64,000 bases of DNA from Magnolia sinica (Eukaryota; Streptophyta; Magnoliopsida; Magnoliales; Magnoliaceae). The position numbers were made by a program, and so were the translations under genes. The notes under the pieces were generated by a model. It made no database searches. It was given only the letters and a program-made list of their open reading frames with translations, and was not told where the DNA came from. The DNA is taken from positions 62,049,443 through 62,113,442 of the forward strand of contig NC_080585.1 of NCBI RefSeq assembly GCF_029962835.1, read 5' to 3'. Below are positions 1 through 64,000 of the stretch, piece by piece. The first letter of the stretch is position 1, and every line of letters starts with the position of its first letter.

Positions 1-2103
1 TGTTCTTGCCTTAGGTTATTCTGTTGCCGTTGACGAAGACAACTCGTCTAAATCAATTCGGTGTTCTTTTCTGGCTTAAGGTGCGGACTTTAAGTGTATA
101 GGTTATGGTTTTCAAGGCTTTCAATGCCAGTTAATGATTTATTCTTGTTATGGATGAGATTTCGCATGCCAAATGTTATGTTTATGTTGCGTTCCTGATA
201 TGCATGTGTTATATTGAGATTTGTGTATTCTATGTGTATGTATAAAGTACCGTATACGTATAAAATATGCACTTGTGTTTGCCATGATTATTTGTCGTGT
301 ATGTATGCTAGATGTATGTATGACAACTCCTTGGTAAAAGGAATTGTCCAAAAGCTTGTAGTTCAACATACGTCATGTATGTTGTATCATGTATTCTAAG
401 TGTTTGTAGAAATGCATGAATGATCTAAAGTGTAACTTATTACACTAATTGCGGGCGTTGAGAAGTGATTCTCAACACTCCTATTGATGTGCATGATTTC
501 CTTTATGCAAGTTACATTCCATGTTATTTAAATTCAAGCATTACTTGTGCTTACATTTATGTTAAGTTGATATTTCTCAAGTGCTTATGTACCATGATTT
601 GAGTTGTTGTTTCCTTTACTGTTCTACATTCAATTCATATATCTGTTGTAGTGTAATGTGTGTGGGACTATGTATTAGTCCAGGAAATCGGTAATCGGCC
701 TTAAGATCGTGGTTGAGGTTGCTTTCGCCACGTAGGACGTATTAGACAAACCCGAGTCGTATTAGAGTTGTCGGCAGTGGTTTGGTCACGCAGAGGTTTG
801 CGCACTCTATGTCGCTCAACTCAACGTGCGCTCGTGCTAGTCGAGTTCGTCAAGTAACCCGATTGTCCGATGTATGTTCACCATGTATGGACGCTACTAC
901 TTAAATCTAGGGTACCGAACTTACCAGTGAAATCCGAATAACCATGGTACCTTGATCCGCTAAGACTCATGAGCCGAACATGGTGGTATGGGACACCATG
1001 GTCTAGCTGTCGGCCTACGCTGGGGTGACGAGCCTCCCCATAGTGACCAGCGAGCAACTAAACTCGTGAGCCGATTATGGTGGTATGGGACACTATATTC
1101 GTGCTGTCGGCCTACATTGATTGGTGACGAGCCCTTTGTAGTGACCTCGAGCATACCTGGATACCGCAATGAGGTGACGAGCCGAACTGTGGTAATAAAG
1201 GTATGAAAAGCGTGCATTGATTGGTGATGAGCCCTTTGCTACGACCTGAAACCATATGATCGTATGAGATGTCTAGGACTGACGACCTTAGAATGGATCA
1301 CTGTTTGGATGGTGACATGAGGAAGGTATCTTAGCTTCCCAATCCTGCTATATGAAATGGACTAATAACAACTTGGTAATCATATCCATGCACCGCATTT
1401 GCATGCACTTTGTAGATGTGGCGCACTTTGAGGTGGTGTCATGCGTAACGTAAGATGAAGACGCTGAGGGTGTACGCGTGAGGGCACGCATCATTTTGCA
1501 AGCATCCTTGCGTTAACAAGAGTACTTAGGATTTATTTAATTGTTCTGCTTTATCATTACTGTTTGATTGAACTGATAACATGTTAACTAGTGCCTTATT
1601 GTTCCACTGAGTTGATCACTCACTCCCACGTTCTGGGGCGGTGTTAAACACCCACCAGACTCTGTCTTAGGTTCTGATGTTGCAGATGTTGATGCGACTT
1701 CTGAGGCAGAGCGGGAGATGGATGATGATGAGGCTGCTTTCTCTTATATGCAGTTTTCAGACGGGTTCTAGCGAGCCTTGTTCTGATGCGCGGGACTCCG
1801 GGATTATTTTTGGGAATTTAAATGATGTAACTTGATACTTGTAATTTTGTTAAGTAACACTTTCATACGACTTGGTTGGTGAATGTACTTCAGGGATTTA
1901 CACTTGTACACATATATTTTTATAAGTCTTCCGCTTGCTTTATTCACTTATCCCTGAATTATATCTATGTTTTGGCTTAATCTATTTCATGTTTTATGCA
2001 CTAATACAGTCAACATACATCCATCATTAAATATGTTGCATAAGTGATGTTTTGGAACTCGGGAGCTGAGTTATGCTCGACCTCCGAATTTCAAGGCGTT
2101 ACA
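1..2103 (+). mobile_element. 3' part of a Tekay-type LTR (family LTR-1)
   Basis: This stretch aligns by eye along its length with the solo LTR at 60550-63366 and the LTR at 35974-39130. Shared landmarks are the GGTATGGGACACC...GTCGGCCTACGCTGGGGTGACGAGCC blocks near 985-1240, the CACTCCCAC...CACCCACCAGACTCT stretch near 1620-1665, and the terminal CTCGACC...TTCAAGGCGTTACA ending at 2103. The 5' part lies outside the window. It is non-coding, and its short ORFs are not conserved among the copies. Whether it is a solo LTR or the 3' LTR of an element to the left cannot be decided here. Confidence 0.85.
967..1250 (+). repeat. Tandem ~100-bp modules inside LTR-1
   Basis: Successive degenerate units each carry a CATGAGCC-like word, GGTGGTATGGGACAC, a GTCGGCCTAC word and GGTGACGAGCC...AGTGACC. 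Two clear units and a partial third are visible here. The same module occurs with different copy number in the LTRs at 37937-38125 and 62205-62500, so it is a variable-number repeat of the LTR family. Confidence 0.7.
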
Positions 2104-2440
2104 CCAGATGAGTATGTGGTTGCTGGACATATTTTGTCCTCATTTCAATGATATCGTTTAAGCATCGAGGACATCGACAGCACATGTCAATTCTATCGAT
2201 CAGTGTATCGATAAAATCGACAAAGTAAGAAAACTTAGAGAATTTTCTGATTTTGAAAAAGTTTTCTTAACTTAAAAACCCTATGATATTCTAGTTTATT
2301 TTAAGGGTTTTATATACCTGGTGTTTTGGGACATGGGATGTGAGGCTTTGATTTACCTAAGGCGAGGTTGCACACATCCCGGTTGAAGTAAACGCTTAAA
2401 TTGATCTTCCTATGAGGCTCTGCAGTCTGTCCGACTTAAC
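2104..2440. other. Unassigned segment between an LTR-1 end and a Tekay protease
   Basis: It starts exactly after the LTR-1 terminus TTACA and ends where the minus-strand protease homology begins. It has AT-rich and ATCGA-rich parts (near 2185-2220) and no ORF of note. It could be the remnant of another insertion or the broken 3' side of the minus-strand Tekay element. I recognise nothing in it. Confidence 0.4.
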
Positions 2441-2865
2441 ACTCACGCTAATTGACAAACTAGGGTACTTTCAATCACTTGACTGAAGAGTCTGCTATCT
2501 TCGAAATGGTGAACCCGGTGTCCAACAACAGAAATACCAGTGTACCTTGGATGTGGGCAATGACTTTGAAGGCTAGCAGTACTGCAACCATAGATTCAGA
2601 TGCTTCGGCTGCAAGGGCATGTACTTAAGCTTGTTGAGGATGATTGGGTTGCGCTGTCATTGGCCATTGAGGCAGCCTATATTGAGGTGTGGGAGGTCGG
2701 TTGAATGGATGTGTCGGTGGCGCAGATCGTAGAAGTGGAGCCGATATAACTTGTGGTGGCTGGCGGTTGATCTTTTGAGGTGGCGTAAAGCCGTTGTCCC
2801 TCATCTTGTTAAAACAAAAGGGCTCTATATGGCCCGTCTTGTTACAATAAACGCACTAAAGATTA
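2441..2865 (-). pseudogene. Ty3 Tekay gag C-terminus (zinc knuckle) and protease, minus-strand element
   Basis: Read on the minus strand, this begins at the left edge of the CACTA insertion. It gives an intact CCHC knuckle (CVYCNKTGHIEPFC, CX2CX4HX4C), then FNKMRDNGFTPPQK, a Pro-rich linker and a retroviral-type aspartic protease start with the active-site triad LLLDTGFT. The same protein order occurs on the plus strand at 27895-28265. It is the continuation of the gag reading at 15794-16813, with the CACTA element between them. The protease is broken by stops soon after the DTG motif, and homology ends near 2441. Gag packages element RNA and the protease matures Gag-Pol in the particle. This copy is dead. 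Confidence 0.8.
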
Positions 2866-3190
2866 CATTACCAGAAAAAGGGGCAAAGGCTACGGATAAA
2901 ATCCATAGCCTTAGACCTATGGCTACAGTTCTAGTCCGTAACTAGTCCATAGCATGACCGTAGTCGTAGGTGCTGTAACAAGAGATCTAAAACCTATAGC
3001 TACGGATTTAATCTGTAGCTATATGTTACAACAGCTATAGATATAATCCATAGCAATTATATCTGTAGCGATAAGTATAAACAATTATGGATATTATTTA
3101 TAGCTAAAAGTCCGTAGCAATATGCCAAATTTAATTATGGCTACAGCTGTCGGATTACCGGCTATGGTTAATATCCATAGCTATTTCATA
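2866..3190 (+). repeat. Left TIR and subterminal repeats of the CACTA element
   Basis: The TIR at 2866-2896 is followed by about ten short copies, in both orientations, of a word close to GCTACGGATTTAATCCGTAGC (for example near 2890-2915, 2998-3020, 3045-3060, 3160-3182). In CACTA elements, arrays like this bind the element's DNA-binding protein; that role is known for the family and not shown here. Confidence 0.8.
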
Positions 3191-3204
3191 CATTAAAAAA
3201 TATA

Positions 3205-3412
3205 TATATAATCATTTCTTCATTCAATTACCACCTGCATAATCATTCATTCATTCCATTACAATCATTCATTCATTCAATTACAATCAATTACAATCCT
3301 TCATTCAATCAATTATAATTACAATCAATTACAATCCTTCATTCAATCAATTACAATTACAATCAATTACAATCCTTCATTTAATCAATTACAATTACAA
3401 TTACAATAATGC
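3205..3412 (+). repeat. Minisatellite of CAATTACAATC/CCTTCATTCAAT units
   Basis: About four imperfect units of roughly 45-50 bases built from CAATTACAAT and CCTTCATTCAATCAATTA lie between the CACTA subterminal repeats and the SMC4 fragment. No coding content. Confidence 0.75.
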
Positions 3413-3558
3413 TGAAAATACAAATCTTTAGCCTCATTAGAGAACTTTGCTCGACTTCACCCTGAAATTTCAATGATAAAGAATTGAAAGAGAAGATATA
3501 TTTTAATGGTATGATATTTTTTTCACAAGTAAATAAGCCTTTTTCAGCCATCACTCAC

Positions 3559-3735
3559 CTGAAGAATCAAAAACCGATTATTGTCCAAGTCCACTCCTTT
3601 TCCTTTCAATTTCTTAGTGACCTCTGTAATATTACTTCCATGGTCATTTATGTAGTACTTTGAAAAGTTGTCTCAAAATGCAACTCTAGTAATGACAAAG
3701 TCACTTCTTGCAACAGCTTCGTATATTCCATCATC
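3559..3735 (-). pseudogene. SMC4: Captured exon of SMC4 (condensin core subunit)
   Basis: A 177-base exon on the minus strand is bounded by a TTTGTAG acceptor and a CAG|GTGAGT donor and reads 59 codons in one frame. Key stretches are SDFVITRVAF, SKYYIN and KGKGVDLDNNRFLILQ, the conserved end of the SMC4 N-terminal ATPase region just before the GEVEQ segment. SMC4 is an ATPase of the condensin complex that compacts chromosomes. One in-frame TGA replaces the Arg codon of the VAFRDN motif (CGA to TGA). I see no neighbouring SMC4 exon, so this is a one-exon fragment inside the CACTA element. Confidence 0.9.
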
Positions 3736-3894
3736 CTACAAATAGCCATGGCATTCATAAATCAGAATGACCATTAGGGGAAAGAAAAATAAAGTGAAAG
3801 AAGTGCATCATGTATAACCATTTTCTTTTCTTTTCTTTCTTAATGAATTAATAAAAACTCAAAGAGGAATGAAATTGACACAAAAGGAATGGTC

Positions 3895-3987
3895 TCACCA
3901 TATGGTTTGTAGGGCCAAAATAAACGTCTGGACGATTTTCGCAAGGAAGACCATCGGTATCCACAAGTACCCACTTCCTAAGGAATG
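3895..3987 (-). other. Unidentified exon-like segment inside CACTA
   Basis: On the minus strand this reads without a stop through KWVLVDTDGLPCEN and RPDVYFGPTNHM, then a possible donor ATG|GTGAGA. A near-identical 20-base word (GGAATGGTCTCACCATATGG) occurs at both edges of the segment, which suggests a small direct duplication. The residue pattern looks like real protein, but I do not recognise the family. Confidence 0.35.
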
Positions 3988-3999
3988 GTCTCACCATAT

Positions 4000-6900
4000 G
4001 GTTTAAGTTATAAGTTTATGTTAATGTCGTAGGTTATAGGTTTAGGTTTAGGGATTTGAGAATATATTTACGTTTTAGGTTTAGGTTTAGCTTTTACATT
4101 TAGGTTAAGGTTACAAGTTTAGGTTTAGGTTATAAGTGTAGGTTATAGGTTTAGGTTTAGGTTAGGTTATATGTTAAGGTTTAGGGAATTGAGTTTAGGT
4201 TATAGGTTAAGGTTTAGGTTTAGGTTATAGGTTTAGGTTTAGGTTATAGTTTTGGGATTTGAGAATAGGTTTACGTTATAAGTATAGGTTTAGGTTACTT
4301 TGTAGGTTATAGGTTTAGGTTATAAGTTTATGTTAATGTTATAGGTTATAGGTTTAGGTTTAGGTTTAGGGATTTGAGAATACATTTAGGTTTTAGGTTT
4401 AGGTTTAGGGATTTGAGAATACATTTAGGTTTTAGGTTTAGGTTTAGGTTTTAGGTTTAGGTTATAAGTTTAGGTTATAGGTTTAGGTTTAGGTTATAGC
4501 TTTAGGGAATTGAGAATAGGTTAAGGTTTAGGTTTAGGAAATCGAGTTCGGGTTCAGGATCGGGTTTAGGTTTGGGTTTTCAAGTTTAGGTTTAGGTTTA
4601 GGTTAGGGAGTTGAGATTAGGATTAGGTGTAGGTTTAGGTTTAGGGATTTGAGAATACATTTAGGTTTTAGGTTTAGGTTTAGGTTTTAGGTTTAGGTTA
4701 TAGGTTTAGGTTTAGGTTTAGGTTAATGTTAGGTTATATATTATAATTTTAGGTTATAGGTTATAGGTTAAGGTTTAGGTTATAGGTTTTGGTTTAGGTT
4801 AAGGTTATAGGTTTAGGTTTAGGTTTAGGTTTAGGTTAAGGTTTAGGTTTAGGTTTAGGTTATAGGTTATATGTTATAGGTTATAGCTTTTGGGAATTGA
4901 GAATAGGTTAAGGTTTAGGTTTAGGAAATCGGGTTCGGGTTCGGGATTAGGTTTAAGTTTGGGTTTTCAAGTTTAGGTTTAGGTTTAGGTTAGGGAGTTG
5001 AGATTAGGATTAGGTGTAGGTTTAGGTTTAGGGATTTGAGAATACATTTAGGTTTTTGGTTTAGGTTATAGGTTTAGGTAATAGGTTTAGGTTTAGGTTT
5101 TAGGTTTAGGTTAAGGTTTGGTTATAGGTTATAAGTTTAGGTTATAGGTTATAGGTTATAGGTTATATGTTAAGGTTTAGGTTATAGGTTTTGGTTTAGG
5201 TTAAGGTTATAGGTTTAGGTTTAGGTTTAGGTTATAGGTTTAGGTTAGGTTTAGGTTTAGGTTTAGGTTATAGGTTATAGCTTTAGGGAATTGAGAATAG
5301 GTTAAGGTTTAGGTTTAGGAAATCGGGTTCAGGTTCGGGATCGGGTTTAGGTTTGGATTTCAAGTTTAGGTTTAAGCTTAGGTTAGGGAGTTGAGATTAG
5401 GATTAGGTGTAGGTGTAGGTTTGGGTTTAGGGATTTGAGAATACATTTAGGTTTTAGGTTTAGGTTTAGGTTTTAGGTTTAGGTTTAGGTTTAGGTTAAC
5501 GTTAGGTTAGAGGTTATAAGTTTAGGTTATAAGTTATAGGTTATAGGTTAAGGTTTTGGTTTAGGTTAAGGTTATAGGTTAAGGTTTTGGTTTAGGTTAA
5601 GGTTATAGGTTTAGGTTTAGGTTAAGGTTTAGGTTTAGGTTTAGGTTATAGGTTTAGGTTAAGGTTTAGGTTTAGGTTATAAGTTATATGTTATAGGTTA
5701 TAGCTTTTGGGAATTGAGAATAGGTTAAGGTTTAGGTTTAGGTTATAAGTTATATGTTATAGGTTATAGCTTTTGGGAATTGAGAATAGGTTAAGGTTTA
5801 GGTTTAGGAAATCGGGTTCGGGTTCGGGATCGGGTTTAGGTTTGGATTTTCAAGTTTAGGTTTAGGTTAGGTTAGGGAGTTGAGATTAGGATTACGTGTA
5901 GGTTTAGGTTTAGGGATTTGAGAATACATTTAGATTTAGGTTTTACGTTTCGGTTTAGGTTATAGGTTATAGGTATAGGTTTTGGGATTTGAGAATAGGT
6001 TTAGGTTAAGGTTAAGGTTTAGGTTTAGGGATTTGAGAATAAATTTAGATTTAGGTTTTACGTTTCGGTTTAGGTTATAGGTTATAGGTATAGGTTTTGG
6101 GATTTGAGAATAGGTTTAGGTTAAGGTTAAGGTTTAGGTTTAGGTTATAGGTTATAAGTATAGGTTTATGTTTAGGTTAAGGTCTAGGTTTAGGTTATAG
6201 GTTTAGGTTAGGGAGTTGAGATTAGGATTAGGTGTAGGTTTAGGTTTAGGAATTTGAGAATACATTTAGGTTTTAGGTTTAGGTTTTGGGATTTGAGAAT
6301 AGTTTTAGATTATAAGTATAGGTTTAGGTTGGGTTATAGGTTAAGTTTAAGGATTTGAGTTTAGGTTATAGGTTTAGGTTATAGGTTATGGGTTATAGGG
6401 TTTAGGTTAGGGTTTAGGTTATAGGTTTAGGTTATAGGTTTAGGTTTAAGTTATAGGTTTAGGTTTAGGTATAGGTTTTAGGTTTAGGTATAGGTTTATG
6501 TTATAGGTTATAGGTTATATGTTTAGGTTAAGGTTTAGGGATTCAGGTTCGGGTTCGGGTTCGGGTTTGGGTTCGGGTTTAAGTTATAGGTTTTGGTTTA
6601 AGTTATAGGTTATAGGTTTAGGTTAAGGTTTAGGTTTAGGTTATGGGTTTTGGGATTTGAGAATAGGTTTAGGTTATAAGTATAGGTTTAGGTTGGATTA
6701 TAGGTTAAGGTTTAGGTTTAGGTTATAGGTTTTGGGATTTGAGAATAGGTTTAGGTTATAAGTTTAGGTTTAGGTTGGGTTATAGGTTAAGGTTTAGGTT
6801 TAGGTTATAGGTTTTGGGATTTGAGAATAGGTTTAGGTTATAAGTTTAGGTTTAGGTTGGGTTATAGGTTAAGGTTTAGGTTTAGGTTATAGGTTTTAGG

Positions 6901-7850
6901 ATTTGAGAATAGGTTTAGGTTATAAGTTTAGGTTTAAGTTTAGGTTATAGGTTTAGGTTAAGGTTTAGGTTAAGGTTATAAGGTTTAGGTTAGGGTTTAG
7001 GTTATAGGTTTAGGTTTAAGTTATAGGTTTAGGTTTAGGTTTAGGTTTTAGGTTTAGGTAAAAGCTTAGGTTATAGGTTATAGGTTATATGTTTAGGTTA
7101 AGGTTCAGGGATTTGGGTTCGGATTCGGGTTTGGGTTCCGGTTTAGGTTATAGGTTTTGGTTTAGGTTATAGGTTATAGGTTTAGGTTAAGGTTTAGGTT
7201 TAGGTTATGGGTTATGGGATTTGAGAATAGGTTTAGGTTATAAGTATAGGTTTAGGTTGGGTTATAGGTTAAGGTTTAGGTTTAGGTTATAGGTTATAAG
7301 TATAGGTTTATGTTTAGGTTAAGGTCTAAGTTTAGGTCATAGGTATAGGTTTTGGGATTTGAGAATAGGTTTAGGTTAAGGTTATAAGTATAGGTTATAG
7401 GTTAAGGTTTAGGTTTAGGTTTAGGTAATCGGGTTTGAGTTCGGGATCGGGTTTAGGTTTGGGTTTAGGTTTTAGGTTCTAGGTTATAGGTTTAGTTTAT
7501 AGGTTAAGGTTTGGGTTATAAGTTAAGGTTTAAGTTATAGGTTATAGGTTATAAGTATAGGTTTAGGTTTAGGTTAAGGTCTAGGTTTAGGTTATAAGTA
7601 TAGGTTTTACGATCTGAGAATAGATTTAGGTTAAGGTTATAAGTTTAGGTTAAGGTTATAAGTATAGGTTATAGGTTAAGGTTATAGTTTAGGTTAAGGT
7701 TATAAGTATAAGTTATAGGCTTAGGTTTAGGTTTATGTTTAGGTTAAGGTTTAGGTTATAGGTTTTGGTTTAGAGTTAGGTTTAGGTTATAGATTATAGG
7801 TTATAGCTTTTGGGAATTGAGAATAGGTTTAAGGTGTGGCTCAGGTTAAG
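4000..7850 (+). repeat. ~3.8 kb degenerate TTTAGG/TATAGG array with ~390-base higher-order units
   Basis: Almost the whole interval is GGTTTAGG, GGTTATAGG, GGTTAAGG and GGTTTTAGG words with interspersed GGGATTTGAGAATA and GAAATCGGGTTCGGG spacers. The spacer GAAATCGGGTTC(G/A)GG recurs near 4538, 4926, 5318 and 5808, that is at steps of about 390, 390 and 490 bases, so a higher-order repeat is present in the middle. The core word is the plant telomere unit TTTAGGG minus one G, with the G-rich strand on the plus strand throughout. It has no coding content and lies inside the CACTA element between the SMC4 fragment and the other captured exons. Confidence 0.9.
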
Positions 7851-7857
7851 GGCCTGC

Positions 7858-8180
7858 AAATACAGATATAAACACGGCCTATCCAAATGGTCAGGCCCCT
7901 CCAATGCTATCCATAGGAAATGGACAACTTCATCATGGTCATAACAACAGTTCTCACCTTCCAGGGATCCCTGCTCATCCGGATAGCTCTGACGCACATC
8001 CAGGTCTGCTCCATTAATTTTGAGTAAATACATAAACACGGCCTGTCCAAATAGCCAGGCCCCTCCAATGTTGTCCAAGGAAATGGACAGTTTTATCATG
8101 GTCATAACAGTGGTTCCCACCTTCCATAGACCCCCGGTCATCGGATAGCTCCGACACAATCTAGGTCAGTACAAATACAT
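7858..8180 (-). repeat. Two tandem ~164-base units within CACTA
   Basis: ACACGGCCT(A/G)TCCAAAT starts at 7872 and again at 8036. The flanking ~150 bases (CAGGCCCCTCCAATG, GGAAATGGACA, TCATGGTCATAACA, TCACCTTCCA) match between the copies. The duplication makes a 121-codon minus-strand ORF that I regard as accidental. Confidence 0.75.
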
Positions 8181-8968
8181 TTTCATGATTCAAAGAAGGG
8201 AACTTGAGGGTTTTCCTTACCTTCCATTGTATGCTTCCAAGGTGCAGATGGCCCCTGAAACACACATACATCCTGGGAATCACTTCTCAAAACCGCAGAC
8301 TATTTTTTTTAGAATTCGTTCATCTCACCTGAAAACCTGTCACATAATGAATAACTGTAACCACAATGATAACTATTGTGAATGCACTATGATGAAAAAA
8401 TTATTATTATTATAGATAACTGTAATTACAACATAGATATCATGCACGCGATATCACATAATGTATTGTTTGATGAACTACACATGTGCATTCTTGATAA
8501 GAGATGTATCAGATGCTTAAATCTGAAATATGCAGCTCCAATCCTCCCACATGCAACATCCACCTGAAAAAATGCGCATAACCGTCATGCTTGAGTAATC
8601 AATACAGGAATATACAAGTAAAACCATAAAACCAGAGATACTCACTGCATTTTTAGGATCTCCTCCATAGTTAACAATCTCATTCTAAAGCCCTTCTCCC
8701 TCCTCCTTTACCCGGGCTTGGGACTGGCAATGCAAGGAGTTGCATTGGCAGAGTTAAAAAAGGTCCTTCCAGATAAAAGGGTGACTCTGGAATCAAGCAA
8801 AAGTCCTAAGGAAAATGGCAATGACAATTTTCCTTAGCATGTTAAAATACAAATAATGAAGATTTAAACCACAAGTTGAAAACTTTCGGTTATGCAATTT
8901 AAAATGAAATGGCACCATGGCAGAAAAAGAAGATAGGATAATGTAGGATGACTAATGATAATACATAC
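8181..8968 (-). other. Intron-like captured DNA, no recognised exon
   Basis: Several splice-like boundaries occur on the minus strand. One example is a segment at about 8217-8251 bounded by TTTCAG and GTAAGG. Others are a CAG near 8568 and a GCA|GTGAGT near 8648. The enclosed short readings match no family I know. It may hold further small captured exons. Confidence 0.35.
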
Positions 8969-9008
8969 CACATCTCAACTGGCAAGAGTAGCATACATTG
9001 CAATGAAC
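8969..9008 (-). pseudogene. PFK: Captured exon of plant ATP-dependent 6-phosphofructokinase
   Basis: A 40-base minus-strand exon between a TTGCAG acceptor and GTATGT donor reads FIAMYATLAS, stop, DV. This is the conserved plant PFK block that follows GRYSG and precedes the exon with LIPE. PFK phosphorylates fructose 6-phosphate in glycolysis. The stop TGA sits exactly at the Arg (CGA) of LASRD. Adjacent PFK exons are not visible. The match is short but specific, and the splice sites fall where a plant PFK exon ends. Confidence 0.75.
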
Positions 9009-9117
9009 CTGCAAGCAATAAAATGAAATTAAAAATTACAATGGACATACATTTTGCATTACCAATCCATAAAAACAAAGAGGTAATCTGAAATTTGAAA
9101 GTTCTTAAGACATACAT
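9009..9117 (-). other. Linker between PFK and SAMHD1-like fragments
   Basis: Only about 109 bases of AT-rich, intron-like DNA separate two exons of unrelated genes. No further coding match is seen. Confidence 0.4.
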
Positions 9118-9178
9118 CTAAAATTCAAAATTGCAACCAAGGCCACAAACTCGGCAATCTCGTTCAATATAGTCAAAC
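9118..9178 (-). pseudogene. VEN4-like: Captured exon of a SAMHD1-like HD-domain dNTPase gene (copy A)
   Basis: On the minus strand, after a TTTACAG acceptor, it reads FDYIERDCRVCGLGCNFEF. This matches the plant SAMHD1 homologue block FDYI.RDCRACGLGCNF. Family members are HD-domain triphosphohydrolases that lower dNTP pools. The downstream donor is damaged (TAG|AT where CAG|GT is expected). A second, more diverged copy of the same exon lies at about 12590-12657. Confidence 0.8.
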
Positions 9179-10069
9179 CTGTAAATTAATGATTTCCTTA
9201 AAACTAATATCATAAGTTTCAGGATAAGGAACCAATTATAAAATGACATATCATGAGAAGAGGTAAAATGACTTACATTGCCCACAGAGATATCATGGCT
9301 GGCTAGTTCCATTTCCTGGTCAAAACATAATATGTTATGGCCACAAATTGAATGTGTAGACAATAGCAAAATCTGAGTTCCTTAAGATGGTGTTTAGATG
9401 TGTAGACAACTCACTTAACACAGTTCATGTATTGCATAATGGTTAAAGAAATTAAGCATGCAGTAGTAGTTGCTCAACACGTCAAGGAAAGTTCAAAAGA
9501 AAGTCATATTCCAGCGAAACCACGATAGGAAGAAATTTCCATCACAAGCATTGATTAAAATGTTAAAACACACTAACAAAATACAAAGAACTATGAAATT
9601 AGTAGAGGAAATGATGCACTTCTGCAAGAAAGAAAAAGAAAAAAAAATCCATCACAAAAGAATAAGTACAACAACTTGACAAAACAAGACATCTTATCAA
9701 CACGCATAATCCTCCACAAACATCCACTCCCATCCAAGCACAAAAAATTTTAAAATGCAATCAAACTTCAGCTAGAGTACTCAATATTTTGAAACATCGC
9801 ATTTCCTGCAAAAATTTCCAGCATAAAAATGGAACACATATCCCTTAGAAAGAACACACACAAGAGAGAGAGAGAGAGTAAAGAAATAGATTCTACCAAC
9901 GGTAGGAGAAAAAAAATCACAACCATTACAAGAAAACTGCTCATACCACATAAATACATCCTCATATTATCATTGAAGCAAGCAGAAAAAATTTAAAACT
10001 AAAAAGACAAACACATGGAAAAAGTTGCATCATGTGAAAATGGCTGAAAGACAAAGCAAAATCAGTTAC
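9179..10069 (-). other. Intron-like captured DNA, no recognised exon
   Basis: AT-rich DNA. A small exon-like segment near 9279-9319 reads EMELASHDISVGN between AG and GTAAG on the minus strand but is not recognised. A short (GA)n run lies near 9862-9878. Nothing else can be supported. Confidence 0.35.
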
Positions 10070-10138
10070 CTTCACAACAAGCAGGGGATAAGTCACAACA
10101 GTCGACCTAAGTTTAACAACAGCTCCAAGAAGAAATAC
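10070..10138 (-). pseudogene. PXN: Captured PXN exon (second of two)
   Basis: A 69-base minus-strand exon (acceptor TTGGTTAG, donor AAG|GTAACT) reads 23 codons without a stop: VFLLGAVVKL then STVVTYPLLVVK. The PxxxVK-type signature in TYPLLVVK is the mitochondrial-carrier motif as found in plant peroxisomal NAD carrier PXN/PMP36 proteins, which exchange NAD across the peroxisomal membrane. It follows the exon at 10240-10347 in correct gene order, with the intron retained. The expected next exon (SRLQAKQ) is not seen. Confidence 0.85.
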
Positions 10139-10239
10139 CTAACCAAAGAAGCACCATAGAACGTGAAAACACCAAAATGAATGTAAAAGCATTGCAACAG
10201 CAACAACGGGAGATGCAAAACACGAGATCATTGGTCTAC

Positions 10240-10347
10240 CTCCAATGCAGTCACTCCTTTTGTGGCTTTCTTACTCAAGGTGCATCTTTCCTTCAGCTGC
10301 TTCAGCATGGTCTAATACAGCATGAATTGTATGGAAGGGTTGCTTAC
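10240..10347 (-). pseudogene. PXN: Captured PXN exon (first of two)
   Basis: A 108-base minus-strand exon (acceptor TTCGCAG, donor GAG|GTAGAC) reads VSNPSIQFMLY, stop, TMLKQLKERCTL, then KGVTALE. This is the block that precedes VFLLGA in PXN-like carriers. Phase and order agree with the exon at 10070-10138, and the 101-base intron between them keeps GT and AG ends. A single in-frame TAG replaces the residue after Tyr. Confidence 0.85.
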
Positions 10348-11095
10348 CTGCGAACAACCAAAAATCCTCTGCTTGAGCATCAGTATAACATTATACAAGG
10401 GGCTTATAATCCTCCGCTTGAGCATCAATATAACATTTTGCAAAACATGAGAATGGCCATAGCTTAAAAACCAGAAAAGTCAAACTAGAGTTTAGTCAAA
10501 GAGTAGGTTAAGTTCTATTGAGTCTTGAAGACCATGAATTTTTTGAGTTATCAAACTATGATGTACTAGAACTCCCAATATTCAGATGATAGGGCCTGAC
10601 ACCTACAAATTGAGTTTTCACAACAAACATACAATAAATTCATTATATTTGACTAACTAAATCATACAAACATTCAGCTCAAAAAATGTCCATCAAAGTA
10701 AATGGATTACATAACCAAAAAAAAAAAGTTTTTATTTAAAAAATGCACTACAGAACTATTCCAATCACATAAGATCTTAATAGGCTATGAGCAATACATT
10801 TCCATGGTTCTTTCTAAGATCTAGGAACTCAAAGACAACTGCATTGATATAAACTAACATTCTCCTAGTTGACTCAACACTTCTGAAACAAAAACTGCCA
10901 AGACTCGGCAGAGTCACAACAAAAGGCAGATGTGAGTTTCCATGGAGCGGCTATTTTGAAGGGGGGTATGTCTAACCAGACATGGGAAAATCCTGATCCA
11001 AAGCAAAGTACTTCTGGTCATTGGCAAAATCAGTTCAGAAGAGGATGGCAATTAACTTTAACCACTGCCTAGCAATTTCCAAAAGACATACATAC
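10348..11095 (-). other. Intron-like captured DNA between PXN and UBP12/13 fragments
   Basis: Near 10360-10450 a ~45-base unit (CTTGAGCATCA(A/G)TATAACATT) is tandemly duplicated. An A run lies near 10718. I find no exon, although a further UBP12/13 exon might have been expected here. Confidence 0.4.
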
Positions 11096-11161
11096 CTTGT
11101 ATATCTTGTGACAAAAAGCCTCAAGCTGTTAAAGCTCGGCATTGGGATGAGACAGCTCAAC
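11096..11161 (-). pseudogene. UBP12/UBP13: Captured UBP12/13 exon (third of three)
   Basis: A 66-base minus-strand exon (acceptor TTGCAATAG, donor AAG|GTATGT) reads VELSHPNAEL, stop, QLEAFCHKIYK. It matches the C-terminal ubiquitin-like region of plant UBP12/13 deubiquitinases right after the exon ending DLKTK. The in-frame TAA sits at an Arg position of the parent protein (consistent with CGA to TGA to TAA, though the route is inference). Confidence 0.88.
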
Positions 11162-11409
11162 CTATTGCAGAATGCAGGAGAGAGTCAGTTGATTTTCTTC
11201 TAAGGGCACCAAAATAGCAACATTCTATCAGTCAATACATGAGAAGCATCCCGATTGCATATCAATTGGGTTTCAATAAACTACTAGCTTAGAAAAGCAG
11301 TTGTCCTCTTTTAAGAAAGAGTGGGATAATAGGCTCATGCATTAAGGAAACCTTGAAGAAGAAGAGGACCACATCGAATAGAAGTGCATAAATAGTTACA
11401 GAAATTAAC

Positions 11410-11481
11410 CTTGGTTTTCAAGTCGTTGATTACATCCCCTACAGTACTCTGTTCGGGCAATCTAATAGTGTGAATAACCAC
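11410..11481 (-). pseudogene. UBP12/UBP13: Captured UBP12/13 exon (second of three)
   Basis: A 72-base exon with intact TTTTCAG acceptor and AAG|GTTAAT donor reads 24 codons without a stop: VVIHTIRLPEQ, then STVGDVINDLKTK. UBP12/13 are nuclear/cytosolic ubiquitin-specific proteases involved in flowering, immunity and hormone signalling. Here only the C-terminal ubiquitin-like part is present, so no catalytic activity could be made. Confidence 0.92.
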
Positions 11482-11556
11482 CTGAAAAGAAAGTAAAAGA
11501 CACCTAAGTTTGTACTTGATCCAGAATTAGATGACTCGCATGGTTTGGGGTCTCAC

Positions 11557-11658
11557 CTCATCTTTAGTGGAGTGATGGAAAGCAACTTTCAAAGTTTTCA
11601 AGCCTTGCAATTCTGGCAAAGGAATGTCCAACACTTCATAATTCAAGATATCGGAAGT
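11557..11658 (-). pseudogene. UBP12/UBP13: Captured UBP12/13 exon (first of three)
   Basis: A 102-base exon (acceptor GGTGCAG, donor GAG|GTGAGA) reads 34 codons without a stop, including NYEVLDIPLPELQGLK and KVAFHHSTKDE. Order, phase and introns (11482-11556 and 11162-11409) match a contiguous genomic piece of UBP12/13. The capture was therefore of genomic DNA, not cDNA. Confidence 0.92.
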
Positions 11659-12362
11659 CTGCACCAAAAGAAATGAACTTGGAAAATTCCAGTTATTCAT
11701 GACATGTTATTGGATATAATTTCTCAGATATAGTAGCATGACCAAAACAGTAAGACAAGCAGAAGGCACTGTGATGGACAACTTGGTTGTAGTGGACCAG
11801 CATGTCAGACAGATGTTCTACACCCTGGAACTTGATGGGTTGGGGCTTAGGCTGTTAAGAGTAACAGTTGTGAGAAGTAAGGCTAATTTTTGTTGGATCA
11901 TCCAAGCCAAGTAAACCATATAAGATCCATAATACAGTGAAAATATAGCATCTACCCATTTTATGGTATCCATTACAGAAGCACAATTATTGAAGGAGAG
12001 TTGAATGTATTCATGGTCTTGGAACATACATCTTTGGAACCCCATACACTAAACTACAAATGGCTACAAAAGAAAACAAATGGAGAAATGCTCGAGCGGG
12101 CTATATGTACAGGTACCTTGTCTGTAGATAGCTACAGTCAGACACGAGGTATACATATGGGATGATGTGTTATGATTCTTCAACCCTGTAGTCATTTTTA
12201 AGATGAGAAAAATGCAACCAAAGATGTAAGAGGTGTCTAAATAAATTACAAATCCATGCAGCAGACTTATTCCCATTTAAATGTCTGAAAGAAAGGTCAA
12301 AATTGAAATTGATAGGTTTTAATGCCAAGAACAGAAGATACTCAGTGTGTACATGAGAGAGA

Positions 12363-12410
<48 letters not shown>

Positions 12411-12585
12411 TACAAATGTAGATTTTTGCAAGTAGAAATAAATTAGCACAAATGGCCTTGAAATTACTACATGGTCTTCTTTGAAACAATTGCCAAACTT
12501 GGGTTCTTTGTCTCAATCAAACAAAGAGACTGAGAGCAAGGCTTTTCATACCTACATAAGCAACAGAAATTACACAAATTTTATG
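11659..12585 (-). other. Intron-like captured DNA with a (GA)n run
   Basis: No exon recognised. A GA dinucleotide run occupies about 12369-12408. The ORFs across it on the minus strand are Ser/Leu runs produced by the simple repeat and are not genes. Confidence 0.4.
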
Positions 12586-12589
12586 AAAG

Positions 12590-12657
12590 TAGTGGACAAT
12601 ACTCGCAACAGAATCAACATGGCCACAAGCTCGGCAATCTCGTTTGTAAGAAACAAA
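12590..12657 (-). pseudogene. VEN4-like: SAMHD1-like exon fragment, diverged copy B
   Basis: On the minus strand, after a GGCTCAG acceptor, it reads FVSYKRDCRACGHV. The core RDCRACG and the nucleotide word CGAGATTGCCGAGCTTGTGGCC match copy A at 9118-9178, but the 3' half has diverged or been replaced. It lies downstream (in the minus sense) of the short exon at 12863-12904, as in the parent gene. Confidence 0.6.
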
Positions 12658-12862
12658 CCTGAGCCCACCATCTTTAAGAATGAGATCCAAACATATTAAA
12701 TATTTTGTGCCAATTTGTGTTGGATGAATTGAAAATGTATTCAGTTTCGGCAAAATGGTATTTTCAGGACAGCTATGGTCTATAAATTATCACCTCGTAT
12801 TGACAAAACACCACTGAACAAGAAGCGATGAAAAAAGAATGCAGAGGTTTAGAGCATAATAC

Positions 12863-12904
12863 CTATGGCAATGATCTTCTTCCTATCAATGCCACCATTT
12901 CTAC
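12863..12904 (-). pseudogene. VEN4-like: Possible SAMHD1-like exon preceding the FDYI block
   Basis: A 42-base segment between TTTACAG and GTATTA on the minus strand reads GRNGGIDRKKI. Plant SAMHD1 homologues have a ...NGRNGIDVDK... block just before FDYI.RDCRACG, and the fragment sits in the matching order relative to 12590-12657. The match is short, so it is a tentative assignment. Confidence 0.5.
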
Positions 12905-13269
12905 CTGTAAAATCATATTATAGAGAAGATCAATAAAACATAAAATCATTTTAATGTAATAATACCACTAACGCCCATTTTCTTACACTGAAATATTTGG
13001 TTTCTTGCCAGTAAAAGAAAAATGAATCAATCAGCTATTGCAGTAGCAATTTTTACAAGAGATATGCTGAAGGAGACATTACAAGAAGTACAAATGTATC
13101 AACCTTAACAAATATCAAGGTAAATGTAAACTCAAAAAAGCAAAGAAAAGAAGAAACAATATCCCAGATATGAAGATTGTAAGAAATGATGAGTACATAA
13201 CTACCACAACAAATCACACTGACAAATAGCCATAAAGCGACATTGCTTAAAACCCAGAAAAATTCATAC

Positions 13270-13325
13270 CCTTTTTTGGAATTCAATCCAGTTCCCATAG
13301 TAGTACCACCCTGCACAAGCTGCTC
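13270..13325 (-). pseudogene. FUM1: Captured fumarase exon fragment
   Basis: The minus strand reads FEQLVQGGTTMGTGLNSKKG up to a GG|GTATGA donor. It matches the fumarase block QLAQGGTAVGTGLNTKKG, which lies between active-site regions of class II fumarate hydratase, the TCA-cycle enzyme converting fumarate to malate. The 5' boundary of the exon is uncertain (a CAG lies just before GGTGGTACT, but the reading QLVQ upstream is also family-like). It is the most 5' recognisable fragment in the minus-strand series. Confidence 0.8.
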
Positions 13326-13535
13326 AAAAGAAAGATTTAATGGGTTGATAAAGGCACACATCTTCTACCAACCAATCAATAGGCAAAACCACTTGACAAA
13401 TTACACAACAAAAAGCAAGAAAGCCCATCTCAAGCAAAATTAGAGAAATAAAATGAATATGACCTTCCTATACATAATGGATCATTTTTTCTGTAATGGC
13501 TATTTTGGCAAGTGTTTTACAAGTGAATATTCAGC
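13326..13535. other. AT-rich linker, nothing recognised
   Basis: No coding match or repeat of note. Confidence 0.3.
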
Positions 13536-13680
13536 TTTCTACCTGTAAGTAACTTACAGGTCATCCAAACAGAAAAACTAACTTACCTGTAAGTGACTTA
13601 CAACTTACATCCAAACAGATTACCTGTAAGTAACTTTCACTTGTAAGTGACTTACAGGTAAGTCACTTACAACTTAAAAG
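13536..13680. repeat. Foldback (MITE-like) cluster of ACCTGTAAGTNACTTACAGGT
   Basis: 13541-13561 is a perfect palindrome with 10-base arms around one base. 13641-13672 is a perfect hairpin with 15-base arms (TTGTAAGTGACTTAC and its complement) around AG. Partial copies lie between, with CATCCAAACAG words. It could be a small hAT-like MITE or a nested pair; no clear target duplication was found. Confidence 0.7.
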
Positions 13681-14348
13681 AGCGAATGTTACATGCGGCA
13701 CATGGTTACATTTGAACCAGTTAGCATTCACATCAACATAGTTACATTTGAACCTATTAGCATTCGCATCAACAGTCAATCCATTTTTCCAACTAATTGT
13801 CAAAAAATGAGGTAGATTCAAATCTCAAGTAGACTACACCAAAGGAAAGATGGTAATTGAACACCCACCGTTAAAAACTTTTTAGGGCAATATAGTTTTG
13901 GATTAAGATGATATTTATGTTTTCCCTTCATCTAGATCTATCTAACACAAAGCAACATGTTGGATAGAAAATAAACATTACACTGGATCTTTTTTTTTAA
14001 ACCAAAACTTATATAACATGCCATAATGCAAATTATTTTAATTCATGCATAATGAAAATGTAAATAATTACTACTCATTTACAGTCAACTACACTTGCAA
14101 CCAATCAAACAATTTTTCATGGTTAGCATGGCTTGTTTCACCACAATTTTTAAGGGTGCAGACCACACCATAAACAATAGACCTCACTACAGATGGAAGC
14201 ACCTCCCAAGGTTGACTTTAATCCCACAATGCAAATGACTAGAGACACACAAATGTTATTGTGTATATGACAACAGATCCAAAAACACACCTTTAAAAAA
14301 AATTCAAAAATCACAAAACAAGGGATTCTTATGACCTTAGGAAGTATT
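13681..14348. other. Non-coding DNA with a short direct duplication
   Basis: GTTACATTTGAACC(A/T)(G/A)TTAGCATTC(A/G)CATCAACA is present twice near 13706-13775. Otherwise it is AT-rich DNA with no gene signal. Confidence 0.35.
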
Positions 14349-14351
14349 TAA

Positions 14352-14763
14352 GGGCCTGTTTGGCCAGGAAGCTTGGATGGGATTGGAAGGGATTAAAAGG
14401 GATTGGAAGATAGATCCCAGATTGACCAGGCATGCCAAACAGACACGGGATCTTGATCCCGGGATGTTACAATCCCATGGATCTTAAGACAATCCACTGA
14501 CATCACCATCATTACCTTTAAATCTCATCCAATCCACCCTAATCCCTTTAAAATTGCTTAGGACATGTTTGGTTCAAGGGATTGAAAGGGATTGGAAGGT
14601 TTAATCCCGGGATTGGTCGGGCATCCCAAACAGACTGGAAATAGCAATCCTGGGATATAGCAATCCCATAGATCTTGCACCAATCCACTGACACGACTAT
14701 CATTACCTTGAAATCCATACAATCCACTCTAATTCCATCCAATCTACCCGGCCAAATAGGCCC
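14352..14763. mobile_element. Tourist/PIF-Harbinger-like MITE, internally dimeric
   Basis: The termini GGGCCTGTTTGGCC and GGCCAAATAGGCCC are inverted repeats with one mismatch, flanked on both sides by TAA (14349-14351 and 14764-14766), the target duplication typical of PIF/Harbinger. The interior holds two related halves, each with GGGATTG.AAGGGATT.., CAAACAGAC, ATCCCGGGAT and CAATCCACTGACA. This suggests a tandem dimer of a ~200-base unit. Confidence 0.75.
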
Positions 14764-14769
14764 TAATGG

Positions 14770-15186
14770 TGGGCGTTCAATCACCACAGTTTCCTGTGGT
14801 GTGGTCCACCTAAGATTTAGCCCTAAAATGAGCTGGAAAAAATGACTGGCCCGCATACACATATTATGGAGGAGCCCACAAAGCATTTTTAGATTTCAAA
14901 AATAGAGAGAGGGGAATGCAGATTGAAGGATTGAAAGATTGAGCATAGGGATTGAAGGATTGAGCATCCAAACACAACAGATTAGAGAAACAGATAAAGA
15001 GAGAGAAAGAGAGAGAAAGAGAGAAACTAACCATGCTTCTTCTTCTTCTCCTTCTCCTTCTTCTTCTCCTTCTTGCAGCAAAAGAGGTTTTTGAAAACAG
15101 AGAGAGGGGAATGCGGCCAAGAGACAGGGAAAGAGGGTGAGGGAGAGCGGGAGATCGAGAGAGGGCAAGGGAAAGAGAGAGACTGA

Positions 15187-15229
<43 letters not shown>

Positions 15230-15665
15230 ATGGTTTTCATCTGTGCGTGGGAGAAAATGGCAGACGGGAAGGGTTTTATTTTTGGGAGGAGGTTTGGATT
15301 TTGGAGGGGTGCGTGACAGACGGCTCCTTGGGGACGTTGGGTTTTAGGACCGTGGGGCCCACTGTGATGTATTTCATATATCTACTCCGTCCATTAATTT
15401 TAAATTATTATTTTAAGTGCTGATATAAAAAAATGAGTTAGATTGAATCTGTAAGGAGACCACACAACATATTAATAGTAAATTTTTAATTTTTATTATT
15501 TCTTACGGTGTGGTCCACTTAGACATTTGATCTATATAATTTTTAGGCTCATGCACTAAAATTATATATCAGAATTGTTAGACAGCATAGATCAAACACA
15601 TATATTCCAATGGACCCCATGGATCCCCTTAAGCACCATCTATGTTTAATATGGTTTAGGCGAGG
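14770..15665. other. GA-rich and AT-rich non-coding segment at the CACTA right side
   Basis: It contains (GA)n at 15191-15222 and GA-rich tracts near 14900-15190; on the minus strand these are CT-rich, like a plant 5' UTR or promoter. Further right are GTGGGGCCCACTGTGATGTA and ACGGTGTGGTCCAC words, which are also frequent in the LTR-2 family. It may be where minus-strand transcription through the captured exons starts, but no TATA-initiator pair can be assigned with confidence. Confidence 0.35.
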
Positions 15666-15669
15666 AGGT

Positions 15670-15793
15670 ACGCTTTAGCTACAGATCACTTAGGCTTTAG
15701 CTACGAATTAAATTCGTAGCTATATTGCTACGGATTTAATCCATGGCTAAAATCATTCAAAGTCCATAGCCTTTGCTCGATTTTTTGGTAGTG
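15670..15793 (-). repeat. Right subterminal repeats and TIR of CACTA
   Basis: TTTAGCTAC(A/G)GAT..., GCTACGAATTAAATTCGTAGC and GCTACGGATTTAATCC copies precede the terminal TTTTTTGGTAGTG. The words match those of the left end. Confidence 0.8.
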
Positions 15794-16813
15794 TTGGATC
15801 GCCTCTGCTGGACTGGTGGAGCCAGTTGTTTGGGAGGCGAATTTGCACGCGGCCTCTTGTCGAGAAACGGTTGGTTCGATAATTCAGGCGGAGGCCTTAG
15901 GCCCATCGGCGTGCGTGTCCGAGAGTCTCTCTCACCATCCTACTCAGCTCGCAGGGACATGTTAACTAGCTCAGCATAATTGGGAATGCTAGTGCAATAC
16001 ATCTTGGTTTCGATATCAGCCCGAATCCCTCTGAAAACTACCGCATTCTCATCGACTCATTTACCAAGATCAAAGGAGCATATCTGGCTAGCTCTGTGAC
16101 CTAGTTTTCATATTCTGCCACTGTCATCCCCCCTTGTCGAAGGCAAAGAAACTCGCCCACCTTTTCATTGCAGTAGGTGAGGGAAAATTATTTTCCATGA
16201 AAATGGTCTTGAACTCATCCCAAGTCCACGCAAATCCTATGGGAACGGTTCATAGGTTACTATCCTAGTAAAGACTAGCCTCCTTCTCAAACATATACGT
16301 AACCAGCTCGACTTATTCTACTTCAGTACAGTGCAATGGCCTCAACATCTTAGATATGTGATCCAACCAGTACTCAGCCTCCTCGGGTTTATGAGTACCG
16401 GCAAAAGTGGGAGGACGAAGGCACTGAAAGTGCTCAAATAGGCCACTTATGGGCATAGCCCCAGTAGGTTGTACAAGTGGCATCGACGGGGCCGCATTCA
16501 TGTTCTCGGCAATGGCACCTGCAATAGTAGCCAAAACTTGTTGTTGTTGCTGCATTAGGAGCATCATCTGCTCCAACCTATCAGGGGGAGAGGCCGCCTG
16601 TGGCACGTGTGGTGTCGACGTTGACGCACGGTTTTGATCCAGAACCGGTGGTGCACTAGGTGTTGGCCCATTCGTGGCCGGCTGTGAATCTAGCATTGTC
16701 TCAATACCTGGGCCCAAACTGGGGTCTGTGTGGCTATCGCTCGGGGGAGGTGCTCCATCAATCGATCCGCTGGGTGGGAGATGTGTCATATTTTGAGTGG
16801 TTTTACGAGGCAT
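15794..16813 (-). pseudogene. Ty3 Tekay gag, N-terminal two thirds (minus-strand element)
   Basis: It starts at ATG 16813 (MPRKTTQNMTHLPP...), followed by a low-complexity N-terminus with Pro/Ser and a glutamine run (MMLLMQQQQQ). The Retrotrans_gag core follows (GLFEHFQCLRPPTFAGTH, EEAEYWLDHISKMLRPLHC). The open frame ends at 16313, but homology continues with stops and frameshifts to 15794, where the CACTA element cuts it inside the segment QQRRS before the zinc knuckle. The knuckle resumes at 2865. The same protein is on the plus strand at 26863-27900. Gag forms the virus-like particle. Confidence 0.85.
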
Positions 16814-17089
16814 TCCCTCTATACAACATAGGGTGCAACGTTTACAGGATTAGGATAACATCAACCACCTTTTCCAAACATTCTACACATTTCTGAATAA
16901 AAGAAACTTCATGCATTTCATTTAACCAAAATTGTCGCAATACATATGATGTAACATTACATGAATTATGAAAGAGAATGCATGTGAGCTAATTTAACAA
17001 AAGGCTTTAACACTAACTAACCTAACATCCAACTAAGCCTAACTAAGGCTATTACAAAAAAAGCAAGAACAACAACTACAAACATATGA
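16814..17089. other. Spacer between extra ORF and gag (minus-strand Tekay element)
   Basis: AT-rich non-coding DNA. The plus-strand copy has a matching spacer at 26595-26862. Confidence 0.5.
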
Positions 17090-18392
17090 CTAGGCTTCCG
17101 ATTCTGGCGAAGGCGGAGGTGCACCCTTATCCTGCATACAGCATAGGAGGGCCTTTAGGGTGCGAGACATTCTCTTGAACTTTTTTTTGAGATATGCCTT
17201 GCTCTCCTTGAATTTTTTGCTTCGGATGGGCTTTGCTTTCTTCAATCTTAGCCATGAGGACTTATAAGGTGGCCCGGTCATGGCTGTCGTCATGTGTAGT
17301 AGTATGAGGTCCCCCATCTGAGTCTTGGGCCTCCTCCTCTTCTTCATGCTCCTCTTCCCCACTGCCTTCCTCTTCTTCATTTCCTTCCTCTTCTTCACTT
17401 CCTTCCTCTTCTTCAATCTCTTCTTCTATCTCATCCCCATATTCATCAATCCTTGCTTGGCGTTGCCTGGGCCTATGTCCATATTGTTGAGTGTAGTTTC
17501 ACCGATGAAATGGATTGGGGCGAGGTTTTCCATATTGAGTCTGAAGCTGAAATTTTGGACGATCTTACAAATAAGTCAGCGGAAAGGGAGTGAGGTGTCT
17601 CCCCTAGTAGATCATGCAGTGTTGATTATCTGAGTCAAGGCAAAAGTAGGCAGGCACAGCTTGTCTCCCTGTCCAACTCTGTATAAGAAATCCACCATGA
17701 ATTGAGTACATTCTGTGTGGTTGCTTCACCTAGGATACACATTATAAGTGTATATATGGTGGAGTAGGTAAAAATCAACCGTCATCTAAGTCGATGCAAG
17801 GCTATTTCCTTGCTCCACCACTTAAGTTGGCCGCAAAGGAAACGAGTGCAGTGATTTCTCTCCCGCTCACTAGCGAGATTTGTCTCACTTGCATGTACAA
17901 CTCCATGTTCTATTCCCATGATATGTGACATGACATCCACATCGACCTTGGCGGGAGATCTTTCCAATGGTATGATAAATTGAGGAGGCACCACGGTTGG
18001 GTCCCATATGTGAGTAAGAAGGCTCGTACGATGCCTTCACTTTCGAGAGTTTTTCCTTCAAATATGGGACCCCACACATTCCCTAGAAGGAGATCAATCA
18101 CGGGATATATTCCAAATAATTTCTCATCAACATGAGCTTCAAACACAACTTTGCGACCACGGAACTTACCAAGTTCGCCGCCCGCCAGTAGCAACCTTTC
18201 TATCGGGACTTGAGGGTTGAGATCCCATTTCGACCTTCGCTCGGTGCTTGCACTAGTCTTGGCACTCGCCTTCTTCTTAGAATGGCTTGGATGGCTAGGC
18301 TCGGCTTCATCCGGGGCCGCTCTCTTCTTTCTTATAAGGGAGAGGAGCGTTGAGATGGAGAAAATGGCAGTGATTTGCTCAAAGAGGGCCAT
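17090..18392 (-). pseudogene. Extra ORF upstream of gag with plant-transposon (PF20167-like) protein
   Basis: It starts at ATG 18392 (MALFEQITAIFSIS...). A basic Lys/Ser segment leads to the conserved block VVFEAHVDEKLFGIYPVIDL, then WGPIFEGKTLESEG. After a frameshift near 17990 it continues as IPLERSPAKVDVDVMSHIMG and VVHASETNLASERER. The C-terminal part at 17090-17416 is rich in charged residues and ends like the plus-strand copy (KKKFKRMSRTLKALLCCMQD). The family matches the annotated 'putative plant transposon protein' domain; its function is unknown. About 300 codons of the middle are degraded or missing compared with 25370-26590. Confidence 0.75.
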
Positions 18393-19140
18393 TGAGTTGG
18401 AAAAGCTTTGGGAATGAAGTGGGTTTGAAGATTAGGAGTTATGAGACACAAAAAGAGGGTTTTTGTGCTCAAATGAGTGGAAATAAGGAAGATAGAGAGT
18501 TATAAGGGATAGTTTTAGGGAAATGGTGGGTTTGGGGGTGTTTTTGGGGCAGGAATAGGGTGCAATGGGGTGAAATGAGCAAAAAGGGCAAAAAATGGGT
18601 TAAGTGGGGGTTCCACACATGGGAGTGGCCCCACATGGACAGCCAATCGGCAGTGCGCCGTAGCTGCCACGGTGCCGCCGCACCCCGTTGTGGAGGTGGG
18701 TGGTGCACCACCGCCCGGGCAGTGTCGTTGCTCCCCTTTGCAGTGTCAGGCACTGGCTTCACCCTAGGGCCATGGCCACCCCCTCCCGAGGTGTCGTATA
18801 GGTGTCAGGGCCCCACTGAATTTTGTGATTCAGGTTTTTAGGCCTGCACGGTATGTTTTCCTAGCTGCACGTGCACGTATTCACACCTCTTGGCCTGTTT
18901 CAAGTTTTATATTTATCGACCAATGGTTCAAACCCGTCGATTAATGGCCTAATGATGACTGAGACCAATTTACATTATCTAGGATGCGTATGGGCTACAC
19001 TACAGTGGTCAATCTCACCCGTCAGTGAAACTTTGGGATCCTAATGTGGTTTCTAGATTCCATCGCTCCCTTTCTAAGTCAGAGTGCATCAAAGTGTGTT
19101 GTGTTACCTATAACTCAGGTCCAATTTAATCTAAATCATA
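18393..19140 (-). other. Leader of the minus-strand Tekay element
   Basis: Untranslated region between the primer-binding site and the extra ORF. It is GC-rich at 18610-18800 and without coding homology. The plus-strand element has a related GC-rich stretch at 24840-25100. Confidence 0.55.
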
Positions 19141-19152
19141 CTTTGATACCAA
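19141..19152 (-). promoter_or_regulatory. Primer-binding site (tRNA-iMet type) of the minus-strand Tekay element
   Basis: On the minus strand the sequence next to the LTR terminus is TTGGTATCAAAG, a close match to TGGTATCAGAGC, the complement of the initiator tRNA-Met 3' end. It starts two to three bases inside the LTR end, as expected, and fixes the element's polarity. Confidence 0.75.
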
Positions 19153-19154
19153 CT

Positions 19155-19393
19155 TTTAATGCCCCAGATTTCGAGGGTCGAGCAAATCTCTACTCCCGAA
19201 ATCCAGCACATCACTTATGTAACATGGATAATGATGTTTAGATTTCATCCATATTAATGAGTTAAACATGAGTGGGATTATACCAAAACAGCATATCATA
19301 CTCCAGATATAATTAAATTAAGTAAGCGGAAGACTGAAACATATATATTTAAGTATGTAAGTGTTTCACAACCTCCAGAGTATGAGTATGTTT
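19155..19393 (-). mobile_element. 3' end of the 5' LTR (LTR-1) of the minus-strand Tekay element
   Basis: This is the reverse complement of the LTR-1 end, as in 38900-39130: AATGCCCCAGATTTCGAGGG, then CTCTACTC, ATCACTTATG and AGTAAGCGGAAGACTG. The terminal dinucleotide is mutated. It is cut at about 19393, after which a short direct repeat of TTAACATGAGTGGGATT (also near 19263) leads into LTR-2. Confidence 0.8.
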
Positions 19394-19727
19394 AACATGA
19401 GTGGGATTTTATCATGCATTGGCCGAAGAAGGAAGAAGAAATCTAGAGGTGGCTGATTTTTATTTGGATTTGATGAATTGAAGGCCCATTTTGATATATG
19501 TGTATGATCAAGGAGGGGCCCATAGTGGCGGGGTCCCTCCGCTACATCTCTCTCTCTCTATCCTCCCCCTAGAATGAAGTGGGCCCCACCTATTTGTGTT
19601 AAACCTACTCTATCCATTAGACGGTGTGGCCCATCGCATTTCAGGCGAGATCCGCTGTCCATTGTTGGGACGGTGGGAGGTCCCACTTACTGGACTAAAT
19701 ATTATATAATATATTGATATTATAGTA

Positions 19728-19765
19728 ATATATATATATATGTGTGTGTGTGTATATATATATAC
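19728..19765 (+). repeat. TA/TG microsatellite
   Basis: Runs of TATATA, then TGTGTGTGTG, then TATATA. Confidence 0.9.
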
Positions 19766-21479
19766 ATGGTGGGCCACGTTCATGTGGGACTCACCTTGAT
19801 GAAATGTGGGCCACTTCCGTGTGGGACCCACCACAATGCCTGTGTTTATCCATGTCGTCCAGCGTCCCTGGACGCTGGATGTGTTGATAGCTAACATGGA
19901 GTGCGTGTACTGACATGGGCGTGTACTATCAGCTAACAAATATATATATATATATATACCCTTTTAAAGTTTTGGGGTGGGCCACTCATGCAGGCCTTAC
20001 TTGATGTATAGAACTAATCCACACCGTCCATCCCATTCCTTAGCCCATTTCAGGCGTTGAGCCAAAAAATGATGCCAATCCAAATCTTTGATGAGCCACA
20101 TCATCAAAAACAGCAGTTTTGGTGATATAAACTGTTGGGGGCCGCTGTGATGTTTGTATGCATCAAATACACTTAAGATTGAGCTTGTTAAGCCTATCTC
20201 GAGCCTGGGAACCCAACCGACGGGGTGGATTCTACTGATGTGGGCCCCACTTATGATAACGTGCAACTAATAAAAAAAAAGGGGGTGGTTGACGCTGCTG
20301 CTATCAACGTCCAGAGGATGCTGCAGCAAGCAGCGTCCTTTGCTTGGAACGATAGGGTAGGCCCCACCATGATGCCTGTTGATCATCACCACCGTCCAAT
20401 TGATGGTCCCCTTTAATTATGGGGATATCCCAAAAAAAAATCAACTGTTTACAGCACTCAGGTGGTCCGCACCACCAAACAGCAAGGCGTGAACGTCTAC
20501 CATTGAAATCCGTCTTGGGTCCCAGAAGCTTTGGATGAATATGAAATTTGTTTTTTTTCTCTTTATCTAGGTCGGTGTGACCCTATCAATGGTTGGGATG
20601 GAAGATAAACATTATGGTGGGCCCCATGTGGGACCCACCTGCTAGAGGATCTGGTTGGAGTACGTCACACCAGCTATAGCTGGTATTGACGTCAGTGAGT
20701 TCTATGTGACCATTGAGGTATGGGTTTTATCCACCTGACGTCCATCTGTCCATCGCATGAGACCCACCTGACGTGTGGATTTCATCCGCACCATCCGTCT
20801 GTTATGCCAGTGTAGGACCCACTTTGGATGCATTTACTGTACTTTCTGTCGTCAATCTGTTTTTCCTCTACACTGTCCATCTGCTGGTCACACCAGCAGA
20901 TATAGCTACTGTAGTGACGTTTGTGATGACCCTCACCACGATGTGCGCATTATCCTTGTCACGTGTGGGCCACCTAGTATATATGTACCATCCAGGCTGT
21001 CCAAACGTGGCCCACCTTGAATGTATGTATTTCCCAAACCGTCCAGCTGAGGACGATGTGGTCCGCTGATATATGTGTTTTATCAACACCGTCCATCCAT
21101 TTTTAAAGATCATTTATATGGTGGGCCCGGGTCTAATTTGGCAGGCCTGAGCGCTGCATCTTTTTTTAAAATAAATAATAATATAATAATAATGATAATA
21201 ATATATATTATTATTATATGGTAGGCCCTACGTGGGACCTACCTTAAGACATGTTTTATCTAACCATCCATCTAATGTTACACCCACTACCAGTGATATA
21301 TTTGTTTCATCCACACCGTGTAGAATGTCTAGACGGTGCTGGACAATGTTTGGATGGTGCTAATTTACCTATACAGTGTTTGGGCGGTGCTGATCATCAT
21401 TAGTGGGCCATATGCCCCATGGGATAACAGTGTACAGTGATATACATGTTACACCTACAACCATTTAAATGCTTTGTGG

Positions 21480-21800
21480 TATGGTCCAAGCCCACTTGAG
21501 GCCCATTGGTGCCGTCCATCCATGAGCCCCATCATGATGTATATTTGAGGACCATGTGTAGGGCCCACCGTGAAGTATATAGGCTCATGTGTAAGGCCCA
21601 CCTATTATGTATTTGAAGCCCATGGGTTGTGGCCCATTGTGATGTATTCGAGGCCCATAGGTAAGGCCTGACGTGATGCGTTTATGGCCCATATAGTGAG
21701 GCCCACTGAATATATTTTCGATCCACGTATTGCGGACCATTTGATGTATACAAGGCCCATTGGTGCAGATATAAGGCCCATTAGTGCGGCTCAATGATGT
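21480..21800 (+). repeat. Degenerate ~40-45 base tandem repeat AGGCCCAT..GTGATGTAT
   Basis: At least seven successive units contain AGGCCCA(T/C) and a GATGTAT(T/A) word. A comparable AT-rich/GGGCC series in opposite orientation lies at about 30905-31180 in the solo LTR-2, so it is part of the LTR family. Confidence 0.7.
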
Positions 21801-21909
21801 GCCTCACCGTGATGTGTATGTTATCCAGGTCGTCCTCTGGCAGAACCGCTGGTAGGCCCAACTGTGATGAGTAGGCCCACTTGCTGCATGCGCAAGGCCA
21901 CATGTGATG

Positions 21910-22570
21910 CATATTCGAGGCTAATTATCGATCGAGGCCGATCACCGATTCTGATTTGTCATGGTCGATTGTCCATTATCGATCGAGGCCGATTACTGAT
22001 TCTGATTTATAGTGGTCGATTGTCTATTATCGATCGAGGCCGATTACCGATTCTGATTTGTATTGGTCAATTGCCGAATATCGATCGAGGCTAATTATCG
22101 ATCGAGGCTGATTACCGATTCTGATTTATCGTGGCCGATTGTTCATTATCGATCGAGGCCGATTACCGATTCTGATTTGTCTTGGCAGATTACCGAATAT
22201 CGATCGAGGCTAATTATCGATCGAGGCCGATTACCAATTCTGATTTATCGTGGCCGATTGTCCATTATTAATCGAGGCCGATTACTGATTCTGATTTGTC
22301 TTGGCCGATTGTCGAATATCGATCGAGGTTAATTATTGATCGAGGCTGATTACCGATTTTGATTTATCGTGGCCGATTGTCCATTATCGATCGAGGCCGA
22401 TTACCGATTCTGATTTGTCTTGGCCAATTGCCGAATATCGATCAAGGCTGATTATCGATCGAGGTCGATCACCGATTCTGATTTGTCATGGCCGATTATT
22501 GATTATCGATCGAGGCCGATTACCGATTTCGATTATCAAGGCCGATTTTAATTGCCGAGGCCGATTGTCG
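21910..22570 (+). repeat. Satellite with 119-base higher-order unit (51 + 68)
   Basis: The word GATTCTGATTT (or a one-base variant) starts at 21948, 21998, 22049, 22117, 22168, 22236, 22287, 22355, 22406, 22474 and 22525. Spacings are 50, 51, then strictly alternating 68 and 51, so from 22049 the period is exactly 119 bases. The longer subunit carries an additional (T/C)GATCGAGGCTAATTATCGA segment. The solo LTR-2 copy at 29168-33588 lacks this array. Confidence 0.9.
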
Positions 22571-24563
22571 AGACCTGTATGATGTATATGCGATCCGTAG
22601 TTGAGGCCCATTGTGATGCATTGGAGGGTCAGGTGATGGAGTCCATTATGATGTATATGAGGCCCATGTGAGAGGCCCATCATTATATGTATTAAGCTCT
22701 TGAGTAAGGCTCATGGTGTTGTATATTTAGTCCTTGTATGAGGTCATGGGTCCACTATATGTTAGGCTTTATGTGGGTCATTCCTTGGGGGCAATGTTGG
22801 TTAAATGTCCATATTGTCGAGGTCGATTGTCGATGCCGGTTATTGATACTGATTTTAAGTAGGTGACAGCATAACATCATGATACATGCCCATACGCATC
22901 ATCTGCCTGCTTATTATGAGATGTGGTTAGCCATTGCATATGTCATTGGGCAGGTTGTTATGAGACTCCCTGATAGGTGGAGATTGTCTCACATGAGCGC
23001 ACGGTATGTGCAGGATTGATGCATGACTGGATTATATGACTCATGCATCTCGCATTATGATTACTGTACACCCTAGCGACATCAGGGCTGTAGCCTCCAC
23101 AAGCATATCGTGGATGGTCAGACGGGACACCGAAAATTTATTCTAGCATCGGGCTGTCATAGATGGCCCTAGGTGAAAATCCTTAACCCCTCTTGGTACT
23201 AGAGGATGCCCCAACGTCGAGACCGAGTGGATACATGAGCGTCCGAGTGCCGAATACTAGGAGGCCGTGTCTCCCACTATGTCGTGGTCGGTTACGAGGG
23301 GGTGTGGCCTTACCCGCCCGAGCGTAAGGGGCAATACTAGGCTGAGTTTGACCAGCTCGTGAATGGGTCCACTATCGACGTGTCGGATAGGTATTGGCAG
23401 ACTATTGGCCAGGCGGATAGTGAGGTTTCTTACGCTCACTTGGACTGTGCTGCTGGGAGAGTGGCAGTGCCATTTGGAGTGTACTAAACCCCAGTAATGA
23501 TCCCAAAGAGGAACTGTACTGATATGTGGACTTATTGAGCAGGAGTTGCATACTCATTGGTGCGTAACTAATTATTGTGTACCTTCGTATGGTCAGGATT
23601 TCGGTTAGGCGCACGACTAACTTGAGTTTAAGAGTCTACCACATGAAGTCTGACTATCTAAATTTAGGTATGGGACTGGTTTGGTTAGAAGTCTCTTGTG
23701 ATGGACCCCATAGTAGCCTGCGATACTACATACTATCATCCCGACTTCACACCCCAGCATGGTCATTCCATTTACACTGTATATTGCATTACATCCATGG
23801 CATATGACATTTTAGGTTACTGTGTTTCTGCATTATATGGTCTAGATACGACTGATGCTATTCGGGACATATCAGGAATTGCATATTGCATCGCATCCTT
23901 GGCATCTGATACCTGGCTCTTTATGACTCCTCATTTGCATAGCTGTTCTATATTGCGTATTCTGATATTGATTGACTCATGGAATTGTCCGTGTTTTCGC
24001 TTACTTTGTTATCGTATGATTTATGATCTTGTCAGTATTTCTGCTTACTCTGATAATTCATGATATTGTCAGTATTTCTGCTTATTCCGATATTATACGA
24101 TTTATGTATTACCAGTAATTCCGGTATTGTATGATGATGGCATTGTATTGAATACTTGGCACTTACCTTGTGTACACACTTACACCACCCTCTAAGCTTT
24201 CTATAAGCTTATGCATGATAGATGCATGCAAGTGATGTTAGGTTATAGCAGTGTTGAGCTTGGACCGTGCAGCGGTCTTTTGGAGCATGATTTTCGATTG
24301 ATGTATTTTCTTTTCAACATTGTACTCAAATGATTATATTAGTGGGTATGTGATGATGATGTTACCTTTATGATTTGGGTATACATGTGGTTATGCTACT
24401 TATGAGACAAATGTACGTTGGAAAATTCTCCTTGTAGGATCCCAGGATCAGAACCTGACGTAGGTACACCGGGGGCCGAGAATGGGATACTGCAGAGGCT
24501 GTCGGCACAGAGTTCGGTGATTGGGATTCCTGTGATTTTGACTTATGTATTTGGGGCATGACA

Positions 24564-24790
24564 CAATGACCTAAGTCACCTCTAACCAAAGATAACAAAT
24601 CAAGTCAACTTGGGGTCGACTCGATCGTTGTACAGTGGGACTTGGCGCAAGTAGCTAATAAGGCCAAGACGGCCTAAATGTTGAACTTTGTAGTTCAAAC
24701 TGAGTATAGATCTTCGCCAAATTTAGCCCCGACAAAGTAAAAAAGCTCCTGAATAACCTTGGCGATATGAGTCATCAATTGATGGATTTC
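24564..24790. other. Unassigned segment between LTR-2 and the Tekay leader
   Basis: It starts after the LTR-2 terminus. It has no ORF and no primer-binding site, and it matches nothing else in the window that I can see. The 5' LTR and PBS expected for the plus-strand Tekay element are absent. Confidence 0.4.
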
Positions 24791-25369
24791 TATATCACAA
24801 AGGGATCCAGAACACGAGATGAAACACCCCTTCGTACTGCGATGGGTGGACCTGACCTATCGGGGACCCAAAACAATGAGTCAGTGGGGCCTAGGGGGTC
24901 CCACAAACCAAAAATACCGACCCAAGGGGGGGTGGCCACAGCCAATCGGCGGCGCACCGTTGAAATGCCCAGCAGGGCGCAGCGGCGCCGCAAGATCGGC
25001 AGTGCACCGCAAGCCTATCCAGCAGGGCGTTACGGTGCCGAGGGATCGGTGGCGCATCACCGCTGGTCCAATTGTGTGGGCCCCTCCCACGTGTGGGGGT
25101 CCACTTATATGACCCCACCTCCCCTCCCATGCTCATTTTTATCCACTTCCAACCCCTCTAACCCTCCAAAAACCCTCCCTCTCTCTCAAATTTCCATTTT
25201 CATGCTTCTAAATCCACTTTCTCCTTGCATTTTACACCCCCTCACCTCAACTCTCTCCTAACCTCCCTTGCATTTCTTCCCTTTTTCTCATTTAAGCACC
25301 AAACCCATACCTAGGGCTCCCAAAACACTCTCCTCAAAAATCCCTCCTTTCCATATCTCTTCCATCTCC
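24791..25369 (+). other. Leader of the plus-strand Tekay element
   Basis: Non-coding sequence upstream of the extra ORF. A GC-rich part (24840-25100) resembles the leader of the minus-strand element, followed by a CT-rich tract (25130-25370). The ORFs in its GC-rich part occur on both strands and look accidental. Confidence 0.5.
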
Positions 25370-26592
25370 ATGGCCCTTTTCGAGATCGTGGCCACCATCT
25401 TCTCCATTTCGACGCTCTTTTCCCTTATGGGGAAGAAGCAAGCGGCCCCGAACGAGGCTGGGCCAAGCCGTCCGACCTATTCCTAGAAGAAGGTGAGTAC
25501 TAGAGCAAGTTCAAGCACAGAACGGAGGTGGAAGCGGGACCTCGACCCTCAAATCCTGATAGAGAGGTCTCTACCGATGGGCATTGAACTTGGTAAGTTC
25601 CGCCATCGACAAGTTGTTTTTGAAGCTCACGTGGATGAGAAATTGTTTGGGATGTATCCAGTGATCGACCACCTCCTGGAGAATGGATGGGGACCCATAT
25701 TTGAAGGAAAGACACATGCTAGTGAGGGCACCATGCGGGCCTTCTATGCACACATAAGGGACCCAACTCTTAACCCTCTCCAGTTTACCATCCCGTTGGG
25801 GAGAACAGAAACCAGGGTCGATGTGGACATCATGGCCCACATCGTGGGAGTGGAGCGTGGTGTTGTGCAAGTAAGTGAGACTAATCTCACTAGTGGGTGG
25901 GAGAGAGATCGTCGCACTCGCTTCCTTTGTAGCTAACTCATTAATTGGAGGCGAGAGAACAGCCTCAAAACGATGCTCATGATGGACGATTACCACCTGC
26001 TCCACCATATATGCACATACAACGTGTATCCCAGATGGAGCAACTACACGAGGTTCATGGTGGACTTCCTGTACCGAGTAGGACAGGGAGAAAAGGTGTG
26101 CCTACCCACTCTTACCTTGACCTAGATAGTTAAGGCGGCACATTCCACTTGGGTGGATTCATCTCTCCCATTTGGCCGACTAGTTTGCAAGATCGCCCAC
26201 AACTTTGGATTCAGGCTCCACATCGACAATCTCACCCCTGTCCATTTCATCAACAAGACTACCCTCAACAACATGAAAATAGGTCCCGAGCAATGCCAAG
26301 CCAGACTTGAGGAATTTGGGGATGAGATAGAGGAAGAGACAGAAGAAGAGGAAGAAAGTGAAGAAGAGGAACAGGTGGAAGAAGTGGAGCTTTAGGACTC
26401 CAACTGGGAGCCTCTCACTGCTCATGATGACTGCTAGGACCAGGCCGCCCAAGACGCCCGCCTAGCCAAGGTCGAGGAAAATCAAGAATACCTGAAGAAG
26501 AAATTCAAGAGAATGTCCCGTACTCTAAAGGCCCTCCTGTGCTGCATGCAAGATAAGGGAGCACCTCTGCCTTTGCCAGAATCAAAGAATTA
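25370..26592 (+). pseudogene. Extra ORF upstream of gag (PF20167-like plant transposon protein)
   Basis: It starts at ATG 25370 (MALFEIVATIFSIS...). A TAG near 25484 interrupts the basic region. It continues with VVFEAHVDEKLFGMYPVIDH, WGPIFEGKTHASEG and VDVDIMAHIVGVERGVVQVS, then past a stop at 25934 with LHHICTYNVYPRWSNYTRFM and a Leu-rich part. An acidic EEE-rich tail (26320-26390) and a basic end KKKFKRMSRTLKALLCCMQD follow. The order and blocks match the minus-strand copy at 17090-18392. Similar domains are annotated in plants as putative transposon protein of unknown function. A comparable block also occurs in the third ORF of the SIRE element at 54712-55841. Confidence 0.75.
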
Positions 26593-26862
26593 GTAGTATA
26601 GTTTGTAGTTACTTCTTTTTGTAATAGCCTTGGATAGGCCTAGTTTGGATGCTAGGTTGGTAAATGTTGAAGTTTTTTGTTAGTCAGCTGTCATGTGTTT
26701 TCTGTTATAATACATGTAATGCCATATCATATGTAACTGTGACAAAAAATTTTAATGAATTGCATAGAGCTCCTTTTATTTAGTAATGTGTGGAATGTTT
26801 TGGAAAAGCTAATGATGTTACCCTAATTCTATAAATGTTGTACCCTATGTTGTATATAGGGA

Positions 26863-27900
26863 ATGTCTCCTAAAACCACTCTGAACATGGCACGCCTCCC
26901 ACCTGACGGGTTGGTTGACAAAACCCCTTTTCTGAGTGATAGCCAACAAGGCCCTAGTTTGGGTCCAGGTAGCGAGACAATGCCGGACTCGCAACCAACC
27001 ACCGGCCCTACGGATACGCCAATGGCAAGTGCGCCACCGATTCTAGGTCAGAACTATGCTTCTTCGGCGGTGCCACATATACCTCAGACTGCCCCACCCC
27101 CAAATAGATTGGAGTAGTTGATTCTCTTGATGCAACAACAACAACAGGTCCTAGCAACTATAGTGGGGGCCATTGCACATAACATGAACGTGGCCCCGCT
27201 GATACAACACATACAGGCTACTGGGACAATGGCTGCAAGTGGCCTGTTTGAACATTTTCAATGCCTCCATCCTCCTACGTTCATGGGTACCCATAGACCC
27301 GAGGAGGCCGAGTATTGGTTGGTTAGAATATCCAAGATGTTAAGGCCATTACACTGCTCTGAAGCAGAACAGGTTGAGCTTGTTACATACATGTTTGAGA
27401 AGGAAGCTAGCCTATGGTGGGACAGTGTCCTGCGAACCGTTCCTACGGGGTTTGTGTGGACGTGGGATGGGTTCAAGGTATGCTTCCATGAGAAATAATT
27501 TCCCCTCATCTATTGTAATGAGAAAGAGGACGAATTCCTTCACCTCAAGCAAGGGGGAATGACGATAGCAGAGTATAAGAACCACTTCACAGAGCTAGCT
27601 AGATATGCTCTCCTGATTTTGACTAATGAACCAATGATAAAGCGACGATTCTCGAAAGGGTTGGGGGCTGACATCCGCACCAAGATGTGTTGTACTAGCA
27701 TTCCTACCTATGATGAATTGGTGAACATGTCCCTGTGGGCTGAGCAGGACAGTGAGCGGGTGTCTCGAAAAAGCTTGCCAGTGGGCCCGAGGCCTAGGCC
27801 CGTATTACGAACCTAACCGTTTCTCAGCAAGAGGCCGCGTATGAACTCACCTCCAAGACCAATGGCTCCGCCGGCTCAGCAAAGGCGTTCCGATCTTATG
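26863..27900 (+). pseudogene. Ty3 Tekay gag (plus-strand element)
   Basis: It starts at ATG 26863 (MSPKTTLNMARLPPDG...). A TAG at 27115 interrupts it before a glutamine run (LLMQQQQQVLATIVGAI). The Retrotrans_gag core follows: GLFEHFQCLHPPTFMGTHRP, EAEYWLVRISKMLRPLHC and FEKEASLWWDSVLRTVPTGF. After a TAA at 27496 it continues with EFLHLKQGGMTIAEYKNHFT and MIKRRFSKGLGADIRTKM. The reading is otherwise well conserved with the minus-strand copy. Confidence 0.88.
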
Positions 27901-28643
27901 TGTACCTACTATAACAGAGCAGGCCACACTAACCCCTTCTGCTTTACCAAGATGAGGGATAACAGCTACATCCCGCCTCAAAGGGTCAACCACCAGTCCC
28001 CTCACTCTATTTCAGCCCCTCCTTTACGATCTATAGCACCAGCACAACCATACAACCGACCTCCTGTACCCCAAAATAGGCCGCCTCATTGGCCTATGAC
28101 AGCGCAGCCTAACCGCCAGCTATAAGATCGCGTACATGCACTCACCGCCGAAGCATCTGAATTAGCAGTTACAGTGCCGCTAGCATTTGAAGTCACTACC
28201 CACGTCCAAGGTACACCTGTATTCCTATTAATGGACATCGGGTCCACTGTTTCTATGATAGCATGTTCTACAGTCAAGCAATTAGGGTGGACACTACCCC
28301 TATAATTGAGGTGAGAGTCATCGCCGCAGCAGGAACCTTCTCAGACGCCACTAAGCTTTGTAAGAGTTGCCCAATAGACTTAGGGAGTATAGTGGTGTGC
28401 ATTGACCTAATTGGAACCAAGATATATCATTACGACATCATCCTCGGCATGTGTTGGCTCACCGAAATGAAGGTAAAGATTGATTGTGAAACCAGATTGG
28501 TGACAGCCCATGGGCCCGAGGGCACAACCTTCACCTTCCCAGTTCAGGTCAATTATCCCTTCCAGGTCTTTTGTTATGCTTCCATATTGAAAGATTATAA
28601 TGGTTCGTCACTTGGTGAAACGCTAGTGGTCCAAGATTTCTAG
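27841..28643 (+). pseudogene. Tekay gag C-terminus and aspartic protease
   Basis: The zinc knuckle reads CTYYNRAGHTNPFC; its second Cys has become Tyr, so it should not bind zinc (the minus-strand copy is intact). After a Pro-rich linker comes VQGTPVFLLMDIGSTVSMIA, the protease active-site loop with Asp retained but Thr/Ser of D(T/S)G replaced by Ile. Later blocks (YDIILGMCWLTEMKVKIDC) are typical of Ty3 proteases. The protease processes Gag-Pol; this one is unlikely to work. Confidence 0.82.
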
Positions 28644-29167
28644 GATGTGTTTAGGACGATCCCTGTACTACCTCCTCAATGCGAGATCAACTTTACCATC
28701 GACCTTGTGCCAGATGGGACACATATTTCCTTACCGACGTTCCGCATGCCTCCGTGTGAAATGGAGGAATTGAGGAAACAAATTGATGATTTATTGGACT
28801 CGAGTTTTATACGACCTAGTGTATTTCCTTGGGGAGCACCTGTGTTGTCTGTGAAAAAGGAGGATGGATCGCTCCGGTTGTGTACAGGTTATCGCAGGCT
28901 AAATCACGTCACGGTAAAGAACAAGTATCCTCTGTCCAGGAAAATGACCTGTTCGAACAATTGAAGGCAGCTCAGTATTTTTCTAAGATAGACTTACAGT
29001 CTGGGTATCATTAGTTACACGTCAGGAATGAAGACGTGCAACAAACAGCTTTCAAGACTAGCTTCAGGCACTACGAATTCCTCGTGATGCCATTTGGACT
29101 TACAAATGCACCGGCGGTATTCATGGATCTCATGAACTGGGTGTTTCGTCTGTATCTTTACCGATTC
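28644..29167 (+). pseudogene. Tekay reverse transcriptase, N-terminal half
   Basis: It reads [20 protein letters not shown], then [20 protein letters not shown] and [21 protein letters not shown] frameshift near 28943 leads to YFSKIDLQSGYH with a stop, [20 protein letters not shown], and MDLMNWVFR up to YRF. These are RT motifs 1-4 (fingers/palm). The catalytic (F/Y)xDD lies beyond the solo LTR inserted at 29168. Confidence 0.9.
29163..29167 (+). repeat. Target-site duplication (left) of the solo LTR-2
   Basis: GATTC directly precedes the LTR terminus TGTCATGCCCC. The partner at 33589-33593 is GATTT, one mismatch. Confidence 0.75.
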
Positions 29168-32100
29168 TGTCATGCCCCAAACTCGAAAACTGGGCTCACA
29201 AAATTTCTGATCGCCAAATCCGGTGTCGATAGCTCCGTAGTACCCCATTTTTGACTCCCAGTGGGCATACGCCAGATTCCGATCCCGGGATCCTACAAGG
29301 AGGATTTTCCAACGTACATTTATCTCATAAAAAGCATAACCATAAGTTTACTCAAATCATAAAAGCAATATCATCATCACATATCCACTAATATAAACAG
29401 TTGAATACAATGCTAAAAGGGAAATACATATGTATCAAATCAAAGCTGAAGAAGTCCGCTGCACGCTCCAAGTTCAACACTAGTGCAACCTAACGCCACC
29501 TGCATGCATCTATCGTGCATAAGCTTATAGAAAGCTTAGAGGGTGGTAAAAGTGTGTGTAAGGTAAGTGTCAAGTATACAATAAAGCCCATAAATCATAC
29601 ATCATTGGAATAAGCGAAAATACTGATAAAATCATGAATCATACGATATCAGAGTAAGCGAAAATATACTGGCAAGATCATGAATCATACAATATCAGAG
29701 TATGTAATGTGGATCGGCTATACAAATGTGGAATCATAGAGAACTAAATATCAGATGTCTGATGATGCAATGTAATATGCAATGCAAATGAAATGACCAA
29801 GCTGGAGTGTGAAGTCAAGATGATAGTATGTAGTATCGCAGGCTACGGAGTCCACCACAAGAGACTTCTATCCAAACCAGTCTCATACCTAAATTTGGAT
29901 AGTCAAACTCAATGTGGTAAACTCTTGATCTCAGGTTAGTCGCGCGCTTGACCGAAATCCTGGCCATGCGAAGGTACATGTAATAAATAGTTGTGTACCA
30001 CCAGCCCGAGTGGATAGTAAATGAATAAATAAATGGGTATGCAATTCTTGCTCAATAAGTCCACATATCAGTACGGTTCCTCTCTGAGATCATCATCGGG
30101 GTCTAGTACACTGCACAATGGCTATCGCCTCCTTAGCCGCACAACCAGTGAGTGGAAAAGACCTCACTATCCGCCTATGCAGCAGTCTACCATTACCTAC
30201 TTGGCTCGTCGATAGCGGACCCATTTACGAGCTGGTCATACTCAACCTAGCTTACAGCCCCCTCACTTGGGCAGATAAGGCCACACCCCCTCCCAACCGA
30301 CCACGACATAGTGGGAGACACGGCCTACTAGTATTCAGCACTCAGGCGCTCATGTATCCACTTGGTCTAAACGTTAGGGCATCTCCTGGCCTTAGAGGTT
30401 TAGGGACTTTCACCCACGGATATCTAAAGCGCCCAGATGCTCAAACAAAACATTTTCATTGCCCCTCCAACCATCCACGACATGCCTGTGGAGATCACAT
30501 CCTTGATGTAGCTAGGGCATACAGTAATCACGTCACACATATGTGAGATGCATAAGTCACACCCTCCAGTCATGCAGCAATCTTGTGCGTACCACGCACT
30601 CATGTGGGTAACTCCTATCAGTGAGTCCCATAAATAGTCTGCCCAATGACATATGCTATGATCAGTGACTACTCATATCAAGCATACATATGATGCGTAT
30701 GAACATGAGTCATGGAGTTATACTAAGCATGTTATATGGTGATAAACTATCCTCACAACGAAGATGGGCCTAGACGGCTTACAAACAACAAGTATGGGCC
30801 TATCAATGGGCCCTAAGGAGAGTTACAATGTGGACATTTAAACAACATTATTCTTACAATGTGGACGTCAAACCATCATTGCTCCCAAGGCATGGCCTGT
30901 TATAAATATCATTATATAAACCATGGTGGAATCATACATTGCAATGGACCTTATATACACCCCATTGGGCCTCGACCCATGGGCCCCAAATACGTCAAAT
31001 GGGCCGCATCACATGGGCCTCATGTATATCAATGTGGGCCTCAACAATAGGCCTCATATATCACATCAAGGTGAGCCTCAACAACGGGCCTCATATATCA
31101 AATCGAGCCTAATCAAATGGGTCGAATCAATGGGCCGAATCAAATGGGGCAAGTCGAATGGGCCAATTCAAATAAGCCGAACCCAACTCATCTATTTTTA
31201 GAAATCCATATATATATAAATATGAATCATATCAAAAGATCAACTGGACCATACCATATCTAACCGTGATGATGATGATTTCCACGGTTAAATTCCAGTG
31301 GACCCCATCATACGGTTTACTTCCCATCCAGCCTATTCATAAGGTCAAAAAGACCTGGATATAGAGGGAAAACAAATATCATATTGGTCCAAACTTAGTA
31401 GCCCAAGGATTTTAATGGTGGACATTCAAACCCACTGTTTTCTATAATGTGGTCCACCTGATCCTAAATCTGTCTAATTTCTAGTCTCAAGCCTTAAGAC
31501 GAGCTTATCAAAGGGTTGGACGATTTGGATGCAACACATGCATCAGTGTGGCCCCATATAGATGGACGGCATAGATAAAGCACACACCTCATGGTAGGGG
31601 GTCCACACTAATGGAAGGTGTGAATACAATACATACATCAGTGGGTCCCATGTGGTGCCCACTATAACATTTATCTACCATCCAATCTGCTAATAAGGTC
31701 ACACAGACCTAGATAAAGAGGAAAAACAAATTTCATAATGATCCAAAACTTCTGGACCGTAGAAGTTTCAAGGGTGGATGTTCATCCCTCCACTGTTTCT
31801 ATGTGACGTGGACCACGTGAGCATGGCTGATTTTTGGGGGGCCCACTGCCCTAAGGGACCCATCAAATGCACGGTGTTGATGCCCAAAACACATCATGGT
31901 GGGGCCCACGGCTGGGACCCACGTCCCTACCCACTTCCGCCTACGCGGCAGGACGTTGCTACAGCATCCTCTAGACACCAGCAGCAGCGTCTGTTGCTTT
32001 TTTTATTTTTGAGAGGTTTTTCGTAGGTGGGGCCCGCATCAGGAGAATCCACCCCACTCATTGGATACTACAGCTCAAGACAGATCAAACAAGCCCAATA

Positions 32101-33125
32101 TTCAGCATGTTTCGATGTATGGAAATATCAGAGTGGATTTTAACGGTAAAACCACTGTTTTCTATGAAATGGCCCGCCAGATAATCGGATTAACTTCAAT
32201 GCCTAAAATGAACCGGGGAATGGGATGGATGGCGTGAATCAGATCAATGCATCAAGGTGGGGCTTGTATAAGTGGCCCACCCAAAAAGTTTAGAATCAAG
32301 GTGATATTTTTTTTGTTAGTACAATCCACTATCTGTTCACACTTCACTACACGTCCAGCATCTAAGGACACTGGACGATGTGAATATAACTCATCCAGGT
32401 GGGTCCCACATGGACGTGGCCCACTTGATTTGTATCAATCTAATATTTGTGTTTTCCCATCGCCATAAGGTAGGGCCCACAGGTTTGGATGGTGTAGATC
32501 TAACATGTCCATTAAGTGGGTCCCACGAAGGTGGACATCTTGGATAAATTGCATACATCATGGGGCCAACAACAAGGGAAGAGAGGGAGAGAGAGAGAGA
32601 GAGAGTGATGGAGGGACCCCGGCACTATGGGCCCTCCCTTCCATGATTTACAACATACATCAAGTGGGTCCCATTACATATGGGCCCACCGATCAAAATC
32701 AACAGTGGAGATCCTTTCTCTACTGAAATGCAAGGACAACATGACCCTAGCCATGCAAGGAAAATAAACATCATGATGGGGTCCATAGAGAATGGGCCCA
32801 TCATGAAATGATCATGAGAATCAAGGTGGGCCATCGGCCACACCTAGGGTCCAAAGTGAGATCCATACCATCAATTGGTAGGCCTCACTTGGCCCATCAT
32901 CAAAAATGAAATCTAGGCCTATAGAAACACCACCATTCAATCTTCTTGGTCCAATGGAACGTCGAACTCCTTGTGCCTCACTTTAATGGAAGAATATGAG
33001 AAATGAAGGGGTAGGATGATGGATCTTGGGAGAGGAAATGGGCCACACAACACACTCCCTTTTCTCTCTTTTGGAAGTTCTTGGACGTGCACTATTTTTG
33101 TCTCCTTTGTTGCCTGGAAAATGTG

Positions 33126-33166
<41 letters not shown>

Positions 33167-33588
33167 ATTGTAAGAGAGGTGATGGATGTGAGGTGATAAT
33201 TGTACTTGACATGTATGGGTGTGTAAGAGAGAGAGGGAGAGAGTTGACTTTGGGGTTGCTCTTGTACTTGACATGAGGTGATTGATTGATTGATTCATGG
33301 GACATGATGTAGAGATTCTCTTGGGATTGCAAATGCGCGGTGTTTTCTCGAACTGAACGCGGGCCCACATCTCCTGGCCTGGGTATCAGATCGGTGTGCA
33401 AGACGCGGCGTTAGAACCACAATGACGATGCGCTCGTAATGGTACAAGTCTCGAATTGAGCCGACTCAGATCTATGGGATACGACTTAGGGTCGCACGTA
33501 AACGTCAATCATAGGTCACAAGTCAAAATTCGACGGGAAGGATCGCTGGAGTCTACGGAACGGTACAGACTAAGATACGGGCCTTACA
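29168..33588 (-). mobile_element. Solo LTR of family LTR-2 (~4.4 kb), inserted in Tekay RT
   Basis: On the minus strand it begins TGTAAGGCCCGTATCTTAG (at 33588) and ends GGGGCATGACA (at 29168), so it has proper TG...CA ends. It carries no gag or pol. It is flanked by GATTC/GATTT, and the interrupted RT resumes in frame-compatible fashion with FVIVFIDDILIYSKS. Contents are non-coding: (GA)n at 33128-33162, many GGGCCCA and CCATC modules, and a ~1.6 kb part near the 29168 end that mirrors 22900-24563. At 4.4 kb it is a very long LTR. ORFs in it are short and not shared between the two copies. Confidence 0.88.
33128..33162 (+). repeat. (GA)n microsatellite in solo LTR-2
   Basis: Uninterrupted GA run. 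It explains the Ser/Leu-rich ORFs on the opposite strand. Confidence 0.9.
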
Positions 33589-34500
33589 GATTTGTCATCG
33601 TATTCATAGATGACATTTTAATATACTCAAAGAGTCGAAAAGATCATGAAGAACACCTGCGAGTAGTCCTTTATACTCTTAGGCAGAATCAGTTGTGTAC
33701 CCAGTACCGAAAATGTGACTTCTGGAAGGAAGAAGTCAAGTTTTTGGGACACGTAATTTCTAAGGAAGGAATTTCCATGGACCTTGCCAAGGTGACCGCG
33801 ATATAAGACTAGGATTAGCCCAGCTCAGTTACAGAAGTGAGGAGTTTTCTCAGACTTACCGGCTATTATCGCCGATTCATTAAAGATTTCTCCAAGATAG
33901 CCCGATTACTCAAAAAGATCTTAAATTTGCTTAGAATGAGAAAGCAGAGGCAACCTTTCAAGAATTAAAAGACAAGCTAATGTCTATGCATGTGCTAGTA
34001 CTGCCAGAGAAAGGGGTTAAATACACTATTTACACTAACGCCTCTTGAGTTAGTTTGGGGTGTGTACTTATGCAGGAGGATAGGGTGATCCCCTACGCCT
34101 CACAACAGTTGAGGAAACACAAAGAAAATTACTCCACTCACGACCTGGAGTTGGTGGCAATCATTTTCGCATTAAATCTTTGGAGACATTACCTCTACGG
34201 AGAGGAGTTCGAGCTCTTTCGCGACCATAAGAGCCTCAAGTACATCTTTACACAGAGGGACCTGAATATGAGGCAACGCCATTAGATGGAGACTTTGAAA
34301 GACTTCAAGTTTGAAGTCTCCTACCATCCTGGAAAGACCAACCTTGTGGTCGATGTGTTGAGCCGTAAGAAAACCATAAAATCTGTAGATGGTAGGAGAG
34401 TAGAATATGGTGGAGTTCGTGTGAGATTTCGAACAGAGGCTGACAGTGGAGGAGCCATTCAAGAGCGTTGCAAACCTCCACGTACAACCACTTATCAATG
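33589..34500 (+). pseudogene. Tekay RT C-terminal half and RNase H
   Basis: It resumes at the target duplication with FVIVFIDDILIYSKS, carrying the catalytic DD pair, then CDFWKEEVKFLGHVISKEGI. After stops near 33804 it continues VRSFLRLTGYYRRFIKDFSK. RNase H follows: the first catalytic Asp block reads YTNAS in place of YTDAS, so the first acidic residue is lost. Then come [35 protein letters not shown] (Glu retained) and [20 protein letters not shown] (Asp retained). VSYHPGKTNLVVDVLSRK closes the domain. Frameshifts and stops make it non-functional. Confidence 0.9.
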
Positions 34501-35470
34501 ATCGAATCATTGCGGCTTAGAAAGAAGATGAGCTATTATTAAAGATGAGAGAGCGTGCAAGCGACAGTGAAGAATCAGAATGGAGGATTGGCTTAGATGG
34601 AGGTTTGCGATATCGTGGCCGCCTATACATCCCGAACTTTCACGACTTGAGGAGAGAAGTTCTAGAGGTCGCACATAGTTCAAAGTTGGCGATGCATCCG
34701 AGTAGTACAAAAATGTATCAGGACATGAAGCGTTTGCATTGGTGAGACAATATGAAGGCCCAAATAGCAAACTTTGTGTCCTAATGCCTCACATATCAGC
34801 AAGTCAAGGCCGAGCACCGCTGACCCCCTGGTTTACTTTAACCCATGCCCATAGTAGAGCGGAAGTGGGATTTTATATTTATGGATTTCATTTCCGGGTT
34901 ACCAAAGATGAGAAAGGGTCATGACTCCCTTTGGGTGATTGTGGACTCATTGACAAAGTCGGCCCATTTCCTCCCAATTCGGGTTTCTAATTCGGTAGAT
35001 GACCTGGCCAAGCCGTACATTAAGGAGATAATACAACTACATGGGGTTCCTCTAGAGATTGTGTCGGACCGAGACACATGATTTACGTCTATGTTCTGGA
35101 CTCGAATATAAGAGGCGATGGGGGTGAAGTTGAAGTTTAGTACCACGTTCCACCCACAGACCGATGGGCAGACGGAGCGGGTAAATCAGATACTTGAGGA
35201 CATGTTACGAGCTTACATACTTGACTTCAAGGACAGCTGGAATGACTATCTCCCTTATGCCAAATTTGCTTAAAACAACAGTTTCCAAGCAAACATTGGC
35301 ATGGCTCCTTACGAATCCTTATATGGACGCCCATATCGGGCTCTACATTGTTGTGCAAAAGTTGGCGAGAAGAGCTTGGTTGGCCCAGATCTGGTTCAGG
35401 CGACCTCAGAAAAGATCGATATTATTAGGTGTCGACTCCTTACGGCCCAGAGTAGGAAGAAGAGCTACGC
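34501..35470 (+). pseudogene. Tekay integrase (zinc finger and catalytic core)
   Basis: The HHCC-region reading is REVLEVAHSSKLAMHPSSTK with stops, then a degenerate CxxC. The catalytic core has KWDFIFMDFISGLPKMRKGH (first Asp), IVSDRDT with a stop (second Asp), and FHPQTDGQTERVNQILEDML (Glu), so D,D,E are all present although the frame is broken near 34743, 35080 and 35270. The tail SLYGRPYRALHCCAKVGEKS and LLTAQSRKKSYANTRKR is typical of the Tekay/Del group. The integrase inserts the cDNA into the genome. Confidence 0.9.
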
Positions 35471-35489
35471 CAATACGAGAAAGAGATAG

Positions 35490-35978
35490 TTGAAATTCGA
35501 AGTTGGAGACCATGTATTCATTAAAGTTTCCCCAATGAAGGGAGGACTTCATTTTGGCAGGAAAGGGAAACTCACGCCAAGGTTCATTGGACCTTTCCAG
35601 ATTTTAGACCGAGTAGGTGTGGGGGCATACCGTCTCGCCTTGCACACACCACTCGCAGGCGTACACAACATGTTTCATGTGTCGATACTGAATAAATATG
35701 TTCCCTACCCCACTCATATTATCAGGTGGGAGCAAGTACAACTAAGAGAAGACACCACCTATGTATTGCGGCCTACGCGTGTTCTAGATAGGAAAGAGCA
35801 AGTATTGCGCAGCAAGGTCATCCCACTCGTAAAAGTGTTATGGACACACCACACCAAGGAGGAGGCTACTTGGGAAACGAAAGCTAAAGTCCATAAGAAC
35901 TACACACAAATCCTCAAGGAGTACGAAAAGGTACAAATTTCAGGGATGAAATTTTTCTTTAAGGGGGGTAGATTGTAA
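35490..35978 (+). pseudogene. Tekay integrase C-terminus with GPF module and chromodomain-like tail
   Basis: An open reading of 162 codons. It has KFEVGDHVFIKVSPMKGG and KLTPRFIGPFQILDRVGVGA (the GPY/F module), GVHNMFHVSILNKYV, then LDRKEQVLRSKVIPLVKVLW and HHTKEEATWETKAKVHKNYT, the chromodomain-like fold of Tekay chromoviruses, which targets integration to certain chromatin. It overlaps the polypurine tract and runs a few bases into the 3' LTR. An in-frame stop at 35487 separates it from the integrase core. Confidence 0.9.
35961..35973 (+). promoter_or_regulatory. Polypurine tract of the plus-strand Tekay element
   Basis: AAGGGGGGTAGAT lies immediately before the LTR start TGTAACATCCC. It primes plus-strand cDNA synthesis in LTR elements. 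Confidence 0.85.
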
Positions 35979-38900
35979 CATCCCAAAAAAATTCGTACAA
36001 AGACCCGAGTACAACCTTAGGCAGAACAACCCAAGGACCGCATCCTGTCGTATAATTTAGACGGGATTTAGTTAAGTACTAAATAATCGGTGGATTAAGC
36101 TTGGGCCACCATTTTCACAAATGGGAAGGTCTAGAACCAGGAATACCATAGGCTCAATGTCATCTTAAGACCTAGAAGAAATCCCAAGGGCCTGTTGCCC
36201 TTGGGAGTACATTGAAACTCGGTAATGGACCTAGACTGCACGTTGAGGGTCCGATGACTATGAAATTATAGGAAGATGTCTGTCCTACTGGGCTTGACAA
36301 CCAACGCAGGAATCAAGCCCAGATAGTGTCCAAAAATGCCCAACTTGAGCCATGAGTGAAGTGCATGGGAAACACGACTATCCTTAGAAAATAAGCTGAA
36401 ACTTAAGTGAATTAGGTCGTTCGCTCTCACACGAACTTGAAGAATTCAGACCATTAGTTTATGACCAAACTTCACCCATGTGGAAAGGAAATTTCCCTAC
36501 ACATATCCGTATAACCGTGGCCCCGATTGAACACGTACGACCGTTGATCTGAGACAGGCTCTCCACGGTTGATCGGCTTATCTGATCGCACCGAAACCAT
36601 GTCTTGGCAAGGATCCATTGTCAAGGAGCGTACCTTATGATGTAAATGAGCAGTGGGCCTCCCTATGAGCCCTGTTCGTCAAAAACAGCCGCCTATGGGG
36701 TATAAACCATATATAAAGAGGCCCTGGGGCCATTTGCATCACATCTGAGGCTATAAATAGTCCTCATTTCGCCCCCACTCTCCCATATCCGAATTTCATA
36801 AACCCTAGAGGAAGAGAGAGGAGAAAGAGGAAAGAGAGAAGAGAAACGTTGAGAGATTGCTACAGAAACCTTCTTCCACGAATCCATACGCCAAATCAAC
36901 ACCCCATTGCGCTACAAAACCTCTTTCGGCTACGATTTCGGGTAAGAAATACCAACCCTAATATCGAGGTAGAGCACCAGGATAGTTTTTCGTCAACCTA
37001 GCTAACCAGTTTCATCATTTAGGTGCCTGACATTCCATTTTTGGAAACTTAGAGTTTGGACCGAGTCTGAGTCCAGCATACTAACGAAAGGTGTGGACTA
37101 TAAATGCTTAGGTTGCGGTTTATCAATGCTTTCATGACAGCTAATGATTTATGTCTGTCTTGATTGCTACCGTATCATCTTAAACACATTGATTTTTGTA
37201 TGAGATACACCTATGAACTATGATAAATAAATGATGCACCCTATGTGTTTGTTGAGATGTTTAAATGAACAATAGAAAATGATTAGTTCTTGCCATGATT
37301 ACTAATCTAGGATTCATCATTGTCATATGCATGTAGATCTCTCTATATAAAGAATTGATAAAACACATGTTGTAACTAGCGTAGTTTGTGTTTCATAAAT
37401 TGTCTAAATGAGAAATTGTTGATGAATTGTATTTACGACGAGTATTAAGGTAGGATTCTTCATTATTTTATGCGTATGTATATTTTCCTCTATGAAATCA
37501 ATTGATAAATGCATGTTGTATTAGCATGGTCTATGTGTTTGATAAAATGTCCACATGAGAAATCCACATGGATTGTTTGTTGAATGCTGGGATAAATATT
37601 ACACATGATTGCTAGCCGCATTTGAGTAGGATTGAGGCTACAAACGTAGCCCAGGCAATCGGTAAAAGTCCTTGTTTGGGTGGCCGATTTAGTCTTGCCA
37701 CTTTGGGTAAACTCGATGAATACGAGTCGCACGACGATTATCGACAGTGGCTAGGCCACGAGGGGCACTTATGCGCTCCATGTCGATTAAGTCAACGTAT
37801 GCCCGTACCAATCGAGCTTGCCTAATGAACCGATTGACCTATTGTGTATTTACTATGTATGGATGTGACTGCTTAAATCTAAGGTACCCCTCACCAATGT
37901 AAAGATCTATTTTAACCATGGTACCATGATCCACTAAGACTCATGAGCCAGGCATGGTGGTATGGGACACCGTGTCCTAGCTGTCGGCCAACGCTGAGTT
38001 GATGAGCCTCCTCGTAGTGACCAGTGAACAAATAAGACTCGTAAGCTAGGCATGGTGGTATGGGACATCGTGTTCGTGCTGTCGGCCTACGCTGGGGTGA
38101 CGAGCCTCCCCGCAGTGACCGTGAGCACAACTTCTTGTAACTTGCCTATCGTATGTGTTTTGACAAGGAGTGACGAACCTACAACTTACCTATCGTATGT
38201 GTTTGACTAGGAGTGATGAACCTAGATGGATCCAGAACATAGGAGTAGGACCACTACAGTTATCCAATGTCAAATGTTTGATTTGGGTTAATGATATAAA
38301 GGGAGGTACCCTAGCTTCCTAAATTTATTGTACGAATGAGCTTAATTAATTACTTGGCTAACACGACCATGCATCGCACTGCATTAGTTAGGATGTGCCA
38401 AAAAGGCGTTGGAGTTGCACCGTTTGAAGAAGTGTTGTCATATGCGAAATAGACTGTCGGAGTCGCATGTGAGGGAGCATTGATGGGTGAGGGCATGTAT
38501 CATTACTTGCACTCCATTTCTGGATTAAAAAGAGTAGTTAGGAAGTGATTGTTATGATTGCTTTATCATTACTACTTTGATGGACTTGATAACATGTGTA
38601 ACTTTTGCCTTATAGAACTACTAAGTTGATTACTCACTCCCACTCTGGAACAGTGTTTTAAAACACCAACCAGACTCTAATGTAGATGCAGGTACAGATG
38701 ACGTCTATGCAATGGAGTAGGACTTCTTGGATGAGGAGGAATTCTCCTACTTCTAACTCTCGGGCGGGTCGATGTAGACCACGTATCGTTACGCAGGGAC
38801 CACTGGAGCATCTGGGCTTCGTTGGACACATTTACATTTCTATATTTTATTCATTTTAAAATGATACATATATATATTGAACCCGGTTACGTAGTCATAC

Positions 38901-39130
38901 TCTGGAAGAAACCTTGTGAAACATTCGTATACTTATACAGATATGTTTAGAATTCTGCACTTGCTTAACTTAATTAAATCCAGAGTATGATGTGTTGTTT
39001 AGTATAATCTCATGCATGCTTAACTCATTAACATGAAAAAAATATGAATATCATCATCCATAATGCAAAAGTGATGATCTGAATCTCAAGAGTAGAGCTT
39101 TGCTCCACCCTCGAAATTTAGGGCATTACA
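35974..39130 (+). mobile_element. 3' LTR (LTR-1) of the plus-strand Tekay element
   Basis: It starts TGTAACATCCC after the PPT and ends GGGCATTACA at 39130; length 3157 bases. It aligns by eye with the solo LTR at 60550-63366 and the partial LTR at 1-2103. It contains a TATA box (36752), a CCCTAGAGGAAGAGAGAG-type leader downstream, and the ~100-base GACGAGCC modules at 37937-38125. The ORFs in it are spurious. Confidence 0.9.
36752..36760 (+). promoter_or_regulatory. TATA box in the LTR-1 promoter
   Basis: TATAAATAG is followed about 45-60 bases downstream by ATAAACCCTAGAGGAAGAGAG, a plant-like 5' leader. The homologous solo LTR has TATATAAGG at 60965. Confidence 0.65.
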
Positions 39131-39554
39131 ACTGGCCATAGGAGAAAAGGATTGGATATAGGGCCACCTCCTCCGTGATAGGATGACCCAGTAGTTTCCC
39201 AACTCAGGGAAGCCGCAACCCCACCGTGTTTGGGATCTTAAACTCTGACTAGATGGACTGTAAGTCCTGTCACAACCGGGAAACAAAAATGTTGGCCAAT
39301 AAGGTCACCCCATCTAAAGACAAGAAGGCCACATCCAACCTTACCTCAACCTGAGGCGAAAAAGCCTCCCCACTACAAGGTGCCATCGCCGGCGATGTTT
39401 CCCTCGAAGACGTAACCAACTGAGAATCTATGCTGTCATGCACAGACTCCTTATGGAAGGCTCTAGAAATAAAGGCTCCACTTGAGATCTCCTCAGAAGA
39501 CCTACTTGTAGAAAGCAAACCGACTGTGAAAGAAAAGAAAAGGGGGAGGGACAC
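39131..39554 (-). pseudogene. Antisense ORF (aORF) of a Tat/Retand-type element, truncated
   Basis: It starts at ATG 39554 on the minus strand (MSLPLFFSFTVGLLSTSRSS...), with a TATA-like CTTATAAATAG about 145 bases upstream near 39702-39712. The frame closes at 39270, but reading in the next frame continues (GFPELGNYWVILSRRRWPYI) up to the LTR-1 end at 39130, so a frameshift and truncation are likely. Tat-lineage Ty3 elements are known to carry an antisense ORF between pol and the 3' LTR. Position and polarity agree with that, since the PPT and LTR follow at 40105 on the plus strand. Function unknown. Confidence 0.6.
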
Positions 39555-40104
39555 AGAGGAGGCGTATTGGAAAGATCTGGTCTTCGAATGAGTGCAAGGG
39601 GATGAGAGAAGGCCTCACAGGACAGGGGAAGAAGAAGAAAGCTCGACAGAGCTCGAACTTCACTGGACTTGGTGGATGCATAGTGGGGGAGGGGAAGCCT
39701 CTATTTATAAGAATCTAAGGGATAACACCTTTAATGCTAACAACACTAACTAGAACATGAAGATACGCTTTGATCCACGACCTCCACCACGTGGCAACTT
39801 AGGGTTCGCCCGAGAGAGGCATTAAATGATGTGGAGACAGGTGTCTGCCTGTGAGTCATCTGAAAGGAGAAACGACGCTCACCACTCAGTGCATGAACCC
39901 TCATACGATAAAACTGCCATTATATCTTTTTCGATTCTCGTGACAAGTGTCATCCTTTTTTATTCCCACCCTCATCACCAGGTGAAAAAATTGAAAAAGA
40001 AGGACGAACCGAGCTATCTACTCATAATTTGAAATTCTAAACTCCTGCACTTGTAGATCGGTTTAGGCTATTACCTTCCGATCTCATAAATGTTGAACTC
40101 GGAA
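39555..40104 (+). other. Untranslated 3' region of the Tat-type element
   Basis: It lies between the aORF start and the PPT and includes the minus-strand TATA-like site near 39705. I see no conserved plus-strand coding. Confidence 0.5.
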
Positions 40105-40730
40105 AGTAGGGGGCAACTGTTATGGAAAAAACTGAACTGACCAGTGATATGAGACACATGGCAGAAAGTCAGCAAACCTTCTTCCCTGAGCCTTTAACGC
40201 ATTGACCACCTGGGAAGCCAAACTGAGCTTCAATGAAAGACTCACCCGCTAAGTCGAACTGATCAAGCTCAGAACTCAGTAGTGAGACTCACCAACAGGC
40301 CTGACCATATCAACCGAGCAATCTGAACAAACTGACCTCGACCTTCAAAATCGACTTTGACCTCGGAATACAAATGTCTGGAGAAAATCTTGTGTTGTAT
40401 TGGGCAGGGATTGATCCGACGAGATCCCAGCCGAAAATCATGCCAATCAAGGCTGAATCAGAGATATTCTCATAAACAAACTCCTACTCTAATATGAGCT
40501 CCTCCAACGTATCTAACATATATACAGAGATACACAAAATGCTTAGAAAATATATAAATATGCCCCATGCCTGGGGTAAAAGGTACGCATGAAAATCCTA
40601 ACTCGAGTCACACTTATTTTAGGTTCATTTACCTTAAGCATCGGAGGGTCCCGGGCATAATTGGCACCCCATTGTCCTCTTCTCTCTGCTAGTGCAGTTA
40701 CTCAAGAACCTAAGGTGAAACTGTGGGTTC
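40105..40730 (+). mobile_element. PPT and 3' LTR of a Tat/Retand-type Ty3 element
   Basis: AGTAGGGGGCAAC (40105-40117) is a purine-rich tract just before TGTTATGGAAAAAACTG, the LTR start at 40118. Downstream are a TATA box (TATATAAATA, 40551), GGGGTAAAAGG and GCATCGGAGGGTCCCGGGC, the last being a familiar word of Tat-lineage LTR ends. The 3' boundary is my estimate (near 40727-40730, ...GGGTTCA). Pol is not in the window, having been displaced by the Tekay insertion. Confidence 0.65.
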
Positions 40731-41360
40731 AACGAGATTCAAGCTATACACATATACTGCAATTCTTCAATGCTTTCCATGGATGGCTTTTCCCTTAAAG
40801 CACATAAAGGGTAGGAAAGGTGAATGCATGCATACCTTGACTCTAAATCTGATTACATCTAAGACAAGTCCAATCCAGCAACTAAATTCCCAGTAAAATG
40901 AGTTCCGCAGAGCTGAAGATGATCAGAGCTGTAACATTCCTCTCGTAACAATTGTAGCTCAAGTGGATAAAAGAAGGAAGTGAAGAGAAGAAAATCCACG
41001 ACAAATAAGGAGGATCCAAATGAAATCTGGCCGATCGAACTGGATCAGATGGTTTGGATTCCATGACATGGTCAACCCCACCAGGTACAACATCACTAAA
41101 ATAAATAAATTAAAGCCATTAGCATAAAAATGTCATTAGCTAAGAACATTAATTACACTCACACACACCAAACACAACCCATTGGCACAAAAAAGGGCAA
41201 AAGGGTCTTTGACAAAGAACTTGCCATTATAAAGGTTGTATGGCCACAAAAATATTTAACGAGAGTCCCCCGCAACTGCAGAGAGTTAGAGAGTTAGAGA
41301 GAGAGTTCATGGGACCTATATACGTGCCCATTGGAACGGACGATGGCTCCGTAAAGTAAA
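40731..41360. other. Intergenic DNA, nothing recognised
   Basis: AT-rich with short GAGAGTTA repeats near 41280-41305. A splice-like ATACCTTGACTC on the minus strand near 40842 has no supporting ORF. Confidence 0.35.
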
Positions 41361-41780
<420 letters not shown>

Positions 41781-42653
41781 CTTCCTCTCTCAACATTTCT
41801 TCTTGTTACAAACAAAGGTCCGAACTCATGAAATGTCAAGGCAATTTGTGCAGTCATGGATGCATGCCAATGTGGAACAGGTATTGTGATCTTGGCCATT
41901 CATTAGGCCATTCAAAACTCTAGTGACCCACAAAATATATAAGATTTATGGTTGATTTTCGTCTATTGTTCTTTATGGTAACCCCTTAAATTTATTTAAA
42001 GTGTTTTTAAATTTATTTGAAGTGTTTTATATTAGATGATGGGCCGAGTCTCAATTCAACATTGGTCAGATGTTTGGGTTAATATCTCAACATGGTGTGT
42101 GGCATGATGATTCCCATGATATGTTTTTCAAGAATGCCATGTATCTTTTAGAATGTGAGATCTTGCGTGCATCAATAAGCTGCAATAGTAGTGCCCCTAC
42201 ATTGAAATTTCTAAAGTTATTATTAGGCCTTCTGCAAACAACAACACCATAATTGCACCAAATTCTTATATTTATTTGTACAAAGATCCTTGCAGTTGTT
42301 TACATGCATTTACATAGGTAAATTCCAATTGGCATATATGATTCTAAAATCCATGGGTGTAAGCATCTTTTTTTTTGGTTAATCCATGGTTTTAATTACT
42401 CATTCTCATCTCTCACTTAGCACACACATGAGAACTGAAACTAATATAGCATTATCATTACACTATGAGTCATATTGTTCTTAGTTGTATGCCAACACAT
42501 GAACAATGGTTAAGTCCATCAATGTAGAAGAAAATAGGAAACCAGGATAGAGAATAAATGGAGAGGACATGTGCAAGTTGTTGGAGAAGAGCAGAGAACG
42601 AGATAAAATTATTTTATAGTGAAATTGAAATTTTTGATAAACTTAATATTTAC
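41781..42653. other. Intergenic AT-rich DNA, nothing recognised
   Basis: Short ORFs only, without family resemblance. Confidence 0.35.
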
Positions 42654-42777
42654 TTGTACATAATGTTGGGTCACTCCCCATGACCACGTACATTCTCGGA
42701 AGCACAGATTCAACCACAACTCTCTCCTTTCTGATGTTAACCACAGTTGTTTCCTTCCATGGATCAACCACATCCAT
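42654..42777 (-). CDS. Orphan exon-like ORF of unknown identity
   Basis: On the minus strand, between a TTGGACAG acceptor (42778-42785) and a possible donor ACAA|GTAAAT, about 41 codons read without a stop: MDVVDPWKETTVVNIRKE, then RVVVESVLPRMYVVMGSDPT. Amino-acid composition, hydrophobic alternation and splice-like borders look like real protein, unlike the AT-rich surroundings. I do not recognise the family. It could be an exon of a host gene, a captured fragment, or chance. Confidence 0.4.
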
Positions 42778-43170
42778 CTGTCCAATATCAATTTGATTCA
42801 AAATTTCATATACTTGATAATTTTAACTTTACTCAATTAATCCAGGTAATTAATAACATTTAAGAAAAGCTGATATAATTTAGTTTTGTAAAATGAAAAT
42901 GTATGTTTATAGATTTTACAAACTTAAGTATTTTAGTAATTAAAAAAGTAGTTATTCAAATCGAACTTTGATTTCATTGATTGTGCTATATCTTAATGAA
43001 ATTAATTTGAAATTTATGGAATATTGACTGTGCAACATCCCATTACATACAGTGCATTCCAATAGTCCATGGTAAGAGGCAATAGTTCAATATTTGGAAC
43101 AAATGAACAACAACCTTGATGGAAATATAATACGGTAAGGTTCATCCATATCTAATATTTTCTTAAACCG
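42778..43170. other. AT-rich intergenic DNA, nothing recognised
   Basis: No ORF, repeat or family match of note. Confidence 0.35.
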
Positions 43171-43645
43171 TTTTCAGATTTCTCCTAAAATTTCTCAGCC
43201 CCTAAGTATAATCACATACTCCGTCCTCATCACACAATTATGTGTAATCACATCACATTTCCTTATAATGCATAACACATCGTCAAGTGTAAACCAATCA
43301 CACTCTCCACTATCCATATCACATCCTCAAGTTCAACCTCAACACACACTTCATCACCACCATCATACTATCAAGTGTAATGGGACCACTCTATCTGAAA
43401 ACTCATTCACATCCTAAAGTGGAACCAAGTTATACTCTCAATCAACCACATCACAGTCTCAATGGTAATCCATCACATATTTTAACTCATATATATACTC
43501 TAACCGCATCACATTCTTAAGTGTAACCAACTCACATACACCTTCATTTTCATTACGCTCTTAAATGTAACTGCATCATACTTTCTTAAAATGCATATCA
43601 CATCTTCAAGTGCAACCTAATCACATTGTCTTTAAATTGTATCAT
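43171..43645 (+). repeat. Degenerate minisatellite CACATC..CAAGTGTAACC (array 1)
   Basis: Repeated words are ATCACAT(C/T), CTCAAGTG(T/C)AACC and TC(A/T)CATC. The same words build array 2 at 45035-45650. Confidence 0.75.
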
Positions 43646-43813
43646 CTCTTAGTCATTAAACCTCTTCACATTCTCATGTATAATGTAAATATATACACCT
43701 CCAGGTGTATAACCCAAATATACAAAATGTGGATTAAATGTGTAATTAAATATTTGTTGATTTCTTTCATTTTTTTTGTAGGTATTGCTTTAAATTAGGA
43801 TTGGTGTGTTGTT

Positions 43814-44086
43814 ATGAATGAGATCTTCATGAGGGTCAACTTCATTTTGAATTATATGCTACGGGAGGGTAATTTAGTTGTAGATGGGCTTGCACAGATA
43901 AGAAGTTCAAGCAACAACAGCTCCTTCGTTATGTCTCGGGAGTGTAATTCGGTTGCGCTAAGGATCATTGTTCAAGTCGAAGGATGCTCAGATTTTGAAA
44001 TGTTTCAAGAACTCAGAATGGCTATATTTTTTTCTCTGTTTATATCAAATGTATGTTTTGTATTATATACATGCCTTATACGATAG
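43814..44086 (+). pseudogene. RNase H-like fragment (LINE or host RVT_3 type)
   Basis: A 90-codon ORF. Its N-terminal part NYMLREGNLVVDGLAQIRSS resembles the last motif of plant RNase H domains (REGN.VAD.LA), found at the end of LINE ORF2 and in related host genes. The rest has no match I recognise, and upstream RNase H motifs are absent. It is flanked by two arrays of the same minisatellite. Confidence 0.45.
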
Positions 44087-44094
44087 GCGAGGTC

Positions 44095-44330
44095 TTTTTT
44101 TGTGGGTCTTGTCTTAGTTCATGTACATTTTGTACTTTTTAGGTGCATTATACAATAAGTGAGAAAGGTGAACCCCATTTCTTTTTTGTGGGGCCCGCTT
44201 GAATTCATGTACATTTTGTGTTGTTTAGGTGCATTATATGATAAGTGAAGCTTGTTTCTTTTGTAGGTCTGTGAGAATTCATGTACAGTAATTTTGAAAA
44301 TTAATAAAATTAAGTATTGAAATTCCACTT
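44095..44330 (+). repeat. Three tandem units with TTCATGTACATTTTGT..AGGTGCATTATA
   Basis: TCATGTAC starts at 44119, 44205 and 44279, giving ~74-86 base units. They also contain TTTTTTGTGGG and AATAAGTGA words. Possibly the 3' tail of the RNase H-bearing element. Confidence 0.7.
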
Positions 44331-45034
44331 ATGTATGCGTTGGAATGTCATCCACATATTAAAATTTCACTTTTGAGATGTGATAATGACGAAGGAAGTT
44401 GAAGTAATGCAAGTGACAAGTTTGGAGATTGTTGGAGGCTCTTGAAATGAGTCGGTGCTTATTTTTGATGATTTACAAATAGAACATACTTGTATAATGA
44501 ATACCACATCTCCAAGCTTAGGTGTTGAATTCTAGTTGATGTGAATTGATGTTAATGTTTGCTAAGATGCTAATTTGGAATGCTTATCAACAAAACCGTA
44601 AGCTAAATAGTCTGGTCCATCTTATTAGTTAAAAATGCAAGTAACCACAGTAAGGTGCAAGTCCTTGAATAATAATGGAATTGAGCTAACTTTAGCTCTA
44701 ACTTTTTTGTTTAGTAACCACAAAAACCTCGGTTGTGAATGTAATGGAACCCACTTTCGTTATTTACTTAATTGCATTGTATTGTCATAATTCAATTGAA
44801 CATTCAAATATGACATTTTATTCACTAAACTGACATAATCCATTGTTTAACTAAAATTTGTTACTTAAATCTACCTAGGTAGCTGGTACTTTTTCTTTAG
44901 GACCTAAGAATTTCTATTTTTTTTCTTTTCGATTATTTCTTTTATTCTTTCTTTAGAGGGATTTAAATGAATGAAGATCAAACACTGGATACAGAAAAAT
45001 AAACTATAATATTTGCCAAAATAAATAACCATAT
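44331..45034. other. AT-rich intergenic DNA, nothing recognised
   Basis: No ORF or repeat of note. Confidence 0.35.
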
Positions 45035-45650
45035 GACATTCTCAAGCGGAACCACATCACAGTATCACACAACCATATCACATCCTCAAGTGCAACCTCA
45101 TCACATAGTCCATCAACCGCATCTCATTCTCAAGTGAAACAACCACATCACATTATCACATAATCATATCACATCCTCAAGTGCAACCTCATCACATAGT
45201 TCATCAACTATTTCACATTATCAAGTGTAACCTCATCATACTATCATACTATCATATCATATCCTCAAGTGCAACCTCATCACGTAGTCCATCAACCATT
45301 TCACACTCTCAAGTGGAATCACATCACACAACCACACAACCATATCATATCTTCAAGTTCAACTCATCACATAATCCACCAACCATATCACATTCTTAAG
45401 TAGATATACCTCATCACACCATCACACAACCATATCATATCATCAAGTGCATCATCATCATATAGTCTATCAACGATATCATATTATCAAGTGCATCATC
45501 ATCATATAGTCTATCAACGATATCATATTATCAAGTGTAACCATATCACACCATCACCCAACTATATCATATCTTCAAGTGCAACCTCATCACATAATCC
45601 ATCAACCGTATCATATTATCTAGTGTAACCACATCAGACTATCAAACAAC
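45035..45650 (+). repeat. Minisatellite, ~82-94 base unit (array 2)
   Basis: The word TC(C/T)TCAAGTGCAACCTCATCAC recurs at roughly 45175, 45257, 45352 (variant) and 45573, with a related copy near 45083. A ~51-base segment with CATCATCATCATATAGTC is duplicated at 45437-45537. ORFs here follow the repeat and are not genes. Confidence 0.8.
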
Positions 45651-45655
45651 CATAT

Positions 45656-46047
45656 TGTTCACAACCCCAAGTGTAGGGTCACGATGTAGTAATAATCTCA
45701 GTGAGGTCAAGGTCGAGCCGAGGAATCTTCGACTCGTTGAGGGACTAGTCGAAGGAGGCAAATTTTTGGGGTTCATTTTTTTCACTTCAAGTCTTCAATG
45801 CTCTTCACTCCTCACTTAGTTTTCATGGATCTATAGCATGTGAATTCTTCATTCTTGGTCTCATAAGATCCATCCATGGCTTTGGTGATTCTTGAGCATT
45901 AAATCCATGCTTTTAGCATCCTTTTCAATCCAAGCTCTTAAATTCACCTTGCAACACAAACATGATTAAAATAGAACATTAAGCATTATCATGTTCATAA
46001 AACCAAGTAATAAATGGGGGATACTATGCAATATTTGACCCTCAACA
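45656..46047 (-). mobile_element. 3' LTR (internally shortened) of a minus-strand Athila-like element
   Basis: On the minus strand it starts TGTTGAGGGTCAAATATTGC at 46047 and ends GGGGTTGTGAACA at 45656. Its first ~250 bases match the start of the plus-strand LTR at 46715 (shared TTTAAGAGCTTGGA and AGCATGGATTTA). It is only 392 bases long, against well over 1 kb in the plus-strand copy, so an internal deletion is likely. Confidence 0.75.
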
Positions 46048-46714
46048 CAATCCCCAACCAGCATTTTGCTAGTCCCAAGCAAAGTATGCAAAAATTATTT
46101 TGAGAACCTCAAGACAATTTCTATAAGCTCAAGTGGTTTTTAAAAATTATCCAAATAATATAATTCTAAGATACATCAATGTTGAGCATTGCTTTCTCCT
46201 AAACTGTAGCACTCGAAAAATTTCATAGTCAAGTTCAAAGTATTAATCCACAAATTAGAACAATTCTAAACATTGAGTTCCATGGGTGCATAGTAAAGCT
46301 TAGACTTATAACACTCAAAGGTTCAATTCTCCATTTTCATGATAATATTAATAATCAAAAGAGCATTCAGGACAACCAAAATTTGCCTTACAGTTCATCT
46401 TCTCATTCTTCCAGCTTTTGATTTTTCCATCGATGGCCTTCACGCTATGTCAACCTTTTTTTAAAATCTTTAATAGGTAGTCATTTTCGACGATAACTGG
46501 TTTTTTAACTGGGTATTTATTTTTTTTATTATTATTATTTCAATTTTTCTCATTGAACATGATGGACAAATTCCCCAGGTTAGTTCCTTTCATGCTTAAT
46601 AATCACCATGTTAATAATTTAATATCAACCTGACACCTTAATGTGTAAGCTAGATGTGACATGTGAAATCACGACTCAATCAATATTTAAAACTTCTAAT
46701 CATGGATTAATAAT
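46048..46714 (-). mobile_element. 3' untranslated region and PPT of the minus-strand Athila-like element
   Basis: GGTTGGGGATTG on the minus strand (46048-46059) directly precedes the LTR start and is a plausible polypurine tract. The rest is AT-rich, non-coding DNA as in the long 3' regions of Athila elements. It is broken at 46714 by the plus-strand LTR. Confidence 0.65.
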
Positions 46715-46984
46715 TGTTAAGGGTCAAATATTGCATATTATCCCACATTTATTTCTTGGTTTTACAAACATAATATGGCTTAATGGAATATTTTGCATAT
46801 GTTTGTGTTACAATGTGATTTAAGAGCTTGGAATCAAAAGAATGTTAGAAGCATGGATTTAGTGCTCAAAAGCCACCAAAGCAAAGAATGGATCTTCGGA
46901 GACCAAGATTGAAGATTTCAAGACATCAAGATCCAAGAAAATCAAGTGAAGAAGGAAGTCGAAAGAACAAGCGTAGAAATCACA

Positions 46985-47400
46985 AAGACTCTGTCATCAA
47001 GAACCGTTCGATCACATCGAAGAACTGTTCGATGACATCAAACACTGGACGATAACATCAAATTTTTGAAGAAAAATTGAGTTAGTTGTTGGACATATTA
47101 GGTGTTTTTCTCGATTAATCGATGACATGTTCAATGACTCGAAGGAAGGTGCTCGATGACATCGAAGACTGCTCAATGACATCGAATTTATTGAAGAAAT
47201 TGAAGAAACTCACTGGACTATTTTGAACACATTTTTGATGACTCGAAGACTGTTCGATGGATCGAAGCTTCACTCAATGACATCAAAGGGCGATTCAATG
47301 ACACAGAGACTTACGCAGCGTAAAAGAAGAAAAGGCGCGACTTTTAGATTCAAACCCCTTCGATGACATCAAAGGGTGTTCAATGACATCAAAGGCATTA
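46985..47400 (+). repeat. Scattered TTCGATGACATCGAA modules in the Athila-like LTR
   Basis: At least eight variants of TCGATGACATC(G/A)AA or CAATGACATC(G/A)AA occur upstream of the TATA region, many partly palindromic. They could be repeated regulatory words of the LTR's U3 region. Confidence 0.65.
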
Positions 47401-47761
47401 CGCAGTCTATGTAAATTTGATCCAGTTTTGTGATTTTGTAAAATTTTGCCTATAAATAGGGGTTTCTAGGCACTTTCTAAGATATCTAGGTTTAGAGGAG
47501 TAGAGCAAAAGGGCAGAGTCACTTCCTAAGAGTTCTTCTTCCCTTCTACTTAGTTTTTAATGCTTTCTTCTAGGGTTTTTAATCCAATAATGTCTATGAT
47601 TGTCTAGATCCCTTAACTAGTGCTAAGGGGTGAAGCCTGTAGCGCGATTAGGATGTTTTTCTTGTTTAATTCTTGTTATTGTTGTACTCCTTTTATTGTA
47701 GTTTGATATTTGAGGAATACTTTTAGTGTTTAATGGTTTGTTGTGACTGAAATTACAATAT

Positions 47762-47766
47762 ATCTG
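47762..47766 (+). repeat. Target-site duplication (left) of the SIRE insertion
   Basis: ATCTG. The identical pentamer follows the insertion at 58289-58293. Confidence 0.85.
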
Positions 47767-49413
47767 CGTAAATGTTATAGTTTATAGCCCTTTTATTGTC
47801 AAATTTGTGGTGCCAAAGACACTGTTATGCAGCTTGCATCTGTGAAAAACAATGCTCTACTCAAGATCAGCTTTGTTTGACAAGCACTGTTCACAAGTCA
47901 AGAATCTCAAGAAGCTTTCAAGTTCAACCTCAAGATCTCAAGAAGCTTTCAAGTTTAAGCTCCATCAAGACTTCAAGCTTTGCTACTTTTAAAGGTCTCT
48001 TGTTTCTAAGTTTCAATGTCCTTACTTCACTATTGAGGTATGACTAACCTTAGGTTGACCTTTAGACTAGGTCATTCTGGATACATAATTCATATGTTTT
48101 ATATATGTGAGTTTAGGTTGTTCTAAGACTAGTCCTAAACTTTGTTCGACTAGTCTTAGCACTGCTTCGACCTGTCTAAGAATTTTCTAGATCAGTCGTA
48201 AGTTTGTTGCAAAATTTGGATATTTTTTGTTTGGCTTCGACTAGTCGTATGAACAGTGTCGACTGTTTCTTCGACCTGTCGTAGAGCTACGACTCAATGT
48301 ACAGTGTTGGAGATTAGCTAGCTTCGACTAGTCATATGAAACCTATGACCAGTCGAAGGAGACCTACGACCAGTCGTAGACCACCTACGACCAGTCGTGA
48401 AACTGCCAGATCTTATCGCGCCCGAATTTTCAAATATCGGTTGGTTCTACGACCAGTCGTAGAGGTCTTTAGACCAGTCGAAGACATGATTTGCTCACCT
48501 ATAAATAGAGCACGAATCTCAGAATAAAATATAAAATTCAAGCTAATTTAATTTGGCCTTCTGAGAGATAAGTCTGTGCTCTATTTTAAGCTAAGTGTGC
48601 ATATTTAATATTCTCTTTCTTAAGCTTTTCTTATTTGATTTTGTTCTTATATTCCAATCTTATTTGAAAAGAGGAATTGCTGTATTCCGTCTTCTTGGAA
48701 TCAAAATCAAATAAAGTTACGCCCCATTTGGTTTAATTTAAAATCTGTTAGAACTTAGAACCATTACAAAGAGAGTATTAGACATTAAACTTTGACATTC
48801 AAATCTCTACTCCGACTTGGTAAGGTTTTGGGTGAACCTGGAAAACCTATCTTTGATAGTGAATGCTGATATCCCCTGTGTGAGGATATTAGGAGTGGAG
48901 TAGTGTTGTGTGGCTGTTGTTGAACAGTTGGTGTACACACAGGCGAACCACTATAATTCTTTATCTTGTGGTTTGAATGATTGCTTACATTTTATATCTC
49001 TTTTCATTCAGATTTGTGGAATGTATGTGTGGATGTGAATGTTGTAAAATTTACATTACAAGCACAATGGGAATGTTGTAATAATTTAGTTTTAAATTCT
49101 TGCAATTTATTTCAATTCCTTGCTATTTATTTATTCCTCTCAGGTTTGAGTTTTTGATACAAAGGACGTTCTAGAAATAAGGTTGTCCTGCCATAAACCT
49201 TTGGTTTTTATGGTGTAAGGTTGTCCTTAGAACTGAATTCGTATCAACCTCTCAATACTTGTTTAGTGAGATTGCTTTTATTTCGGCATTGTGATTTGAT
49301 TTAGTTTATTTGGTTATCTATCTTACTTTATTCCGTTGTTAAAGTTTTATTTTGGCATCGTCCTATTCACCCCCCCCCCCTCCCCCTCTAAGATGTATAG
49401 CTAGGCCATTTCA
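47767..49413 (+). mobile_element. 5' LTR of a SIRE-type copia element
   Basis: It begins CGTAAATGTTATAG (the expected TG has become CG) and ends CTAGGCCATTTCA, followed by the PBS; 1647 bases. It contains many CGACTAGTCG/CGACCAGTCG palindromic words (48180-48490), a TATA box at 48500 and a C13 run near 49370. Against the 3' LTR (56313-58154) it lacks ~185 bases near 48822 and ~24 bases near 48250, but otherwise aligns closely. Confidence 0.92.
48500..48508 (+). promoter_or_regulatory. TATA box of the SIRE LTR
   Basis: TATAAATAG after CTCACC, conserved in the 3' LTR at 57068-57076. It lies just downstream of the palindromic GACCAGTCG cluster. Confidence 0.75.
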
Positions 49414-49415
49414 AG

Positions 49416-49427
49416 TGGTATCAAAGC
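49416..49427 (+). promoter_or_regulatory. Primer-binding site (tRNA-iMet) of SIRE
   Basis: TGGTATCAAAGC, two bases after the LTR end, complementary to the initiator tRNA-Met 3' end apart from one position. Confidence 0.85.
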
Positions 49428-49497
49428 CTAATAGCTCGCTCTTATTGCTTTTTATTTGGATTTAATTCTTGAGTTAATGATCTAAGCTATATATAAG

Positions 49498-52032
49498 ATG
49501 TCAAATTTTGATAGCCTATCAGTCACTAGGCCTCCAACCTTTGATGGCTCCAACTATGCCTATTGGAAAGCCAGGATGAGGATCTTCCTCAAATCAATGG
49601 ATGAGAGTGTTTGGCAAGCCACAATGACTGAATGGAACCCACCTACCACTGAAGTGACTGGTATTGATGGTTCAAAATCAATGAGAGTAACACTATATTT
49701 CTCATGGACCACCCTTCAAAAAAATGAGAGTAGTGCCAATGCAAAAACACTAAATCCAATCACTTGCGCAATATCACCGGATGAGTTCAAAAGAATCATA
49801 TCCTGTGATACTGCAAAGCAAGCCTGGGATATATTAGAAATGACACACGAGGGTACTACAATTGTTAAAAAATCTAAAGTCCAACTCCTCACAACCAAAT
49901 TTGAAGAAATTCATATAGAGGAAAATGAAATGTTTATGGACTTTTACACTAGATTAAATGACATTGTAAACTCAATGTGGGGTCTTGGCGATAAAATCCC
50001 AGAAGGTAAAGTGTGTGTAAAGATACTACGCTCACTTCCTGAACGGTTCAACTCTAAGGTAACCGCAATCCAGGAACTTCGTGATACGGACAATATGAGG
50101 GTAGAAGAACTAGTTGGTTCTTTACAAACCTATGAGTTACACTTTAAAGCTCCTAAAAGTAAATCCATCGCTCTTAAATCTTCTAAAGAAAACTCTGATT
50201 CTGAAGATGATATGGCTCTTTTAGCAAAAAAGTTTTACAAGATTTTCAAGAGTAAAAAGAGGGTTGATTTTCAAAAATCAAATGATAAGAAAAGATCAAA
50301 ACCCAAATCTAAAACTTGGAATTCTTTGAAATATAGTCAATGTTACAACTGCCAAGAATATGGGCATTTAGCAGACAAGTGTCCTAAAAAGGACAAACCC
50401 AAAAAGAAGGGTATGTTGGCTACTTGGGATGAATCATCTGATTCTGAAGCTTCTTCTAAATCAGAAGATTCTGAAACCGAGTTAGGCAGGGAAGTTAAAG
50501 CCCTTATGACTCTAGCCAAATTCACTTTTTCAAATCATGATGATTCAACTAGCAAAGAAAATCTGAATAGTGATTATGAAAATGAAGATGATCTTCAAGA
50601 TGCTTACAATGCCCTATACAAGGAAAGTTGTAAAATTGCTGCCAAACTTAAACTTCAAAAAGAAAAGTTTTTTAAACTCAAAGAATGTTTTGAATCTCTT
50701 GTTTTAGAAAAATCCCAAATTTCAAATTGTTTTGAAAAATCAAAATGTGATTTAGAATTCAAAACCTCCCTAATTAAAAATCTAAAATCTGAAAATGAGA
50801 GACTTAAAAATGAAGTATCTTCTCTTCTGAGTTTAAAGGATACATGGAGGTATGCCCAAGGAAATCCAAAGTTAGAAAAACTTTTATCTGTATCTAAAAA
50901 ATGTGGCGACAGATCCGGATTAAGCTATGATAAAAATGTTCCTCCTAAACAAAAGTATACTTCTCCTAAGTTTGTGAAAAGAGAGTCCTCTAACTCAAAA
51001 GGGAAAAATACTAGTCAAAGTTTTTCTAAAAATACAAAAGCTTTTCAAAAACCTGGAGGTAGCTATGTCAACTTCAAAAATCAAAATAGAAACCCACTAG
51101 CTGAAAAGATAGTGGATTTACTCAAGGAACTCTTAAAATCTAACTCAGTAGGTCATTCTTATAACAACAGTCAGAAGAAGACCAACTATACTACTAAACC
51201 CAAAACAGTTCTGAAATGGGTTCCTAAAGTTACCTGCTTGGTTGCCCACACCGCTTTCAAAGCAACAAGCCATTCAAAGTGGTACCTAAATAGTGGATGC
51301 TCCAGGCATATGACAGGTGACAAGGCCTTATTCACCGATCTTAAAGATATGACTGATGGGTCAGTTACTTTTGGTGATGGAAGCAATTGCAAGATTATGG
51401 GCCAAGGTATAGTTCAACTCTATAACCTTCCTTTGTTTAAAAATATTTTGTTTGTTGAAGGACTAAAACATAATCTTCTAAGCATATCACAAATTTCTCA
51501 GAATAATCATAGTGTTCGGTTTTCTAATCAAGGTTGTGAGATTCTAAACAACAAGGGGTCAGTAATACTAACTGGACGTAGAACGTCTGAAAACTGCTAT
51601 ATTATTAGTGAATCCAACTCATCTAATCAATCGTGTTACATGGTCAATATAGACGAGACTGATTTGTGGCACAAATGTCTTGGACATGTACACTACAGAA
51701 ATCTATATAGATTGAGCAAACGAGAACTTATAAGAGGTCTACCCAAACTACAAAAGTTAGATAAAATATGTGGTGAATGCCAAATTGGCAAACAAACAAG
51801 GAACTCACACAAAAAGGTGAATTCCAATACCACATCAAGACCACTCGAGCTTCTCCATATGGATCTTGTAGGACCTACCAGGACGGAAAGTCGAGGTGGC
51901 AAAAGATATATCTTGGTAATAGTAAATGACTTTACCAGATATACATGGGTTGTCTTCTTAAGGGACAAATCAGAAACCTTTGAAGAAGTGAAAAAGGTTC
52001 TTAAAAGGATTCAAACTGAAAACGGTTCTTAA
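49498..52032 (+). CDS. SIRE gag-protease-integrase (5' part of Gag-Pol), 844 codons
   Basis: ATG 49498 sits at the end of the leader. Domains in order: N-terminal copia gag (PPTFDGSNYAYWKARMRIFL, ~13-32) and a UBN2-like region. The zinc knuckle CYNCQEYGHLADKC (~281-294) is intact. A long Lys/Ser coiled region follows. The protease reads WYLNSGCSRHMTGD (~595-608), where the catalytic Asp of DSG is Asn. The pre-integrase block is LWHKCLGHVHYRNLYRLSKR (~720) with the HHCC finger CGECQIGKQTR. The integrase core starts LLHMDLVGPTRTESRGG (first Asp). A TAA at 52030 ends the frame shortly before the second catalytic Asp. It is the longest ORF in the window. The protease mutation and stop make it defective. 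Confidence 0.93.
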   Translation: MSNFDSLSVTRPPTFDGSNYAYWKARMRIFLKSMDESVWQATMTEWNPPTTEVTGIDGSKSMRVTLYFSWTTLQKNESSANAKTLNPITCAISPDEFKRIISCDTAKQAWDILEMTHEGTTIVKKSKVQLLTTKFEEIHIEENEMFMDFYTRLNDIVNSMWGLGDKIPEGKVCVKILRSLPERFNSKVTAIQELRDTDNMRVEELVGSLQTYELHFKAPKSKSIALKSSKENSDSEDDMALLAKKFYKIFKSKKRVDFQKSNDKKRSKPKSKTWNSLKYSQCYNCQEYGHLADKCPKKDKPKKKGMLATWDESSDSEASSKSEDSETELGREVKALMTLAKFTFSNHDDSTSKENLNSDYENEDDLQDAYNALYKESCKIAAKLKLQKEKFFKLKECFESLVLEKSQISNCFEKSKCDLEFKTSLIKNLKSENERLKNEVSSLLSLKDTWRYAQGNPKLEKLLSVSKKCGDRSGLSYDKNVPPKQKYTSPKFVKRESSNSKGKNTSQSFSKNTKAFQKPGGSYVNFKNQNRNPLAEKIVDLLKELLKSNSVGHSYNNSQKKTNYTTKPKTVLKWVPKVTCLVAHTAFKATSHSKWYLNSGCSRHMTGDKALFTDLKDMTDGSVTFGDGSNCKIMGQGIVQLYNLPLFKNILFVEGLKHNLLSISQISQNNHSVRFSNQGCEILNNKGSVILTGRRTSENCYIISESNSSNQSCYMVNIDETDLWHKCLGHVHYRNLYRLSKRELIRGLPKLQKLDKICGECQIGKQTRNSHKKVNSNTTSRPLELLHMDLVGPTRTESRGGKRYILVIVNDFTRYTWVVFLRDKSETFEEVKKVLKRIQTENGS

Positions 52033-54252
52033 GTCAATAAGATTCATAGTGATCATGGATCCGAATTTGAGAATAGCGGTTTTGAGAAGTTCTGTAGTGA
52101 CCAGGAATATTACATGAATTCTCAGCGCCCAAAACTCCACAACAAAATGGAATAGTTGAAAGGAAAAATAGAGTGCTTCAAGAAATGGCTAATGTCATGT
52201 TGAACAGTATGAAGCTCTCTAAGAACCTTTGGGCAGAAGTAGTCAATACAGCTTGCTATATCATTAACCGGGTTTCCACTAGTAAAGGTATAATAAAACA
52301 GCTTATGAATCGTAGTTCGATAAAAAGCCTACTGTCAAATACTTTCGAGTTTTTGGTAGCAAGTGCTATATTTTACGAGATCGTGAATATCTGGGAAAGT
52401 TTGATACGAAGAGTGATGAAGGGATCATTTTAGGATACTCTTTAAACAGTCAAGCTTATAGGGTTCTGAACAAAAGGACCGGTGTGATTCAAGAGTCTAT
52501 CAGTGTAGTCATTGATGATCACTTAAACACACCAGTCTCAAGTTCAGATAATGATGAAGTACTAGTAATTGATAAATCTGATACTTCATCTAATCAAATT
52601 GATTCTGAACTAAGGATTGTTAAAGATCATCCAACCACACAGATTCTTAGAAACCCTCTCACTGGTGTTCGTACCCGTAGACAACTTGAGGATATATGTA
52701 ATTACGTATGTTTTACATCTCAGATAGAACCATCTAATGTAAAAGAAGCTCTTGCTGATGAAAACTGGATTGTTGCGATGCAAGAAGAACTTAACCAATT
52801 CAAGAGAAATGATGTTTGGTATCTCGTACCTAGACCTAAAGATAAACACATCATTGGAACCAAATGGATTTTCAAAAATAAGTCTGACGAGCTTGGCAAT
52901 ATTATTAGAAACAAGGCTAGGCTAGTGGTACCAGGTTACACTCAAATTGAAGTCATTGATTTTGATGAAACCTTCGCACCAATAGCACGTCTTGAATCAA
53001 TTATACTCTTTATATCCATTGCCTGTGTTAGAAAGTTTAAGATTTACTAAATATATGTGAAAAGTGCTTTTTTAAATGGTGATCTGCATGAGGAAGTCTA
53101 TGTTGAACAACCGATGGGTTTTGAAGATCTCAAAAATATTGATCATATGTATCGCCTTAAAAAGGCACTTTACAGTTTAAAACAAGCTCCTAGGGCATGG
53201 TACGAGAAACTAACAAAGTTTCTATTAAGCCATAATTTTCAAATGGGATGTGTTGATAAGACTTTGTTTATCAAAAAATATGATGATAATATTTTAATAG
53301 TACAAATTTATGTTGATGATATCATTTATGGATCTACCTGTACTGACATGACTATTGAGTTTGCAGATTTGATGAAATCTCAGTTTGAAATGAGCATGGT
53401 TGGGGAATTGAATTATTTTCTTGGGTTGCAAGTAAAGCAAAAACCTGACAGAATGTTTATTTCTCAATCTAAACATGTAATGAATTTGATTAAGAAATTT
53501 GGATTTGAGAATGGTAAGAACTTTGATACTCCTATGAGTACAACTTTGAAACTCTCAAAAGATTTTACAGGTAAAAATGTGGATCCGAAATTATATCATA
53601 GTATGATTGGTAGTTTACTGTATTTAACTACTAGTAGACCTGCTATCGCTCTAAGTGTTAGTTTTGCACTAGATATCAGTCTGATCCTAAAGAGTCACAC
53701 TTGACTGCTGTCAAGCGGATTATGCGATATGTCACAAGTACTATTAATCTCGGTCTCTGGTATCCACATGAGACTAGTGTTCAATTAGCTAGGTACTCAG
53801 ATGCAGACTGGGCTAGTAATCTTGATGATAGAAAATCAACCAGTAGTGGTTGTTTCTATATTAGAAACTATTTAGTTTCTTGGTTTAGTAAGAAACAAAG
53901 TTCTATATCACTTTCAACAGCTGAAGCTGAATATATCGCAGCTGGTAATGCGTGTACGCAGCTTGTTTGGATGAAACGTATGCTAAGTGACTATGAAATT
54001 AAATAGGATTCTATGTTATTATATTGTGATAATTCCAGTGCCATAAATATTTCAAAAAATCCAATTCAACATTCTCATACTAAGCACATTGACGTTAGAT
54101 TTCATTATATTCGAAAATTAGTAGAAGAAAAGGTTATATCTTTGGAATATATCCCTACCGAAAATCAACGTGCTGACATTTTCACTAAACCGCTCAACAA
54201 AAGCAGGTTTAACAAAATGAAATTTAATCTTAGCATGTGCATTTTAAAGTGA
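52033..54252 (+). pseudogene. SIRE integrase remainder, reverse transcriptase and RNase H
   Basis: After the stop, integrase continues in broken frames (SDHGSEFEN; LQEMANVMLNSMKLSKNLWA). RT: VKEALADENWIVAMQEELNQ, NDVWYLVPRPKDKHIIGTKW, a stop near 53048, then [34 protein letters not shown] and the catalytic [12 protein letters not shown] frameshift near 53700 precedes RNase H: YSDADWASNLDDRKSTSSGC, FSKKQSSISLSTAEAEYIAA, a TAG at 54004, then LLYCDNSSAINISKNPIQHS and TKHIDVRFHYIRKLVEEK. These are the hallmarks of the SIRE/Maximus copia lineage. Confidence 0.92.
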
Positions 54253-54711
54253 TTATTTATGCCTATTTATATTATAGTGTATATAATTGCTTGATTTGTT
54301 TTCAAATTTTTGAATATAATGCTGAAAATCCATTTTTTCTGGCCGGTACTCGACCAGTCGTGAATCTACACCACCAGTCATGCTACGACCGGTCGTGTAC
54401 ATCCACAACCAGTCGTGAATCGCGTGAATCTCTTATAATTTGGGGAAATGCTTCTTCTTCTTCATTTCTTCTTCACTCGCCAACGGGCCGACACACGACC
54501 AGTCGAACCCATCGTTCAAAATCTTCAAGGTTAGTGCTTCATTTGTATTTTTCTTATAGATTTGTGTCTAGATTTCTTCTATTTGACTCTTAAAGTTATC
54601 TATTTTCAAATTTCTTTGAGATTTGGGGTTTTTCTTAGGTAAAATCTAATTTAAGAAAACCCACTTCTTAACCCTTTGCAACTCTCTTTTTTCTTGAAAT
54701 CCTTGTTGCAA
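54253..54711 (+). other. Spacer between SIRE pol and the third ORF, with GACCAGTCG palindromes
   Basis: Contains at least five (A/C)GACC(A/G)GTCG-type words (54347-54510) like those in front of the LTR TATA box, and a splice-donor-like CAAG|GTTAGT near 54529. No coding homology. Confidence 0.6.
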
Positions 54712-55841
54712 ATGGCATCTAGAGGAAGAAAAATAACATCCTGTGGTCCTTCTTCTTCCTCCAGATCAACCCTTATTACTAAGCGTCATCTTCAAGCTCC
54801 CGAGGATGATCCATCCTATGTTCGGGACATCAGATTGCGTAATGTTATTGTTGAACATCCTGTTGATATTGATCATGTTGCTCCTTTTGATGTCCTTCCT
54901 ATACTCCAAGCTGTAGGTTGGGATAACTTATTACATTGGGGTGGGCCAGCATACCGGTCCATTGCCAAGTCCATGTTTACATGCATATGTGATTTTTCAT
55001 TGAAAAATTTATCTTTTAAGTTGATCGTCATTTGATTTCCGCTCTTATGGAAATTCTTGTGAATGATGAGGGCATTCCTATCCATAAATTATCTAAAAAA
55101 CCCTCAGTATCTGAAAAACGTATGCTCATTAAAGATTTATGTAATTTAGATGTTCAATGGACTCATAAAGGGAATATGCTTCCTTCAAAATATCTGTTAC
55201 CCAAATACAGAGTTCTTCACAAAATCTTTGTGTCTAACTTGTATCCTCAATCGGGTAATAAATCTGAATTGACTTCCTTCATGGTCCGTGTTCTTCATGC
55301 TATTGCTAGCGGTGCTCATGTTTGTCTATCATTCTTGATTTGTCACTCCATTATTCAATTTCGACTCCATCCTGATCACAGTGACATTCTTTTTTATTAT
55401 TTGATAACTGTGTTGGCTATGCATATGTTAGTCGATATGCCGGTTGGAGAGGCCCTTATCCATCATCTAATATTTAACAATTCTAATATCAATAAGATGA
55501 AGCTTGATTTCCTTCCTGGTCAAGGTGTTGGTGGTGGCAATGCTGAAGCTGAACATGAGGAAGAAGCTAGTGATCTTCCTCCTGATGATATCAACATGGA
55601 TGATATATTTGAAGAACTTGAATCTGATTCTAGAAATGATCCAGATTATGAGCCTTCTGAGTTTGATGCACGTCTACATGCATTGAAAGATAAAGTTGAG
55701 AATATGAATGTTAAGATGGAAAACATGTCTGTTACCCATGATTTTCAATTCAAGTATATGCGCAAATATCTTAGGCGCTTGAACAAGGGCTTGTATCAAC
55801 TTGATCCTTCCATCCCTGCACCTTCATCTAGTTCTGATTAG
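54712..55841 (+). pseudogene. SIRE third (env-like) ORF with PF20167-like block
   Basis: ATG 54712 (MASRGRKITSCG...) is the likely start; an in-frame ATG 36 bases upstream is possible. A Ser-rich N-terminus is followed by DPSYVRDIRLRNVIVEHP and VGWDNLLHWGGPAYRSIAKS. A frameshift lies near 55020, then comes KYLLPKYRVLHKIFVSNLYP and a hydrophobic stretch (VCLSFLICHSII, LFYYLITVLAMHML). The acidic segment near 55550-55650 and a heptad-like VENMNVKMENMSV region resemble the coiled coil of SIRE env-like proteins. The middle block resembles the plant-transposon domain also seen upstream of gag in the Tekay elements. Function unknown; no fusion activity is implied. Confidence 0.7.
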
Positions 55842-56300
55842 ATCTTTTAAGTTAGCTGGTCTGTTATAACTTTATTACTCTTATGTTAGCTTAACTGGTT
55901 TTGAGACTATAGCTATTTTTGACTTAGTTGGTTAATCATATCATGTCTTGTTTCCACTCATATATCTCTTTCCTTATTTCTCCTCAGCCATCTGTTCTAT
56001 GCTTCCTTTGTCCTATTGTGACAAAAAGGGTGAGAATGGATATGGATGTGATGTGTCATCTGTCCACTCATATATCATAACATGATTATGTTATGAGGAG
56101 AGAGTAGCATTGTATATTACTCAGGGGGGCATGTGCAGAAGTGGACTGTATGTTATGTTAATTTACAGGTTTGTAGGATCATGTTTGTATGCCGGTTGAT
56201 AACAACTGGTACATGATATAACAACTAGTGCATGATTCTTTAATCAGATATTCTATGTTATGTAACATATCTTGGAAGTGTGTTTTGTCACTAATTTGAC
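55842..56300 (+). other. SIRE 3' untranslated region
   Basis: AT-rich, without ORFs. It ends at the polypurine tract. Confidence 0.6.
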
Positions 56301-56312
56301 AAAGGGGGAGAT
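56301..56312 (+). promoter_or_regulatory. Polypurine tract of SIRE
   Basis: AAAGGGGGAGAT lies immediately before the LTR start TGTAAGTGTTATAG at 56313. Confidence 0.88.
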
Positions 56313-58154
56313 TGTAAGTGTTATAGTTTATAGCCCTTTTTGTTGTCAAATTTGTGGTGCCAAAGACACTATTATGCAGCTTGCATCTATGAAAAACAAT
56401 GCTCTACTCAAGATCAGCTTTGTTTGACAAGCACTGTTCACAAGTCAAGAATCTCAAGAAGCTTTCAAGTTCAACCTCAAGATCTCAAGAAGCTTTCAAG
56501 TTTGAGCTCCATCAAGACTTCAAGCTTTGCTACTTTCAAAGGTCTCTTGTCTCTAAATTTCAATGTCCTTACTTCACTATTGAGGTATGACTGACCTTAG
56601 GTTGACCTTTAAAGTAGGTCATTCTGGATACATAATTCATATGTTTTATATATGTGAGTTTAGGTTGTTCTAAGACTAGTCCTGGACTTTGTTCGACTAG
56701 TCCTAGCACTGCTTCGACCTGTCTAAGAATTTCCTAGATCAGTCATAAGTTTGTTGCAAAATTTGGATATTTTCTGTTTGGCTTCGACTAGTCTTAAGGT
56801 TTATTCGACTAGTCGTATGAACAGTGTCGACTGTTTCTTTGACCTATCGTAGAGCTACGACTCAATGTACAGTGTTGAAGATTGGCTAGCTTTGACTAGT
56901 CGTGTGAAACCTACGACCAGTCGAAGGGGACCTACGACCAGTCATAGACCACCTACGACCAGTCGTGAAACCGTCAGATCTTATCGCACCCAAATTTTCA
57001 AATATTTGTTGGTTCTACGACCAGTCGTAGAGATCTTTAGACCAGTCAAAGATGTGATTTGCTCACCTATAAATAGAGCTCGAATCTCAGAATAAAATAT
57101 GAAATTTAAGCTAATTTAACTCGGCCTTTTGAGAGATAAATCTGTGCTCCATTTTAAGCTAAGTGTGCATATTTAATATTCTCTTTCTTTAGCTTTTCTT
57201 ATTTGATTTTGTTTCTACATTCCAATCTTATTTGAAAAGAGGAATTGTTGTATTCCATCTTCTTGGAATCAAAATCAAATAGAGTTACGCCCCATTTGGT
57301 TTAATTTAAAATCTGTTAGAACTTAGAACCATTACAAAGAGAGTATTGGACATTGAACTTTGACATTCAAATCTCTATTCCGACTTAGTTCTTCTGGGCT
57401 GCTACAACGATGGAGAAAGTCAGGTATTTTACGTTTGTGTAATTTACTTTCATTTAGTTTTCTTTTGAGATTTGCCAGAAAAATCTCATTGTATTGGTTA
57501 TCTGAGGAGAGCCAGGAAAACTCAGAAGAGGGGTTTTTTAATTGTGTAAGCCCATAGAGAAAAACACAATTGTGAAGGTTTTGGGTGAACCTGGAAAACC
57601 TATCTTTGATAGTGAATGCTGATATCTCCTGTGTGAGGATATTGGGAGTGGAGTAGCGCTATGTGGCTGTTGTTGAACAGTTGGTGTACACACAGGTGAA
57701 CCACTATAATTCTTTGTCTTATGGTTTGAATGATTGCTTAAGTTTTATCTCTTTTCATTCAGATTTGTGGAATGTATGTGCGGATATGAATGTTGTAAAA
57801 TTTACATTACAAGCACAGTGGGAATGTTGTAATAATTTAGTTTTAAATTCCTGCAATTTATTTCAATTCCTTACTATTTATTTATTCCTCTCCGGTTTGA
57901 TTTTTTAATATAAAGGACGTTGTAGAAATAAGGTTGTCCTACCATAAACCTTTGCTTTTTATGGTGTAAGGTTGTCCTCAGAACTAAATTCGTATCAACC
58001 TCTCAATACTTGTTAAGTGAGGTTGCTTTTATTTCAGCATTGTGATTTGATTCAGTTTATTTGGCTATCTATCTCACTTTATTCCGCTATTAAAGTTTTA
58101 TTTTGGCATCGTCCTATTCACTCCCCCTCTAGGACATATAACTAGGCCATTTCA
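56313..58154 (+). mobile_element. 3' LTR of the SIRE element
   Basis: Starts TGTAAGTGTTATAG, ends CTAGGCCATTTCA; 1842 bases. TATA at 57068, preceded by the GACCAGTCG cluster (56690-57040). An extra block at about 57388-57575 (TTCTTCTGGGCTGC...ACACAATTGTG) is absent from the 5' LTR. Confidence 0.92.
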
Positions 58155-58288
58155 AGTGGTATCAAAGCCTAATAGCTCGCTCTTATTGCTTTTTATTTGG
58201 ATTTAATTCATGAGCTAACGATCTAAGCTATATATAAGATGTTTATGAAAATCTTGAAGTATCTAGGACGTATAGCTAGGCCATTTCA
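58155..58288 (+). mobile_element. Residual second SIRE unit: leader copy, filler, and terminal 27 bases of an LTR
   Basis: 58155-58241 repeats the 87-base leader (PBS TGGTATCAAAGC at 58157 through to the gag ATG) seen at 49414-49500. Then comes a short stretch unlike SIRE (58242-58261), and 58262-58288 is the LTR end TCTAGGACGTATAGCTAGG...TTCA. The target duplication ATCTG lies only after this tail, so the tail belongs to the inserted DNA. Confidence 0.85.
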
Positions 58289-58293
58289 ATCTG
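58289..58293 (+). repeat. Target-site duplication (right) of the SIRE insertion
   Basis: ATCTG, identical to 47762-47766. Confidence 0.85.
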
Positions 58294-58784
58294 CGATAGC
58301 TTGAAGTATCTTCTTCTTCTGTTCGAAGTTTATGAAAATAGGAAATCATATTGTTCTCCATCGTCCCTTGGGCATGGCTGAGTGATGGAATCCCTTTTAT
58401 TCTTCACAATTCTCCCATGATGGTTGTTGGATCGGTATATCCTGTTGTCTACCATTGTCTCCTGGGCATGGTTAGGTGATGGAATCACTTCCAATCTTCA
58501 CAACTTTCATCCATTGAGAATTAGGTCAATGGAAGTTCAGATCTGAGTTTATTGAATATCTTCCAATTGGATAAGATATGACTTCAATTCCAATTGAGTG
58601 TCATAAAACGAATAAGGAAACATCCTAATAGCTGTAAGTGGATCCCTGGAATCCCTAGTTTCCCACCTTTGAATTTCTTAAGTTTTTTATTAAATCTCTC
58701 ACAATTACTCTCTACACTTCCAGATTTAGGTTAGATCTTCTCCTAGTTTTAATTCTAATTAATTTCAAAATAGACATACAAGAT
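58294..58784 (+). mobile_element. LTR of the plus-strand Athila-like element, part 2
   Basis: Continuation of the LTR after the SIRE insertion. It contains two related segments with CTGGGCATGG(C/T)T(G/A)(A/G)GTGATGGAATC (near 58370 and 58468) and the LTR-end-like CCCTAGTTTCCCACCTTTGAAT near 58655. The exact LTR end, PBS and start of gag appear to be deleted, since gag homology starts directly near 58785. Confidence 0.6.
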
Positions 58785-59535
58785 TAGTCCTCTAGGAAGA
58801 TGAAATATTCTTCCAATGTTGGGAATGGTTCAAGAATCTCATCAGTTCGTGCCCACAACACGGTTTTGAAACGTGGAGCATAACAACTTTCTTTCACGAT
58901 GGACTGACATCTTCCATGCTCCAATTCGTCGAGACGATGTGCAATGAGGAGTTCATGAACAAAAATGTCGATAAGGTGTGGCATTACTTTGACAAACTCG
59001 CTGAAACTGCATAATCATGGGACATCTCTCTAAAATCAAGCACCACCTCTAGGCCCACTCAATCAAAGGAGAGGGGTGGAATATACCTTCTGAAAGAGGA
59101 TGATGATATCAATGCTAAAGTGGCTAATCTTATAAGAAAATTTGAGGCCATGGAACTAAAGAAAGATAAAGCTAAGAAAACTATATGCGGTATTTGTGCT
59201 TGTAACGTTCACACAACTGAAAATTGTCCAACAATACCTGCTTTTCAAGAGGCACTGAATGAGCAATCTAATGTCATGAATAGTTACCAAAGACCTTTCA
59301 ATGGACCCACCTCCAATACATACAATCCTAATTGGAGAAATCATCCAAACTTCAGTTGGAGGAACGGACAAACGGCTACTCCTCAAGGATTCCCTAATCA
59401 AATTCCAATTCAAGGGAAACCTCAAGAGGATCCGATTCAAAAATATATTCGAGACCAAGAGTCACTCAACCAGGATATCAGATCAGCATTAGGAACGCAT
59501 GCGTCATCTATTCGAGGGATAAAGTCGCACTAAAT
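58785..59535 (+). pseudogene. Athila-like Ty3 gag
   Basis: It enters inside gag: WEWFKNLISSCPQHGFETW, FFHDGLTSSMLQFVETMCNE, NKNVDKVWHYFDKLAETA, then a stop near 59013. Then come ERGGIYLLKEDDDINAKVAN, an intact knuckle CGICACNVHTTENC (CX2CX4HX4C), and the typical YNPNWRNHPNFSWRNGQ block. The N-terminus is missing. The last open frame (from 59120) closes at 59531. The lineage call rests on the NWRNHPNFSW block and the protease that follows. Confidence 0.82.
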
Positions 59536-60540
59536 AATTGGGGGAAAGGGGATGCTTCCTGCTCAAACTCTCCCCAATCCCAAACCATAATATGAGATAA
59601 GTAATCCAAGCTCTTCAAATCAGATGGAGTAAGCTAAATCTATCACCACTCTTAGGAGTGGGAAGACCATTGACAAAACTATTCCAATTAGGGCTAAAAA
59701 GCTTAAGGACCCAGAAGAGGACAACAGTGATAGACCTAGCACTACTCCATAAGAATTAGAACAGGAACTTCAAGGCAAGCCAATTGCACCATTCCCCCAA
59801 CGGTTGATTGTACCAAAACCTCTCTCTAACTCTCAGGAATTCTAGAAGTGTTGAAACAAGTGAAGGTCAATATTCCTCTACTTGATGTCGTAAAACAAAT
59901 ACCTTCATATGCCAAATTTCTGAAAGACTTATGTACGACCAAAAGATGACAAAATATTTAAAAGAAAATATTTTTAACTGAAAAATTGAGTGTCATCCAA
60001 AAGCAAGATGTGCCACAAAAATATAAAGATCCCGGTAGCCCAACCCGTCACTTATGTAATTGGGAACTACCGAATTGAGCACGCACTTCTTGACTTAGGA
60101 GCAACTCTAAATCTAATTCCTTACCCAGTCTATGAACAGCTAGGTTTGGGTGAATTAAAACCCACCCGAACCACATTAAAACTTGTTGATCACTCAATTC
60201 GTATACCGAGAGGGATAATTGAGGATGTGTTGGCCCAGGTTGACAAATTCTACTACCGGTAGATTTTATCGTCCTAGATACTGAACCCATCATCGACATG
60301 AGTACTCAAATTCCGGTCATTCTTGGTCGCTCATTTCTTGCCACATCAAATGCAATCATTAATTATAGGAATAGAGTCATGAGTTTGTATTTCAAGAATA
60401 TGACATTGGAATTGAATATCTTTTTCAATACAGGAAAATTGTCAAAGGATGATGACGATCTCTAAGATATTAACCTGATTGACTCTTTCATGGAAGATGA
60501 AACACTCTTGACCTTATCCTCTAACCCTCTAGAGATGTGT
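59536..60540 (+). pseudogene. Athila-like aspartic protease region
   Basis: A degraded linker leads to VKVNIPLLDVVKQIPSYAKF LKDL in one frame, then QKYKDPGSPT. In the frame of 59990-60262 comes HALLDLGATLNLIPYPVYEQ (DLG active-site loop), LGLGELKPTRTTLKLVDHSI and RIPRGIIEDVLAQVDKFYY. After a frameshift it continues to FLATSNAIINYRNRVMSLYF. The reading then runs to MCLTH, where the solo LTR-1 is inserted. Confidence 0.82.
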
Positions 60541-60544
60541 CTGA

Positions 60545-60549
60545 CCCAC
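60545..60549 (+). repeat. Target-site duplication (left) of the solo LTR-1
   Basis: CCCAC. The identical pentamer follows the LTR at 63367-63371. Confidence 0.9.
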
Positions 60550-63366
60550 TGTAACGTCTCGAAAAAATCTGTACAAAGACCCAAGTACCACTTCAAGCAG
60601 AAATCACTAAAGATTAAATCCTTTAGAAATTAGAAGAAAATTAATTAAGTACTAAACTAAATTAATAAGTAGATTAGCTTGAACCGCTTTCTATACGAAC
60701 TGCAAGACTCAAAAACATTAGAATCGCTAACTCTATATTACCTAAAAACCTAGGATCAATCTCAAAACCCAGTTGCTCTCGGGAGCACACTGAAACTTCT
60801 TATCGAACCTGGACCGCGCATTAAAAGTCCGAGTCCGATTACCGCGAAACTATACGGTTATGACCACCTTACTTGTCTTGATAACCTATAGCATGAAACA
60901 GACGACTTTTGGCTATAACCTAAGTATACCATGGCCCTGGGGCCATTAACATTAGTTATGGGCCTATATAAGGGCCTTAACCTACCCATCTCTCATTTCA
61001 TACGAATTCCCTAAACCCTAGAGAGAGAAGAAAGAAAAGAGAAGGAAAAAGTGAGGAGAAGTGAGAGAAAGTGAGGGATAGTTGCTGGGATTCGACCCCA
61101 TCGCTCCACATGCCAAATCATCCTACCTGTATCGCTATACTGGTGATTTTAACTCCGTTCTTGGGTAAGAAATCCTAACCCTAATCTGTGTTAGGTATCC
61201 AAATAGAGTAAATTGTGAAATAGCTAACCTATTTCATGCTATAGGTTACCGTTATATCGTAGACAAAGACATAGTGTTCAAACTGAGTACGATACGAGTT
61301 TACCGATGAAATGTGCAGACTATAAATTTTTAGGTTATGGTTTTCAAGGCTTTCAATGTCAGTTAATGATTTATGACTGACTTGATTGCTATTACATGTG
61401 CTTAGATGCGATGTTTTCCGCATATTACATATATATATGAACTATGTTGAAATTAATGCATTCTATGTGTTTATTAAAATGTTTATATGAATATGGAATT
61501 ATGATTTATGCTGCCATGATTGTTGTTTGGGAATAAATGATTGTTGTACATGTGGCAACTCCCATGTGAAAGGATTTGCTGTAATATACGTTATAACTAA
61601 TTTATTACAGGTATGTTAATATGTGTAGTCTAAGTGTTTGATAAAATGCCTGAATGAGAAAATGCTTACTGAAATGTATTTAATGAGGGTGTTGAGATAG
61701 GATTCTCAATTACCTTATCTATAGCTACAGTTTCCTTCATGTAACCTAACTTACTACTACGTGATTTATTGATGAAATGCCTATGTATAATAACATGTGC
61801 ACTATGTGTTTGATGAAATGCTCAAATGACATTTATGTTTAATTTGGTTGTCACATGCTGTTTCGACTATCACATTTGGATGCCTATTGTGTTGAGTATG
61901 ATTGGGACTAGTACGTAGTCCAAGCAATCGGTAACGGCTTACGATCAGTGGCCGAACCAGTTTTGCCACGATGGATACGTTCAATGAATCCAAGTCGTAT
62001 GCTGATTATCGACAGTGGTTAGGCCACAAGGAGTGCATATGCGCTCCATGTTGATTAATTCAACGGTGCTCGTACCAGTCAAGCTTGTCAAGTAACCCAG
62101 TTGGCCTAATGTATGTTCACTATGTATAGACGCTACTTTTGAATCTAAGGTACCACTTACCATTGAAAAACCCATTTAACCTTGGTACCACGATATGCTA
62201 AGACTCATGAGCCAGGTATGGTGGTGTATGGGATACCGTGGTTGAGTTGTCGGCCTACGCTGGGGTGACAAGCCTCCTCGTAGTGACCAGTGAGCAACCT
62301 AAACTCATGAGCTGAATATGGTGGTGTATAGGACACCATATTCGAGCTGTTAGCCTACGCTAAGGTGACGAGCCTTTCTCGTAGTGACCTCGAGTATAAA
62401 ATAGGCTTACGATTGGGTGACGAGCCCCTCTTAGTGACCTCGAGTGTGAATTAAGCCTACGCCGAGGTGACGAGCCTCCCGTAGCGACCTATAGTATAAA
62501 ATCACGAACTTACCTATCGTATGTGATTAACTAGGATTGACGACCCTAGATGGATCATTATTTAGGTAAATGATATAAAGGAAGGCACCTTAGCTTCCCA
62601 AACCTGCTATATAAATAGGTCTAATTAAGAACTTGGCTAACCACGCACATGCACCACATTGCATGTGCCTTTAGTGTTGGAGTTAAGCATAGTGGGAGTG
62701 TTACATGCGCGACCAAGAGATGATGTCGCAGAGGGAGTGTAGGCGAGGGCATACATCATTATCGCATTACATCCTTGCATTAACCAGAGTACTTGAAATG
62801 CTTATTGTATTGCTTTATCATTACTGCTTGACTGAGTTAATATTAACATTTGCCTTATAGCTCCACTGAGTTGATCAATCACTCCCACTCTAGGATGGTA
62901 TTTTGAAACACCAACCAGACTTTATTGTAGTTTCAGGTGATGTCGAGGCTTACGAGGTGGAGCCTGACTTCTATGATGACGAGGAGGAGTTCTCCTACCT
63001 GCAACTCTTTGACGGGTTTATATAGACCTAGAGTTGCATCACCGGGGCTACAGGGATAAGGATTATATGACATTACACTTTATCATTTTGTATATTTTAG
63101 AACTAAACATGTAATTATTTAACCTGGTAACATGTTCACACTCTGGAGACTCACAACAACTTATGTGTATTATATATCTATCACAGTCTTCCGCTTGCAT
63201 AATCTAATTGTCTTTGGAGTATGATATGCTGATTTAGGGTAATCTCATTCATGTTTAATGCACTAATATAAACAAAATTTAATCATCACTATCTATGTTG
63301 CATAAGTGATGCGTTGGAACTCGGGAGCCGAGCTTCTGCTCGACCCTCGATTTTCAGGTCATTACA
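60550..63366 (+). mobile_element. Solo LTR-1 (Tekay type) inserted in the Athila-like pol
   Basis: It starts TGTAACGTCTCG, ends CAGGTCATTACA; 2817 bases with perfect 5-base duplications and no internal region. It matches LTR 35974-39130 throughout. It contains TATATAAGG at 60965, ATTCCCTAAACCCTAGAGAG at about 61005, and four to five GACGAGCC modules (62205-62500). The host reading continues across it (MCLTH before; SHDLDDDIFG after). Confidence 0.93.
62205..62500 (+). repeat. Tandem GACGAGCC modules of LTR-1
   Basis: Successive units carry GTCGGCCTACGC or variants plus GTGAC(A/G)AGCC and AGTGACC. Units shorten to ~60 bases toward the 3' side. There are more units here than in the LTR at 35974-39130. 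Confidence 0.7.
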
Positions 63367-64000
63367 CCCACTCACATGATTTGGACGATGACATATTTGG
63401 GACATGGGGGTCATGCTGGATACTGTGCCAATACTTGAAGTTAACCGGTGGAGGCCATAATTTTAAGAACTACCCCAAACTGATGTAGTGCCTCTACCAT
63501 CTAACCTCAAAGCACCGAAGCTTGACCTAAAACCTTTGCCTTCTGATTTGAAATATGCCTATTTGGGTCAAGACGAGATATACTTGGTGGTGATCTCTTC
63601 CCACCTTGAGCAAGAACAGGAGAGTAAGCTTATTTCTACTCTCATTGAGCATAAAGGAGCCCTTGGATGGTCAATTATGGACCACAAGGGAATTGACCCT
63701 TCGATTTGTACTCACCAAATTTATCTAGAGGATAATGTGAAGACCTCTCGGTAACCACAACGTAGATTAAATCTAAATATGAAGGAAGTGGTTAAGCCGA
63801 GGTTCTTAAGCTATTAGATGTGGGTATCATATACCCTAGATCCGATAGCCAATGGGTGAGTCCAACTCAGGTGGTTCCCATGAAGTCTGAAATCACCATC
63901 ATAGCCAATGCTAATAATGAACTTGTGCCAACTAGAGTCACTACTGGTTAGAAAATGTGCATTAACTATAGGAAGTTGAATACCATCACAAGGAAGGACC
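63367..64000 (+). pseudogene. Athila-like pol: linker and start of reverse transcriptase, cut by the window end
   Basis: After the duplication the reading resumes SHDLDDDIFG. The frame at 63488-63754 has PLPSNLKAPKLDLKPLPSDL, KYAYLGQDEIYLVVISSHLE and LGWSIMDHKGIDPSICTHQI, the standard lead-in to RT in this lineage. Past a stop at 63752 come QRRLNLNMKEVV and, near the window end, CINYRKLNTITRKD, the RT fingers motif. The element continues beyond 64000. Confidence 0.85.

Follow-up and report, generated by a model that had tools for sequence, protein, structure and literature searches.

The 12.9 kb element inside the window (the whole 64-kb stretch of DNA analysed, C13:62049443-62113442 of the 1.84-Gb Magnolia genome) is very probably a non-autonomous CACTA element of a large family, with cargo that was assembled stepwise from genomic pieces, still unspliced, of about seven genes and that now decays as a set of passengers. 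This reading draws on the ends of the element and its empty site, on a donor or closest relative for each of six genes out of the seven, on the cargo shared with other copies, and on the lack of any sign of purifying selection. The coordinates of the features are collected in Table 1. The genome searches covered 1,838,573,281 bp in 127 contigs.

Table 1. Features of the element and its cargo, in positions of the window.
Feature	Position	Strand	Evidence
Pack-CACTA element, whole	2866..15793	.	TIR pair, ungapped junction against second gypsy copy, collinear C5 sister
Left target copy TTA	2863..2865	.	adjoins left end of element
Right target copy TTG	15794..15796	.	one mismatch against left copy TTA
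Left end with terminal and subterminal repeats of the GCTACGGATTTAATC type	2866..3190	.	direct reading
SMC4 exon, 177 bp, AG/GT borders	3559..3735	-	PDB SMC4 E=1e-12; Pfam SMC_N 0.023, below cut-off
Degenerate telomere-like tandem array, TAGGTT / TTTAGG units	4030..7802 (3.8 kb)	.	
PFK fragment, 40-bp exon 8969-9008	8820..9009	-	genome-search match rows
SAMHD1-like fragment, exon 9118-9178	9003..9346	-	genome-search match rows; left edge uncertain, 8991-9022
PXN fragment: exon 10240-10347, intron, exon 10073-10138	9973..10364	-	collinear with L034 on C4
UBP12/13 fragment, exons 11783-11912, 11557-11658, 11410-11482, 11096-11163 and introns	11086..11912	-	Pfam USP7_C2; nearest gene L026 on C18
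Second SAMHD1-like exon piece, weak	12590..12657	-	45 bp common to 9118-9178
LRK10-like receptor kinase fragment, exon 12863-12904	12817..13033	-	L084, L085, L087 on C2
Fumarase fragment, exon within 13270-13325	13055..13361	-	L081 on C14
Right subterminal repeats and TIR	15650..15793	.	

The two termini of the element form an inverted repeat, the one at 2866 being CATTACCAGAAAAAGGGGCAAAGGC, a mutated CACTA, and the one at 15793 being ..GGTAGTG. The left terminus reads CATTA instead of CACTA, and the CACTA start is kept in six of the seven other left ends (L002-L008), L002 having its first base altered. The target copies, TTA on the left and TTG on the right, make a 3-bp duplication with one mismatch; in four other paired elements of the family three are exact (GAA/GAA, TGT/TGT, CAT/CAT) and the fourth, on C12, is AAT/AAA. 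The flanks are gypsy gag on the minus strand (named by eye), and when they are joined with one 3-bp copy dropped they align without a gap across the junction to the gypsy copy at 28088-27691 of the window, with 73% identity. Taken together, the inverted termini, the gap-free joined flanks, and the 3-bp target copies identify the insertion as CACTA. The stretch 2866-15793 is a single CACTA element, as had been proposed in the preliminary description, a conclusion to which the collinear sister copy on C5 also contributes, and it is inserted in a gypsy gag. The assignment to the Pack-CACTA elements is supported by the TIRs, the empty site, the 3-bp targets in relatives, and the presence of donor genes in the same genome. 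Subterminal repeats are seen at both ends of the element by direct reading, the motif being counted seven times in the whole 64-kb window, and the telomere-like array is also present in the left-end loci L002-L008. A loose TIR pattern scan gave too many chance matches and was discarded.

The cargo comes from about seven genes, SMC4, PFK, a SAMHD1-like gene, PXN, UBP12/13, a receptor kinase, and fumarase, with every named fragment on the minus strand as originally claimed. The genome queries for SMC4, PXN, SAMHD1, and PFK were approximate Arabidopsis-like stretches. Matches to genes bear out the pieces of fumarase, UBP12/13, PXN, PFK, and SMC4 at the places given in the preliminary description, and nearest relatives or donors were found for six of the seven genes, in the case of PFK and SAMHD1 from genome match rows alone. 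The PXN fragment is collinear, exon-intron-exon, with a gene at C4:114.46 Mb (L034; K2P 0.043), in which the exons are open and which is adjoined by further PXN match rows. For the UBP fragment, the joined exon peptide gives a Pfam match to USP7_C2 at 1.3e-13, and the closest gene located, at C18:53.306 Mb (L026), is 81% and 86% identical in the exon-bearing pieces and 74% in the exon-plus-intron piece. Three UBP12/13 exons had been described and all three are present, to which a fourth, 11783-11912, containing a stop, is now added. The presence of introns in both the UBP and PXN fragments, collinear with these two genes, means that the captured DNA was genomic, as had been suggested. K2P values of 0.45-0.50 for the UBP copies against the C18 gene were dropped, since unalignable introns had been forced together.

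The nearest locus to the fumarase fragment, at C14:11.53 Mb (L081; K2P 0.10), is accompanied by the following fumarase exons. In the match rows the PFK fragment is 95-96% identical to C13:13.48 and 60.31 Mb, where PFK coding rows adjoin with one TAG each, and the SAMHD1-like fragment at 9118-9178 is mostly 90-94% identical to loci at C9:27-33 Mb, which are accompanied by rows for adjacent SAMHD1 exons, in some cases containing a stop. The names PFK and SAMHD1 are taken from these genome match rows; the 20-aa PFK and SAMHD1 peptides of the window gave no PFK or SAMHD1 match in the PDB, and the ORFs read for fumarase and SAMHD1 in the window, searched on their own, gave no match in Pfam. The exon at 12863-12904, previously read as SAMHD1, matches receptor kinase loci at C2:127.7-129.0 Mb (L084, L085, L087; K2P 0.142-0.146) together with its flanking introns, with about 100 bp aligned at a score of 141, and this rules out the SAMHD1 reading. 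In Pfam, the peptide of L085 matches kinase and that of L084 matches GUB_WAK_bind at 0.00028, below the cut-off; we take the fragment to be LRK10-like and its exon to be the transmembrane exon. Of the SAMHD1-like pieces, the better one, 9118-9178, stands on its C9 match rows. The one at 12590-12657 is weak, its assignment being based on about 45 bp in common with the first, which score 46 where the highest of 100 shuffles scored 31.

The SMC4 exon had been counted among the acquisitions of this element. It is present, and it is also carried by the left end of the family. A 45-base piece of the end of the exon occurs at 172 genome sites with at most three mismatches, among which the true SMC4 gene may be included, and at 0 sites for the reversed control. 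The listed rows, from the best 150 scored of 314 SMC4 exon candidates, all lie at this same exon; for the left end of the family itself, the best 40 of 2,215 candidate places were scored. On the evidence of these matches, the SMC4 exon belongs to the left end of the family and is not particular to the element in the window. The SMC4 donor was not found in the genome, where it could not be told from the element copies.

A search for other genomic copies with the same ends, as the preliminary description had proposed, yielded a collinear sister on C5 and a family of paired-end elements. There are 12 places with the left marker and the right end within 30 kb, 2 of which carry the cargo of the window, as judged from the best-scored rows. 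Rows used in this pairing were 40 of 50 for the left end, 40 of 73 for the right end, 17 of 19 for UBP, 13 of 43 for PXN, 20 of 45 for kinase/fumarase, 12 of 51 for SAMHD1/PFK, 150 of 151 for SMC4, and 150 of 150 for the transposase; the remaining rows were weak ones, SAMHD1 rows on C9, donor genes, short tails, or secondary pieces. All 18 UBP candidates were scored, with the best 40 of 52 for PXN, of 114 for SAMHD1b/kinase/fumarase, and of 46 for PFK/SAMHD1, and because these last three were partly scored the absence of their cargo at the paired places is less firm than that of UBP.

Inside the element there are just two stop-to-stop ORFs of at least 150 aa, both low-complexity by eye, and six ORFs, the fumarase and SAMHD1 ones included, have no Pfam match at 0.1, a search that a decayed transposase could escape. 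Transposase_21 is abundant in the genome, with 1,669 candidates, the best 150 of which were scored. None of those 150 falls in the 12 paired elements as a transposase-coding partner with the ends of the element; one of them is separated by 7.7 kb from a C14 locus that carries UBP.

Stepwise capture is supported by the unequal divergence of the fragments from the nearest relatives: K2P is 0.043 for PXN, 0.10 for fumarase, and 0.14 for the kinase, and identity is 81-86% for the exon pieces of UBP. The order of divergence, with PXN least and then fumarase, kinase, and UBP, is compatible with the serial capture suggested in the preliminary description. The older pieces may derive from paralogues that have since been lost, and UBP is so distant from even its closest genomic relative that its own donor may no longer exist. 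The same blocks are also seen elsewhere in other sets and orders. At C1:66.23-66.24 Mb there are SMC4, PFK/SAMHD1, and PXN without UBP; PXN and SAMHD1b/kinase are together in three loci (L029-L031); the PFK/SAMHD1 block is fused to a UBP-bearing block in L013; and kinase and fumarase are found inside another repeat in eight loci (L062-L069). Relative to the window, L014-L017 have the 13031-13148 piece at the opposite side of UBP, and the 8683-8763 piece comes after the PXN pieces in L038/L039. UBP is also present in CACTA elements whose ends differ (CACTACAAGAAAA; L019, L023/L025). An ORF in L013 resembling an arginine methyltransferase (Pfam 0.0044, below the cut-off) was not confirmed by a PDB search and was set aside.

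This recurrence of blocks suggests that the set was probably built partly by exchange between elements. The number seven originally proposed holds for the gene sources once the kinase is included, and direct capture of all seven is improbable; exchange between elements and direct capture are equally likely. At five independent junctions (L038/L039 counted once), 4-5, 3, and 3 exact bases are shared in three, the remaining two having no more than 2, and 6.8% of 20,000 random pairs share at least 3. Taken as a whole, these observations point to recurrent rounds of deletion, repair, and exchange between elements, alongside captures of different age. The uniform orientation of the fragments of seven genes has a coin-toss chance of 2 x 0.5^7 = 1.6%, uncorrected for having been noticed.

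It might be proposed that the fragments are separate small insertions, MITEs, Pack-MULEs, or pieces of Helitrons, nested within an otherwise empty CACTA element. MITE-like repeats do sit nested at 13540-13680 and 14350-14764 (partly by direct reading), and many of the blocks exist elsewhere without the others. The preliminary description had allowed that the fragments might prove to be nested insertions of this kind, absent from other copies of the family. The sister at C5 75.427-75.439 Mb, however, with its SMC4 exon at 75426926 and its right terminus at 75438702, has the cargo in the same order as the window: SMC4, PFK/SAMHD1, PXN, UBP, kinase/fumarase, right end. The two copies differ by a K2P of 0.041, with 6,345 bases aligned within the 6.4 kb compared, in which the sole gap of at least 40 bases is one of 45 bp. 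The PXN edges, the sole donor edges checked, are within donor introns and have no terminal repeat by eye. The collinear cargo of the sister argues against separate later insertions, a reading that was rejected, and a nested origin of the fragments is very unlikely.

The orientation of the named fragments on one strand, with most of their AG/GT splice borders intact, raises the question of whether a spliced minus-strand transcript through them gives a functional chimeric RNA or protein, an exon-shuffling gene in the making. The fragments in Tgm-Express1 are spliced into chimeric RNAs (PMC1947982), and with this precedent and the intact borders a chimeric minus-strand RNA from the element would be possible. 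Yet the exons evolve no more slowly than introns or surroundings. The divergence of the SMC4 exon is 0.0667 among eight copies, against 0.0666 for the rest, and in the seven in-frame copies (L006 was excluded for a 1-base deletion) 39 of the 46 changes are non-synonymous, with a non-synonymous/synonymous rate ratio of 1.46; purifying selection on this exon is rejected, there being no sign of it. For UBP, exon divergence is 0.042 and intron divergence 0.032 among 16 copies (290 and 198 columns). There are also stops in the SMC4, PXN, UBP, and PFK pieces of the window; the SMC4 stop (TGA) is absent at that codon in seven other aligned copies and the PXN stop in six. A selected product is unlikely where exons are no slower-evolving than the non-coding around them, and the formation of a functional chimeric gene is improbable; the gene pieces look like decaying passengers. 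It has also to be considered whether the fragments are sources of siRNA that silence the donor genes in trans, above all in relatives with inverted copies. One such relative is a 5,366-bp palindromic CACTA at C1:9098739-9104104, with a UBP piece in each arm and 47 mismatches between the arms in 2,661 aligned bases. The changes in the SMC4 exon are of the deamination type (31 of 46 in the seven copies are C>T or G>A), which would be typical for methylated repeats. However, this palindrome is an element other than that in the window, and the UBP exon pieces of the window, at 81-86% identity to the nearest gene, are poor for targeting, so that a silencing role is unlikely. It is similarly doubtful that the Magnolia CACTA group keeps a circulating pool of gene-fragment cassettes exchanged between subfamilies, with palindromic derivatives giving rise to hairpin RNAs and to small RNAs that act on the element family or the donor genes.

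In the preferred reading, that of a non-autonomous element with stepwise cargo, movement would have been in trans through TNP2-type transposases. The SMC4 exon would have been captured early, in an ancestor of the family, and the later pieces added probably at different times, part of them presumably traded with other CACTA elements in the course of end-joining or gap repair. At least one cargo-bearing ancestor would then have moved to give the C13 and C5 copies, which would now be decaying as passengers, probably methylated. The CATTA left terminus, the one-base target mismatch, the failure to find a transposase partner among the 150 candidates scored, the failure to find the SMC4 donor, and the possible loss of the UBP donor count against this explanation, and the two of five junctions with at most two shared bases count against its repair or exchange step.

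The element is a largely donor-resolved record of one CACTA lineage gathering unrelated gene pieces, in layers: one exon at the left end of the family, others added later, and blocks traded between elements. The magnolia genome would permit direct and second-hand capture to be counted and the cause of the uniform orientation to be tested. For annotators there is a warning, in that the end of one SMC4 exon matching 172 sites may mislead gene prediction.

Multi-gene Pack-CACTA elements and gene capture by CACTA are already known (PMC1947982, PMC8903248, PMC5105172, PMC4290129, PMC8978399, PMC2528002). No title in the literature listings searched is on a Magnolia CACTA family, and the main text of the M. 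sinica genome paper is without the word CACTA (PMC10999834); a Magnolia ashei sequence with a Transposase_21 domain is named in PMC8978399. Like the Magnolia element, the soybean CACTA Tgm-Express1 carries unspliced fragments of several unrelated genes with their introns kept; it measures 5.7 kb, draws on five sources, and is proven to give chimeric transcripts, whereas the Magnolia element is 12.9 kb, has about seven sources, belongs to a large family, and is a possible source of such transcripts (PMC1947982). The Pack-TYPE elements are likewise described as non-autonomous CACTA in which coding DNA of several loci is combined, the number of loci rising with element size and fusion of neighbouring insertions being the proposed mechanism; to these, Magnolia adds donors of unequal divergence and an exon at many sites of the family in one host (PMC8903248). 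The Tpn1 family of Ipomoea nil is reported to have hundreds of non-autonomous CACTA copies with conserved ends, captured genic insides, and 3-bp targets, as here, in another host and family and with a putative autonomous partner, which in Magnolia was not found among the 150 scored of 1,669 candidates (PMC5105172). In wheat 3B, captured segments common to two CACTA families were read as DNA exchange, which resembles the Magnolia blocks; the wheat captures include expressed genes under selection, in contrast to the two Magnolia fragments tested, which have no sign of it (PMC4290129). The Chenopodium CACTA elements share captured gene fragments and tandem arrays with the Magnolia element, and are described with one or few gene fragments per element, compared with a 3.8-kb telomere-like array and about seven gene sources in Magnolia (PMC8978399). 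The Magnolia element is of the known Pack-CACTA kind, unusually rich and well resolved.

Within the Pack-CACTA element there is a degenerate telomere-like tandem array, which also occurs in L002–L008, loci with left ends of the CACTA family. There are also two nested MITE-like repeats, one with GGGCCTGTTTGG-type ends and a 191-bp duplication inside, and the other palindromic on direct reading of the sequence.

Features in the window and the palindromic CACTA on contig C1
Feature	Position	Strand	Size
Pack-CACTA element	2866-15793		
SMC4 exon	3559-3735	minus	
Telomere-like array	4030-7802		3.8 kb
MITE-like repeat	13540-13680		
MITE-like repeat	14350-14764		
Copia-type gag-pol	49486-53704	plus	
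CACTA (L025 + L023)	C1:9098739-9104104		5,366 bp

Loci L025 and L023 on C1 are together a single CACTA element with the TIR CACTACAAGAAAA. This is a near-perfect palindrome, with 47 mismatches between the arms across 2,661 aligned bases, and both arms contain a UBP12/13 piece. A long hairpin RNA could be the product of this palindrome. In its relatives L019–L021, the sequence beyond the same axis does not run on palindromically. The flanks of the C1 element (ATT and TCT) do not match as target copies.

SAMHD1-like sequence is found at eleven places in C9:27.4-32.8 Mb, at least seven of which have two or more exon rows, and at one place in C19:4.99-5.00 Mb; these may be either genes or copies that have been amplified. 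At L077 (C3:107574888), open frames that by eye resemble an LRR receptor kinase adjoin the fumarase fragment. The long copia-type frames in the window were likewise named by eye.

Across the genome, 172 sites match, with no more than 3 mismatches, a 45-base stretch from a single SMC4 exon such as the one in the window, and gene predictors may call this repeated piece.
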